From: Antitrichia curtipendula
Lineage: Eukaryota; Streptophyta; Bryopsida; Hypnales; Leucodontaceae
Assembly (NCBI GenBank): GCA_951230915.1
Contig: OX579637.1
Span: 28,334,001-28,398,000, forward strand
Length of the DNA stretch: 64,000 nucleotides
Direction: 5' to 3'
Part shown: in pieces, positions 1 through 64,000 of the stretch
Numbering within the stretch: position 1 is the first letter of the stretch
Layout of the letters: each line of letters opens with the position of its first letter
The notes under the pieces: model-generated
Told to the model about the DNA's origin: nothing
Database searches by the model: none
The model's input: the letters and a program-made list of their open reading frames with translations, nothing else
Program-made: the position numbers and the translations under genes

Positions 1-599
1 CATAGTAAATGGACAAATCCCTAATTATATTGCTGTCAAATCAAAATTCTCAGGAAGCATCTTGCTAATCATAATCAACTAGCACTTGAATTCATCATAA
101 TTCTAAGTAGTGTGGCATGAATAGTATGACTATTTATGCATAAAACAACAAATAGGGCATTATCATTTACCAAACGTACAACTCCAAGTCGCATATTCCA
201 ATGCTTCTAAACAGACTTTACAAAAGAAAATTTAAAAATAGGTTGTTTCCATCACAAGGATCATGTATAGAAATGGAAATGCTAAAAATGAATATCAATG
301 CCTTTTAAAAAAGAACTATGACACTGGTTGCAAGTTTAGCTCACAATCTCACTAATACCTCAAAATCTTCAACTAGAGGCATGTCAACAATGCTTGGAAA
401 ACCTAAAGAGATGGAAAATTTGTCATATCTTCCAACATTTTTCTAGCTAAATAGATAATTCAAGGAGGCTTAATTCTTCATGTCATCAACTCTAAACCAA
501 AGAAAATTGGCATTTGCAAAGCTTTGTGAGCCAAAGATTACTTAACATACTCTGAGATAAATTCATTGGCCATCTCTTTAAGCCTCAAACATATAAACA

Positions 600-1053
600 T
601 CAAATGTGGATGTATTGGCATTGGCTTTAAGAATTGCTTTGAGTTCAGACACGTGAACAAGAGAAATAAAAGTCTTTAATTCCTACTCATGTTCTGCAAC
701 TTTAGCATCAAGAGTCTTTTTCATTGTATCTTAGTTGTCTTGGTTGTAATTCTAAATGAAGTACAAAGCAATGTTTGTCATTATGGTTGCTTTTACTACA
801 ATGAGTGCACTTCAACCCTTTTTTCTTAGCCTTTGCCTTGTCTTTTATCTCACTCTCCACATCTTCTTTCTTCTTGGACCTTTGAGACTAAAGTGAAGCC
901 TATGAAAACTCTATTACTTTGGACCCTTTTTGATGTGACCATCTCAATTGCACCATCAACAATGTAAATATAGATTTGCCCTAGTATGAACCAAGTTGTT
1001 AGAAATTGAAGGAGTCTTTTGGACTTTGAAAAGTTGACCATCCACGATACCAT
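600..1053 (-). pseudogene. Decayed retrotransposon Gag fragment with CCHC zinc knuckle
   Basis: On the minus strand at 768-809 the translation reads CTHCSKSNHNDKHC, an exact CX2CX4HX4C zinc knuckle. It is preceded by a lysine-rich stretch and followed by FVLH, the usual context in nucleocapsid-like ends of plant Gag proteins, which bind RNA during particle assembly. The flanking frame (850-1053) is open but joins the knuckle only through a frameshift, and a stop follows soon after. I see no protease, reverse transcriptase or integrase nearby and no LTRs, so this is an isolated, broken remnant. The knuckle is seen directly; the retrotransposon origin comes from family knowledge. A host zinc-knuckle gene is less likely given the decay. 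Confidence 0.6.
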
Positions 1054-4000
1054 GTTAGTAGCATCATGCTAATAAAGGTCTCAATCACATCTTTCTAAAA
1101 CACAAAAGGCTTGGTCCAAAATAATCCTAATTTTTTAGTTCAAAATTATTTATAATGAAGTCAAATCAAGTAGTTGCTTGTCAATCTTTGAGAGAGAAAT
1201 CTTAATAAACTGATTTTCAATAAATAAATAAAAACTTGTATTTGATTTTAAAGCATAACAATTGAGTGCATATAGTCCTAAAAGTATTTTCCATCTCTTG
1301 TTTGAAGTCCATAATTTGTTGCATCTAGTCAAAAAAATGCCAAGTGCAATTCACAATTCAAGTAGGGCAAAAGAAAATGAGATTATAGATAAAATATATA
1401 GCCTTCAATCTCTACAACATTCAAAATAGATTTGAACTTTTTGTTCAACATGTACAAATTTGAAAGATTCTTATCTTCCATAATACATTTACAATGTAAA
1501 TTTTTATAATATAAAACCCAGATCCTAGAAAATTAGATGAAAATTTGAAATTGGATGAAAATTGTGGATAAAAAATTCTTGGATGAAAACATTTGGATGC
1601 TTTATCACCCCCACCTCTTTCCAATGGTCGTTGCATTTTGCTTAGAAGTTGTCCAATGTCAAAAAAATATTGCCTCCAACTAAGCCGTTTGCCCTCCAAA
1701 ACTCAAAACTCCTCTTCTAAAATGCTCAAAAAAACTTCAAACTCCATAAAATTTTGCAATTTTTGTGCTACTTCAACTCTAAATTTTTCCAACTATCCAC
1801 ATAACCCATGCAATTTGGTAGAAGAAGAAAAGTCTCCTCCCAATTCAATTGCTACATTGCAATATATCAAAAAATGAGTTTTCTTGCCCTATTTCAGTGC
1901 AAGTGCAATGTCTTGTGCTCAAAATCATAACTAAATACAAATATAACAATATAAACTTTTAAATCACGGTTTTCCACTTCAAGGGTTCTAACCCACAAAC
2001 CAATGAAAAAATAAATTCTTGTCAAGTAAATGAAGATGTAATCTTTAAACACAAAAGTGCTTAAGCGACTCTCACTCCATTAAGACAGAATCCAAAAGTG
2101 TACATGCATTGACGAAAAAACTCAAAAAAGGTCATATTTGTTATATTGAGACTTTTGCAGTCTCATTTTTATCCTCAACTTGAGGATAAATTGCTTTATC
2201 TCTTTGCTAGTATATTTTTATAAATAGGTAACAACACCAACTTTTAGACTTTCATTATAGAATCACTATTGTAGCATTGTTTATTTTTTGTTTCAATTAC
2301 TATTCTTTTAAATGAATTTTCCAATAACTAGCATTCTGTTTTAAAATCTACAAAAAGTCTTAATATAATGAATGTGGCCTTAAGACTTGTTAAATGACTA
2401 AATCACCATAGCCACAAATCCACAATAAAGAGTTTTTTTTCTAAAATATGCATAAAGCTTGACTTCACAAGAATGACAAGTTAGGGATGCCTGAAAGCCT
2501 AAATTTTCCAAGCCCTATTTGACAAGAACAAAGAGGTAATCTTTGCAACAAAAAGTGGAATTTTTAAATAACTACAAGCTCGTAGTTGACAAGAACAAAG
2601 ATTCAATTTTTTGCATAGGGTTCTTGAGTGATTAAAGACTCCTTAGGACCACAACAATAGCTAAAAAAAACATCTTAATTTAGCACATAACACATTGTGT
2701 CATGTTTTAGCACTAGATGCTACATTACCTGACACACTTCAAACATCAATAATAATATACATTCAAACTTTGCAAGATGTTAAATTTCATCAAATACATT
2801 AGATGAATAATAATTGTCAAATAGAAGGAAGAATTAATTAAAAAATATATTTTGTAATTTAATAAAAAAAAGAGGAATCTATTAGAATATTTTTGTGTCC
2901 TTACATCATTTAAGTCTTTAGGATCGATCATGCCTATTTTGATTGATTTAATTTGAATTTTGGAGATAATTTAAAGCCAATGGTCTACTTATAAGCGAGG
3001 TCTAAATGAAGTAGGAGGGCACAAAAAATTGTACACCTCACAAGCCCATATACAATGATTTTGAATGAATATTGATCCCATAGGGAGGGAATCTAAATGA
3101 GTCATGAGGAACCTAAATCTCACAAAAAGTTTTATTTGTCTGTAGATTCATGTGATCCCACCTCTGATAATTAACATAATAAGTTCAATTTTCCTCCATG
3201 CTTCCAAAATTGGACAAAGTTCAATTTATTTGATTTTGTACTCTATAAACCAATTTTTAGAAGAATGATTTCACTTTCAAAAGCATCTCTATAGGCTATA
3301 AAGGGTTGAAATACAAAATTTTATTTAAAACTACCTCTTCAAACTAATAAACCCAAGTACTTTTGTTGTTTCTTTTACACTGACGTACAACATTTAAACA
3401 TTAAAGTGTCATTTGAAAATAATATAAAAAATGACTTGCAAGTTTTATGTTGAAACTCTTGTTAAATAGTATACTAAATTTTCGGCAAGTACCTACGGTC
3501 TCAAGTTTTGTCATGATTTTTTTAAACTTCTTTAAAGATAGAAAAATTGATAATCTTTGTAGGGATGTAATTTTTCTTTCAATTGGTGCCTGTGAACAAA
3601 AGTTATGCCAAGATTAGCTTAAAACAAAAGATACTAGATAGCAAATAAAATTTCAAAAATTTCAATTTCAATTTTTTTTCTCATTAATTGTATTTTTGCC
3701 TACATAGAAAGCTTTGAACCATTTCATTTGGACAAGTGATGTGAAAATTAGGGACAATCTTGTTTTTTGGACAATTTTAGCATCTTCTTGAAAAAATATC
3801 TTGTACGATTCATTTTTGAATATAATTTTTATAAGAATTCCATATAACTTGATTTGCTTGCTAGAACAATCTCACCATTGGCATCAGTGCATTTCAATTC
3901 CATCTTAGAGATAATTACTGATAATTTAGATTTTTATTCTATCTTGTACCTACTTCTAATTAACAATTTTCTTTAGAATGAAAATTAAGCTTTTTTGAGT

Positions 4001-6716
4001 TTTTTTCCCTAGACTCTCAATTGAGTTCCTACAATAAAGATTTAAACCTCAAAACCCTACAATGCAAAAAATTAAGTTAAGAAGGTTCAAATTCAAATAA
4101 TCTAATCCACAATGTGGAAAAAAAACTTGTTTTCTTCACTTTCAATGTAAATATCTTGCAATTTGAGTGGTCAAATTTTTTTAAATTTATTCTACACATT
4201 TTTGTACTAGGCAGATATAATACCCTATGATTAGATGTGCAAAAAAAAATTCAAGTTTTTTTACTTTTTGCAATTGAAATGGCAGTTTTGAGTGTTTTTT
4301 GGTGAAAAGAAGACCTTGGTCCTTCGGAATTAATTAAGAGATATAAGATGAAAAATAGGCTTCTATATGAGAAGCTAAAAAGTATGTGAAATTTTGAAAA
4401 GCATGACACTTTACATTGAGAAACATTAATTTCTTTGAGAAATGATGTATGTGAAGACCTTAATATGACACTTGCTTATACTTCCACTTCAAAGAAAATA
4501 AATTCTTGATTATTCTAATGGCTGTAGTAATATGTAAATGTAGAAGCATAATACACATAAGACACTCTACTTTGCTAAATTTTATTTTTTGGATTTGAAT
4601 AAATATCCTAATAATAATAAAAAATATTCTAAAATTAATAGCTTTATTAATTTGAATCACTTGGCTACCCATCTTTTTTTATTATATACTTATTCTTTAC
4701 TTGCTCCATCACTTTAACTCCACCAACCCTCTAAGAATATCTTTGCAATGAGAATGCTCAAGCGGTTCACTTCTCTTATTGAATACACGACACATCCCAT
4801 CTAGAGTGATTCACTCTCTTTGCCTTATGAATTGCATGTGCTTCAGAAAATCTTTGATTTTAAAAGAAATGTAGAAACTTGAGGAAATAGCCCTCGCTAC
4901 CATTTGTTCATAGTGCTTACATACAAGTCTCAAATTGTAATTTATTGTAAATTGGTTAAATGCCAATAGTCTTGAAGAACCATACAATGGAAAAGGACAA
5001 ACTAAAGGTGAAGATTTGCCTTTCATAGATTTTAAGGGAGGAGATCCTTTATCCAAAAGACAAAGAATTTGCCATGCACTATATGAACCCAATTGGGCCT
5101 TTTTTTTATGATCTTCTAATTTGGAAGTTCATTTGAGTACGTTGATAGAGACAAAAACATATGTAGGTGAAACTGCCAAAGTGAAGTTCTTTAGCATCTT
5201 CTCCATCATCTTCAGTCTTTTCCTTATAAGGGGTGGTCTAGGTACAAGGTGTTGGCAAATACAAACATACTTGATCCAAAGCTTTTCACTTCATTTCTTA
5301 TAAAGTGCCTATGTGGCGGTATAAAATTTTTTAGTGGTGTTCCAAATTATTAAATTTATCCACATATTGGATAGAAAATATTCCATTAGTACATATTAAA
5401 TGTCTATAATTCTATTTTCACCCACAAACTAGCGATTTCATCTAAAAAATTTCAATGCAAAGTTTTTTGGCAAAGAACTTCACGATTTATTGCCATTTTT
5501 AAGCCAAATTATTTTTTTCTAATGCAATCTAGCACCAAAAAGACAAAAAAAACCCTTGACTTAACCTAATACAGAGGTTGCTTGCTTAATAACAATTAGG
5601 AGGAAGAAAGGATCCTAATTAAGTAATTATGCTTTAACTGGGAGGGATTTCTACGACGCCTTCATCTAAATTGATTTTCAAATAGTTGATGGGCACTTAT
5701 GCAATGTCAATTGCAGAGCACATCATAGAAGGCCTTAAACAAACAAATGAAAGCAGCTCCTTCAATCTAATTTTGACATCTTTAAAAGCAATTATTCAAA
5801 TCAAGAAAGTACACTTGTCATCAATCCCTTAACTAGAAGAAGCGAGTAGAAAATATATTGTTCAACCTAAAACAAGAACAAAATACATAATAGACTTACA
5901 CATTATCTATGATTCAAGTACAAACATGTTAACTAAAAATCATGACAATATAAGAAGAATTTTTAGTCTTCCAAAAGAGAAGCCAAAAGTTGAAACCCAG
6001 AACTAGAAATTTATGTAACATAAATTAATGAAATGTTCAACATTATCCATACAAATGTACTTTCAGTTTAATGATTGGGACATGTAAAAAGTCTAAGTCC
6101 TACAATTCTTGGACTCAGCTACTAATTTAATATTAGTCAGTTTGTAACATGTGCTAAGGTTCACAATAGAGTATTTCATTCCATCAGCAATATGCAAATG
6201 CTATAGGTGAAAAGTCATCAATGAGGCAATGCCAATCCAATTAGCTTCCACATATTCGTATAAGGGCCTTGGTCTACAATCTAAGTGCAGTTGACAAAGC
6301 TATGGGGCAAGGCTTTCCATTAAAAAATTATCTGTAATCCTAAGTATTAAGAGATGTTGTGTTACATAGATTCTTCTCCAGAGAATTGTCAATCACTTTG
6401 TAGTAGAATGTCGTTGCAGCCTCTTGATAGTAGTTGATCAAATCAAAACATTAAAAAAATGGAGTTACATGTTTAAATGCAAAGGTAAGTAATCCATGGA
6501 ATACAAAGAAGCATTGAATTCTATTAAATGATTAAGTATTCTATTAAGTATTGGTTTCAAGGTAAGCAAGTTTTTTTATTGGGCAAAAAAACATCAAAAA
6601 TGGTAATTCAATAGACAAGTTTCCATAGATTTTATGCCACATATAGTTCATTTGAAAATATATATTATAAATCCAAAAATGTTGTAATGATACAAAGTTT
6701 CTATTTGTCTGAGGCT
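1054..6716. other. AT-rich intergenic sequence, no supported gene
   Basis: About 5.6 kb of AT-rich DNA with many homopolymer runs. Reading frames are short, lack recognisable motifs and change strand at random, so I call none. Small structures include a direct repeat of TTGACAAGAACAAAGA at about 2518 and 2586, and a short stretch with TGGATGAAAA words near 1540-1600 that resembles, weakly, the TTCATCC-rich regions near 48.5 kb and 63.5 kb. The rest is probably old, unrecognisable repeat sequence. Confidence 0.5.
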
Positions 6717-7243
6717 GAAAGCATACTACGGCCTACCACTTCTGATGTCACGATGTCACATTTGAAGAACTAATTTATTTTATATGTATATAAATGAGGA
6801 GAATTACATGCATAAATTTGGTGGGATGATTGACATTACGAATGTATCCTAGGGTCCAAGCGCATTTTTCAATTTGTACTCAATATCTAGTTTTATTCAC
6901 TAATATACATGTATTATTTTTTATTTTTTATTATTACTTTAAATATAAATTTTAATATTTGAATTGGTTGGAGGAAGAAACTAGCAAGATTTTATAAGTG
7001 GGCCTAATTTTCTTATTATTTAATTCCTTCTACAAGATATATTATGGAATTAAATAATAAAATGAGTTGAATAATATAATAAATAAAACTCTTAAATTAA
7101 CTTCAAGACAAATTAAACAATATAAAAACTTGGCCCACCTGTAAAATCTTGATAGCTTTCTTCATCAAGAATCCAAAGTGTTAAAAACTTTATTTACATT
7201 TTTTAGTGAATGTGCCAAAGCAAGTAGGTCGTAGTATGATTTC
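6717..7243. mobile_element. Foldback MITE-like element
   Basis: The ends form inverted repeats: the left end GAAAGCATACTACGGCCTAC (6717-6736) pairs with the right end at 7224-7243 with two mismatches. Inverted pairing continues inward through a TTCACTAA block and a block ending GTGGGCC on both arms. It closes on a perfect 15-bp hairpin whose arms are 7013-7027 (TTATTATTTAATTCC) and 7046-7060. The whole 527-bp unit can fold almost end to end and has no coding capacity, which is typical of foldback MITEs. I could not define a convincing target duplication, so the superfamily is unknown. Confidence 0.7.
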
Positions 7244-10030
7244 CCCCATGAGTGAAATTACACCTAATTAATTAAAGCAACACTGTGCTACAAAGTGTAG
7301 TCAGATAGAGATGAGCCAATACCAGACAATCAAAGACCAGCCATTCCTTTCTAACAACCAGAGTGAATTGGAATAAGAGTCTCCTAATAGGAATTGGAAG
7401 GTTGATGGAAGCTACAGAGTACATCCATTATATAACATTTCTTGGATTCATAAATATTTGTAAGGCTCATCAATCTCATCTGATAGGGAGCTGTTGATTA
7501 AAAGGTCCTACATCCAATTCCATGTGTGTAAAGTCATCTTTCTCGCCATCCCCGTAGTCTAAATTTCTTCATCCAAAGAAGAATCTGAATATTTCTTTAC
7601 AATATGATCAGCTATCAAAGGAAAAAAAAGGCCATTGAATGCTACACCAATCATATTATTTTGAGTCACTAGAATTGCTACCTTTTTCATCAAGTGAGTG
7701 TCCTTGTGAGAATTATACCTATCTCCATAATTCTAATCAACATGTGTGTTGTATCTTGTAGTAAAAGAATGCAAATTCTCACCATTGAGATCACAATGTA
7801 CCTCATTACTCAACACACAAGGATATCACCTGTAAGGTCAAGCATAATTGTTTCCTCCATAGTTCCAAAAAAATTCGTCATATACTTATCTTTAAATCAA
7901 AGATGAGATTGTTGAACCTACTTGTTCTATTGTGATATGTGTAGATGAGAGACATGGAAAGTGGAAATGTCCGCGGCCATTGCATCATCCTTGTATTGTA
8001 AAATTGTTGCTGCCTATACAAGTTTTTTTTAAAGGAACCAATGATTTTAGTTTCTTCAATTTGACTTTGAAGCTTCCATCTCAATTATAGTGCTTTCTTG
8101 ATCTAGTGAGGCCTTCTAAAGTTGTTTGACTATAGCATTCATCTCTTCTTTTCTCCTCTTTGTCTTCAATAATTTTTTGTACCACTACTTATGTTCTTTT
8201 TTGACAATAGTGGAAGGCACGTAGCAAGGATTGGTAGTAAGGTTGAATCAATGTTGACTGCCGGCTCTATGAAAAGGATATGAGGCTTAATTGAAGTTGT
8301 AGAGATACTCAGTGCAGCATCAAGTTTGGAGTTGTATTCTTCATTAACTTTGGTGTTGGACGTATCATCCTTGAGTCAATGGTACATCAATGATGTAATG
8401 TAAATGAAATATATAACTAGGTTGATATTTATAATTATCAAAAACAAGGACTATCAATTTGCTTGATACTAAGAGTGGAAGTATCTTTGACTAGAGAATA
8501 ACAACAAGTTTAATTTAAAAAGTATTTTGGTATACTTTGTTTGATAGATCCCTTGACTAATTTCACAAATTTTTCTCTTTTCTAAACAAGAAGAGTGACA
8601 CATGAACAACATTTGTCCAATTGCTTAAGGTATTCAACCACTTTGCTTTGCAAGAAATTTTATACAAAAGCTTGAAGTTGAACTTTTTGAAGTTGAAGGC
8701 AATAATGTTCATGGCAATCTCAACTTTTAGAAAGTCCTCTAATATCCAAAGCTACAAATCATGTGGTTAGTCAAGTATTGATGGAATGGAAGAAGTTGTA
8801 CTTTGATAGTATTGGAGGTTCAACTTGCTTTGTATTTTGGGGCCTTAAGGAGATCCATTATTATAAGTCCTAAATTCCTATCAATACTTCAAGAGATCTT
8901 TTAATCAATACTTGTCTCTAACACCACCAAAAGTTGTTCAAAGTTCCAAATGTCAACAACCCTTCAAGAGATCTTTTAATCAATACTTCAACCCTATAAT
9001 GCTCTAGAACCTACAAAAAATGTCAAAAAATTTATTGACAAAATCATTTGATCATTTGTTTTTCCTTCATTGATTAATTCATGAAATACTTAGCTTTAGG
9101 AGTGGCTAAGAAAAATTCCATGTTGCCAATGTAAATTGGTATTTGGCCTTCCATTTCTTCCAAATATTATTGATATATCTTGACCAACAATGAGACTTTG
9201 AATTAAAAAGAAGGTTTGAGAGCCATCAAGTCATTGATGATGATTTTCTTGAATTCCCTATGCTCTATCCAATTTGCCTCAATTCAATTATTGACATCAA
9301 GAATCTTTGATTTTTGAAAAAACAACTTTGGTTAAGGAAGTTGTCTCTTTGGTGTCCTTCCAAACAAATGTAGAATGTGTGCTTTAAAGTCTTCATCTTT
9401 GAAATGCCCCATGTTTGAAAGATTTGAAAGATTTGGAAATCAATCAACTTTCTCTTGAAAATCTTTTGAAAGTTTTGGAAATCAATCAACTTTCTTTTGA
9501 GAGATTTTTGAAAGAAATTTTTGAATTTTTTTTGAAAACTTCTTGGAGTACAATGAATATGTAGTTGTTTTGGTGTTGTCTTTTCACTGATGCTCTAATT
9601 CAAGAATCTTATAGCTCTATAATTCACTTTGTAATTTTTTTGACAATTTATACAGAAAGTCTATTGAACAATGACGTCCTTGAATTTCCAAAGCTTTCTC
9701 TAGTTTTCTACCATCTCCATGATGAAAGGTTTGCCTCCTAAGAGATTTTGGAATAGCTCAAAAATAGACTTTATAGCTAAGTAGTCAATGCCATTTGTTG
9801 CTATTTTATTGTATTTATGCCAAGATATTGAATTTGTAAGTATCCATTTATTATGCTAAAGCTTTGGTTATCTTCAACTTGAGGATAAATGAAGAGTTGA
9901 TAATTGATAATTCTACATGGACATTTGACATTGCCTTTAACTAATCTGCTCAATTAGTTGCATCTCCATTGTAAAAAATAAGTAAACTCATTTGAAAAAT
10001 CATCTCATCTAGTGTTATTTTTAGCTTGAA
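7244..10030. other. AT-rich intergenic sequence with small direct repeats
   Basis: No supported gene. Short direct repeats are visible: AAGAGATCTTTTAATCAATA occurs near 8888 and 8964, and GGAAATCAATCAACTTTCT near 9438 and 9477. Frames are short and compositionally AT-driven. Confidence 0.45.
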
Positions 10031-10044
10031 GGTAAATCTTAAAA

Positions 10045-10999
10045 TCAATTTTATATGAATGCTTAGAGGCAATTGGGGTGCCAGGGAAGGGCCAAGAGCT
10101 AAATTTCTTGAGTGGAGTCAAGACATCTAGTGGTGATGAGCATGTTGCCATGGCAAAAGCGGTGAAGAATTTGTCAGAGAGCTCTGGAACATCTCTCTCA
10201 AGTTCCAAGGAAGTTGGACTTTAGAAGTCTCAGAATGTAAAGGATTGTGAAGATTTTGATGAAGTAGATGAGGTAGAACAAAATGTTGAAGAGACTAATA
10301 GATTGCCTACCCATCAAAATTTAGCACCAAGGTGGAAAGTCTACAAAATCAATTATTGTCAAAGGTAGCTTTAGAGGTCCTCTCAAAGGAGATTGCCAAT
10401 TTTTGTATTCAACGTCTGTGTAAAGCAGAGGTGCAATAGAGTCCTATAACGGTTGATAAATTTTGGATCCAGAGTAGGGAAAGAAGGAAGCACAAGATCC
10501 ATTGTCTATGATTGCAAAAGAGATTATTGGTATGGATTGTTTAGAGGGACAAGGGGGGAGGGTCTAGGCAAAAGAAGGGAGTGGAGGAGATGCAAGATAT
10601 GGAGGAGATGAAAGATGTGCAATTGGGGCAAGGTGAGAAGATGACTTTGAAGAAGGGCCATTCCAACGGATCAAAGAAGGATAAAAAGAGCCCTAAACTT
10701 CAAAACAAAGAAGAGTTTCCCATGTCATTGGAGAACATGTACAATGTCAAGATCACCTCTCTCATTGCCCTCACTGAGATGGTAGCAATATACAAAGTTG
10801 AAGATGGGGGTGATGATGGTAGTGAAGCTATCGGTGAAGATGTTGGTGAGGTTACAACTGCAATTGGTAAGGAGGAGAGGAAAGGAACTAGTTGTCCATC
10901 AAAGTTGCCATCTCCACCTAATAGAGTGAAGACAAGGTCGTAGAAGAAGCTTAAAGCAACTACACAAATAAAGAAGCAAAAGAAGCACCATGGCACCTA
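10045..10999 (+). pseudogene. Decayed charged, low-complexity reading frame (unidentified)
   Basis: From about 10057 a frame reads through roughly 100 codons, broken by one TAG, with residues such as VPGKGQELNFLSGVK and an acidic stretch (DFDEVDEVEQNVEE). A second frame, 10581-10943, encodes about 120 residues that are methionine/glutamate-rich, then lysine-rich, then acidic. Past its TAG it continues as lysine-rich sequence for about 18 codons to a TAA. I recognise no domain. The composition resembles the linker part of a transposable-element protein, and the stops indicate decay. It could also be a chance low-complexity frame; the reverse-strand frame over 10700-10996 is its shadow. Confidence 0.3.
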
Positions 11000-11805
11000 A
11001 ATATTTAGGTTCATTACATGACTGTAGTGCAATGTAGTTACAGTTGTATACCTAGTTTCTTGCAACAAGAGGTTGTTGAAACAAAATAAGAGGTATTCAT
11101 ATTCTCTCATATTTATTTCATTGGTATATTTGTAGTGCACGTTTCTGTATTTGTCACGCATGTGGATGCAAATTTGTAGATCATTGTTTTATTTACAGAA
11201 ATAATTCAATGGTTTTGTAGGTGTTTCTTTCATGCTCTTGAAGCTCATAACATCATATTTGTTATTTTGGGATTATGGGGCACTCCCAAAATAGTATTAG
11301 GCTTTTGAAGGCACAATGAATGAATGAAAACGGCCTACAATTTAGCTCCATAATCACTCATTTAATTAGTTTAAACTAGTAATTTCCATTAAAATGGGAG
11401 TCTTTGCAAACAATACATGTCCTTCAGCAAACATTGCATTGTTTGATGTCATAAATTACATTCATTTCACAACCACGTAAACATAATAATGTAAATACAA
11501 AATATATTAATAGAATATACATATTGTATTTGCGATGTAAAGATCGCAAATACATTACCAAAGTATATATTCACCACTACAAATCCATAACTCTAGTTGC
11601 ACACATGGAAATTAACACAAAAACACTCATCAAACTCCTAACTCACATCTAGGATAAAATGTAATAGTATTATCCTTATTCCACAAACTTGTGAAAGCAC
11701 ATTTACTGTAAACATCTAGAAACCAAATAACACTCAATAACATATTATTGACAGGTAGTCAGAATCTCATAAAATCAATGATCCACCGTCGGGTTTAAGA
11801 CGAAG
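11000..11805. other. Noncoding flank downstream of the DUF7869-type gene
   Basis: About 800 bp, AT-rich, lying 3' of the minus-strand gene that ends at 11806. I see no reading frame with motif support and no clear repeat boundary. It probably includes the 3' untranslated region and element end, but neither can be placed. Confidence 0.35.
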
Positions 11806-14636
11806 GAATTGAAGCCAAACTTTGCTTGATGACTTCAATTTGAGCAGCAGAAATCTTGATCATGCACTCTGTGGTATCTTTTTGAATTCTAGACTTCCGC
11901 GCGGTCATCAATACATCTATATGCTGTCAACGTGGTGGTTCGGTTTCATCAACCTTCCAACGCATACCTCTTTCATCGTCCCATCCAGTGTAGAAGTTCT
12001 GAACATCCTCATCTCTTGATGTTGGACGGAAATACTAAATGTGCACACAATTTGGTTCTCAAGGGTTACAATGTGGATCAGACAATGCCCTTGCAATCCA
12101 AACTAGATGATTGTCACCATCTGCTGGCCTTACTGCAAGGAAGTAGCCATCAAAAACATCTCGAATCACCTTGAAAGATGGTTGTGGGCGACCCCGTGAA
12201 GGTCCGACGTAGGCCTCATCTTCTCCAAATTCTTCATGGTCTTCGCCGTCTTCGTCTAACCGATCTTCTTGAGTTGCTTGAACTCAAGTAGCCAGCCAGA
12301 AACCATCCTTTAAAACAATAGATGCAGGTAGTGGTTCTTACAACGTGCTCTTCACATCACATCAATAGTGCACCACATGCTCGTAGCGTCTTTTGCATTC
12401 CCCAGTGATGTCTGCATTGCACAAGTCCTCCCAATACTTCACAAATCCATGTACATCCTTCACAATGTCATCTAAACCCTTCATTGCCTTCTGAGGAACT
12501 GCCAACGGTACCCGTTCCGGCCACAAACTTTTTCCTTTAGCATCTTCTTTCCACAACTTAATGCATGTGCCGTTTTCCCCTAACCAGTCGACATCAGTAC
12601 ACAATAGTTTGTACTTCATGACAGGACATCCTGTGGAATCTAGATAGAACTTCACTTGCTGTGGTTGCTTGTGTCCAACGAGGATGTCACCACCGTCCAC
12701 AAATGAACCTACAATGAAATCCTTGAAATCAGGCACCTCTTCCACAAGGTGAGGGATAGTGGGAATGGACTCTTCATCCATGAACGACTTCATAAGTGCA
12801 GGAATTGTAGGGAAGTTCTCCTTCTTTAGTTGCATGCTCCATCTTCCGAACAGTGCATCAATGTCATTGTGCGTGTGACCCACAATCATGAAGTTCATGT
12901 ACACTTCACGGAAGATCTTGTTTGCAACAAGTAGAGACCAGAAACAGAAAACATATCTATTCTTATTGTCCCCAGTGGCATTGTCCATCTGCACAATGAG
13001 AATGGGTGGCAACGGTGATGCCGGAACCAAGTTAATTGGCGGTGGGGCAAGCGACGCTTTGCACATCTCCACAACCTTCATAACTGCCTTGAACAAATTT
13101 GTTGAAGGCGATCTCGCAAACAATTGCCGAGAAGAAGACTTCGGTGCCAATTCAAGATCTTGCAACAACTTTGCCATAGAGTCAATGGTATTGTTTGAAT
13201 CTTGAGGAAATAGATCCAAACTATAATGCGCATAGCGCACATCAGCATGACGATGCGCAATCATTCCCATGACAAACACAGGCAACTTCATGAAACCATT
13301 AGTGTCTTTATTCTTGTGGAAAAAGACTAGACAAGCGGTTTTGGAATGATCCATCTTGTCGTGCATGATGGTGAGGCACTCGTGCGGAAAGGTATGCGAT
13401 TGATAATGGTTTGCATAGTACAACTCCTTGTAGGCATGCGCAATAGCAAGATGTTTGTCCAACTTCCGCGACCACATGAGAGCGGTCTTTGAACCAACAA
13501 GAGCACCCTTCCTCAGCTCTTTCAGTTTGTCACAAGTAGCGCACCGAGCAAAATTGTCCCCTAGCTTTTTCACCTCATACTCCAAGAGTTTGGAAGACCT
13601 GATCCTACTTAAATTTGAGAATGAAACTTCAGGCAATCCAAAGGCTGCATTGGTATCATTGATTTCTTTCATCTTCTCCTTGCATTGAAACGTAGGCGGA
13701 AGACATATGGACACAATCTTCTCCCCCGTCTTCATAGTTCGAGTACAATGTGCCATGTGATCGGCCTTTTTGTCAAGGAGACACTTCAAGGTAGCAAGCT
13801 TGTTCAGCGTGTTTCCTTGGCTTCACCAATCTCGTATTGCCATGGTCCTTTGCTTCCCGACGACCCTTCATGTCCTTCAGATACCGAAAGAATGTGGTAT
13901 TCAAGACACCAGCAATATGCCTCCAAGCTTGCATGCAAATCGGGACCTCTTCAACCGTCACCATCTTCATTCCACGAGAGTCGCAATGGAAATGTCTATG
14001 GATGTCCATCTTTATGAAGGCTCTCTGCTTGAACGTTGAATTATGGTACATTTGCTCACGGAAGGCTCGAATCTTCTCTCTAGGAAATGGCTGAATACAA
14101 TTTCGGACGCAGCAAACTTTGCTGGAAACTGCGTTGATGGACACTTGTGTAAGCAGACCCTTTGACTTCAGGGAAGTCTCGCGATGAGGTTTTTTGAGGA
14201 TACTCGAATAGGGTCTGCTAGGTGTCAAAGACGATGGGTTTAGAAGATTTGTTTCGAAACAATTAAATTTATCTCGGGCTTCATGATCATGAAGGCTTAC
14301 CCCACGTCAATGGACAAGCTTAATAGGCCAAGCCATCAAAGTGTAAATTTGTTCTTGGGAGATGTCGTCTTCTGAATGTGTCCTAAAAATGAACACTGCA
14401 ACATGAGTGTCGCCCAGAGGACCTTCAGCACCGAGAACCAATTTGGAATTTACACTATGGCAGGTAATGTCCCCAACAAGTACTCCACCTTCACTGTACA
14501 AGGTGACGCACTTTGTATTCCAAAGCCTACGCGGAATACCCTCGCAAACTGAAATGTCTTCACTCATTTCCTGAGGAATCTGGAGTTCCCCATCTGAATC
14601 TCCCATTAGTTTGTCAAGGTCAACTTCTGAGGCCAT
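11806..14636 (-). pseudogene. DUF7869-type transposase-like protein, decayed
   Basis: One frame runs from ATG at 14636 to TAA at 11806, about 940 codons, with breaks. The N-terminal third has a cysteine cluster (SSKVCCVRNC, then HFHCDSRG). The middle, the longest open stretch (12362-13789), carries VQMDNATGDNKNRYVF and VGHTHNDIDALFGRW, the hallmark D...GHTHxDID core of DUF7869 proteins, which I take to be an RNase H-like transposase-related fold. The C-terminus retains FLAVRPADGDNHLVWIARA and YTGWDDERGMRWKVDE. Breaks are a TGA at 14307, a single-base frameshift near 13795, and six stops after 12365, mostly TGA at plausible Arg positions. It is a near full-length but inactivated copy. Its 5' leader intron bears the same palindromes as the plus-strand gene at 22.9-30.2 kb, suggesting one element. 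Confidence 0.7.
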
Positions 14637-15690
14637 GTCACCTGAGAAAAAAACATATCCATTAAATGTGTTAATAACATTGATTCCATATGATATACAA
14701 TTCAGCTCAACCTACGCTGAATGTCCATTGCGAATGAATCTGTATTAGAGTTCCATGCCGTCAAATGTTCAATAACGTTTATAAACGTGTATTGCAATTC
14801 AGCTCAGCCCGCGCTGAATTGATTCTAAGGTCGAGGATTGGAAATGTTCACGTATTATAATTCTCCACGATCAGCGTCGATAAGTAATTCAGCGCGGCTC
14901 GAGCTGAATTGTAATACAAGGACATTAGTGTGATATGGCGAAGACCAGTGAACTGCAGTATCTGATTAATTCATTGGGAACAAGATGTTATTATAATTAT
15001 ATTGACACCATGCCATTGTAATTCAGCTTGGGTCGAGCTGAACTATAGTTCTGAATCACTAGAGCAGTGCACTGCAAATATGCAATGGATTCCAGTTTAG
15101 CGCTAAGCGCGCTGAAATGTAATACTATGATTTTATTAAACTTTTAGGAATGGTCAATGCTCTACTGCAATTCAGCATTAAGCACGCTGAAATGCAATAC
15201 AATGATGAATATTAATCTTGTAGGCATGGTCGGTCCTCTACTGCAATTGAGCGCTAATCGCGCTGAAATGCAATACTGTGATATATACTAGGCTTGTAGC
15301 CATGGTCAGTCCTCTACTGCAATTCAGGGCGGTCAATGCTGAATTGCAATTCAGACCCGACCAAACTCAACTGCAGTTCTCCTTCGCAAATACCGGGACC
15401 TTTAGTGTTATTTATGTTGTTTGGTTATTGATTCCGGAATTTACGGCGCCTACTTTGGTGACTGCCTCACGTTGATAGAACGCATTTCTGAAGCGGCCTA
15501 AGAAAATTGAAATCTACTGCAATGTGGGTTCTGCGATACATGAAAACATGAAATGCGACAACAGAGAATACATAATTCACTAAACAATGTCACAGCTAAA
15601 CAATGAATGGCAAAATTCTATCCTGGTGAGTGACAAGCTTTCAATAATGCAAAGAGGATAGCTTACTAGTAACAATTTGCAATGAAGTAC
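14637..15690 (-). other. Leader intron of the DUF7869-type gene
   Basis: On the minus strand a good acceptor, TTTTTTCTCAG, ends at about 14642, five bases before the ATG. A plausible donor (GGAG before GTACTT) lies near 15690, giving an intron of about 1.05 kb ahead of the coding region. The intron has no coding capacity and is filled with regularly spaced imperfect palindromes. The acceptor is clear; the donor is the best candidate rather than certain. Confidence 0.5.
14698..15376. repeat. Cluster of about nine TTCAGC...GCTGAA palindromes
   Basis: About nine copies of a 24-32 bp imperfect inverted repeat start near 14698, 14796, 14886, 15020, 15094, 15166, 15242, 15318 and 15343, mostly 70-100 bp apart. 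The best-paired arms read AATTCAGC and GCTGAATT (14796-14822). Spacers of 8-10 bp vary in sequence but are G+C-rich and contain CG dinucleotides, unlike the AT-rich surroundings. The arms keep pairing while the sequence drifts, for example TTTAGCG with CGCTGAAA. All copies lie inside one intron. Confidence 0.85.
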
Positions 15691-16050
15691 CTCCTGTAAC
15701 AACGCGACGGACAATAACAACTCGAATTCGAGTCGATCACGAAACAAAACTCCTAAAAACTCTTCAAGAAATCTAACAATACAAGTCAAACACGTACATG
15801 AAGAGAGCAACTTACGAGGAAGTCAATGCAGATGAAGAGAGGGGGAAATTGGCATGTCCGCGAGTAAGTTGATGGTGCTCGCCCGTTTTCCTGGCGGGAA
15901 CAAAAGAGCGCGGATGTTTTCAAATCTTCCCTCCTAATTTCTGATGTCCCGAGAATCATTATGGCCTTCGTAGCTTTACACCAAAAAAGCATCCTCCAAA
16001 GTGAAATTGATTCACTAGCCCCACTGAAGTTATGGGCAAAATTCTGACGA
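15691..16050 (-). promoter_or_regulatory. Probable 5' exon and promoter region of the DUF7869-type gene
   Basis: This stretch is less AT-rich than its flanks and lies just upstream of the inferred leader-intron donor on the minus strand. I infer that it holds the untranslated first exon and core promoter. I see no unambiguous TATA box. Short frames here have no motif support and are probably chance. Confidence 0.3.
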
Positions 16051-16650
16051 CGATTTCCTTATTAAATGTTTGTTGACTTTATTAGACTAAGGTGGCCCTC
16101 TTCTATTGGAAAGTTGTCACCGTCACCCGAGATGGTTGCAAATCATACCCTTAACTCCTTCCAGTTCGCATTTTGTGCTTCGCCATTAATGGTGATAGCT
16201 TCATATTAGAAAGTGAAATACTATTATAGTACTACGAGGAAAATGCCGCCACCTGCTTTTGTCGCTTATACAATATTTAATTATCACAAAGATGCAATTT
16301 TGAGTTAATTCTCAAAAAAATGCAGCAATCTTGAAGTGCCTTCCTCATTGTTGGTGTGCGGAAATTTCCTTCTCCTTTAATTGTGAGTAAGTTCTATGCA
16401 CTAAAAAATTTAATATATTAATGAACAAATAAAATGTCCACTGAATTCCACTTTCATGGGAGAGAATTTAGGAATCAGATTCTTCGGATTCTAGGTTTGG
16501 GGTTTAGGGTTTAGTAGTTAGACCTTGATCTTCCAAGCTATCAAAGTTATTGAAGGCAGTGACAAAAAAAATGTTGCCATACATTCATAACAATCTTTTA
16601 ATCTATACAAATTTGAATGAAACATAATGTATATAGGGAATCAACCATAA
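16051..16650. other. Noncoding spacer with telo-box-like word
   Basis: AT-rich spacer between the DUF7869-type gene and the tandem array. At 16495-16516 it contains GGTTTGGGGTTTAGGGTTTAG, which matches the plant telomere repeat unit TTTAGGG and the telo-box found in many plant promoters. Read on the minus strand it is CTAAACCCTAAACCCC and lies upstream of that gene. Confidence 0.5.
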
Positions 16651-19600
16651 TGTGCGGCTAAATTGTGCCCAAAAGTCATGAAATTTGTATTTGAAAGGCT
16701 TACGAAAGAATTTGTAGAAGTTGTAAATATTTCCAAGATTCAACATCTACTAAAATAATCAGTTGTTCTTCATTGTTAATTAATCTCTACTTCATGAATA
16801 GTAAAAAAATAAGAATCAACGAGGCTTTGTATTTTAATGCAACATCAATACCAAAAGCCATGGAATTGGTACGTAAAGGGCTTAATCCAAAAATGTAGAA
16901 GTTGTAAACATTATAAAGATTAGGGATCTTTGACATTTTTAAAATCGTGCACACTTTTGATGAATTCCAACGTGAATAAAAAAACGGGAATGAATTTAAC
17001 CCTGTACTTAATACACCATTATTAATACCAGAAGTCATGGAATTGATACATACAGGGCTCAAAAAAAAAAAAGTAGAAGTTTTAACCCCTAAAAGCCCAA
17101 GGGGTTTGGACAAAACACAAATGTGTTATAAAATATAAGTTCTACAACTTTTTTGAAGTTTGCATTAAAATAAATAATGTGAAGCACAAAAAGAAGAAAA
17201 TATCCGTATGGTCAAAATTATAAAATTATTCTTAGATTCTCTTCAAATGAATTTTGAAGATATAACTTCAAAAATTCACCAAAAATACAATTTCTATCTT
17301 TAGCAATTGAATTTTTTTTTGATTGGTCAAAATTGTGGTTTCTATTGATTTGTGAAAAAATGCATAAGATCCAGTAATGAAAACACCAACACTTTCCCCA
17401 AATAGTAAGTTTTTCAACACTAGGCAATACTAGACTCTTTGTGCTATTTCTCTTATAGTTTTTGTTTGACCATAGCGATCTTAGTTTTGAATATAAATAT
17501 TGAAAGAAAATCCAATCTATTAAAAAAAAAAAAAAAAAAAAATTGAAAAAAGTTTTTTTCTGCCCAAAAAATCTGCCCGAAGTCGGGCAGCGACCATAAA
17601 ATGGTCGTTTGAGCGCTTAGGGGTTAAGTATCATAAAGATTAAGAACCTCAGAAAATATTTAATTTGTGCCCATTTCTAATGAATCGAGACATGAAATAA
17701 AAGAATTGGAATAAATTTGAGCCTCATTGTGTTTTAATACACCACCTATCTAATACCAAATGTCATGGAAATGGTATGTGAAGCACTTACTTAAAAATAT
17801 GAAGGAGTTTTTAATATCAAAAAGATTACAAATCTTTGAAATAATTTAATTCATAAGCATTTTCCATGAATTCCAATGTGATTTTAAAAAATGGGAATAA
17901 ATTCGGCCCTGCTTTTCAGTACTCAGCTGATACCAAATGTCATGGAATTTATAAGTAATAGGTTTAGTGAAAAAAAATGTAGAAGTTGTAAATATCATGA
18001 AGATTAAGAATTTTTGATGAAAGTTAGTTCATGTGCATTTTTTATGATTCCTGACGTGCATAAAAAAAATGGGAATGAACTTGGCCCTGTATTTTAATAC
18101 ATCAACAATATCCGAAGTCATGGAATTTACACGTAAAAAGCTTAGTGGAAAAAAATGTAGAAATTGTAAATATCATGAAGATTAAGAATCTTTGATGAAA
18201 TTTAATTCATGCGCATTTTTTATGTTTCCCGACGTGTATAAAAAAAATGGGAATGAATTGGCCCTGTATTTTAATACAGTACCAATACCCAAAGTCATGC
18301 AATTTATACGTAAAAGGCTTCATCAAAAAGTATGTAGAATTTGTGAATTTCATGAAGATTAAGAATCTTTGAAAAAATTAAATAAATGCACAATTCTGAT
18401 GAATTTCGACGTGAATTATATAAATGGAAATAAATTCAGCCTTGAATTTTAATACACCGTCCAAAATAGAAGTCATGGAATTGGTAAGTCAAGGACTTAA
18501 TCAAGAAAATGTAGAAGTTGTAAATATCATTTATCATAAAGATTAAGAATCTCTGGATTTTTTTAATTTGTGCCTATTTGTGATAAATCCAAACATTTAT
18601 TAAAAAAATGGGGATAAATTCGGCTCTGTATTTTAATGCACTATCAATAGCTCAAGTCATGGAATTTCTACGTGAAAGTCTTAGTAAAAAAATATGTAGA
18701 AGTTGTGAATATCAACATGATTAGAAATCTTTATATTTTTTTAATTTGTGCCTTGTTTCTTAATACACCACCATTACCAAAAGTTCTAGAATTCATAAGT
18801 GAAGGGCTTAATAACAGAAAATGGGAATAAACTTGGATCCAAATCTTTAATGATCACAAATCTTGTTAGTCATGAAATTTGGACGTGAAAGGCCTATTAT
18901 TTAAAAGCATAGAAGTTGTAATTATTTTGAAGATGTCAATTCTGCAATGATATTTAAGTTGTTCCTGTTTTTAGACAATCCTACGTAAATTAAAATATAT
19001 ATACATAAATAATGCCCTATATTTTAACTACTAGTCATTAATATCCAATCATCTTCAAGTGAAATGAAAATAATCGGGAATGAACTAGGCCTTGCTTAAA
19101 AATGGTCTTCAATTGACAAATTCAATTGAGAAATCTGTCGTGGATTTTCTTATGTCATGTTCAAATATCTATTAGGCAATTGTAATTACTTTTAGGATTA
19201 AGATTCTACAACTTATGAATGTTTAATTTTATCCAATTTGAAATCCATTCTCTTACAAATAAAAAAAAATGGGAATGAAATAGACCCTGGCTCCTTTATG
19301 GAACCAAATTTGAAAATGTCCTATATTTTTGAACGTGAATATTTAAATTATTTTTAGAAAAGTTGGAATTACATGTATGATTTATATCCCACAAGAATTT
19401 TTAATTTATTTCCATTTAAAGTCCATCTTTTTTTAAATAAATAAAAATTGAGAATGATATGGCTGCTGCACTTTAATGGCTCAAATTTGAAAATGTCATG
19501 CATTTGTGTACGTGAATGTAAATTTTTTGCTATAGAAGGTTGAATCACACCTAGGATGTAGATTCCACAAATAATTTTAATTTATTCCCACTTGAAGTGT

Positions 19601-20420
19601 ATCTTTTGTGAATTAAAAAAATTGGGAATGAAATGGCTTTTGGCCCTTTATGGCCCAAATTTCAAAATGTCATGCATTTTTATTTGTAAATATTAAATTT
19701 TTTTTTATAGAAGTTGGAATTATACCTATGATTTAGATTCCATAAGAATTTTTAAATTATTCCCATTTAAAGTCCATCATATTTGAATTAAAAAAAATTG
19801 GGATTGAAATGGCTGCTGCACTTTAATGACTCAAATTTGAAAATGTCATGCATTTTTGGATGTGAATGTTTAATTTTTTTTCATAGAAGTTGAATTCACA
19901 CTTAGGATTAAGATTCCATAAGAATTTTTAATTTATTTCCATGTGAAGCCCATGTTCTTTTGAATTAAAAAAAACTAAGAATGAAATGGTTGCTGCACTT
20001 TAATGGCTCAAATTTGAAAAATGCCATGCACTTGTGTACGTGAATGTTTAAATTATTTTCATAGAAGTTAGAATTACATCTATGATTTAGATTCTACAAG
20101 AATTTTTAAAATATTCCCATTTCAAGTCCATCATATTTCAGTTAAAAAAAAATGGGAATGAAATGGCCCGTAGCCTCTTCATGGCCCAAATTTAAGAATG
20201 TCATGCATTCTTGTACGTGAATGTTTAAATTTCATTTCATAGAAGTTGGAATTACACCTATGATTTAGATTTCACAAGCACTTTTTAATTTTTTCTATTT
20301 GAAGTCCACTTTATTGGAATTAAAAAAAATTGGAAATGACATGGCCTTTGGCCCTTTTATGGCCTAAATTTGAAAATGTCATGCACTTCTATACATGAGT
20401 GTTTAAATTGTTTTCATAGA
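16650..20420. repeat. Tandem array, about 177-bp period
   Basis: A diverged tandem array of about 18-20 units. Each unit carries, in order, GTCATGGAATT-type, TACGTGAA-type, TAGAAGTTG-type, AGATTAAGA/TTTAGATTCC-type and AATGGGAATGAA-type words. Landmarks such as TGTATTTTAAT recur at about 16829, 17003, 17735, 17912, 18087, 18265, 18443 and 18628. GGAATGAAATGG recurs at about 19276, 19455, 19625, 19803, 19980, 20156 and 20335, so spacing is 170-185 bp. The two halves have drifted into subtypes but share all blocks. A MITE interrupts the array at 17087-17623. The unit length matches many plant satellite monomers. Confidence 0.85.
17087..17623. mobile_element. TTAA-flanked MITE (piggyBac-like ends)
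   Basis: A 537-bp insertion within the tandem array, bracketed by TTAA at 17083-17086 and 17624-17627. Its ends are inverted: CCCCTAAAAGC on the left, and CCCCTAAGCGC as the reverse complement of the right end. A TTAA target duplication plus ends starting CCC is the piggyBac signature. Flanking array sequence is restored if the insert is removed. Inside are a 22-bp A run (17522-17543) and, near the right end, two hairpins: CTGCCCGA/TCGGGCAG and CGACCAT/ATGGTCG. It has no transposase, so it is non-autonomous. Confidence 0.7.
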
Positions 20421-21338
20421 TTCATGTATGAATTTAATGATTTCAATAACGGGATACATTCATGTTTAAATTTAATGATTTCAATAACTTGGACTATTAT
20501 TATCCCAACTAAATGTTGACTTTCAATGTAGTTTATGTTTTGAATTAGGCAATAAGGTGTAATTCTATAATTGATTAATTTATATCTTTTTAAAAGTGTG
20601 TTACTTGTTTAGTTAAATTATTCGCCTTTACATGTGTAGTAAATCTATGACGTCTTGTAATTGAGTCTTTGAGAAACAACAAATACGGAAATTAATTACT
20701 TTTCAAATTTCAAACATACTTCAAAAAGCCTTTTATTCTTGTGTTTTATATTTTGTGGCTTGTTAATGACAAATAGTTTTTCTGTGTACGGCACAAGTGC
20801 AACAATTGTAAATCCTTGCATTCTTGTGCTAAACGGCCAAAACATGAAAAAAACTTTGATTGTGAATGAGTATTTAAAAATGTGTAGAAGTAGTTATTGG
20901 ATGTCATACAATATCAAAAGGGATGAATTGTACAGACAAGGTGTTTAACTTGAAGAGCTTGAATAATTACTAAACGTATAAATTATCTAGTCTGATATTC
21001 TATGAATTATTGATTTAAAATAATCTAAAAGCCCTCAATGGTACAAAAGTCAAAATACTTCAGAAAACTTTCGATTTTGCGAATGACATGTACAAAAGAA
21101 AACTTCCACTTGTATCGCATATGGATGGATGTGAATATGGAATCCACAATAATTTACATGTATAAGGTTTTATACATATCAAGTAGAGGCTTACTTTAAA
21201 CATCAATAAATAATGCTATAGCATGAAAAGGTATGACATGGAGTATTTGGATGGAGAGGCTCAGGTATTGGAACGGATACTGCATGAGTATCAGCCGGTA
21301 TCAGCCCGAATATTGCCACGTATCCGAGTATGGCAGCA
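20421..21338. other. AT-rich spacer, no supported gene
   Basis: About 900 bp between the tandem array and the promoter-side repeats of copy A. One 69-codon frame (20739-20948) has no recognisable motif and I do not call it. Confidence 0.4.
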
Positions 21339-21690
21339 CGGCGTTTTTGGCGGCGAAGTAGGACGAGGGTTTGGCACGCTCTTCCTATTTTTCGTTGCTC
21401 CTAATGTTTGTCGCACTCAGTTTGGACTGCTTTTTCGTTGCAATTTCTTTAGAAAAAATTTCTATGGTTGTGGAGGCGCATCCAGGCGTTGGGGTGTGGA
21501 GGTGCATCAGGTATTTTTGTAGGCAAAGTCAAGGAATAGGGTTTGGCGCGCTCATTTCTGTTTTTTCGACGCTCCCAGTGTTTGTCACGGTCAATGAGGA
21601 CTGCTTTTTTGTCGCAATTTCTGTGGAAATTTTTTTTGTAGTTGTGGAGGCACATCCAGGCGTTGGGGTGTGGAGGCGCATCCAAGTGCG
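21339..21690. repeat. Direct duplication, two units of about 174 bp
   Basis: The segment ending GTGGAGGCGCATCCAGGCG at about 21473 is repeated at about 21648, and the preceding GGACTGCTTTTT block at about 21425 recurs at about 21598. This gives two tandem units offset by 172-175 bp. The units are G+C-richer than the flanks. Frames across them on both strands simply reflect the duplication. The block sits about 1.4 kb upstream of copy A and may belong to its promoter or element end. Confidence 0.7.
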
Positions 21691-21899
21691 TCATGATGTT
21701 TAGCTCCAAACCAACGTGCATCGTGAGCTTCAGTTTGAAATTAAAGTTGGAGGTTGGGGTTGAGTTGCTCGGCCTAGGAGATTGGAGCATGCAAGGAGTA
21801 GGACGATGTCTCACAACAGGTTTGCATTCTTTTCCTGTTTGTTTTGATTGCGGTACAATCGTTTATTCCAATTTTTATTTTGACACTTTGTAGCTGATT

Positions 21900-22910
21900 T
21901 GAACATTTGCGTTCTTGTTTTCGTAATTTCTGCTCGGGGTTTTGTAATTGCTGGATTTCCTAAGCACAAATTTCTGGCGCGTTCAATTGGTGGAGTTCTT
22001 CCGTATATGTCTTCTATTGTATTGTGCGCTCTACTTTCGACGCCCTTGAAAGGTTATTTTTGTGAACCAGGTTTCTGAGGTATTCCTGGTTTCATAATTT
22101 CTGCTTGGAGTTTTGTGTATTGGTGGGTTTCGTGAATTTGTGGCTTTCCGTTAATTTCTGCCGTTTGTTTAGGCATTTGCGTTCAGGATTAGTGTGTGAT
22201 TTCTGTTTGGGGTTGTGTGGATTCGGCATTTGTAGCTCGTATAAGCATTTGCTTTTATGGTTTCGTAATTTTTGCTTGGTAGTGGTGGATTTCTGAAGTA
22301 GTCCATCTGGACGAGGTTCAGGATTGGGGGTACGTAAGCTTAGGCAATGATTCAGGATTTAGGGTTGCTATAATACTTTTCTTGATTTGGGTTTTAGGGT
22401 TTAGGGTCTACCCTACTTGTTGATGTTATTTTGCTGTAGGTCTTTTATGGATTTGGGTTTTAGAATTTAGGATTGTTGTTGTTCTTTTTTGTTTTTTTTC
22501 AAGTTCATTGTGTTTATTGTATTACTATTTGGATTCTAAGGTATGTGTTGATGTTATTTTGCTTGTCAATTTGTAATGTGAAATCCAACTTCTCTTTTTT
22601 GGGATGTAAATGCAGATAGTGTTCATTGTGCTCTTAGGATATTATGAGACTTGCTATTGTTGTTCATGTTTTTTTGTGTGTTTGTTTATTCCTGTGTTAT
22701 TCGTTTCTTCTTGTTTATTCCTCAGATTAGTTGCTGTCAGAATTATAATAGCATTACGATTTCTAACTGAGTGGAAGACTAATAAGTTTTATGTGCAACA
22801 TTGGATTTGTTCTCTGGACTGAGACTGAAACCCTAAACTAGACCAACACGAGCAAGGACAAAAAGTGCGTGGAGGAGCCAACTCCAAATCTGCGTGCAAA
22901 CAAACTGGTA
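21900..22910 (+). promoter_or_regulatory. Probable promoter and leader exon of copy A
   Basis: A T/G-rich region with four degenerate repeats of a TTTCGTAATTTCTGCTTGG-like word (about 21915, 22090, 22195, 22258) and a telo-box-like GGGTTTTAGGGTTTAGGG at 22388-22405. It ends at a plausible splice donor (AACTG before GTATGT) near 22910. I infer that the upstream promoter and untranslated first exon of copy A lie here. No clear TATA box is visible. Short frames in this region have no motif support. Confidence 0.4.
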
Positions 22911-23713
22911 TGTATTCCTAAACTACGCAATGTTTTGTTTAAAGCAAAACCCCTAAAATCCAAGCCAATACATAATGAACAAGCTTTGTCATTTTAGCGT
23001 GAGGCGCGCTGAAATGACAAATATACTCTAGTCCACGTAGAACATATTTGTCATTTCAGCGTGTCTCGTGCTGAAATTCAACGAAGGCAACACGTAAGCC
23101 AAAAAGATCACAAACTGATTCAACCATATTGTTAGCAATAGCAAATCAAAGTCAACCATTTCTGTCTTATAGGGGGGCCAAGCAGGCGTAGAAAACTACA
23201 AAGAATATGTCATTTCAGCGCTAACCATGCTGAAATGATATATTCTCAATAGTTTAGTGCACAATTTTCATTGACTGAACATACATTCACTACTCTTAGA
23301 ACATATTACATAGAAGCAGATACACAAGATGTAGGATATGGAAACAAACTGATAGAAGCACAATTGACAAATTAGCGCGGCTTGCGTTAAAAAGACATCA
23401 AGTGGACCAAAAGACTTATAGTGCATACATACATACCATCATTATATAACAATCGCACATGATCAACAGCAGTCAATCAATGATACACACGTAGGATTGT
23501 CACAACAAGAAATAGTCAAATTCGGAACCATTATAGCTCGTGTCTAACTCAAAAGACCGTATACCAGCTTCGAAACTCCTTCAATTGTCATTTAACGCGA
23601 CTCGTGTTGAAAGACAAAATGATATGTACTAAACAAGAACACTACAGTCATATACGCTTATATAGTCATAGCTCTAGAAATGCATGAACTCATAATCTGT
23701 TCGTAGTTTGCAG
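22911..23713 (+). other. Leader intron of copy A with five palindromes
   Basis: Intron bounded by the GTATGT donor near 22911 and the acceptor TTTGCAG ending at 23713, one base before the ATG at 23715. It contains five palindromes: 22988-23018 (arms of 12 bp with one mismatch, GTCATTTTAGCG against GTCATTTCAGCG), 23049-23077, 23210-23238 (perfect 10-bp arms TCATTTCAGC/GCTGAAATGA), 23369-23392 and 23587-23615. This mirrors the leader intron of the DUF7869-type gene. Confidence 0.65.
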
Positions 23714-25159
23714 AATGGAGAATCATGTGGAGGCGCTAGATATGTACTTCAAGAAATGTGAAATACAGCTAGAAGAGAAACACACTGGTAAAGACGATTC
23801 TCTCATGGAGGGGGAATACTGGAAATTCAAAGAGCCAGACAGAGTAGAGTTTTGGGGATTCATCATGCTCGCATTCTCAAACGAGTTCTGCTTTGCATAC
23901 AAGTTCAAGAATGCGCAGGTCTTCCTCAATCTATCATTTGAAGAGAGAATGAAAGATGTGGAGACGGACACCCATCCCACGATCAAAATCAAATGTGTCA
24001 CGGCTATCAAGGGCGTCCAGAAGAAAGATCAATACCACTTCACAATATGCTTGGACTCTATAATGATTCTGTTCAACATGACCCCTTACTTGGTAGCCTG
24101 GATCCGACGCCCTTCCATCAAGATGTCAAGGAACTAGAGAAGAAGATTGACAACAAAGAATGGAAAAATGCTAACGGGACGCCACTAGCCTGGAGGCAAC
24201 TTGTTTCAAAAATCCGGGCCCTCCTCAAGAATTTTGACACGTTGAGAGGGAAGTATGAAATGCAGAATGTCCTAAATAGAGTCAGTCTCTGTGGACGTTG
24301 CCAACCAGTGCGTCAGCCAATGCTCAAAGAAAACCACAAAGCAGGATTCTGGAAGCAGTCGGGGTTAGAAAACCGCTTAGAAGTCCACTCCCAAGATGAC
24401 GCAAAACAAGGGAAAGAAGGCCGCAGTTTCTCCTTCTGTAAAGAAAGTCACGGCAAGATCCTTGAAACAATCTGAAGTGCATGACGACAGCTTCGTAGAG
24501 GAGATGGCAAATGTTCCTCTTTCTTGGGCAACGGAGAGAAAGCCAAACTACAAGGCCATCAGCAAGGCATACCAGAAGTACTGGAAAACATGCGAAGACG
24601 CGTATGTCTTCGCGGTTGATGAGAAGAAGGCAGTCGACATCTCCGAATTAATTGAGGCACCATTTACATTCAACATTCGGTCTAAGCAACAAAGAATAGT
24701 GGAAGACAACGTGACCTATCTCCTGAACATCCTTGACAAGAGTACAAAGCAGACTCTTTGTGTTATGCCCGTCGGCCTCACCAAAAAACCAGAGAAGTGG
24801 GAAGAAATTGAAGGCGGATAGTTTTACGTCATTAACGGCCAACATAGCATTGAAGCAAGCAAGTTCATACTCAATGACGAAAACGGTGTTGACCACGATG
24901 AAAGAAAACATTTCAAAAAATGGAACTGTTTCATTGTATGGTCGCTGGATGGAGAGAAGTATGAACCATCTCCGCATACTATTATCGGGTGAATCATTTC
25001 ATAGCGGTTCAACCATCTTGGGCGACAAATATTCTAGGAGCTCGAGCAGTATAGGGGGCTATGGGCAAGCTGAAGAATCCAGCTCAAGTTCAGTCGGTGG
25101 GGGTATTAGCCAATACCAAGCAAACTGTCGAAAACCGAAAGAACAAAGACTTGTTCCAG
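23714..25159 (+). pseudogene. Copy A exon 2: helical N-terminus and ParB-like segment
   Basis: Starts at ATG 23715 one base after a splice acceptor. The N-terminal region (MENHVEALDMYF...) matches copy B (48379 downward) through the KKDQYHF region and the ELEKK region. The ParB-like segment at about 24660-25030 reads KQTLCVMPVG, then FYVINGQHSIEASKF. The VINGQHS...A.K pattern resembles the GxHR nucleotide-binding box of ParB/sulfiredoxin-fold proteins. Breaks are a one-base deletion near 24070, a frame change between the segment ending near 24380 and the one opening at 24396, TAG at 24820, a one-base deletion near 24975 and TAG at 25037. Each break is placed by comparison with copy B, which has a different set. 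ParB assignment is motif-based only. Confidence 0.6.
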
Positions 25160-25379
25160 GTTTGTCATTCAGCGCAATTTAAGCTGATTTACAATGGCTC
25201 CATTTCACTCTCAAATGTATTTGATGAAGCGTACTCTGTACATATTAGCGCTTATCGAGCTGATCTGCAATGACTTCTTGTCTCTCTCATATGTATTTGG
25301 TGAGGCATTCTGTCCACAGGTTAGCGTGGGTTGAGCTGAAGTGCTTGTTCTAACAATTATTCTTTGGAATCAAGTGTAG
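25160..25379 (+). repeat. Copy A intron 2 with three palindromes
   Basis: A 220-bp intron (donor TTCCAG before GTTTGT, acceptor GTGTAG) that is largely made of three palindromes about 75 bp apart: 25164-25192 (CAGCGC...AAGCTG), 25243-25264 (TTAGCGC...GAGCTGA) and 25320-25341. Arms share the TTAGC/TTCAGC and GCTGA core with the leader-intron set. Confidence 0.75.
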
Positions 25380-25925
25380 GAGTTTGAGAAGGCGGAATTT
25401 TTGCGATTCTCCATGATCGAAGTAAACAAAAGCTTGAAAATATCAAAGGTGAAGGGAAAAGAGGAGAAACTGAAAGTGACAAACGAACTGAAGCTCATCA
25501 CCGCTCCCGAGCATGTTTACAAACTTTGGGGCGAGGTTATCTCTGCAGCCGCACATGGTCAACTACTCAACCCTGACACGAATAGGTTGTTCAACGTGAA
25601 GACAGATTGGAATCCGGATACGCTGGCACTAAATCGAGAATTCTTTAAACATTTGGGCAATCTGAGCTATGACAAGCTGGAGAAACTAGCAAAGCACATT
25701 TTCAACCAGACGGGTAGCAAGCGCATCCTCTCCTACCCCAAGGTGACGATTAAGAGCATTTTGTTTGTGCTTGAGAGCTGCTACAATATAAAGGAATGGG
25801 TAGAGAGGCGGAAGCGAAAGCACCTTGTGAAGAAAGAGCTTTACCAAATCAACCCCGAACTTGGTCTTCTGAACGCAAATAACGAGATCATCACGGAAAA
25901 TTGGAAAGCCTTCAAGAAAGATTGA
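25380..25925 (+). pseudogene. Copy A exon 3, first part: conserved linker domain ending in TGA
   Basis: An uninterrupted frame of 181 codons. It includes ITAPEHVYKLWGEVIS, FFKHLGNLSYDKLEKL, YPKVTIKSILFVLESCYN and KEWVERRKRKHLVKK, and ends FKKD then TGA. Copy B aligns over the whole length (46807 down to 46262) at roughly 40-50 per cent identity by eye, and also ends FKKS then TGA. In both copies an ATG follows seven codons later in the same frame. I do not recognise the domain; it is alpha-helical and basic. It directly follows the ParB-like segment, so it may be the DNA-binding part of that protein. This is the best-preserved exon of copy A. Confidence 0.6.
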
Positions 25926-25943
25926 TTCTTCTTGAGGGCAACC

Positions 25944-26700
25944 ATGGATGTCCTTCTTGACAGACCTGGAGAGGCATACTTTGGTAGGGCCAAGCTTGTG
26001 AGCGCTAGAAACAAGTCATGCTCCGAGCTCTCAGACGAAGCATTTCAGTTCTTTAAGGTGTTCCTCAAGCAGTAGAAGAAGTTTGTGAAGCCCACTGCAG
26101 TGGGCCACTATCGATCATACGAGTTTGGTAAGAACTATTATTACGAGTGGCCAGCGCATTCATGGACGGATGAGATGGTCAAGCGACTGTCTCTTGGAGT
26201 CCTAGACATCCAAAATCTTCCCGGGATTGAGGAAAAGGACGCGTCCACTGTAGACAGCCATGTAGAAAAAGAAGAAACCGACACTTGAGGAGGTCCCCGC
26301 GTGGCTATTCATTTGCTCTAACGAGATAGAGCAAGCGCAGGTTCTTAGGTTCGTGGAGACAAATGAGGTCCTCAACTCCTATGCCCTGGATTTTGCGTTA
26401 TACACGCCAGGGAAGAATGACCGCCTTGATGATATTGTTGCTGCCAAGATACCAAAGAAGGTGTTGCTCATTTTCTTGCAGAACCCCAAGAACGTGAATC
26501 CCGTGGTAATTCCGGACGAATTTGAATGCCTAGAGACAGCTAGGTATATGAAGGCGCGCGCATATAGTGAGCTCAAGTATCAGATTCACAACACGGAGCT
26601 GCAAATGGAGTATTATGTATGGATTGTCCGAAAGTTCTGCAATCCGGGGATGTGTGTCTACTTAGCATTCGCGGGAGGAAAATTGACGTGTGCTGCAATG
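25944..26700 (+). pseudogene. Copy A exon 3, second part: methyltransferase-like segment
   Basis: Opens at ATG 25944 (MDVLLDRPGEAYF), which aligns with copy B (MNVLLEQPGDNYW at 46243 downward) as far as the HYRSY motif. It then continues through VPAWLFICSNEIEQAQ, KKVLLIFLQNP and finally FCNPGMCVYLAFAGGKLTC at 26634-26690. The last string resembles the S-adenosylmethionine motif I region of beta-type DNA methyltransferases (pG.hVhD.FaGxG.T), and gene E has a clearer version at the equivalent place. Breaks are TAG at 26073 and a one-base frameshift near 26275 in an A-rich run. Copy B lacks most of this segment. The methyltransferase reading is tentative, and the catalytic DPPY-type motif is not evident. 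Confidence 0.45.
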
Positions 26701-26874
26701 GTGAGACTCGCCAGGGCAAATCAGCGCGAATCGCGTTGATTGGCTCCCCTATATACATGTTTTTTGGTGATACTTAGTGTCCCGAGATGTTGTTGTGCGT
26801 TTCGGCGCGCGGCACGCTAAAGTAAAATAAGTGGTCGTTGGTGTGTCTAACTCAATAGAAATTGTCTCCTGCAG
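26701..26874 (+). repeat. Copy A intron 3 with two palindromes
   Basis: Short intron with donor GCAATG before GTGAGA and acceptor CTCCTGCAG. It holds two palindromes, 26718-26742 (AAATCAGCGCG...CGCGTTGATT) and 26799-26822 (TTCGGCG...CACGCTAAA), 80 bp apart. Confidence 0.7.
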
Positions 26875-27936
26875 ATGAGTTCTATTGATGTCTATGCAAG
26901 TGGATTATCCGAGCAGTCGTTCTAGTGGCAAGATATCTGCATAAAGGCCATGACGTTAGACAAGGCAGATTTTCTAGAAGACGGTTACCCTGTGAACGTC
27001 GGAGTAGGTCCAAGTTCATCGACCTCCCTTTCGGAGAAGAAGCTGTGGGCGGGTCAGGATTCTCTTTGGAGTCTAAAGGGAAAGAAGGCGGATCTTGTTG
27101 TCGACCTTGAAGAGGAAGAGTTCGAGGAAGAGAGTGAAGAAGAGGTCGATCACGAGGACTACAATGACAGCGTTGGGCTCGACGATATCCAAACACCAAC
27201 CAGCCATCCGTCTTCAAAAGTATCGGGCTTGCCGGGTTCCTCTATGCTGCCTCTACTGCCCCATACGCCAGTAACGCCGACTCCTTCTACTTGCCCAACA
27301 AAAAAGAAGAAGCGGGAGACGATTGCCAGCGCAATGAGGAGCATGGTTGAATTCCAAGCCCAGAGTGCACAATAACTAGCAAATATGCAGAAGCAAGCTG
27401 AGCTAACGTAGAGGCAAACTGAGCTTGCACTAGCTGAACTTAGAGCCAACAATAGAAAGGAGAGACTAGCAAACATGGAAATGCATAATACTAGCCAGAA
27501 GTGGATGCGAGAAGAATTCAGAAATAATCGGGAGCTGGCCATGCAGAACAAAAAGATGCTTCAGATATTGATGGGCAAGGTTGGAATCAAACCCATCGCC
27601 TTGCTGCCACCCGCATCCCGGTCTCCCTCATTGCTTTTGGAGGGGCAATCATCTGGCTCAAACATTAGCATTGCATCGAGCCCTTCGAAATCGGCACAAA
27701 CCACTCCACCTCTATCGTCCGGCCTACCCATTATGGTTCCCCTTCCTCTACATGAAGAGAATATCGATACTCCAATTCCATCGTCAGAGAGTCAGGATGT
27801 ACCTCAGGAGCACCCAGCTGTCAACCAAGGAGCGACAAAGATCATTGCGGAGGGAGTTGGAATTGGGCACAACCTGGTCGTGGATGCTTCCGAGGTTGAA
27901 GTTAGAATTGCTGCACTACCGATTGGAGATCCACCA
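26875..27936 (+). pseudogene. Copy A exon 4: acidic region and glutamine-rich coiled coil
   Basis: A single frame throughout, with stops at 26923 (TAG), 27373 (TAA) and 27409 (TAG). It has an acidic stretch (LVVDLEEEEFEEESEEEV), a Pro/Ser/Thr-rich linker with a basic KKKKRE patch that could act as nuclear localisation, then a coiled coil (LALAELRANNRKERLANM...) and a Pro/Ser-rich tail. The TAA and second TAG fall in the Gln-rich heptads where Gln is the natural residue. Copy B has the equivalent region at about 46000-45070, including a conserved exit at DPP before the donor GTAGGTT. Function unknown; a nuclear scaffold or oligomerisation region is plausible. Confidence 0.55.
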
Positions 27937-28184
27937 GTAGGTTGTGCTCAATAATCTTCTTGTGTCATCTTGTGTAGTTTCAGCTCAACTCGAGCTGATC
28001 TGTATGATAGAGTTTGTCTTGTAGAATTCATTTCCTAGAGGCAGTATTCTTTTATACCGGAGCTCTATATTTAGTAGAGCAAACTGTAGTTTTAGAAGTG
28101 TTGCACTCAATTTTGTATTTTGTAATCCAAATGTGTAATATATAAATTTCTCACTGAGAATGTTTTCTACATCTTGAAGCGCAG
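27937..28184 (+). repeat. Copy A intron 4 with palindrome
   Basis: Intron from the donor GTAGGTT at 27937 to the acceptor GAAGCGCAG. It contains one palindrome at 27977-28001 with arms TCAGCTC/GAGCTGA. The same intron of copy B retains TTAGCTCGACTTGAGTTGA on its coding strand near 45005, so this palindrome is shared between paralogues. Confidence 0.7.
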
Positions 28185-28393
28185 GCCCTACAAATCCTCG
28201 AAGTTTGCCTGATGTTTGTCATTCACCCTCCGCACAATCTCAACCGCCTATGTCTCCAGGGCCCTTGCACAAAAATGACTTGTTGTCAAGTACCGTCCAG
28301 TCTTTGGTATTAGGTGAGGACATATCTATCCGCGATCATGCTCAATCAGGTCATGAAGGTAATGATCGACCATCAGGTTCCGTGTCAAAGAAG
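28185..28393 (+). pseudogene. Copy A exon 5: proline/serine-rich linker
   Basis: About 69 residues (PTNPRSLPDVCHSPSAQ...) open without interruption between good splice sites. The exit SKK before GTACAA matches the exit KEQ before GTATTT of copy B's equivalent exon (44813-44632). No domain recognised. It links the coiled coil to the phosphatase domain. Confidence 0.5.
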
Positions 28394-28542
28394 GTACAAT
28401 CCATGAACTCAAATCTCTTTGTCTATCTAGGCTTTATTTTTTGTTTTGCGGTGGTCAAATTTTTAGTGTGATTTTGCATGAGGACCGAAATGTGCCAATT
28501 CCATGGACGTAATTGGCAATGCATTCTTCCATTTGTTAGCAG
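28394..28542 (+). other. Copy A intron 5
   Basis: A 149-bp intron. Unlike the others it lacks a TTCAGC-type palindrome, but it contains a different perfect inverted repeat, TGCCAATT...AATTGGCA, with arms at about 28493-28500 and 28511-28518. Confidence 0.6.
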
Positions 28543-29354
28543 GGATTGGATCCTTTGTTAGCTCATAAAGAATCATCAGAGGGCATCCATTGGCCATTGA
28601 GGTCCGCAGCGGCGGAGAAGTGGATCAGTGTCGTCTTGGACCTCAATGGCATTCTTTGTGTTAGCGAGGATTGGAAGTCCAAGGGGTCCATCAAGCAATT
28701 CAACCATCAGTCGGAGCCACACTCCGCCATGGTTGGTGTGATTGTGGGGCCAAAGGCAGTCTACGTCCGGCCCAAGTGCTTTGCATTTCTGAAGGAGCTA
28801 GAGAAGATAGCCTTTGTCTCTGTTTGGAGCTCCATGAGAAAGTCCTCCACTGAATGCATTTGCTTGTATCTTTTCCGGGACGGAGGGATGCCCTTCCTCA
28901 TCCTTGGGTAGAACTCTTGCAAGACAATTAAGTATAAGGATAGATTTGGGAAATTGATCTCGTATAAAGAACCTGGAACCGACAAGGAATTGTTCTTGAA
29001 GAAGATGGACGTATTGTTTGATGACTCGCGAGGGAATTTTTCTTCAGGCAACACCGTTATAGTAGACGATAGCCCTTGTAAGCACATCTTGAACAACCCG
29101 GAGAATGTTATACTCTCCGACTCCTGGAGTAATCGGGGGAATGGCGACAAGGACACTTTTCTCCTTGCAGTCCTACTTCTTTGGTTCCAGGGATTGCACG
29201 CCAGCCGCGGCGTGGGACTCAAGTCATTTCGGAATGATAAGAAATGGAGAATTGGGAGGTGGATGCTGTGCAAGGAAAGGGGTCGTTGAGAGTATGACAA
29301 ATTCATAGAGGTGGTGTCATGTTCGAGTAGATTTAAGTAGTACAACGACTAGAG
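28543..29354 (+). pseudogene. Copy A exon 6: FCP1/NIF-like HAD phosphatase domain
   Basis: The frame carries the HAD-type nucleophile box as VVLDLNGILCV (motif I DxDG/DxNG), then IAFVSVWSSMRKS (motif II region) and NTVIVDDSPCKHILNNPENV, the classic VDDSPxK acid box of NLI-interacting-factor/FCP1-like phosphatases. In eukaryotes such enzymes dephosphorylate proteins, notably the RNA polymerase II tail. Motif I has Asn where catalytic FCP1-type enzymes have the second Asp (DxDGT), so activity is doubtful. A TAG at 28909 aligns with Gln in copy B, and a TGA at 29288 aligns with Arg. A TAG after RFK is at the same position as a TAG in copy B and may be the true end. I know of no transposon family defined by this domain, so it looks like captured cargo. 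Confidence 0.7.
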
Positions 29355-29572
29355 GTATGTCTTTCAGCTTGAATCAAGCTGAAGTGTATTTTTTATCCAG
29401 CTGCTGAATATGGTGTACAGCCTCTACATTTCAGCTCGAGTCGCGTTGATTTATGCGGCAAATTATTTTGCGGTCCGTTGAATATTTGTGATTGTGTGTG
29501 ATTGTATTTCAGTATATGCCCACTCCTCAGTTTTGCGTATTCTGGTTCTGATGTAAGCTTTTTTTGTGTCAG
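29355..29572 (+). repeat. Copy A intron 6 with two palindromes
   Basis: Intron from GTATGT at 29355 to the acceptor TGTGTCAG. It contains 29363-29383 (perfect 8-bp arms TTCAGCTT/AAGCTGAA) and 29428-29452 (TTTCAGCTCG...CGCGTTGA). Confidence 0.7.
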
Positions 29573-30208
29573 ATGGGGGGTGCATTAGAACCCTTTGCGT
29601 CAAAAGAGGTTTTTCCATGCCAGGCGTCTGCGGATTCTATCCTAGACTATAAGCAGTATGTAGTACTCAACACCGGGAACTTTCTCTGCTCAACATCCAC
29701 ACTCAATTCTAGTATGGATTTTTCTGTTAAGCCCATCGAAGATGATGTGGTGGACAGTCCTCCAGATCAAAAGCCTCGTCTGGCGATTTTGTGCTCGCCA
29801 TCTCCTTTGCGGTCAAGGAAAAATCAAAATTCTTCATTGTCGCCAACAGCTTCGGACAAAGGGACGCAAAGGAGGTTGTACGGAGACGCCAACTATCCCA
29901 TGCCAGTTGCAAAATTGGAGCTCAATGTCTCAAAGAAGCCACATGAGATAATTGTTCCTGCTCTTGTTGTTCCGCCGTCGCTTCCTCGCCGACATGCACA
30001 ATCACATGGGCGGGGATTAAAGAGAAAACATGATGAGCCATTGCGGAATCAATGTTCTACTCCAAGTCGGGACTTCTGGGAGCTCAAATCGTTATAGGCG
30101 CAACGGGTGGAGCACATGCGTCATGCCGGGAAAATTGTTGAAGGTTATAGTCGAGGGCCAGAGATTTTGAATATTTTGGAAAAGCTAAAGAGTACGTCAC
30201 GTAGTTGA
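29573..30208 (+). pseudogene. Copy A exon 7: C-terminal region
   Basis: Reads SADSILDYKQYVVLNTGNF, then VVDSPPDQKPR, SPSPLRSRKNQ and a basic region, ending at TGA 30206-30208 after a TAG in the SL-AQRVEHM helix. Copy B (31409 down to 30741) aligns across this length. No known domain. The conserved DSILDY...LNTGNFLCS block suggests a short functional motif. The phase between exons 6 and 7 does not fit cleanly, so this may be an alternative end or a separate product. Confidence 0.5.
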
Positions 30209-30740
30209 CACCTTACTTTAGTAAATGACTGAATAATGTAGATATAGTAGTAGATATAGAAACATGTGAATAGATGTTTCATAGAACTAAATGTTTCCAA
30301 ATATCTAATGAAGGGGTAGTATATACGTTGTGGTGAGGTCCATTACTGGATATTATAGATCCCTTACTAACATTATATTCATTAAAATGAGAGGATTCCA
30401 CTGAATTAGGAGGTGTTGAGACCAAGCAATTGGCCTACATTGCATCAAAATACAATAGATATCAGCGTGTGGAACATATAACTAGTACCATTAACAAGTA
30501 CAATATATCAGCGTACATAGTATGAAAAAGGGGACACAAAATTCAAACAATTGTGTCTTTCCAATTACATTTGATTGTTTTATACAATCGTGTGATATTT
30601 TTTGACGTAAACTTCTCATAAAGTATTTTCACAATGTTTGTAATTACTGCAAGTGTGATTCACTGCAGCATTGCAATGTATGTAATATGTGCAGATAGCT
30701 TGTGTACCTCTAGACTATGACTCTACAATATCAACATCTC
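30209..30740. other. Spacer between convergent copies A and B
   Basis: About 530 bp, AT-rich, between the 3' ends of copies A (plus) and B (minus). I searched by eye for shared terminal repeats from either side and found none that I trust. Confidence 0.4.
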
Positions 30741-32212
30741 CTATATGTGCAACTTACTCTTGAGCTTCTCTATGGCTTTCCTAATCTCTAGCCCGCGGCT
30801 GTATCTGTTACTAGCCTGCTTGTATTCTTGTCATGCTTGTCACCTCTGTAGTTCTAAGAACTTTTGATCCCACTGGTCAAAAAATGGAGAAGCGCAACCC
30901 CTGGGTGCCACTTTGCTGTGCGTTTTGGTCTTTCTTATTCCCAAGGAAAGAGGTCGTGGACGAGGAATTGAGGGCAAGTCAAATTAGACAGCGAACTTCT
31001 CTTTGCGCGGTTCATATGGCACTTCTTTTTCAATTCCCAATGCTAACACTAGGGACATGGCGTTCTCATACAATTTCCTCTATGGTGCTCTGTCAGAGGC
31101 AGATGGTAACATCTGCGAAGCGAAAAGACCTCTAGACTTTAATGGAGAAGGGGAGCAGATTTTAGGCAGATGAGGAGTTCCATTCAGAGGACTGTCTACC
31201 ACACCATCCTCAAGAGGCCTAGCAAAATAATCCATGGTGGAATTAGTTATTGCCGACGAGCATAGGAAGTTCCCCGTACTCAGAATTGCGTTTTGCCCAT
31301 AGTCTAGGATGGAATCAACCGGCGCCGTACATGTGAGGTTGGCATTCAAGAACAAAAACGGAGAGAAACGCAAATTTTGAAAACAATACACAGTAAGATA
31401 TATTATCACTCTAGATCAATAGAGCAAATCCCATAAATGAATGCAATCTCAAATATTCAAGGCAAATGCAACAGACCATAATAGAAAGTAAAAGTTTGAA
31501 AACCATGATAGGAAATAAACCATAAAAGGAAGTAAAAATTCAAAAACCATAATAGGAAATAAACTATAATAGGAAGTAAAAATTCGAAAACCATATCGGA
31601 TCATTTTATTTCATGACATATGTAGATACAATGCTGAACAAGTACGTGAGTTAATACGTGAGATAATGATTCATGTATCAGATCGATACAAGCTAAAGCG
31701 CACAAGAATTTACAGTTGTTTATTTAGGTGCCTAATAGATCGAGCCGACCTGAACTACATTGTTGAAAAATACAGAGCACTATCCTATTGTAAATTCTCT
31801 GAAACTCGCACTGCATTCAATATGTTGTTGTACGTGCGACGACTTTGTTTGTCGCAGAGCATCCTCCTCCCAATTTTTTCTTTGTTAGTCTCCCAAAAGG
31901 ACTTCAACCCTATGTCTCGAGCGTTTGTCAGATGCTTGAACCACGGCAGCAACACCTCGAGCAGAAACGAGTCCTTTGGACCATTTCCCTTGTAATTCCA
32001 AGAGTCCGGGAGAATGACATTCACGGTCTTGTTCATCACATGCTTTGTTGGGTTGTCATCAACTGCAATGGTATTTTCATGGTTGAATTTCCCCCGGAAT
32101 CCCTTGAACAAGGTATTCATGTTTTTGAGGAAGAGATCTTTACTTGTGCCCGGTTCACTAAAAGTCCCGATGCACCCGAAATCATCTCTGTACTTTAGTT
32201 TTGTGCATGAGT
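30741..32212 (-). pseudogene. Copy B, 3' part: second half of phosphatase domain and C-terminus
   Basis: Minus-strand continuation of copy B beyond the element-D insertion. From 32204 downward it reads SCTKLKYRDDFG, SEPGTSKDLFLK, NTIAVDDNPTKHV (phosphatase acid box) and DIGLKSFWETNKEKIGRR, then after an intron VDSILDYGQNAILSTGNF and SPSPLKSRG. It joins directly, without loss, to the half at 44089-44440: the duplicated GCATGAGT at the insertion encodes the Ser-Cys that appears once in copy A. Several TAG, TAA and TGA stops occur; one TAG aligns with Gln of copy A (TQRR). Intronic sequence at about 31476-31593 has a roughly 45-bp tandem repeat of an AAACCATAATAGGAAATAAA-like unit. Confidence 0.65.
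32205..32212. repeat. Left target-site duplication of element D
   Basis: GCATGAGT, immediately left of the element end GAAAGCACAGTACGG. The identical octamer lies at 44081-44088. Confidence 0.85.
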
Positions 32213-32229
32213 GAAAGCACAGTACGGTT

Positions 32230-33320
32230 GTCCAAAATCGTAGTCACGGCAGAATTTTTGCACAGGATGAAAGTTTAGAGTCAATTTTACTATGGTTTTG
32301 GTTGTTTTTTTGGAAAAAAAAAAATAAGGCGAAGTCTTACATCTTGTGCACATTGAAAATTGCATAGCAAAAAAGTGACTTTCGTCTATTTATTTCAATG
32401 TATAAAGTACAAACATAAAATGTTTGTACTGTCACAGATTCAGCTTTAGCATTGTTGTACTTATTGTATCAAGTTTAGGAGTTCATTCTTGCAATGCAAA
32501 GAACTACATTCAATGTTCTAATGTTTACATACAATGTTTTGGCATTTCACTAGGGTTTGGAGAATTTTATAAGAATATATCCTTACAAATGTGTGATTTT
32601 CGTACAAGGTCCAAATTTTGACTTTAAAGTCTGTATTTTCATTTTAAATTTTAGAATCTATAAAAAGACCTTTTTATTGAGATGGGCCAATATTTCATTT
32701 TGGTATACATGATGTTTTGGTTACAATTTTCTCTATTGGAGATTTATTAGTTGAAACGTCGTGGCAGCCTCTAGGGTTTGCCCATTGTACACAGAACGTA
32801 CTGTACATACTTATTATATAGCGGGGACCAATAGTCGTCTGCCACATAAAATCTAAATCGGAATTCACTGCAACATCCCGGTTATACGGTGAGCTTTTGC
32901 AGCGACATTCTCTCTTGCACATTCCAAAAAATGCAGCACTATCTTAATCTTGTCTAATCTTGTCTACTATCTATCATGTGTCTAGTTGTTTTGAATTTGC
33001 AGCACTTCACACGGAAGTTGAAGAAAGTGGACCAACTTCACAGCTCCGCTTACAATTTGCGCATTTGTGGGAGAAGAGCAAGGAGGGACGCTAAACGCAC
33101 CGAGGTCAATTTCCGCGAGATCGATTTTCGCAAAGGTACATAACTGCCCAAGTTCCGCAAAGGTCGATTTCCTCGCTGGTCGATTTCTGCGAGGTCTTTG
33201 TTTTGAGATTAGAACAACTGTAGACCTTGTTTACGGTATGGATCTGGATTTAGATTAGAACGACTTTCTTTAGAACATGAATCGATCTCGATATTTCTTT
33301 AGCGATTGATTTACTACACA
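32230..33320. other. Left subterminal region of element D
   Basis: AT-rich, no supported gene. A segment near 33060-33190 has a repeated CCGCGAGATCGATTTTCGCA / TCCGCAAAGGTCGATTTCCT-type word. Confidence 0.4.
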
Positions 33321-33321
33321 T

Positions 33322-33725
33322 CTCCTTCACGGCGTTCAGTGGCTGCAATTATTGTACAATATATACAATGTTGTAGTATAACGTCTACGTTGTTAGATTC
33401 AACAGCATTGTTTACGGAGTTCATTGGGTACAATCAAAGTACAATATGCACAATATTTTAATATAGCCTTTACGTTGTTACTTATTAGATACAACATGCC
33501 TCCTTCATGGAGTTCATTAGGTACAATCACTATGCAATATGTACAATGTTTCAATACAACATTTCCATGGTTAGGTACACAATGGTTTTCGTATAGTTTC
33601 GAGAGTCTGCATTGTCCTGGGGTACATGGTTTTCCTTGGAACGAGATGAGAGAGTTCACTAGTACATTCATTGTACAATACATACATTGTTTAAGTACAT
33701 TTTGTACATTTTAGATACACTTTGT
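33322..33725. repeat. Tandem repeat, about 85-93 bp, rich in GTACAAT words
   Basis: Three units start near 33329, 33414 and 33507, each opening with GGAGTTCATT or a variant and containing TACAATATGTACAATG-like blocks. A degenerate fourth follows to about 33720. Lies within element D. Confidence 0.75.
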
Positions 33726-34220
33726 AAGAGTTCGCGGACATAATTGAACAACACCCTGTCCTCATAGCTTGGTACGCCCCTTTCGTCATACTGAACTTTT
33801 GTAATGAATTGGGATAAAAGTGAGCTCGTTAGTCGTATTTGTTGTCGACTCCAGTTTTTCACTGTCTCCACTCAATAGAAGTGCCCTCAACTCATCAGAA
33901 CAAAAAAAGGGAATTTCTTCCTTACGCCTGTCCACCTCCCTCTCCACCTCTGCAATCTGCAAGATAATAATGCAGATGAACCTTGCAGTTGGGAATGGGA
34001 GACATCATAACCCCCACTGCAATGTGTCCAACAGCAAAGAAGATGAAACAAGGTCAACTTGAAGGAAAGACAGAAGAAAAAAAAGGCATCGGAGCAGTAA
34101 AAAAGGAACCAGGAACCAAGACATGCGGCGGCAAAAATTGGACGGGGGCACTAGAGGCAAGTACGAGCTGAACGACGGAATAATGGACATTCCGCTGGGA
34201 CTTGGTGTACTGGTAGTTCA
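33726..34220. other. Element D interior, no supported gene
   Basis: A stretch without motif-supported frames. Short frames on both strands overlap one another and look like shadows of low-complexity sequence. Confidence 0.35.
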
Positions 34221-34244
34221 TTTTGTACTGCTATCAGTACAAAA
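34221..34244. repeat. Perfect hairpin with GTAC core
   Basis: Arms TTTTGTACTG and CAGTACAAAA pair perfectly around a 4-base loop CTAT. This is the cleanest of many GTAC-centred inverted repeats in element D. Confidence 0.85.
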
Positions 34245-34513
34245 AAGTCAGACTCAACGTACACTAAAATGTACATCTACAATTTTCGTACTCTAATTGT
34301 TCCATGAGGATTAGTAGTAGTAGAAGTACACTATGCAAATAAGAACACTACAAACATTACAGTTTGTAAACTCAATATAGTTTGAGAATTTTGAATTCTG
34401 AACCTCTGTTACAATTTGTACGGAACATACTATTGGAAGCATAGAATGGTAGTGCAGCAACTACGAACATTCCATTCACTCACCGCTATCGGTACAAATG
34501 CAGTTGTCCTACT

Positions 34514-34697
34514 ACAAACACTACGAACACTACAATTTCAGAATTGATTGTATTTCAGCAATTCTGAATTCTAATACGAACACTACGAACACTACAATTT
34601 CAAAATTGAATGTATTCCAGCAATTCTGAATTCTAATACAAACACTACAAACACTACAATTTCAGAATTGAATGTATTCCAACAATTCTGAACCTTG
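34514..34697. repeat. 62-bp tandem repeat, three units
   Basis: Units start at 34514, 34576 and 34638, each with CGAACACTACAATTTCA and TATTTCAGCAATTCTGAATT or close variants. Their edges repeat at distance: TTCTGAACC followed by GTTACAATTtGTAC occurs at about 34396 and again at about 34686. Confidence 0.85.
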
Positions 34698-35280
34698 GTT
34701 ACAATTAGTACATTCCAACAATAAAAGCAGTAAGATCAGTACAAATACAGTAGTCAGAGTACAACGGGTACCCCACATATAAAACTAGTACATGAACCAA
34801 TACAGAAATTGACGATGTATAAGGAAAGAGATGAGGAAACTGACATAGTGATTTTACAGATAGTACGTCCCGAACCTCACCTCCATTCCTTCCAATGTAC
34901 AGAGAGTATAAGTCTCTATGATCATCCTACACTCTTAAAACTCAATCAAGTTCAATGCAATGAAATGATTATAACATAGCAAGATAATAATCAATGCAGT
35001 AGGTAAGTTGAAATTTAAGTGGAATGAAACTACTAGGAATTGCATATACAAACCTTCACAAACTCTGATTAACTGAGTCACACAATATTGTAGGGGCTTC
35101 AGTTGCCACTACTCGCTCAAACAGTGACTTGCTGCTCCTGACGACAGTAGTGCCAGACATATGTCTAACACTACAAAGTCCTAGGTAGTACGCAAGGTTG
35201 CCTTGCTTGGACGTCGGTGTTTCTGAAACATACGATCCTTCCGTCCAAGTAACCAAAGAATCAAACTTTCTAGTACTACA

Positions 35281-35424
35281 AAATGGGAAGTAAGCCGTGA
35301 TGCATTGTTGGACTAGTCTAGAGATACAAAATGGGAAGTAAGCCGTGATGCATTGTTGAACTAGTCTAGAGGTACAAAATGGAAAGTAATCCGTGATGCA
35401 TTGTTGAACAAGTGTACAATTACG
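35281..35424. repeat. 48-bp tandem repeat, three units
   Basis: AAATGGGAAGTAAGCCGTGA starts at 35281 and 35329, with a variant (AAATGGAAAGTAATCCG) at 35377. The period of exactly 48 bp keeps a 16-codon frame open on the minus strand, producing a repeated CITAYFPFC string, but I see no other sign that it is coding. Confidence 0.85.
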
Positions 35425-35495
35425 GTTAGACATCCCCACACCACAAATTCAACTAGTGCAAGATTAAAATAAGAAGCCAAACACGTACAAGAATA

Positions 35496-35739
35496 GAAAC
35501 GAGAAGGCAAACATCCGTAAGTCTCTCGGGCACCAAAGCAAATGAGCTTTTGAAAGCAGCGACAAAGGTCAACATGAAACAAGAAGGCAAACACCCCTAA
35601 GTCTTTGAAGGCACCAAAGCAAATGAGCTATCAAAAGCGGCGACAAAGGTCAGCATGAAACGAGAAGGCGGACACTCCTAAGTCTCTCAGGCACCAAAGC
35701 AAATGAGCTATAGAAAGCAGCAACAAAGGTGAGCAAGGA
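35496..35739. repeat. 80-bp tandem repeat, three units
   Basis: GAAACGAGAAGGC or a variant recurs at 35496, 35576 and 35657, each followed by CACCAAAGCAAATGAGCT. The third unit is truncated. Lies within element D. Confidence 0.85.
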
Positions 35740-36809
35740 ACACTATGGCCCCGATTTCACAGGGCTGACAAGCCATTCTATTTCGGGAGCCCTTTCTAGG
35801 GAATGTGATTAGTCCAGATGTCACGATCTAGAAGTCAATTGAAAATACCGTTCCCAAAATACCATTCCTGCGGCTTCCAAGATGATTCGATTCGATACGG
35901 CGGGTCACCACACCACATGGACAAGAACAACAACGTACACATTTGTAGAAAAGGTATAAAATTGTACAACAAGTACAGAACTGCGGACGGAGAGTCGAAG
36001 AGGACCATAAGTTGAATTGAAACCGAGTACATATTATTTTGGACGACCTTGTAATGCACATGAGAAGCCAGCTTAGGAGATGCAATGGTAGATTCAACAA
36101 ATGGACTACTAGGTCCAATAATTTCTTATCATTGTAGTTCATGGGAGAATGATGTACAGTTAATGACTATCATGCCTTTCGAGTGTGCAAAGGTACCTAT
36201 TTGTACAAGTCCAAATGACTATCATGCATTTTAAGAGTGCCGATGTAAGTTTTGAGTTTATGCATAATGCTTACAAAATAAATAAATGCACATGACAATT
36301 CAAAATGGCAAGTAAGTACTTACTGTACAAAGAAGCTGGATGGTGGTGTACAAGTAGGTGTATAATTGTATAAGATTGTACAAAGAAGCACTGGTTGAAT
36401 GCTATGGCTATAAAAGTATATAAGGTAAGAGAAATATACTACAAAGAAATTCATCTTCAATTATCCCTAGAACCCTAAACCTCTCCTAAAACTTTTCAGA
36501 TTATTCAATCACAGGTATATTGTTAACGAATATGAGGTACATTGACTTCTTTGAAACCAAGAACTGGATTTAAAAAGTTTCCTTTCTCTTTTGAACAACC
36601 TATTCAAATGAAAAGAATTGCAATAGATAAAATAAAAAAAGACCTATAACTTGTGCTGACACAGCAATAGTGTTAACTTGTCGGCTTCGTCCAACAAGTT
36701 CAAGCAACCTGGTCGACTGTTAATTCTCCCTCCGGCACTCTGAAATCATGTTGGTGTGCATATGAGGCATGAGTAGAGATATAAGCTTAACGTGAATTAA
36801 TACCTTAAG
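35740..36809. other. Element D interior with a possible duplicated exon
   Basis: No confident gene. On the minus strand around 36080-35950, STIASPKLASHVHYKVVQ resembles STVATREIAFHVHLKDVQ at about 37020-36950, suggesting a duplicated exon-like segment. GTACAA words are frequent, including TTGTACAA at about 36200. Confidence 0.35.
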
Positions 36810-37098
36810 TTAAAACCGCAGTCGTAATTGACAATGAAGGATCGTGGACCTTGAATTTAGAGTAGATTTAAGAAAAGCCAGATAGAATGACGAGAACGCA
36901 TCAAAGACGGTAGATGATTTCGTAATGACCGAGTAAAAATTAATTTGAACATCCTTCAAATGCACATGAAAAGCAATCTCACGAGTTGCAACGGTAGACA
37001 TAGCGGACGGACAAGAATAACCCAGTACATAATTGTACAAAGCGTCAAAATTGTACAAAACATATGAAATTATGTACAAATTATCTCTTAGTACTTAC

Positions 37099-37894
37099 AG
37101 AAGTAAAGTCTCTAGTCCTCTTCCTCCCTAAACCGATGTAAGCCGACCCTAATAGTAGCAAGGTTGTCGTCACTTATGTCATAAGTAACCTCCCCACCTT
37201 TCCGCCTACCTGGCTTTGGAATCATAGCAAATTTCCTATGCACTACAAGGTGTGCATCAATATGGGCTGGTTGGGAGTTGCCCAGATGAACGTACCCATT
37301 ATTCCACTTTTGATAGTAAGTTCCCCGTATGATGAAATCACCAGCTTCAAACTCCGAGCCCCAAGCACATTTGAACCCGCGATCAATCTCATACTTCCCC
37401 CTGGTGCACTGTAAAATATAGAACTCCACTCCCCCGCTATTACCTTCTACAGCAGGGACAACAAAGTTGTCACCTGGCCGAATGAGATCACCAAATCCCT
37501 CGCCTTCTACGACCTCCTCCCAATCCTCGTCATCTGCAACGTCGTGGTCCGTCATGTGATCAGCAACTAGTTGGAGATCGTATGGCTTCAACTTTACCAA
37601 ATCCCAATTCTCAACATGGGACTTGTTAACGCAGTTGAAGAAATTGCTGTCAAGGCAATAAACACAGAAGCACGCTAATTTGCGCACAAAAAGTTGAGCT
37701 AGATCCGCAACAACAAAAGAGTAAATTGAATGCAAGGCCTGGGAGCCTGAGACAGTCTTGCAATGGTAACTGCGCTCCTTTGTGACATCCTTCGATATTT
37801 CCCAGAAGTATCTCTGAACCTCTATGATGCCGGTCTTCTTGAAGTTCGTATCCACAGATGTCGCAACCAGAATTCTTGGTTTAAATTTGTTTAT
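37099..37894 (-). pseudogene. Element D transposase gene, C-terminal exon
   Basis: The longest open exon of element D (about 250 codons), with VDTNFKKTGIIEVQRYFWEI, an acidic stretch (DDEDWEEVVEGEGFGDL) and a C-terminal block (GDNFVVPAVEGNSGGVEFY..., FEAGDFIIRGTYYQKW) analogous in position to the WIARA/YTGWD block at the end of the DUF7869-type gene. A TAG at 37112 is followed by five codons and a good donor (TTCT before GTAAGT), so the frame may have continued into a further exon near 37079-36810. It is separated from the catalytic exon by an intron that holds a 3.3-kb nested insertion. Confidence 0.6.
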
Positions 37895-37899
37895 CTAGA

Positions 37900-40800
37900 A
37901 AATGGATCGGAAACTATAAGTTAGTATCCAGGTTCCGTTTAGAAACAGAAGAGAACGAAAAATTAAGAAAGACATTAAAGTAGTGGAACAGTTGGAAAGA
38001 ATCCGATCCTAGCAGTGATACTCAAGAACCGGAATGGAATCAGAACCTTGTCCGGAAGTGTTAGAAGACCGGATTAGGGTTAGAAAACCGGATTAGATTA
38101 GACCGGATTGGTGGGACCGGACCTGTAAAAGTCATCATGACCACTTTTAGGTTATGAGAGACTATAAAAGGCCAGAACCTCCTCAGTTGCATTTCTTTTC
38201 CAAACTTCGTTTGGTGAGAGTGTTTTGTTGTGCTCCTCGTTTTTCGGCGCTGTGTGAGTGATTCGCGTGTGTGCGTGAGTGTGCAAGTGTTAGAGGTGTG
38301 CTGCAGGGTAGGTTTCCGGTTGCGTACCGATCGCTATGCAGGTTTCCGGTTGAGATTGGAGAGAGAAAGTGAGAACGGGACGTGTGGCTAGGACTGGGTG
38401 AGGTAGAATCGGAAAGAGATTGTTTAGATCTAGTTTGTGTCCATGCCGTAGCTTAGGCGGAACAGACCAGGGCCATCCACATCGTCGGCTCCGGTTAAAC
38501 TCCGGAAGATCGTTCCGGTTCTCCCCTCGACAGAGGAGGAGAAGGAGATGCTTAGATTAGATCTCAACCGGACGGGGTGTCCCGGTTTGCTCGACAACCC
38601 CTGGGGTTTTAAGGACAAGCGGATGGGGAAGGAGATCCAGAGGAAGTGGACGAACCAGTTTGACAATACGCTCCGCTATGTTTCGGCGGAGTGGACGGAA
38701 GAGATCTAGAGGGAGGTATACAAGTTCCGGGCAAGAGGTCTCGGAATGGCGAACCGAAAGGATGAGTACATCCGCGGCAAGTTCCGGGGAGCGGTCAATC
38801 CCAAGGATGGATACGCGGTGGAGGACTGCATCGATGACCGGCACCGAAAGTTGTTGCAGTTCCTCATTCCGATCCTTCATCCGGAGAAGCCGACAAGGGT
38901 GACGATCACCCTCGGCAACACAATTTTTGGTGCTCTAAGCGGAGACCGGAAGGCGGACTGGGCCCGGATCATGTTCGATCTGGTGGCCCAGTTGGCGACA
39001 AGGGTCGGGAGGAGTAGGCCAATACTGGTGTGTCCCTACCTCTTCCACCTTTACGAGCACCACCAGCTCCTGTTGGACTTGGAGGAGAAGGAATGGAAGG
39101 CTCAGGAGAATCTCCTGAAGTACGGAGAATCGGAAACAGATGAGGAGGAAGAAGAAACCGAATCTGAGACCAAAGAAGAAGAAGAGGCGGAGAGGCAGCC
39201 CAAGCGGCATAAGACAACGTCTCCGACCGGAAGAGGATCGCCTCTCGGCGACAAGACTAGAAAGGAGAAGACACCGGAAGCGGAGAAGGCGGGCACCTCG
39301 AAGAAGGGACCTCTTGATCCGTTCGAGAAGCTCGTCAAGACCCTCTGCGACATCCGCGCAGATTGGGAGGCGAAGAGGGTCGCCCTGACCCAAATCGGGG
39401 AGTTGGTGCACGCAGCACCAGACAGCAAGTTGCCAGGGAAGGTAGCGGATTGCATCACCAATCCGGTCGAGATCCGGAAGCAAGAAGCAGAGATCTGTCG
39501 ACTTTAGGAGGAGATCGACATGCTGAAGGCGGAAGTGGCCACCTTCAAGGAAGATATGGCCGCCACTCAGATGATGGCGGACGAGACACAGAAGGTTGCG
39601 GAAGCTAAAAAAGGCGACTTTCGGTGAGGCCGGAAGCGCGGCAGTCAGGGCCAGGCTCTTTGACGAGAAGGTCTTGGAGGAGAAGAAGCTATCCGGTTCC
39701 CGGATAGTTTGGATCCAGACTGACTTCTCCAAGCAGGTAGAGAAGAATTTGGTCCAAGCGCGAGGAGCTACAAACCGGATGGAGGAGTGCGCGCAGAAAC
39801 TGACCGGATCAATGAGGGCCCACCTGTCGGACATCTCCATGCCGGAATCGTTTCCGGACGTGCCGGACCCAAGGGAAGGAAGAGATCAGACTCCACAGAC
39901 GAAGCCGAGTCAACCTTCCCAGACCGCGCCGATCAACATAGATTCCTCTCTCGGTTCCGATTTGCCAAATCCGAGAGCTAGAGAGTGGAACAGGAACTTG
40001 GGAGAAGTCTTCTAGCAATTGGAGGCGGAGCCCAAGAGTCCTTCGTTGGGGCGCGGGATAGCGATGTAAAGTAAGTTAGATTCTTATAGGATAGGACAGG
40101 AACGGATCCGGAATAGTATTCCGATCCGGTAGTATTAGGGCGGACCGGAAGTTAGGATCCGGATTTAGGTTGACTTTTAAAGGCACTTTTTGCCTTTTGT
40201 ATTTTTGGAAGTTCTCAAAGTGTATATAAGTCAGTCCCTGAGTTGGGGATTGGAAGTCTTTCCTCTACATTTTTTTGGTGTTTCCTATTTGCTCTCTTGT
40301 TGTACGTTGTCTCCCAAGTTTGGCAGGTTGGTATGAAAAGGAGTTAGGGAGGCGCAACCGGGTGTGCTGGGAATTTCTCCCCTTGGTGTGTTTTTTTAAT
40401 TCTAAGTGCATGTGAGCGGACAGGATAAAGTTGGGAGTGAACTTCAGTGCCTCAGCACGTCTAGAGTTTGAGATTCCGGGTGAGAAAGCCATTGTTAGGC
40501 TAGGCGGATAGGGAGGGATTCCTTAGTCGCGCTAGAACTCCTGGGTAGGAAATCCGGTAGAGTGTCCGATCTCTCGTGAGGTCTCGCCATCTTAGCGATA
40601 AACGAAAGAACTCTAGTTGTTGTTGGAACGGACGAGTGCACTTGTAACCGCCTTAGCTTCGCACGGATTAGGATCGCATCCGGGTCATTGTAGTATTGAG
40701 AGGATTGTACGGGAGGTCTTTGCGTGACCTACAACCGGATTGCTATCTGGACTGTTGTGAAGGACCAAACCGGATCCGTATTAGTCTAGGAGAGTAGAGA

Positions 40801-41230
40801 TTAGGAAAGTGGGTCTTCGGCCACTATAAGTTACGGAAGGTGTGGTGGGCCTACCACTCTCATAAGCAAGCGGCGACCCCTCTGATGGCTAAACAGAGGT
40901 AAAACCAAACCGGATAGGAGAGGAAATAGTTCTGAGTTGTCTAGAGCGGATTGGTCTAGACGAATACCAGGACCAAAAGTAGTATGATCCTGGGGTTTTG
41001 TTGGATTTGACGACCGGAAGACTAGTTGGAATCGGAAGAGAGAGAGAATCCGGTCATTAGTTTTCTGGGTGTTTGTGTTTCCGGTTTTAGGAAGAGGACC
41101 GGAAAAGACGGATTCTACTACTGACTTGGCTTAGTTCGTTATTAAGGCTAGATACTTCACAGAATCTCGTGGGTTTGATCTTTAGAGTCACTTAGTTATA
41201 CTCTAGGGTGATTTTTGTGAGTATAATGGG
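37900..41230. mobile_element. Nested CCGGA-rich element in an intron of element D
   Basis: A 3.3-kb block set apart by composition: G+C-richer than both flanks and packed with ACCGGA/CCGGTT words from about 37930 to 41120. It has TATA-box sequences at about 38162 (CTATAAAAGG) and 40219 (GTATATAAG) and one long plus-strand frame between them. It lies between two exons of the element-D gene. The layout suggests a non-autonomous LTR-type element encoding only a Gag-like protein, but I could not identify LTRs, primer-binding site or target duplication. Ends are approximate. Confidence 0.5.
38443..40069 (+). pseudogene. Gag-like reading frame of the nested element
   Basis: From ATG 38443 one frame runs to about 39620, shifts by one base at an A6 run, and continues to TAA at 40067. 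It contains NPWGFKDKRMGKEIQRKW, CPYLFHLYEHHQLLLDLEE, an acidic run of Glu-rich repeats, a basic RQPKRHK patch, then a long coiled coil. The fold resembles capsid-like Gag segments of plant elements in the placement of CPYLFHLY before the acidic/basic linker. Four in-frame TAG codons (38449, 38707, 39505, 40012) all sit where Gln is plausible; there is no in-frame TAA or TGA before the end apart from the frameshift. No protease or polymerase follows. Confidence 0.5.
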
Positions 41231-41238
41231 GAATTTAC

Positions 41239-41536
41239 CTATCCTGTGCTGCAACAATAGGCCCTCCTATGGTCTCATTCAAAAACGCCACTGCATCGTC
41301 GGCGTTTTGCATCCTCTTCCATGTGTTGTGTAACTGGGACTGCCTTAGAGCGCGCTTCACGACAGCACCAGCTCCGTCCCACTCTCCCTTCCTGTGACCT
41401 GTTCCGAAAAAATTCCAGTTCATAGTGCATCTATTTATGAGGCCGGGATATCTGGCCACAAAAAAAAATGGTCGGGCACCCTTGAACTGCCCCGCACAAT
41501 GGTCGAACCACACGACGTGGTGTTTTGGTCGAATAC
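41239..41536 (-). pseudogene. Element D transposase gene, catalytic-core exon
   Basis: Clean splice sites (acceptor GTCGACAG, donor GATAG before GTAAAT). The exon reads HHVVWFDHCAGQFKGARPF, then FFGTGHRKGEWDGAGAVVKR. The paired DxCAGQxK and HGKGxxDGxGxxxKR motifs occur in a widespread family of transposase-like proteins and most likely supply acidic residues of an RNase H-like DDE core. Here HGKG is HRKG. No stop interrupts the exon. It sits about 2.5 kb from the right inverted end of element D, consistent with being its transposase. Confidence 0.65.
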
Positions 41537-41753
41537 CTGTCGACGCATAATGCACGTACAAAAGTCAATTCACTTCGTAACATTTACAAGTGCTATACAA
41601 AATCCGTACAAAGCGTACATTTTACAATACACATGCATCATAGTGGGAGAGTTTCGTGCCATCCACAATTAACTCTTATATAAGAACTAGGCACGTAGCG
41701 CGAATGGAAAAGTGATATGGTAAATATAGAACTTGGGGCAATGTGAAGCATAC

Positions 41754-42630
41754 CTTGAGATTCTAGCCATCGCCAATGTTGCATCAAGCAATGCTGTACA
41801 AAGAGGGAATCGTGTTTTTCATCATCAGTTATATAGAAATGGGATTTCTTCACCATAACTCTGTCTGGTTTAAAGCGATACGTAATGTGGACAAGGATAC
41901 TGATCTATGTGGAACACCAACACATGCTCTGGATCTGATTTTGAATCTCAAAAGTGTAGTTCTCAACAAAATCAATATGTGACAAAATCACATCTTTGCC
42001 CCAAATCTGCATAGAACGCTTGCACTGGTCGTCCTGCCACCTTGCAATGAAGTTGTGCTTCACGAACTAGGGCAATTTAGACTTGAAGTATTCAAAGAAA
42101 ACTTGTGGAGAGGTCTCTTTGTATACTTCAACAATCCTCTTCCGGGGCTTTCCATCCCATGTCACCCCAATGATTTCATTCTCAAAAGACTTCCAGGTGA
42201 CATTTGAAGACGATGATAACTCAACCTCGCAAATCGGAAGCTTCGAAATACCACAGTTTCCGCACTTACCCATGACACATTGCAGAGCATGCCACTCTTC
42301 ATTCTCAGGCTTAAGACAAACAATTTGTTGCCACAGCACTGTTGTACCTGCATATGTCTTCAGATGCGCTTTACACTTTGCTTCTTCTTCCAGTCGAAAG
42401 AGGCACACATTACACTCGCATTGGAAATTTACTAAGAAGTGGATTCCCTTTGTGCCATCCCGAATCCGATTGAACCCCTCCCTGAGCATATCGATCTCCA
42501 CGTGGTATCTACAACAGCAGACGTTCCTCTCATTGCACGCTTTAACAAAGTAAGGCTTCAATTTCTCAAAGGCTCTTTGTTTGATTGGCACGTTTGGGTG
42601 CACCACCTTAAATCGCTGGTGGAATGCGGC
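41754..42630 (-). pseudogene. Element D transposase gene, middle exon
   Basis: Acceptor CATTCTTGTAG and donor CTCAAG before GTATGC. It reads KLKPYFVKACNERNVCCCRY then HVEIDML, the Cys-rich CCCxYH block that precedes the catalytic core in this family, followed by a CxxC-rich stretch (GKCGNCGISKLPIC) that is probably zinc-binding, and ends near QHWRWLESQ. Two in-frame TAGs (LP-FVK at 42067 and ST-ISI near 41900) fall at positions compatible with Gln. No frameshift is seen. Confidence 0.6.
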
Positions 42631-42999
42631 CTACAAGAATGCAAAACTTTTTTGAGAAATCAAAAGAGGTAATACAAAAGAGGTAATCAAAAGTACAAAG
42701 CCCGTACAGAATATACCTTGGATCGTAATGCTCACCATAAACGTCAAGTACAAGTCTCCAACAAAGCAGACCACTCGACTACAAAGACTTTCTGAATACT
42801 TGACTATGAGATCCACGGTACTCTTTGTACCTAATGTATAGTTTTTAGTATTGTCTATACCTATAACATTGTAATCAATGTATTGCAGAGTACACATTTA
42901 GACCATCAGAGAACTGAGGGAGATACAACAACGTGCGTAGCATACATGTCGGATGGAAACGATATCTAGGATTGTATATTTAACAATGCAACAATTATA

Positions 43000-43811
43000 T
43001 AGGGTGCTACGACACTGCAATCAAATCAATTCGTATCTGACATTCAAGCAAATAGTGAGTGCAATGCTTGTCGTATGTATTTGAGCTTATCCATTTCTGT
43101 ACAATTTCCTTCTTCTTGGGACTTACACGGGTCTCTTCTGTCCACCACTTGGTAACGAGGTCTTTAAATTTTGCCAAGTAGTCCTGGCCTCTTCCAACGT
43201 CTTACAAGTGCAAAAGGTGAACTTTGCAATCGTTCACTACTTCGACGGGTTATAGCCACCCTCAAATTGGATGGGTGAACATTTAAAACCTATAACGAAG
43301 CTTTGGTGCTTGTCACCCGAGTAGATATAGCCGCATCGAGGAAAATAGCTTTCCTAGCAAGCATATCTGCCGATTGAACACCCTTCACAACGTCCAACTC
43401 CAACTGATAATTATTTAGGAATTCAAATTGAGCCTTGGCATCCTGTCCACGAGGATAATACTCAGGAAGAAATGGAGAACTACGTTCATCCTCCAAAAAA
43501 CGCTCCATAACTTTTAGCCTAGAAGATGCCTCCGAACAACCTTGCAATTTCATTGTGAAAAAATCCACAATTTCGGACAAAACCTCCGCAAGCTGTCGTG
43601 AAGACATCTCCCTTCTGACCTCCAATTCATCTTGCACAGCAAGTAACCTCACTGCTTCTTCTCTCTCCCTCAATAATTGTCTACATTTACGTTGCCTCTT
43701 TGCTTCCCTGTCTCTTAGACTATCCCTCACCGCATTGTGATCCTCCGCCCTTCCACGAGGTCCCTTCTTCTTGAATCCGGCACGTCGCTCTCCAAGTCTG
43801 GTATTTGCCAT
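43000..43811 (-). pseudogene. Element D transposase gene, N-terminal exon(s)
   Basis: Starts at ATG 43811, about 270 bp inside the right end of element D. The N-terminus is basic (RRAGFKKKGPRGR) and then a long charged helix/coiled coil. Past a TAG at 43290 a second frame contains VGRGQDYLAKFKDLVTKWW with one TAA and one TAG, suggesting a short intron or shift near 43250. Position and orientation fit the main gene of element D, transcribed inward. Confidence 0.5.
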
Positions 43812-43825
43812 TGTAAACCTTTACA

Positions 43826-43915
43826 AGAAAACTATAAACTCAAAGAGCATCAAAGCATTCAGGCGACTAAAGAAAACTGTAAACTCAAAAAGCATCAAAG
43901 CATTCAGGCGACTAT
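43826..43915. repeat. 45-bp direct repeat, two units
   Basis: AGAAAACTATAAACTCAAAG at 43826 recurs, slightly changed, at 43871, each followed by CATCAAAGCATTCAGGCGAC. It lies between the start of the element-D gene and the element's right end, so it may be a subterminal binding repeat. Confidence 0.8.
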
Positions 43916-44080
43916 CAGGAGCGCTCGAATTCACGGGACTGTTGCCCAAGTTCACGAGTACTTTGTCAGAGTACCGGAAAACCCGCCGGAATACGAGGCG
44001 TACCAAATGGCGTACAGTTTGTACTGTGCGTAATTGTTTGTATATCTGGCCAAGGGGGCTACTGTAGTGTGCTTTCACCC

Positions 44081-44088
44081 GCATGAGT
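44081..44088. repeat. Right target-site duplication of element D
   Basis: GCATGAGT, immediately right of the element end GTGCTTTCACCC. In copy B's reading frame (minus strand) it encodes part of Asp-Ser-Cys. Confidence 0.85.
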
Positions 44089-47000
44089 CCTGTCCGAGAA
44101 CAAACATTGGGTACTTCTGACCCTCGAATAGGTACATACAAATTTCTTCCGTGGTAGACTTCTTCATAGAGCTCCAAACGAAAACAAATGCTATGCGTCC
44201 TAACTTACAAAGGAACTCAGCGCAATTTGGGCGGACCTAGACTGCCTTTGGTCCCACTAAGGTGGGAATGGTTGCTGAGTGTGATTGCATTGCATTGTGT
44301 GCGTGAAAGTACGAGCCCTTGGACTTTGGATCTTCACAAACACACAAAATTCCATTTAGGTCCAAGACGACATTGAGCCACTTCTCTGGCACCCTGGACG
44401 TCAATGGAAGGTCTACCTCATTCGACTTTCCTCGAGGACATGGAGGATCTGGTCCCTGCTATTAAACGTACAAATGTGTAGCCAATTACTACGCTGCATT
44501 GACACATTTTGACAGATTTGGGACAGCAGAGAAGAACTGAAGAGGACGACCTATAGTTTAAGAAATAAAATAAAACGAAGGCACCAAGACCCTGAAAATA
44601 TAAACCACGAGAAAGCAAAATACCTGCTCCTTTGAAGAAGTGGGTTGTTGAGCGGGTTGCGCAACTAGATTCTCCAAGAGCTCCGCGTTTGGAATATAGG
44701 TGTCATCACCTAGAGGTCCACAACTGACCACAGTGCCAACCTTTGAAGGTGGATTTTCGGCAACATGGATACGCTCAGGAGATGTTGGTAGAATCAAGAT
44801 AAGTACCTCTGCAATTTAGAAATTGTCAAGGAAAAAATCCGTGACAAATTGGTATATTTCATCATACCAAAATGGAGTAAGTACAAAATTGAGTTTCAAA
44901 ATGAAAACTCAATGGTTACGTCCACTACAAGTATTGTGTCAAAAATGTTGTCTTTCAACTTGAAGATCTATATCCTTGATCAAACTATGCTACAAATCAA
45001 CTCAAGTCGAGCTAAGTTTATACAAACGACATCAAGTGATATATGCAAATTAACCTACAGGGGGATCTAGCCTGGCCAGTGGAGCACTCTCTTGGTCTAC
45101 GTTGACAGTGGTGTGCTCTTTGGCCGTGCCAACATCGAGGATAGAAATGGTGGTAGGCTGGCTAGTAGCAACCTCGTCACGTACTTCCACGGGGTCCGTT
45201 GTCTCTGCAGGTGGTGCTGGCATCTCGCGACAAGTGGATTGAAGAAGAGGCGGAGGGGGGGGGGACCACGAATTCTCCAGTCGTAGGTCCAGGCGCAGGT
45301 CGAGAAGGTGTAGACATTGTGGGAACTCCGAGCTCCACGATTAAACTCGAGGATCCACTGTTATTGGATCCTCCTGCTGGATCGTGGAGGAGTAGCTGCT
45401 GTCTCACAACAGCCGGCTGCAAAGACGCCCAAGGTTAAATTGCGCCCACATGATGCATGATGGTCTGAAACTAATTTTCAAACCACTACAATTGCACCAT
45501 GAACATCTTCCGTAGTTCTTCCATTTGCCTTGCATTCTCTACAAACATCTCCATGTTGGACCTGCGTTCATCAATCCTGTCCCACTTGAGCTGTTGAATT
45601 TCGGCTTCTCTGACGTCGTCCTCTTCATTCGTTCTCTGCCTCTTCTTCTCTCGGGTTGTGGGTGACGACTGCGTTCCCACGATTTGTCCTGATAAAGCCA
45701 ACGATCCCGGGATGCTTTGTGAAGCCAAAATCGTAGGCTTTGTTTGCTCAGTCAATATGTCGTCATCGTCGACATTGTTGTTCAGCTCTTGCTCAATGTC
45801 CGTTGAGATGTCTACACTCTCGTTTGCAGCGGACTGCAACTGTCTGGTTGGTGTCCAACTGACTTCTGCCACCACCTTCCCCTTTCTCTTTGACAGTGAC
45901 GATGTCCCTGACCGTTGAGGTCTCCTAGGATACTTGGACTTGTCAACAAAATAGCCGGAAGGTAGAAAATTGTTCTTGTCCAGAATCTTGGCGGCACTAG
46001 CAATTCTTGTCTAGTGTACCTTGTCGCCCCCTTCGGCCAATCCTGGTGCTCTTTTGATTTGATGTCATACGATCGGTAGTGAGCGACAGACATCGGCGGG
46101 ACAAAGTTATTCCTGCACTCAATAAATACATTGAAGAATTGGGCCGCGTACGGTGACATTTCCTCCACGGATTTGTTCTTGGCTCTTGGTCGCTTGGCTT
46201 CCGCCCAATAATTGTCTCCAGGTTGCTCGAGAAGAACGTTCATCGTGGCGCTTGTGAAGTTTCAACTTTTCTTGAACTGCCTCTACTTCTCCACGTTCAA
46301 CTCGTCCCTGGAGTTCAGTAGTCCTAGGGTCGGGTCCACAAAGTGCAATTCCCTCTTCACAAGGTATTTCCGCTTCCGACACTCGACCCACTCCTTGCAT
46401 GTGTAGCAGCTTTTGAGCACACTTGTGATGAGTTTTATTGTCACCTTCGGATACTTCTTGTTTTTCCTTCTTGGCTCCTGATGAAGGATGTGCTTGGTTA
46501 GCTTTGTCAGGTCATATAGTGAGAGATTGCCAAGCTACTTGAAGAATTTGTGGGTCAAGTTCCCATTCTCTAGCTACCAGGTTGTTCTTACGTTAAACTT
46601 CATGCGGGTGTCCAGGTCCATGAGCTCCCTGTGCACTGCACTTGAAATCACTTTGCTCTACAGACTGAAGACTTCATTAGGAGTGGTAATAATCTTGAGA
46701 TCGTTCACAATCTTAAGTTTCTCTTTTGTGTCCTTGCCTTTTGCTGCTTTTTGGGCCTTCACAACATCAAGCATGGCAAAGTGCTTGTACATTGCCAAGG
46801 AGAATTCCTGAACAAGCAAGAAGCATCACAGAGTAGTCAGTAAGCATGATTCAGGTCGAATCAACCTTAATTGCAGCCATCCAACATGTGTACAGTACAG
46901 ATTGAGTGATTTGTGCGGTTTAGGTCAAGCCAATCTAATGCACATACCTTGAATATTGTCTTGTTCAATTTGTTGTCCGCGTTTTGCCAGACATTGGACT

Positions 47001-48379
47001 TCTTTCCAACCGGTGCAGCTTCTTTGGGATTTCTAGGTCTCCCCATAATTTCCCATACTTACCTCGCTCCGAGGATGTTAGTGGACCACGACGACTTCAT
47101 GGCAACAAAGTGATTCACTTGATTATAGTACGCGGAGATGACATGGAGCTTTTCACCATCTAATGACCAAACCACGTAACACTCCCATTGCCGAAAGTGC
47201 TTCACAATTTCTTTGTCTAGTCCCTTTGCCACCATCAGCTTGCTCGCAGTTACACTGTGCTAGCCGTTAATAATGTAGAATTTCTTGTTCTTTAGGAGTG
47301 GCCACAGTTCGGGTGTGGATATCTCAGTTTGATCCACAGGCATAACACATAGTGTTTGCTTTGTGGACTTGTTAGGCATCTCCCACAGAAATGTCATGAC
47401 GTCCTCGGCCAATCTTTGCTCATGGCTACAAATGTTAAGGTGTGCAGGTGCCTCACTGAGCTAGTCAATGGGTATTGTTTTCTTTTCCTCCCGGTCAAAG
47501 ACGTATGCGTCTGTGCAATTTTTCCAGTACGCTTTGCAGGCAGCCGTAGAGGCATCGTAATCATGTTTCCCTCTTTGAGTCATACGCCACAGGTACATCA
47601 ATAACCGCGGAGACGAAGCTTTGTTCCCCAACTGCAGATGCGCTTGCGTCCTTGTCATAAGGCACAATTTTTGACAACGATGCCAAGTTGCTTTTTTTTT
47701 GGTATGACAAAGTTGCACGCGCTTGCTTGCTCTTTCAAGTCCCACGGCTCCATTTCGTTTCTGAAGTTCCCATTGACCCTTCTACTGCGCTCGGACTTTC
47801 AATGGAGACCGACCTTGGAATCATGTCTTTCTGTTTGGCCTGTAGTTTGGCCTTCAGTATCGCAAAGTCGACAAAGAGAATCTTCAACTTAGCGCACAAA
47901 CTCTTCCCGACCACAATCTGCCCGCTTGGCATTTTGAAGAATCCTAGGTCAACTTTCTTCTCTAGTTCCGAGATCTCTGTTCTGAAATCCGTTGGTTCCA
48001 GTGACTTGATGAAGTGTGAGATGTTGAACTCTACCTTTGAAGAGTCTAGAACCAGCGGGAAGTGGTATTGATCTTCTTCCTAAAGTTCTGTCTGTGCGAT
48101 CTTGTAGTGGATTTTGATTATTGTCCCCAGATCGTGGACAATTTCCTTGATTTCTTCATTGTAGGAGATCGGGAAGTATGGTTCGGTTTCCTTGTATTTC
48201 ACGGCGAAGCTTATTATATTTCTGAAGGATATCATGTTCAGTCTCCAGTACTCAACCTTGTCAAGGTTCTAGAACTCCGAGGACTCTTCTTCCCGGTCAA
48301 AGTCGTCTCCGTCCTCTTCAATATTGATGTTCTCGCATCTCTTGTAGAAGGCCTCCAGCTTTGGTATCTGATCTTCCAT
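44089..48379 (-). pseudogene. Copy B, 5' part: paralogue of copy A up to mid-phosphatase
   Basis: Starts at ATG 48379 (MEDQIPKLEAFYKRCE; an in-frame ATG at 48463 is also possible). In order: N-terminal region through EEDQYHF; ParB-like segment with FYIING-HSVTASK at 47242-47277, where the dash is a TAG at the Gln of copy A; intron 46947-46808; linker ending FKKS-TGA at 46262; second ATG at 46243; coiled coil and linker to about 45070; exon 44813-44632; and phosphatase first half with WLNVVLDLNGILCVCED and VFVWSSMKKS, stopping at the element-D insertion. Compared with copy A it lacks most of the methyltransferase-like segment. Many TAG stops and at least two one-base shifts (near 47770 and 47565) show it is inactive. 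Confidence 0.65.
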
Positions 48380-48479
48380 CCTGTAGAATAGGGGAATGCT
48401 GGTATGCGAGCGTAGAGCAGCGAGCAGCAAGCGGGAAGCGGGAATTGATGAGCGGGGAGCCATAATATTAGAACTAAAA

Positions 48480-48990
48480 TATAATTGTATGTAAATTAAA
48501 AAAATTAAAAATGGATGAAATTTTATAAAAAAATTGGGAAGAACTTTATGAGATTGGATGGAAAAGTGGATGAAAAAGTAGAAAAAGAAAGGATGAAAAA
48601 TGGATGAAAAAGTGAAAAAGAAGTGGATGAAAAAGTAGATTAAAATGGATGAAAAAGTGGAAAAAAGTAGATAAAAAAGTGGATGAAAAGTGAATATAAA
48701 AGTGGATGAAATATGGATGGAAAAGTGATTACAGATTGCTAAATAACTGGATGAATTTTGGCCCAAAGTTCATGAGAATGCATGGATTAAATTGAAAAAG
48801 TTTACTCAATAAAATGGTTGAATAGAAATGGTTTAGTGAACTGCATGGGATTCGAGGAAAGGGATGAAAGGTGGCCCAAAAAATGGATGAAAATTTCGGA
48901 AGGTTTAGTGTCATAGAATGGAATGAAAGTATATGATAAAAACTCCTAAATATAGGACAGTAGTATGTGAAAATGGATGAAGAACTATAA
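48480..48990 (-). promoter_or_regulatory. TTCATCC-rich 5' region of copy B
   Basis: On the minus strand this is a degenerate array of TTTTCATCCACTTTTTCATC-type words immediately upstream of copy B. The open frame across it (48269-48766) is an artefact of its T/C-rich composition, giving repeated Phe/Ser/His. A matching region at the right end of the window (63330-63930, plus strand) also leads into a CTCTACGCTC word, so it appears to be a conserved 5' end or promoter of this element family. Confidence 0.6.
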
Positions 48991-49340
48991 AGAATGGATT
49001 AAAGAATAGTAAATAAATAGAAAGCTTGTAGTTTAGATTTGAAACCAATTTTAGGGCTCAAGTGATGACGAAAGCATGCTTTAGGGTCCACTTCAGGAGA
49101 AGGAAGTTCTTCTTGAAGTGTGGAATTCTAGGATTTAGGCAACCTTGGAGTAATGGATTAAGCCACATTTCTACGTTTAAGAGAACACTGTTTTGGATCT
49201 TTGAGGTTTAGGAATCATGGTACCACCTTCATCCAAAAGAAAGTGGGACAAACAAACAAAATCGAATTGCATCAATATAATGAGGTCATCAGAAGTACAA
49301 CTTACCATGCAACATGCATAACTGAATTGCAAACAAGACA
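48991..49340. other. Spacer, no supported gene
   Basis: Short AT-rich spacer; nothing recognised. Confidence 0.4.
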
Positions 49341-49344
49341 GCCC

Positions 49345-49720
49345 GCACTTTTCCTTACGGGAGAGTGGGTGCCCTCTACTCTATCATGGAGCACACAGGC
49401 CACGCTGAAGTCTGCCCCAGGGCACGTTGTGAGGCCGAAGGGGCACAGTGGGCACCCCGAAGTTTTCCCCAGGGTGCCCTAGGATATAGAGGGTGCCCTG
49501 AAGTTTGCATCGGGCGGAGAGGGCGGACCGTAGTCTGCTCCGGAGCCCCATAAGTGCCCGAAGGCTGCCCCGGGGCACAGAAGGGGCCCTCCGAGCTAAT
49601 CCAAGGAAGAGAAGGTGGTCAGTACTTTGCTTGGAGCACACGGGTTTAGGCATGTCTGCTCAGGGTCAGAGAGGGCGCCCCAGAGTTTGGCTTGGGGCTG
49701 TTTTAGGTGCTAAAAAGTTT
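49345..49720. repeat. GC-rich degenerate tandem repeat
   Basis: A block of about 40-45-bp degenerate units sharing GGGCACA/GGGTGCCCT, CCGAAG and TCTGCCCC(A/G)GGG words, in marked G+C contrast to its surroundings. Frames open on both strands because of the composition; I see no coding evidence. Confidence 0.6.
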
Positions 49721-50029
49721 GAATTGAGATGGAGTGGCCACCCCTTAACGAGTTGTCAGACGGAGAGTAAGTACAAGAAGATGAACTTGGGACGGATGGG
49801 AGTAGGAGCAACCTGAAGGGATAGTCAAACTCATGAAGGTTGATATAATGCAACAAAACTGAAATTCAATACCTGTTCAAAATAATAATTGTGTGAATGG
49901 CAACGCATTCGTTGATTTGACAGAGAACCCATTTCAACAAGGGTTTGATGGGTCCATTACTGTATGGACCTTTTCCATGAACACATCTAATCAGATATCT
50001 TGTCTTGAGTATTTGAACTTCTTCGCAGT

Positions 50030-53000
50030 CTACCCAAAAGACCTATGACGTGCTGCAGACAAAGGTGGACTGTCGGTACCATAATCCTCGCCATCTTCTT
50101 CCCAATCTGAGATGACATGATAACAAGTATGATATGAATGTACATATAATCACACTTTTGTTGATTCTTATGAGTTCACCCACTACTTGACAGTCCGCAT
50201 GCACTTTCTTCACGCTAGAAATGTAATTGCCCACTAACACAATTGAACTAATGAATTCTGTGCTTGTTTAATCTAAAGACCAACAAGTCCGAGGGAAGGC
50301 TACTCTTTATCCAGGAAGACTAAGACTTTGCTAGTAATGATTAATCAATGGGTTCAAAATGCAAAACTTCAATGCGGTTAGTAGACAAATACACAACATG
50401 GCTGAGAAAAATGCATGACAACTGACATGAAGAGGGTAATTGTATTCTGCAATGCTAGGATCATTGCTCGAGAATCTTCACATACTAATCATCTAACATG
50501 GCATGCTCAGTATCTCCTACACTAATGTGCACAACAAAAGTGTGGAAGTTCAGGCAAAGGAAAATAGCTATAAAACGGCCCTCGCTCCCAATACACTTGC
50601 GTGTTAGATAGGATATCCCGCGCCGGCCGATGGCCGGCGACCATTTCCTCTGCAGACAAATGTGAGGACGAACAAGACGCCATGCTTTGTTCTAGAGGGC
50701 ATTGTGGGACGCTACAATAGACAGCCACTCGGTTTTAGGCATTGCAGACCACCGTGGTCGGCAAGCATCTTACGTAGGGCAGTCTTGCCTGCCCGCCTAA
50801 TGGGTCAAGCAAGGCAATGCACTGTGAACGTCAAACATTTCGGCAGACAAAGCAGTCTAGTCTCAGAGCCCCGCGGTTTTAGGACTGTAGCATTATATAA
50901 CCGACAAGTAAAGAAGGTAGGGCAGACTGGGTTTATAGACACGCGTGGCAGGCAATGCAGCCCATCATTGTCGGCAGACGAGGTTGGCATAGCAGACCAC
51001 CTTGCCACGCGAACATGGCATCCGAACTAAAAGCCTAGTGAAAGGGTGAGAAACTGATGTGCACAAAGAAGGTCTAATTAGAGATTTTCATATGACCACC
51101 GTGGAAGTAAATAGATGCTAGTATGCAATACCATAATAATATAGTAAGCCGAATGCTACAATTAGAAACGTACAATAGCCTTTCATAAATCTTTGTGGTA
51201 GCTAAAGTGCGGAAGAGGAACTACCCTCACTATCAGAAGTCTGCACATTTGATTTGTATGCAACATCATCTACAAACTTTAGAACCCGAGGATTCATGAG
51301 TCGGGCCCTTGAATGTGACCGTACTTGACATGCAACAAAATCCCGAGATGAAGCCTTTGCATTCAGAGGGAGCACAAAGGATTTCGGTGGGCTTGGAAAA
51401 AAAAGTGGATGAGCAAAAAAAAGGACAGTCTTGGCAGAAGTCACTTCTTGGCCTTGTCTACAAGAATGAGAAACAACATGTTAGAAGACCTTAAGTCAGG
51501 ACAAAAGCAACATGTCTAAACCACTGAGTTTTCAAGCCGACTTACTTATTGAATCGGAGTGTCTTCTGGACCTTTTGGATGATGACTTCCTCGTCATCAC
51601 AGTCTCCAAGTTCAAGATCGGGCATTGCAAGCTCCAACTCAAGAATCACAGCCTTCCGAAGTATCGGAGCAATAAGGGCATCAAAGATGTCCTTATCTTC
51701 CTCAAAACCTAGTATATGACGTTGCGTAGCACGACAAGCTCGAATGGAGGAACCTGCATAACAAGCAAAGCAAAGATCAAGTTTACATTCGAAAGAAAAT
51801 TGTACATTGCAGTTAACAATATCATTGTAAAAAATAGAATCAAACCTGTGGAATCCGTACAGTCAACAGCAACGTCCTTTAGTGCAGTCGCAGCCTCAAT
51901 GAGCATATGCATGAATTCACATCCCTTTTCCTGCGGACCACGCCATGGCATGTCACCATTCATCGTCACATCCTCTTTGAAAACCAAGTTGCAAAGGATG
52001 TCGTCCATAGCAAGCTTCACTCCCACCTGTCCTGGGACGGGACAAATTGGAACGGGAAGTCTGACCTGATCTTTGGCCCTGACTTTCTCACAAGTAGAGA
52101 GATCGAGAACCTTTGAGTTTGCAATAACAATGATGTTAATATCTTGGATAGTGGTGCAAAATTTAGTAATATACATTCAAGTGAATTTATCAAAGATTAT
52201 TGTTTTCTTTGGGTCTGCGGTTGATGTCAAGTGGAGATGATTAATCCCAAAATATGTCTCCAAAATGCGGAAATCGTATTCCTGGTAGCATCCAAGAATT
52301 TGGCTTTGGTGTGCAGTAGACGACGCGGGGTAAATCAAGAAAAGTGCGCCACTGTCATGAAGGTACTGATGAGCGAAATCAAAGACAGGAACCAAGTAGT
52401 CCAATCGGAAGTCATTCCACTTCGGGACTGGAACAGGTGCACATGAGATGGTAGGAACATGGAGTGCCTCCGGCACATCAACAAACATGAAGTCCACAGC
52501 TGCCTCCGTTCCACTGATTCCGTTAAAAGAGCGGTCCTTGTCACTAGGGTGTTGCATTCATCGAGCATTGAAGACTGAATTAGATCAGTACATTTATTTT
52601 GAATTGAAATCTAAATTAGTTATTTGTTATGGCTACGTCAATAGAGGAATCATGTTTGTGTTACATAAAAAATCAAAATTGGAACCATGTAGTTGCGCAA
52701 TCGAATAAAATGCAATTAGGTTTTGAAATTATTACCATAGCTAAGAAGGCCTCAACGTCCTGGAAGGCCTTTGATCCCATCTCAAGACCTCTTAGTGCCA
52801 TGTTCAATATGCATTCATCGATATCAAGCACGGGGTTCACATTCTTAGCCATCGGTGTCATACCTTGTACCAAGCGCTCTTGTGTAAGGGAGAATCCGGA
52901 TGACAAAATGTTGACGTCCGTTGCACTTGTAGCTGGTTCGGCCGCTGGGGTCTCATCCTTTTGTAACCGACGCTTCTTCTTGTCCTTCTCTTGCTCTTTA

Positions 53001-56000
53001 TCAAGTTGACGCTTCTTCTTATTTTCCTCGGCCTTCTTCTTATTTTCCTCAAACTTCTTCTTAGCCTCTTCTAGTTTATCCACCTTTTTCCGGTCAAAAA
53101 TCTCTCACTTTTTGATTGCCTTGGCCTTGACCTCAAGATCCAAACCGGCGAACTCGTCAAACTCTGCGTCAGTTACCATGGAATCCTTGAGGGTCTGAAA
53201 GAGAGCCTCCTCCTCCGGTGGTGTAACGCCAAAGCTACACTCAAGATACCAAGGACAAGTCTGCAAATGAGGTCTTGTCCATTTCTGCAGCTGTGTGGTA
53301 GAGAACATACAATCGGTTGACGACCGGTCCAACCAGGTAGTGAGAAATGGGAGCAAGTGCTCTTTCTTGATGGCTTTCTTCCCATACAACTCAAACTTGA
53401 AGTATCTGCACTCATCATGAGATACGTCCATTAGTTTGTGAATAGATAGGTAATATGAAATTGCTCTAATTCAGAAGCACACTAATAATGGTTATAATCA
53501 GTTTATCAACCAGACTAATCCACATAGAAAAAATCAATACTCGATGGATTATAACCAACAATTAGGAACCAAAACACAATAACTACTGGTTTAGAGACTC
53601 AGAGTAGAACCTGTAAATCAATCTCTTCACTGTGAGGTGGGTTCCTCTATATAACAGAAAGTTGTCTGATTTCTTGAAAGCATTTGTGCCCTTGAATATC
53701 CCAGTGTAGGCTTGGTCCCAGAGCTTCATTCGCCATGCCTCCAAGTAATCTGCAATTGACTTCGGCTCACCAGGAACGTCCATGTCAATTGGAATGCTAT
53801 CAGTCTGAGTGATGGAATCAAACATCTCTGCTGCTGCCACCTCTAGCTGAAAAACCAATGTGAAAGTCAGACTAGGTATATCATAGAAAATCTGTATTCA
53901 TTGGCAATATGATGTACGACAATGTAATAAGAACACAGGCAGGTTGTATATCCACAGTAGATACAAAAATAAGGAAAGAAACTCACTGTCGCATAGTAAG
54001 AAGCCTTCGCCAAAAAGAGGCCTAACTTTTCTTTATTCACAGGATGTGTGGGGAATCGTCTAGCTTCTCTGGTGTGAGTGTTGGCGTTCATCCACTTGAG
54101 CCATTTGACCTTATGTCTCGGGTCCACGGTGGCGGTCGCAATCATTTGCAACTTCTCTAGAGTCAACTCAAGAACTGCATTCTGGCTCCAGTGCCTCTCT
54201 ATCTGCAAGACAACAGAAGCAAATAACATCAACAACTGGGAATGAGATTAAAATACAAAAAGAGGACGAGAAAATTACCAATACCTTACCTCCTTCAACT
54301 AGTCAGGGGTAAGCGCCGGATTAGCAACTGCGATAATTTTGGAAAGTTTCTTGTAATGCCGATCGGTTGAATCCTTAATTGCAACTCTCATAGTCGCTGC
54401 AATTGCCTCCCTGGAGACTTCGACCTCTTGATTGTCTTCCTTCAGTTTGCGAATTGCTACATCAGCAGCGGCACTAATCTCTTGCTGGATGGCAACATGG
54501 CAGGCACGAATGAGTCTGTATATGATAAGAATTGTTAGGAACAAGATGAAGTTTTCATGAAATGAAACATATAAAAGGTAATAGAAGGATACTGCGTACC
54601 TTAAAAATGAAACTAGTGAATATAAGTAACGGCATAGTATACCAGGTCGTCTGCGTGTGCGTCTTGCATATCTTTACCTCTTCCTTTGTCAATAACTCCT
54701 GGAATTTATCGAGGTCTATAACTCTGTACTTCTGAACCCGATAGAGGGTATGTACGAGATTGGTTTTTACGTGGGAGTTCTCTGTGTGCCTATGAATCCA
54801 CATGATGTAGAGTGTAAATAACTGATAAAACACAAAAAAATGAAACCAATAAGAGAAACTCAATGTTGTTACACCAATATGAGTACATGAATGAATGATT
54901 GGATTCTCTTACATATTAATGTCATGCATCGCCTGCAGCGCCTCCCTAATGCGGTCTCTAGTGTTAAAGACGATGGAGTCTACGCATACATGCCAAGCGG
55001 GATCATGGCTATGCAACCTTTGAATGTGGTTCATCCAAGCAATTCGTTTGTGATTTCCGTCGCAGACAAAGAACTTGTAATCCACCAAATGCTTAACAGA
55101 CGAAATTGAGAAGAGCCGCGCATTGAAAGAGTCATTCACTGAGTTCCATATTGGGCCCCACTCCTTCTCGGCGTCACTAAAGATTGTCGTGTTTCCTGTC
55201 TCATCAGAGTATGTCACATAAAATACTCATGCCCCTTCATCATAGCCGCGTGAGAACAGGTTGTCAAGGTGAGTCAAGTCACACAAAAGCGTCGGATGCA
55301 GCATAGGCATTGGCACCAACCTACTCAGAGGTATCTTCATGCGGGAGTTCTCATCAAATGTCATCTTCAAACTGTTAATGACTGTAACTGTGTCAAATGT
55401 TTGAACCTGATGAATGTCCTCCTCCTTAAACCCTGCTTCCACTCCAGGGATGTGATCATCCCCCGAATCATCTCCCTTGATGTCGAGCTGATGGGGATCT
55501 TGATCATTGGATATTACATCCACCTCCCGAGTAGGATGGATCCATTTCCCTGGTCCTATTGAAATATCCAACAATCAAAATAGGCAATACAAATTCACAG
55601 TTCATTCATTAAAGTTGCAATACCTTGATTGTGGAGCATGGGACATTAGAAATGAGCCCTGTTCATAGTTGGTCAAGCCATTTACTATAATTTATCCTCA
55701 CTCGAAAAGTTCCTAAGAAGTGGAGCATGGGCAAGGCTAAGACGGGGATCTATATATCCCGCAATATAATATGAAGATATCATCATCAGACATGACATCG
55801 GAGTCTACACCCTCTCTGTCACAAGTGCAATACTTGAAACTGGACTCAGATGTTGACATGGCTAGTGAACAACTTCTTGATGAATTCCGAGCTGAATCAA
55901 GTGTAGACCAAACAACGTCCATATCGAGACAGTCATAGTTGACTACAATTTCTGGATCCAGATTCACTAGGTCGCCTACCATCTGTCCCGGGGCTGGAAG

Positions 56001-56160
56001 TGGGATCTCCAAGTCAACGGGAGCTGCTTGTGGGTCAGCTTCTTGTCGGATAAGTAGATGTGAATCGTCAGCCTCCCCTTGAGCAACAATCTCCTGGACT
56101 CCCAGTTCATCATTGGGTTGACCTCCATGTCCAGCACCACTTTCAATTTGTATCCCACCA
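50030..56160 (-). CDS. Gene E: ParB-like / DNA-methyltransferase-like multi-exon gene
   Basis: At least ten exons with good GT-AG sites and mostly matching phases: about 55551-54913, 54789-54643, 54518-54290, 54202-53987, 53846-53611, 53405-52736, about 52557-51846, 51753-51546, 51457-51225 and 50106-50030, plus an acidic N-terminal frame to 56160. The ParB-like part reads IPLSRLVPMPMLHP, then FFVCDGNHKRIAWM at about 55072-55031, matching the DGNHR box. The middle is lysine-rich. The C-terminus has ALFLIYP, then EFMHMLIEAATALKDVAVDC and, across a splice, TDSTGSSIRACRATQRHILG followed by FEEDKDIFDAL: motif I and following strand of beta-type DNA methyltransferases. The catalytic DPPY box appears degenerate (FVDVPEAL). 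In-frame stops are few: TGA near 55229, 53104 and 52177, TAG near 54299 and 55737. Recently inactivated or mis-sequenced are both possible. Confidence 0.6.
50107..51224 (-). other. Last intron of gene E with GC-rich palindromic block
   Basis: Bounded by GAGG before GTAGTT and by the acceptor TGTCATCTCAG; joining the exons gives SDSEDWEEDGEDYGTDS in frame. Within it, 50520-51010 is G+C-rich with repeated GGCAGAC and GCAGACCACC words. Perfect palindromes are GCCGGCC-GAT-GGCCGGC (50622-50638) and GACCACCGTGGTC (50747-50759). It may be a nested non-coding insertion. Confidence 0.55.
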
Positions 56161-56169
56161 ATCAGATAT

Positions 56170-57020
56170 AGACGAAAACATGAATCCGATTATTCTGTCC
56201 ATAACTTAGTACTAAGCGATTTTATGAACACCCGCCCGGTCACTTGTTGCGATCACCGAGCATAGCGTGAGACCCACTAGTGACCCTCTCGGTCCCGAGA
56301 CTGGGGGGCACACTCTAAGCTGTATGCACAGCCAAGAAGCCAGTATGCGTAACAAGACAGTCACACAAAAAAGACAGTGCTTCCGACAACAAGACTTATA
56401 ACTGAATGCAGAATATCCTGTCCAGAATTTAGTATTGAGCGGACACAATGAACACCCGCCCGTCCACTGGTTGGATCACCGAGCATAGCGTGAGACCTAC
56501 CAGTGACCCTCTCAGTTCCGAGACTGGGGGGCAGACCCTAAGCCGTATGTACAGCCGCAGAGCTAATACGTGTAACAAGGCAGTCACACAAAAAAAGGAG
56601 TGCTTCCAACAACAAGACTTATAATTGAATGCAGAATATCTTGTCTAGAAATTAGTACTGAGCAGACATAATGAACACCCGCCCGTCCATTGGTTGGGAT
56701 CATTGAGCATAGCGTGAGACCCACCAGTGATCCTCTCGGTCCCGAGACTGGGGAGCAGACCCTAAGCCGTATGCACAGCCGTAGAGCCAATACGCATAAC
56801 AAGGCAATCACATGAAAAAGGAATTTCTTCCAAAAACGAGACATAATCTTGAATGCAGATTTTCCTGTCCAGAATTTAGTACTAAGCAGTTTTATGAACA
56901 CCCACTTGGTCCACTGGTTGCAATCACCAAGCATAGCGTGAGACCCACCAATGATCCTCTCGGTCCTGAGACTGGGGGGCACACCATTCACCGTATGCAT
57001 AGCCGCATCAACGCACCGTC
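56170..57020. repeat. 223-bp tandem repeat, four units
   Basis: TGAACACCC recurs at 56225, 56449, 56672 and 56895, so the period is 223-224 bp. Each unit carries CATAGCGTGAGACC, a CTCGGTCCCGAG palindrome followed by ACTGGGG, GTATGCACAGCCG-type words and CTTATAA(C/T)TGAATGCAGA. Units are highly alike, unlike the old 177-bp array. The block abuts the 5' end of gene E (minus) and precedes F (plus), the intergenic position between divergent genes. Confidence 0.9.
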
Positions 57021-58727
57021 ACTGACACACCCTCATTGACACCAATCCCGTGATCACTCACTCGTGAATCATGCCGCTGCATTCTACTTTCTACGGTTGT
57101 CTGGTTAAACCAGTATGATCAAATCGGGATCTTTGACGGGGGGATCGGGGGATGTCATCTACCTGGTGATCTTGGATGAGACCGGATCATCTCAATATGA
57201 ATAATAGTGAACTAAAACTGGAACTGGGCAAATAGTCTTGACAATTTTCACAATTGTCACTCATTTGGATTCAGGAGATTGAGTGAGATTTTATTAGGAA
57301 ATGTTCTAATATTATTTCTTGAGATTCTGACAGTTCAGGTTGTGGTTATTGTCCTGTACAATTTATAGATCGAAATTGAGCCCTATGGGTTTATCCCAAA
57401 ACCAGACATTGTAATTCTCCTTATGGTGCGTTCAGCAGTTTGTCCATTCGAAACCCATTTCGCTATTTGACATGTATCAGGTGACTAGCCCCTCTTAACC
57501 TAAGTCCACTTTTAAGCAATGTTCGGAGTCGGAGGGTGTTGTTGTCATTGAGTCATTCGATGATTTTGTACTTGCTCTTGATTTTTGTGCTGAATTCATG
57601 AATTACAATTCCATATTCATTTTGATTAATAAATATGACTACCAACTCTAGAAGGTAAAGCTGAGTACACTAGAGGGATTCAGTTTAGAAAGTTCACTAT
57701 TACAAAATCCTTCAACCGGGGTACCCTTACCCATGACCATCCAACTAAGGGGTTCTTTACATTCTGTGTATTAATGGATAGCCAACAACCTAATGAACCT
57801 GATTCATAATAGAATTTGAATTCCAAAGCACTTTCGTATGACATCTTGAGATCGACTTCCCAAAATTTTCCACTATTTTGGAAGTGACGATTATGGTTAC
57901 AATGACGGTTATGGGTGAGGCTAATTTAGACTTCTTCTTAATCATTCAAGATGTGCTACTGAGATTATTGCAAATGTCCTACGTCTTTTATAATTTACAA
58001 AATACCCATTGGTCTTGGAGATTGATGATACAATGATTAATTTGGGATCCTTCCATTCTAGGGATTTTTTTTCCGTTGGACGTACTGTAGCTAACCACCC
58101 TGGGAGGGCCGGCTTCGGTTGGATACCGTGCATTTAATATCAAATAGAAGAGGTATTGTGCTAGTTGTAAATGATCAACCACTTATTCCGATGAGAATTT
58201 AATAATCATTAACAATTCTTTGTATATGATTGACTGTATTTTATGAAGACATATTCAATGAGTAGTAGTGTCAATTTCCTGACGGTTGTCAATGATTGTT
58301 GGACTTCATAGTTCGAGTGTTCTTGGAAGTATACACTGTATTGCATACCATCTGGATATAATATTTGTATTTGAAGTATAAGTATTCTTCCTACAGAATT
58401 ATGAATGATACCTATTCTCATAAATTGTTTTTTGTTATTGATTATGTTTGCTGGATTGGCGATTGGATATATGCCTGGATTTTCTATGTCAATTGCCATA
58501 ATTTGCATTGTCCGGGATTATGGTGGGAAGAAATTGGTCACCTTCAAATGACGAGTACTAAGTAGGTGGGGGTCTTTATCAGCTTGGGCGTCCTTTAATA
58601 GGGACGGATTCAATATGGCGACTCTCTCAATGTCCAGACCTTTGCGAATGTTCCATCTCTTGTTCTTGTTAGTGATTCTTGTGTCATTCACTGATATGCT
58701 TTGTGATACTTCTCTTGTGCACTTGCG
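57021..58727. promoter_or_regulatory. Upstream region of transposase gene F
   Basis: About 1.7 kb between the 223-bp repeats and the first supported codons of F. No motif-supported frame. It presumably contains F's promoter and untranslated exon(s), but I see no decisive promoter element. Confidence 0.35.
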
Positions 58728-61700
58728 ATGAGTGAAGTCGGTTTACGCAATTCAATGGCACTTGTGCGGACACTAGGAGATGCGGTTCCAATTTCTTTTC
58801 CAGTTAGGGACATGGGATTTGCGGTCATGTGTGCATTGCGTTTGAGTATTTGTTTTCGCTTTTCTGATACCTCAATGCACATTGACGAGGAAATTTTTGA
58901 TAGTACCACCGGCAAACTGTCCCATACACTAGTCTAGGAGCCTATCCAAGACAATATCCCTAGCATATGGCATCTGAAGCCGGGTTCGTATGTAGTGTAC
59001 GGATTACCCTTGGCTATTGGTGGCTCATCTAATGGTGAGGTTTCGCTAAAATTGTCATCGACTAGTTCGTATCAGATGCCCCTTACATCACGAGTGAAAA
59101 TAGAGCCTGGAGTTGATGTTATTTTAATTGACAGTGACGAATCAAACGACTTGTCACCGCCGTGCAAGGTTCAGAAACAGATGCCGTCTCCTTGCCGTCC
59201 ATTTGCAATACCGTCTTCTGTATCTTATGCAACGTTGCTGAATACCTCTACAAGTGGATCGGGGATATCCATTATTTCATGCCTTTGAAAGTTGTGCCAC
59301 ATGAAAGGGTCACGGAATCAGTTGAAGAGGATAGATTACGATTCTATTCTAGTACATCAGGTCGACTTTGTCCCTCCAGTGTTTAATGGCGATATCATAT
59401 TTGAGTTACCGGCTCTCGGCGAGTTCGGTCAACAATGTCAGGCAAAGCTTCTAAGCGGGATGGAGAGACGCTATGACGGTCACGTTTGGTCCAACTTGCA
59501 TACGACTAACATAAAAAATGGAGACGGGTTGACATTTCGGTTATCAGCTTGTGTCAGGCACCTTCGTTGTGGAAATGGCGACTGCGAGTATCTATCACGT
59601 AAGCACCGTGTGGCACTTTCAAACGAAACAGAATGGGATGGATGTTCTCCTGTAGCTTTCGAGGTTGGTCCTATCCCTCCTGCTGGTTCAACCATTTCAT
59701 ACAAAATTTGTTGTGAGGTCCCCATATGTATTGCTACTTGTTCTGCTAAGATATATTACGTAGTTGGAATTTCGGGGACGCAGCGAGCGTATGTTCACCT
59801 CGAATTTCATAATCATCCTGTGAAAGACGGAGATTGTTGTGCATCAAAAGAGAGAACTTAGAATCTCATTTCGGATCAAGTGGGGAGGAACCCTTCTGGG
59901 ACAAACTCTTCTATTCTTTTGGAGGCAAGCAAGGTATTTTTGGGGGGGATGCTTCTGCGGCCGGAGGGAGCACCATCAGTGAATCTTGGAATGGATGAAC
60001 TTGTGCCAAGTATAGAGAAGTGCAAGTTCATGAGTTCTCCGAGCATTCAAAACAAAGTCACCACCTTCAAGTATTTTAGGAGATTCGGTGTAATGGATAG
60101 CATTCTGAAGCTATGCGGCTGCAACAATTGGGCTTATGTTCAAGAAAACATGTTTCTTAGTCAGGGCTCGGATTTGGACAAGGTCTTCATTTTTAAAATG
60201 TCCGAGGTTGGACTGGGAAGTGGCGTTGATCTGGTGGAACAAATGCAACAGGGCGGTGACCTTCAAAATTCTTGGATCATGTTTGATCATGTCAAACGAG
60301 TGAAAGACTGGACAACTATAGGATGTCACGTATACGATCCCATTTACTGCAAGGTCATGACAATCACTGTCTGTGACATGCAATCAGAAGATAGTACAGC
60401 GCAAATTTTTTTTTGGACAAATTTGAATGCGGTTATGGAAAGGCATGGAATTCCATTGCCTAATTTCAAGGGTTTTATGGTGGATTGCACACAGGCAAAC
60501 TGGAATGCAGTGAGAATCATCTACGGGGGTGGTGATCCCACACAAAATATGGTCAATCGAGAACGTACTTGTTTATTTCATTAGACACAATCCATGGAAA
60601 AGCATACAAAAGCAGACATTCGTTTGGATCTTCAAGATCAGCATCCAAAACTTTGTAAGCAGTATAAGGATGCAACTTCGTTAGCAGTGGCAGACATTCG
60701 ATTCAATGCCATTCAAAGTTGGTGGCATTCATCCGGGGCGGCAACCGAAGCTGGGATTCATTACCTCCAGTTATGGCTCGCTTTCTGCCACTTTCGTTAC
60801 AAACAGTGGGGAGGCTTCATGCAGATCGTAAGATTATCCCTTGATTTCATTCTTACTTTGTTTGAGGTATTATGGATGTGCATGTACAAATATGTTAAAT
60901 ACTGAATTTTGGTTTGGCATTTAATCACATCATAGAGAGACATTGACTTTTTTGACGTGTACTACCTCCAAGCATAATGTAGGCGTTAGTGAATTGCTAC
61001 CTACAAGCATAATGATGTCAGCATTTGTTGAAATCTTCTTTGAATCCTGGTTATCATGTTTTGTCCATAGGATTTGCCTGCTCATGAGGTGGCAGAGATG
61101 CCATCTTGCAACTTGGCAGAGACGGTCCATAACAAATGGCAGCAATAGTCAGGCAAGCGAGGAAATGATCTGTACGTTGCAACGGTTGATGATTATGTAA
61201 GAGCATTTATGCAGATGGTTCGTTATTACCAATTTCTGAAGGGTGAGAACCCAGGAACTAGTCCAGGAAAGACAGATTTGCAGCTTCGAGTAGCGCAGCG
61301 CACTGGGGATCCCAGAAAGCTAAACGATGCAATGCAAACCATCCCGGGTGCTGGTGAATATTGCAAAAGGGATCCTCACTTATCCGGGGCGGAGTTTTTT
61401 GGATCGCAAGGTCGGATGCCAAACCTGCCGTTAGGGTCTGAGCATGAGTCACATCGCTCGGACAAAGTCAATTTCTCCAAACCTTGGACGGGAACGAGAA
61501 GAACAAGGGCAAGTACATCAACTATTCCTCGTGATACAATTGCTGAAGAAGCCTCACCACAAGATACAAGGACAATGTCGGATAATCCTGGTGGCCCTGT
61601 AAATGTGCCATCCACTTCCCAGGCCTTTCGAGTACTGAGAGTCCAGGAGACTTCATGCGTCAGATCAGTCAAAGTGGCATTTTGCTAAACTGTCAAAGAC

Positions 61701-62523
61701 TTTGTCGAAGGTGTGCTTTGCCTTGCAGGCTATAACAAGAAGAAATGTGTTGCAAAGATTGTCTAAGGCAACAAAAGAACCACTGCTCCAACTTACACCG
61801 GCAACATGGATTGTTACCAAAAGAAACAAATTGAAATAACACAATTTTTCTTCTACAACGACGACATCGAGCGCTGCGTGAAAGGTACAAAGAGAAAATG
61901 GATAATGTCTAAATCCGATGTGCCTTGCATTTGGCCAGTCTTGAAAGGAACAAATCTTACGCCTGCGGAGATACTGCAGCTTCAGAATGCTGGCTTCGTC
62001 TACCCGAACGCCTTGAAATGTCACCACGCAGGCTTTTCGGTGAATTCACTTTACCGACCGATTTATCAGATATCAATGTTCCTGATTTTCCAGCCTAGCA
62101 TCCAAGCACCAGGCCTGGAAGGAAAATTTAGAGGAACCCAACTGCTCCTACCACAAAACAAGCGAACAATTGCGGTTTAGCAATTACCTTGATGGCTGCT
62201 GTCCAACAAATAACATTGATTCCGCATCTAGGGTTTGGATGCATTGTTACAATCGACTCTGGTGTTGAGCCTAACATTCAGCAATACATACTAACTATAG
62301 GGTCATATCCGGAATGCTCATGTCCTTATTTCAAGGAAATGTCTACTAAGGCACTGGGGAAGAGAGGACAATGGGCCAATTGCAAGCATTTATATTTCCT
62401 ATTTGTTGTCATTTGTCGCTTTGATGCAAAAGTAGATGCTTTCATTTATGCTCCAAGCTTCAGCTTTAATGAGATCAGACACATTCTAGAGAGTGGGATT
62501 TTACGGGGCACTAGCATTATGTA
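58728..62523 (+). pseudogene. Gene F: MULE-type transposase with SWIM zinc finger, decayed
   Basis: N-terminal part 58728-59288. Then 59292-60828 carries the Cys/His-rich block with RRYDGHVWSNLHTTNIKN and HLRCGNGDCEYL, then the DDE core: IGCHVYDPIYCKVMTITVCD (first Asp region), FKGFMVDCTQANWNAVR (second Asp) and the CLFH-TQSMEKHTK block where family members have Trp. An intron (about 60829-61070) separates a C-terminal exon with NLAETVHNKWQQ. The SWIM finger at about 62310-62400 reads ECSCPYFKEM then WANCKHLYFLF (CxC...CxH). Breaks are TAG at 58935, 59859, 60582 and near 61147, and single-base shifts near 59380 and 61840, the latter at a T5 run. A full-length but inactive transposase; MULEs excise and insert with 9-bp duplications. 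Confidence 0.75.
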
Positions 62524-63325
62524 GCTGGTAGTTCGTAAAATGCGGAATGTCGTTAGTGAAGCAATGTAACCAAAGTTCCTCATGGTACTTGAATTGTTTT
62601 ATAGTAAGTGTAGTGAGACTAAAAGGGCCACTACCACATTGACGTCTGAATTGGTTGAGACCATTATGTGTGCAATTCTTTCATTCTACACCCTATTTCA
62701 AGGACATTTGGATTATTTTGTTTACGTCAAGGTAGACATTAATGCTCGGCTTCAGCCACATCATAAAGCTATGGATGCACCTGATCATCTTTTGAATCAT
62801 CCTCTATAATTTTGGATTCGCAGGGCACTTACTTCCACCATTATAGAACTCTCTGCTTCCATATGTTTCTAACCTTGACGTAGGCCTAGTACATATCCGA
62901 CTATGAATATGAGAACCGTCAGTAATCCAGTGCCACGTCCACGATCATAGGGTCGTGGTCGTCCCTCCATTCTTGTAGGATCCAAGTGCAGTGTGGCATG
63001 ATACACTCTTGGTCTTACCTCCTAAACTGTAAGTTTTGAGGTTCCTAGATTCATGGCTGCACATATAGTTACAAATGAACATTTTACAGTTTCATGCACA
63101 TAGCTAGTAAAGCCGAACATGGTATAGGAGCCACCATATTAATGCATAGTCATGCACACATCACCTACGATTATAGGGTTCCCATTTTTCCGACCTTAGT
63201 CTTTCCTATTCCGTAAACCATGAACTAGGTTTGTAGTCAATGTGAAGTGAATTTTTTCCCTTTTTTTGGACTAAATGACAATGTTGATGTCTGCACCCAA
63301 CCTCATTTTTTTATACATCTTGTAC
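62524..63325. other. 3' flank of gene F
   Basis: A short frame (62582-62809) may be the last remnant of F's C-terminus. Beyond it I see a hairpin CCACGA...TCGTGG near 62939 and no gene. The right end of F's element could not be placed. Confidence 0.4.
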
Positions 63326-64000
63326 TTTTTAGGCATTGTTTTGCACATTAGCATTATCCTTCTCTGTCATCCATATCCACCCTATTTTCATCCATAGACA
63401 TTGTATTTGTCATCTAGGTTCATCCATTTTCATCATCAACATGCACCCTTTTTTCCATCCGAAGTCACTATTCTTAAGCACATTCAATCCTTTTTCATCC
63501 ACGTCCATCCTATTTTACACCACATCCACACTATTGTCCATCCCCAACCATTATATTTTTGGGCCACATGCATTCGTAACTCTAAACCGCATCCACCCTT
63601 TTTTCTCATCGTTGTCACTATATCTTTCATTCACAGTCATCTAAATTTTTCATCCAAAATCTCAATATTTTATACAACTTCACATCAACAGTCATCGTTC
63701 TTTTCATCCAACTTTTTCATCAACAGTCATCGTTCTTTCATCCAACTTTCTCATCCAAAAACTCAGTATTTTTCATCCAACTTCACATCAACAATCATCA
63801 TTCTTTTCATCCAACTTTCTCATTCAAAGTCAATGTACTTATCATCCAATTCTCCTCCATCTGGACAGACTTCAGTTTTTTTGTTCTTCATCCGCATCTT
63901 CAAAATTCTCTCATCCCTCATTTTGCAATTTATTTTTCTCTAATCCATTCAAAATCAACACTGGACGCTCAAGATTGTATGCTCTACGCTCCACGCTCGT
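63326..64000 (+). promoter_or_regulatory. TTCATCC-rich 5' region of a further copy beyond the window
   Basis: A plus-strand array of TTTTCATCCA-type words of the same kind as the region upstream of copy B, including a shared GGGCCAC word. Its last 40 bases (CTCTACGCTCCACGCTCG) match the start of copy B's leader (CTGCTCTACGCTCGCAT). I infer that a third copy of the A/B gene begins just past position 64000. The frames across it are compositional artefacts. Confidence 0.5.

Follow-up and report, generated by a model that had tools for sequence, protein, structure and literature searches.

Intron palindromes of a giant moss transposon as candidate sites for an element-encoded ParB-like protein

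CACTA and P elements contain internal or subterminal protein-binding sites, and bacterial ParB-parS, Noc-NBS and KorB-operator systems combine a ParB-like fold with dispersed palindromic sites. Among transposons, Sola1-1_Ec32 of Ectocarpus belongs to Sola1, measures 21.5 kb and carries, on the strand opposite its transposase, a gene for a protein with ParB-like and DNA methyltransferase parts; the paper describing it suggests that ParB-like proteins of algal transposons bind their own transposon DNA (PMC12477816); the string “palindrom” does not occur in its main text. A Sola1 of Physcomitrella is listed in a table of PMC9033089, and Sola2 elements have short TIRs and produce AT-rich target-site duplications of 4 bp (PMC3627910). 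Here, we analyze a window (the whole stretch of DNA studied, 64,000 nucleotides) of the moss Antitrichia curtipendula, in which a family of palindromes, or dyads, belongs to a giant TIR DNA transposon of ~20 kb with 4-bp target-site duplications and two divergent genes. This element resembles Sola1-1_Ec32 in its ~20-kb size and in pairing a candidate transposase with an opposite-strand ParB-like gene, whereas its accessory protein has a NIF phosphatase-like domain in place of the DNA methyltransferase of the Ectocarpus protein (PMC12477816). It shares with the bacterial ParB-type systems the dispersed palindromic sites and, as modeled, the ParB-like fold, but is a eukaryotic transposon. With CACTA and P elements it has in common that a cut-and-paste element contains short sites in many copies; its own sites, however, are full dyads that are dispersed among introns along most of its 20 kb. 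A ParB-like accessory gene in a Sola1 transposon is already published, and the moss element would add the candidate sites. With a probability of about 0.6, we propose that each dyad is a parS-like DNA site for a homodimeric protein that the element itself encodes, the ParB-like protein being the most likely one.

Two further copies delimit the element. E1 (contig C1; 19,822 bp) and E2 (contig C2) are ~95% identical over E1 positions 9361-29182, E2 having an extra stretch of ~4 kb. Their homology ends at inverted repeats, AACCTCTTATTCGTTATTTTGGTAG on the left and AACGTCATATTCGTTATTTTGGGAT on the right, and the flanking target-site duplications are TATG/TATG around E1 and AATT/AATT around E2. 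TIRs at the homology limits of E1, E2 and the MITE described below, together with 4-bp duplications, identify a TIR cut-and-paste element. CACTA (EnSpm) ends start with CACTA-like letters, and membership in that group was rejected, as the moss ends start with AAC. In the window, a decayed element of ~20 kb begins at the right TIR (Table 1), where homology to E1 ends, and its left end is lost near 30365. Its identity to E1 is 85-87% in the three longest stretches that align well, and a further stretch has 74%. The probable TIR just beyond would start a second family element that carries a split gene-A copy and truncates the first. Between the divergent genes of the window, a 178-bp unit is tandemly repeated in two arrays (17625-20420), and the E1/E2 alignment across these arrays consists of many shifted matches.

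The DUF7869 gene of the window is interrupted by a stop in frame near 14307 and changes frame near 13800. In E1 its frame is open for 743 aa, although codons 19 and 204, which lie further up, are stops, and a 3' splice site likewise stands ahead of the start codon. Relatives of the protein are 46-76% identical among the 120 listed of 305, the top-scoring named one among these being from the moss Physcomitrium patens. The protein is possibly an RNase-H-like transposase, its resemblance to RNase-H transposases being weak. The product of gene A, encoded on the opposite strand, carries a NIF domain (PF03031, E=4.6e-15 in the E1 copy) and, as judged from a structural model, a ParB-like fold. The model of the homologous protein P0194 resembles ParB, Noc, PadC and KorB and has the ParB/Srx fold (core residues 112-240); a sequence search with 36 gene-A members returned no ParB among the 25 listed of 27 Pfam and the 12 NCBIfam families. 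Window gene A is 74-88% identical to the E1 exons, which contain long open frames (465 and 546 aa), and is also homologous to copy B.

Copies B and C look like consecutive parts of one diverged gene-A copy, split by an insert of ~11.8 kb (32244-44092) with ACTCATGC at both joints, possibly an 8-bp target-site duplication. Copies A and B have a TGA at the same place in the third exon (KKD-stop-FF at 25923-25925 in copy A, KKS-stop-NF in copy B), which may be an old lesion inherited by both, or something else.

Table 1. Features of the analyzed window, with strand and supporting details
Feature	Position	Strand	Details
Small TIR element	2128..2381	+	TIRs at 2128 (+) and 2381 (-), 5 and 7 mismatches; one dyad, TTTATCCTCAACTTGAGGATAAA
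Right TIR, window element	11249..11273	+	AACATCATATTTGTTATTTTGGGAT; 2/25 differences from E1 and E2 right ends
DUF7869 gene, decayed	12362..14636	-	PF25273, E=2.9e-41
DUF7869 predicted leader intron	14642..15815	-	ctcag/gtgacATG and cctc/gtaagt, read from sequence
DUF7869 leader array	14695..15349	.	8 dyads, upstream of DUF7869 start codon; 33-mer starts 14695, 14792, 14882, 15016, 15090, 15165, 15241, 15317
Gene A predicted leader intron	22908..23713	+	Ends read from sequence; 5 dyads; 21-mers at 22993, 23055, 23214, 23371, 23591
Gene A (copy A), accessory gene	23715..30100	+	Decayed by stops and frameshifts
ParB-like domain	24620..25015 (approximate)	+	Frameshifted in window; predicted from model of homologous P0194
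Gene A intron	25160..25379	+	3 dyads: 25168, 25244, 25320; 76-bp tandem unit
Gene A intron	26700..26874	+	2 dyads: 26720, 26801
Gene A intron	27941..28184	+	1 dyad: 27979
NIF (CTD-phosphatase-like) domain	28540..29290	+	PF03031, E=1.9e-05
Gene A intron	29355..29572	+	2 dyads: 29363, 29430
Probable TIR, second family element	30369..30393	+	AACATTATATTCATTAAAATGAGAG; 6 mismatches to nearest TIR of 25
Copy C, 3' part of diverged gene-A copy	30855..32243	-	Intron dyads 31734, weakly 31671
Copy B, 5' part of same diverged copy	44093..48413	-	Intron dyads 44996, 46850, weakly 46913

The dyads follow a 33-bp odd-centered palindrome with a TTCAGC-N9-GCTGAA frame, whose consensus across elements and MITEs is TTGCAATTCAGCGCGACTCGCGCTGAATTGCAA. 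The sequence-only reading had counted about 21 palindromes in two divergent genes and none in exons, and both statements hold: we observe eight good dyads and a poor ninth (15350) in the DUF7869 leader and 13 in copy A (span 22987-29456), with 0 within the predicted exons of the window genes. A profile trained on the eight leader dyads alone and run on copy A scores 9 of the 13 above 17.8 bits, the largest of the maxima from 40 shuffles; the remaining four reach 11.4-17.4 bits against a mean shuffle maximum of 9.2. The spacing of 70-100 bp, previously given as a family trait, is accounted for in part by a 76-bp unit tandemly duplicated in two separate introns. These tandem units would suit the view that the dyads are remnants of intron formation through introner-like insertions, a reading we consider very improbable: the same introns are present in diverged subfamilies with altered dyads, and one intron pair aligns over its full length (score 141, shuffles <=93.5), the other pair scoring 43.5, not above its shuffles (<=52).

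The single dyad anticipated near 45005 in copy B is present at 44996, and the diverged copy has others at 46850 and 31734. As had been proposed, a covariance model was built, from 24 copies; it adds two weak copies, 46913 (E 0.06) and 31671 (E 0.45), in introns homologous to copy-A introns. Dyads are likewise present in homologous introns of other subfamilies and of the diverged copy; the palindromes are therefore older than the duplication, as first suggested.

The arms drift yet keep pairing, also in agreement with the initial reading. Across the 24 copies, which are related and thereby inflate covariation statistics, paired cells amount to 75.8% against 69.7 +/- 1.6 in column shuffles and covariation to 0.314 against 0.226 +/- 0.024, values that 0 of 500 shuffles reach; palindrome-correcting mutation could be an alternative source of the compensated differences. 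Such column covariation is also what intron RNA hairpins acting on splicing or small-RNA production would leave, and within the large element the dyads lie in introns only. RNA hairpins should further tolerate G.U over A.C in the transcript sense, and this evidence is not uniform between gene sets: copy A of the window (27 to 10, p 0.003) and the E1 and E2 leaders of DUF7869 (35 to 13, with several similar imperfect copies among them) have more G.U than A.C, which is not appreciably so in the window leader (10 to 9) or in the gene-A introns of E1 and E2 (37 to 30), with 7 to 2 in copy B and 3 to 2 in copy C. Moreover, when profiles trained on one gene are applied to the other, no strand preference common to both emerges, and Rfam gives two sub-threshold matches in window positions 14000-49000, none above the gathering score. 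Since the wobble-strand test varies by gene set and dyads of the same family account for much of the non-coding MITEs with similar TIRs, hairpins appear improbable to us, and of the three options offered at the outset (protein-binding sites, RNA hairpins and intron-formation remnants) the first is the best, with binding itself still conjectural, and the other two are disfavored.

In E1, where GT-AG splice sites are readable around the dyad-bearing introns (all introns being predictions from sequence), 25 dyads score at least 11 bits, and six simulated sequences reach 6.5. The E1 sites are part of the training set of this profile, and a gene-A-only profile recovers all 25. All lie in gene-A introns or in arrays before both start codons, the two arrays being separated by 7 kb without dyads, and none lies in coding sequence, for which the chance by length is 8e-6, or 0.04 if the seven clusters each count once. 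They extend from 1.7 to 16.2 kb into the element. This spread, away from the ends, speaks against the dyads being internal or subterminal sites of the DUF7869 transposase itself, with the ParB-like protein in another role, as does the weak fold match of DUF7869, for which Foldseek gave no match at E<=0.001; we regard this alternative as unlikely, though as the most serious competitor. The gene-A product is our first candidate binder because of its ParB-like fold, the bacterial relatives of which bind palindromes, and the transposase is second.

Dyad cores are not clearly better kept than the rest of the introns, and thus no single site is under visible constraint: changed letters amount to 6.7% in cores and 5.0% elsewhere between E1 and E2, 18.2% and 23.5% between E1 and the window, 10.0% and 12.4% between E1 and locus L079, and 6.9% and 5.1% between E1 and locus L080. 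This lack of extra conservation argues for redundancy among sites, or against constraint.

Genome-wide (400 Mb), exact TTCAGC-N9-GCTGAA occurs 231 times, whereas the reversed control gives 7 sites and the wrong spacing N10 gives 22. Of the 50 sites listed of these 231, 42 fall in two element types, 29 in large-element genes (12 in E1, 10 in E2, three at a gene-A locus and four at a DUF7869 locus) and 13 in the MITE; the rest comprise one in another small TIR element, three at locus L075 and four isolated sites. Confinement to introns, as originally claimed, therefore holds in the large element and fails across the genome. Copies lying mostly outside the element genes, which would have spoken against the original claim, are found in part, since 29 of these 50 are inside them. 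The gene-A and DUF7869 loci are both on contig C2, ~60 kb apart. Presence of the two genes on a common contig does not prove one unit, since the shared contigs are long (129-556 kb) and the genes repetitive. At L075, the three dyads (2466-2695) have no element protein matches or TIR pair nearby.

Dyads are the main content of the related MITEs. Copies occur at five loci (L070-L074), four of them complete, 297 bp long and non-coding, with the TIR AACACCATATTCATTATTTTGGGAG, similar but not identical to those of the large element. Three of the four complete copies have 4-bp duplications (AGAA, AAGT, AAAA), and at L073 the flanks ATTT/ACTT match in 3/4 letters. Like Sola2 (PMC3627910), the moss element and MITE have AT-rich 4-bp duplications (TATG, AATT, AGAA, AAGT, AAAA) along with short TIRs. 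By eye, the middle of the MITE consists of five dyads at ~31-bp spacing; with the gene-A-only profile, three or four of these reach >=9 bits in each copy, and one dyad type (10.3-10.4 bits) is borderline because 20 simulated sequences reach 10.1. The related small TIR element of the window has the TIR AAGGTCATATTTGTTATATTGAGA and a second copy in L070 (1298-1553). Its single dyad has arms other than those above and reads TTTATCCTCGAGTCGAGGATAAA in L070 and TTTATCCTCAACTTGAGGATAAA in the window, again a compensated difference.

Each gene-A subfamily examined has its own symmetrically altered dyad. A gene-A exon has 150 scored matches out of 623 candidates in the genome, of which 19 are 86-100% identical, with a further tier at 63-70% and the rest at 50-61%. 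Each of four loci from the two lower tiers has dyads both ahead of its first exon match and within internal introns (25 in total), and none in exon matches. Two 69-70% loci (L089 and L090) have the arms TTTAGC...GCTAAA, with altered arm letters in three dyads, and two 57% loci have TTCAGG...CCTGAA or ATCAGG...CCTGAT, with one mixed ATCAGC...CCTGAT each; the usual core across subfamilies is GCGA/TCGA-N-TCGC/TCGA. Together with E1, this gives three dyad types by subfamily (TTCAGC/GCTGAA, TTTAGC/GCTAAA and TTCAGG/CCTGAA), differing symmetrically and mostly in matching introns. Like E1, all four loci have a dyad in the intron that precedes the fourth exon match; in the two other internal introns, dyads are limited to the 69-70% loci. 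Of the three sites of copy B/C, two agree with the third type (TTAAGG...CCTGAA at 46850, TTCAGG... at 31734) and the one at 44996 (CTTAGC...GTTGAT) departs from it.

Arms that co-vary in both halves by subfamily are as expected from a homodimer with drifting specificity. The dyads are also CpG-rich (2.84 CpG per dyad in E1) and lie upstream of both start codons, as would sites for a host protein (of transcription, insulation or silencing) from which the element profits or by which it is harmed. However, a protein of the element that evolves together with its sites accounts better for three symmetrical variants in three subfamilies of the same genome, and we find this host-protein reading slightly less probable still than RNA hairpins. 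Under the preferred reading, sites for an element protein, a homodimer would bind each dyad as ParB or Noc binds parS or NBS, and occupancy of many dyads could coat, bridge or mark the 20-kb element, aid synapsis of its distant ends or regulate its own genes. Introns would house the dyads because these could not be accommodated in coding sequence, and MITEs would retain them because they are required in cis for mobilization, which, judging from the similar TIRs, the large element may provide. A bolder version, which we advance tentatively and at somewhat less than even odds, is that a ParB-type system was captured by a eukaryotic transposon lineage, with a clamp loading at intron and MITE dyads and at least three orthogonal, co-diverged protein-site pairs in one genome. 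The availability of three natural candidate pairs makes the binding idea directly testable. If true, it would also explain what non-coding MITEs must retain to stay mobile and why giant-transposon introns can serve as cis-acting space.

Contig C5, one of the large ones, accounts for about 94 of the 150 scored matches to gene A. Dyad counts in the four lower-tier loci are 6 (shuffles <=2), 12 (<=1), 3 (<=3) and 4 (<=1), and at L091, where the count is no better than in shuffles, the evidence is the motif and not the number. Finally, the arms TTTAGC/GCTAAA of L089 and L090 are identical to those of the RK2 KorB operator, probably by coincidence because the spacing differs, being 9 bp in the moss dyads and about 1 bp in the KorB operator.
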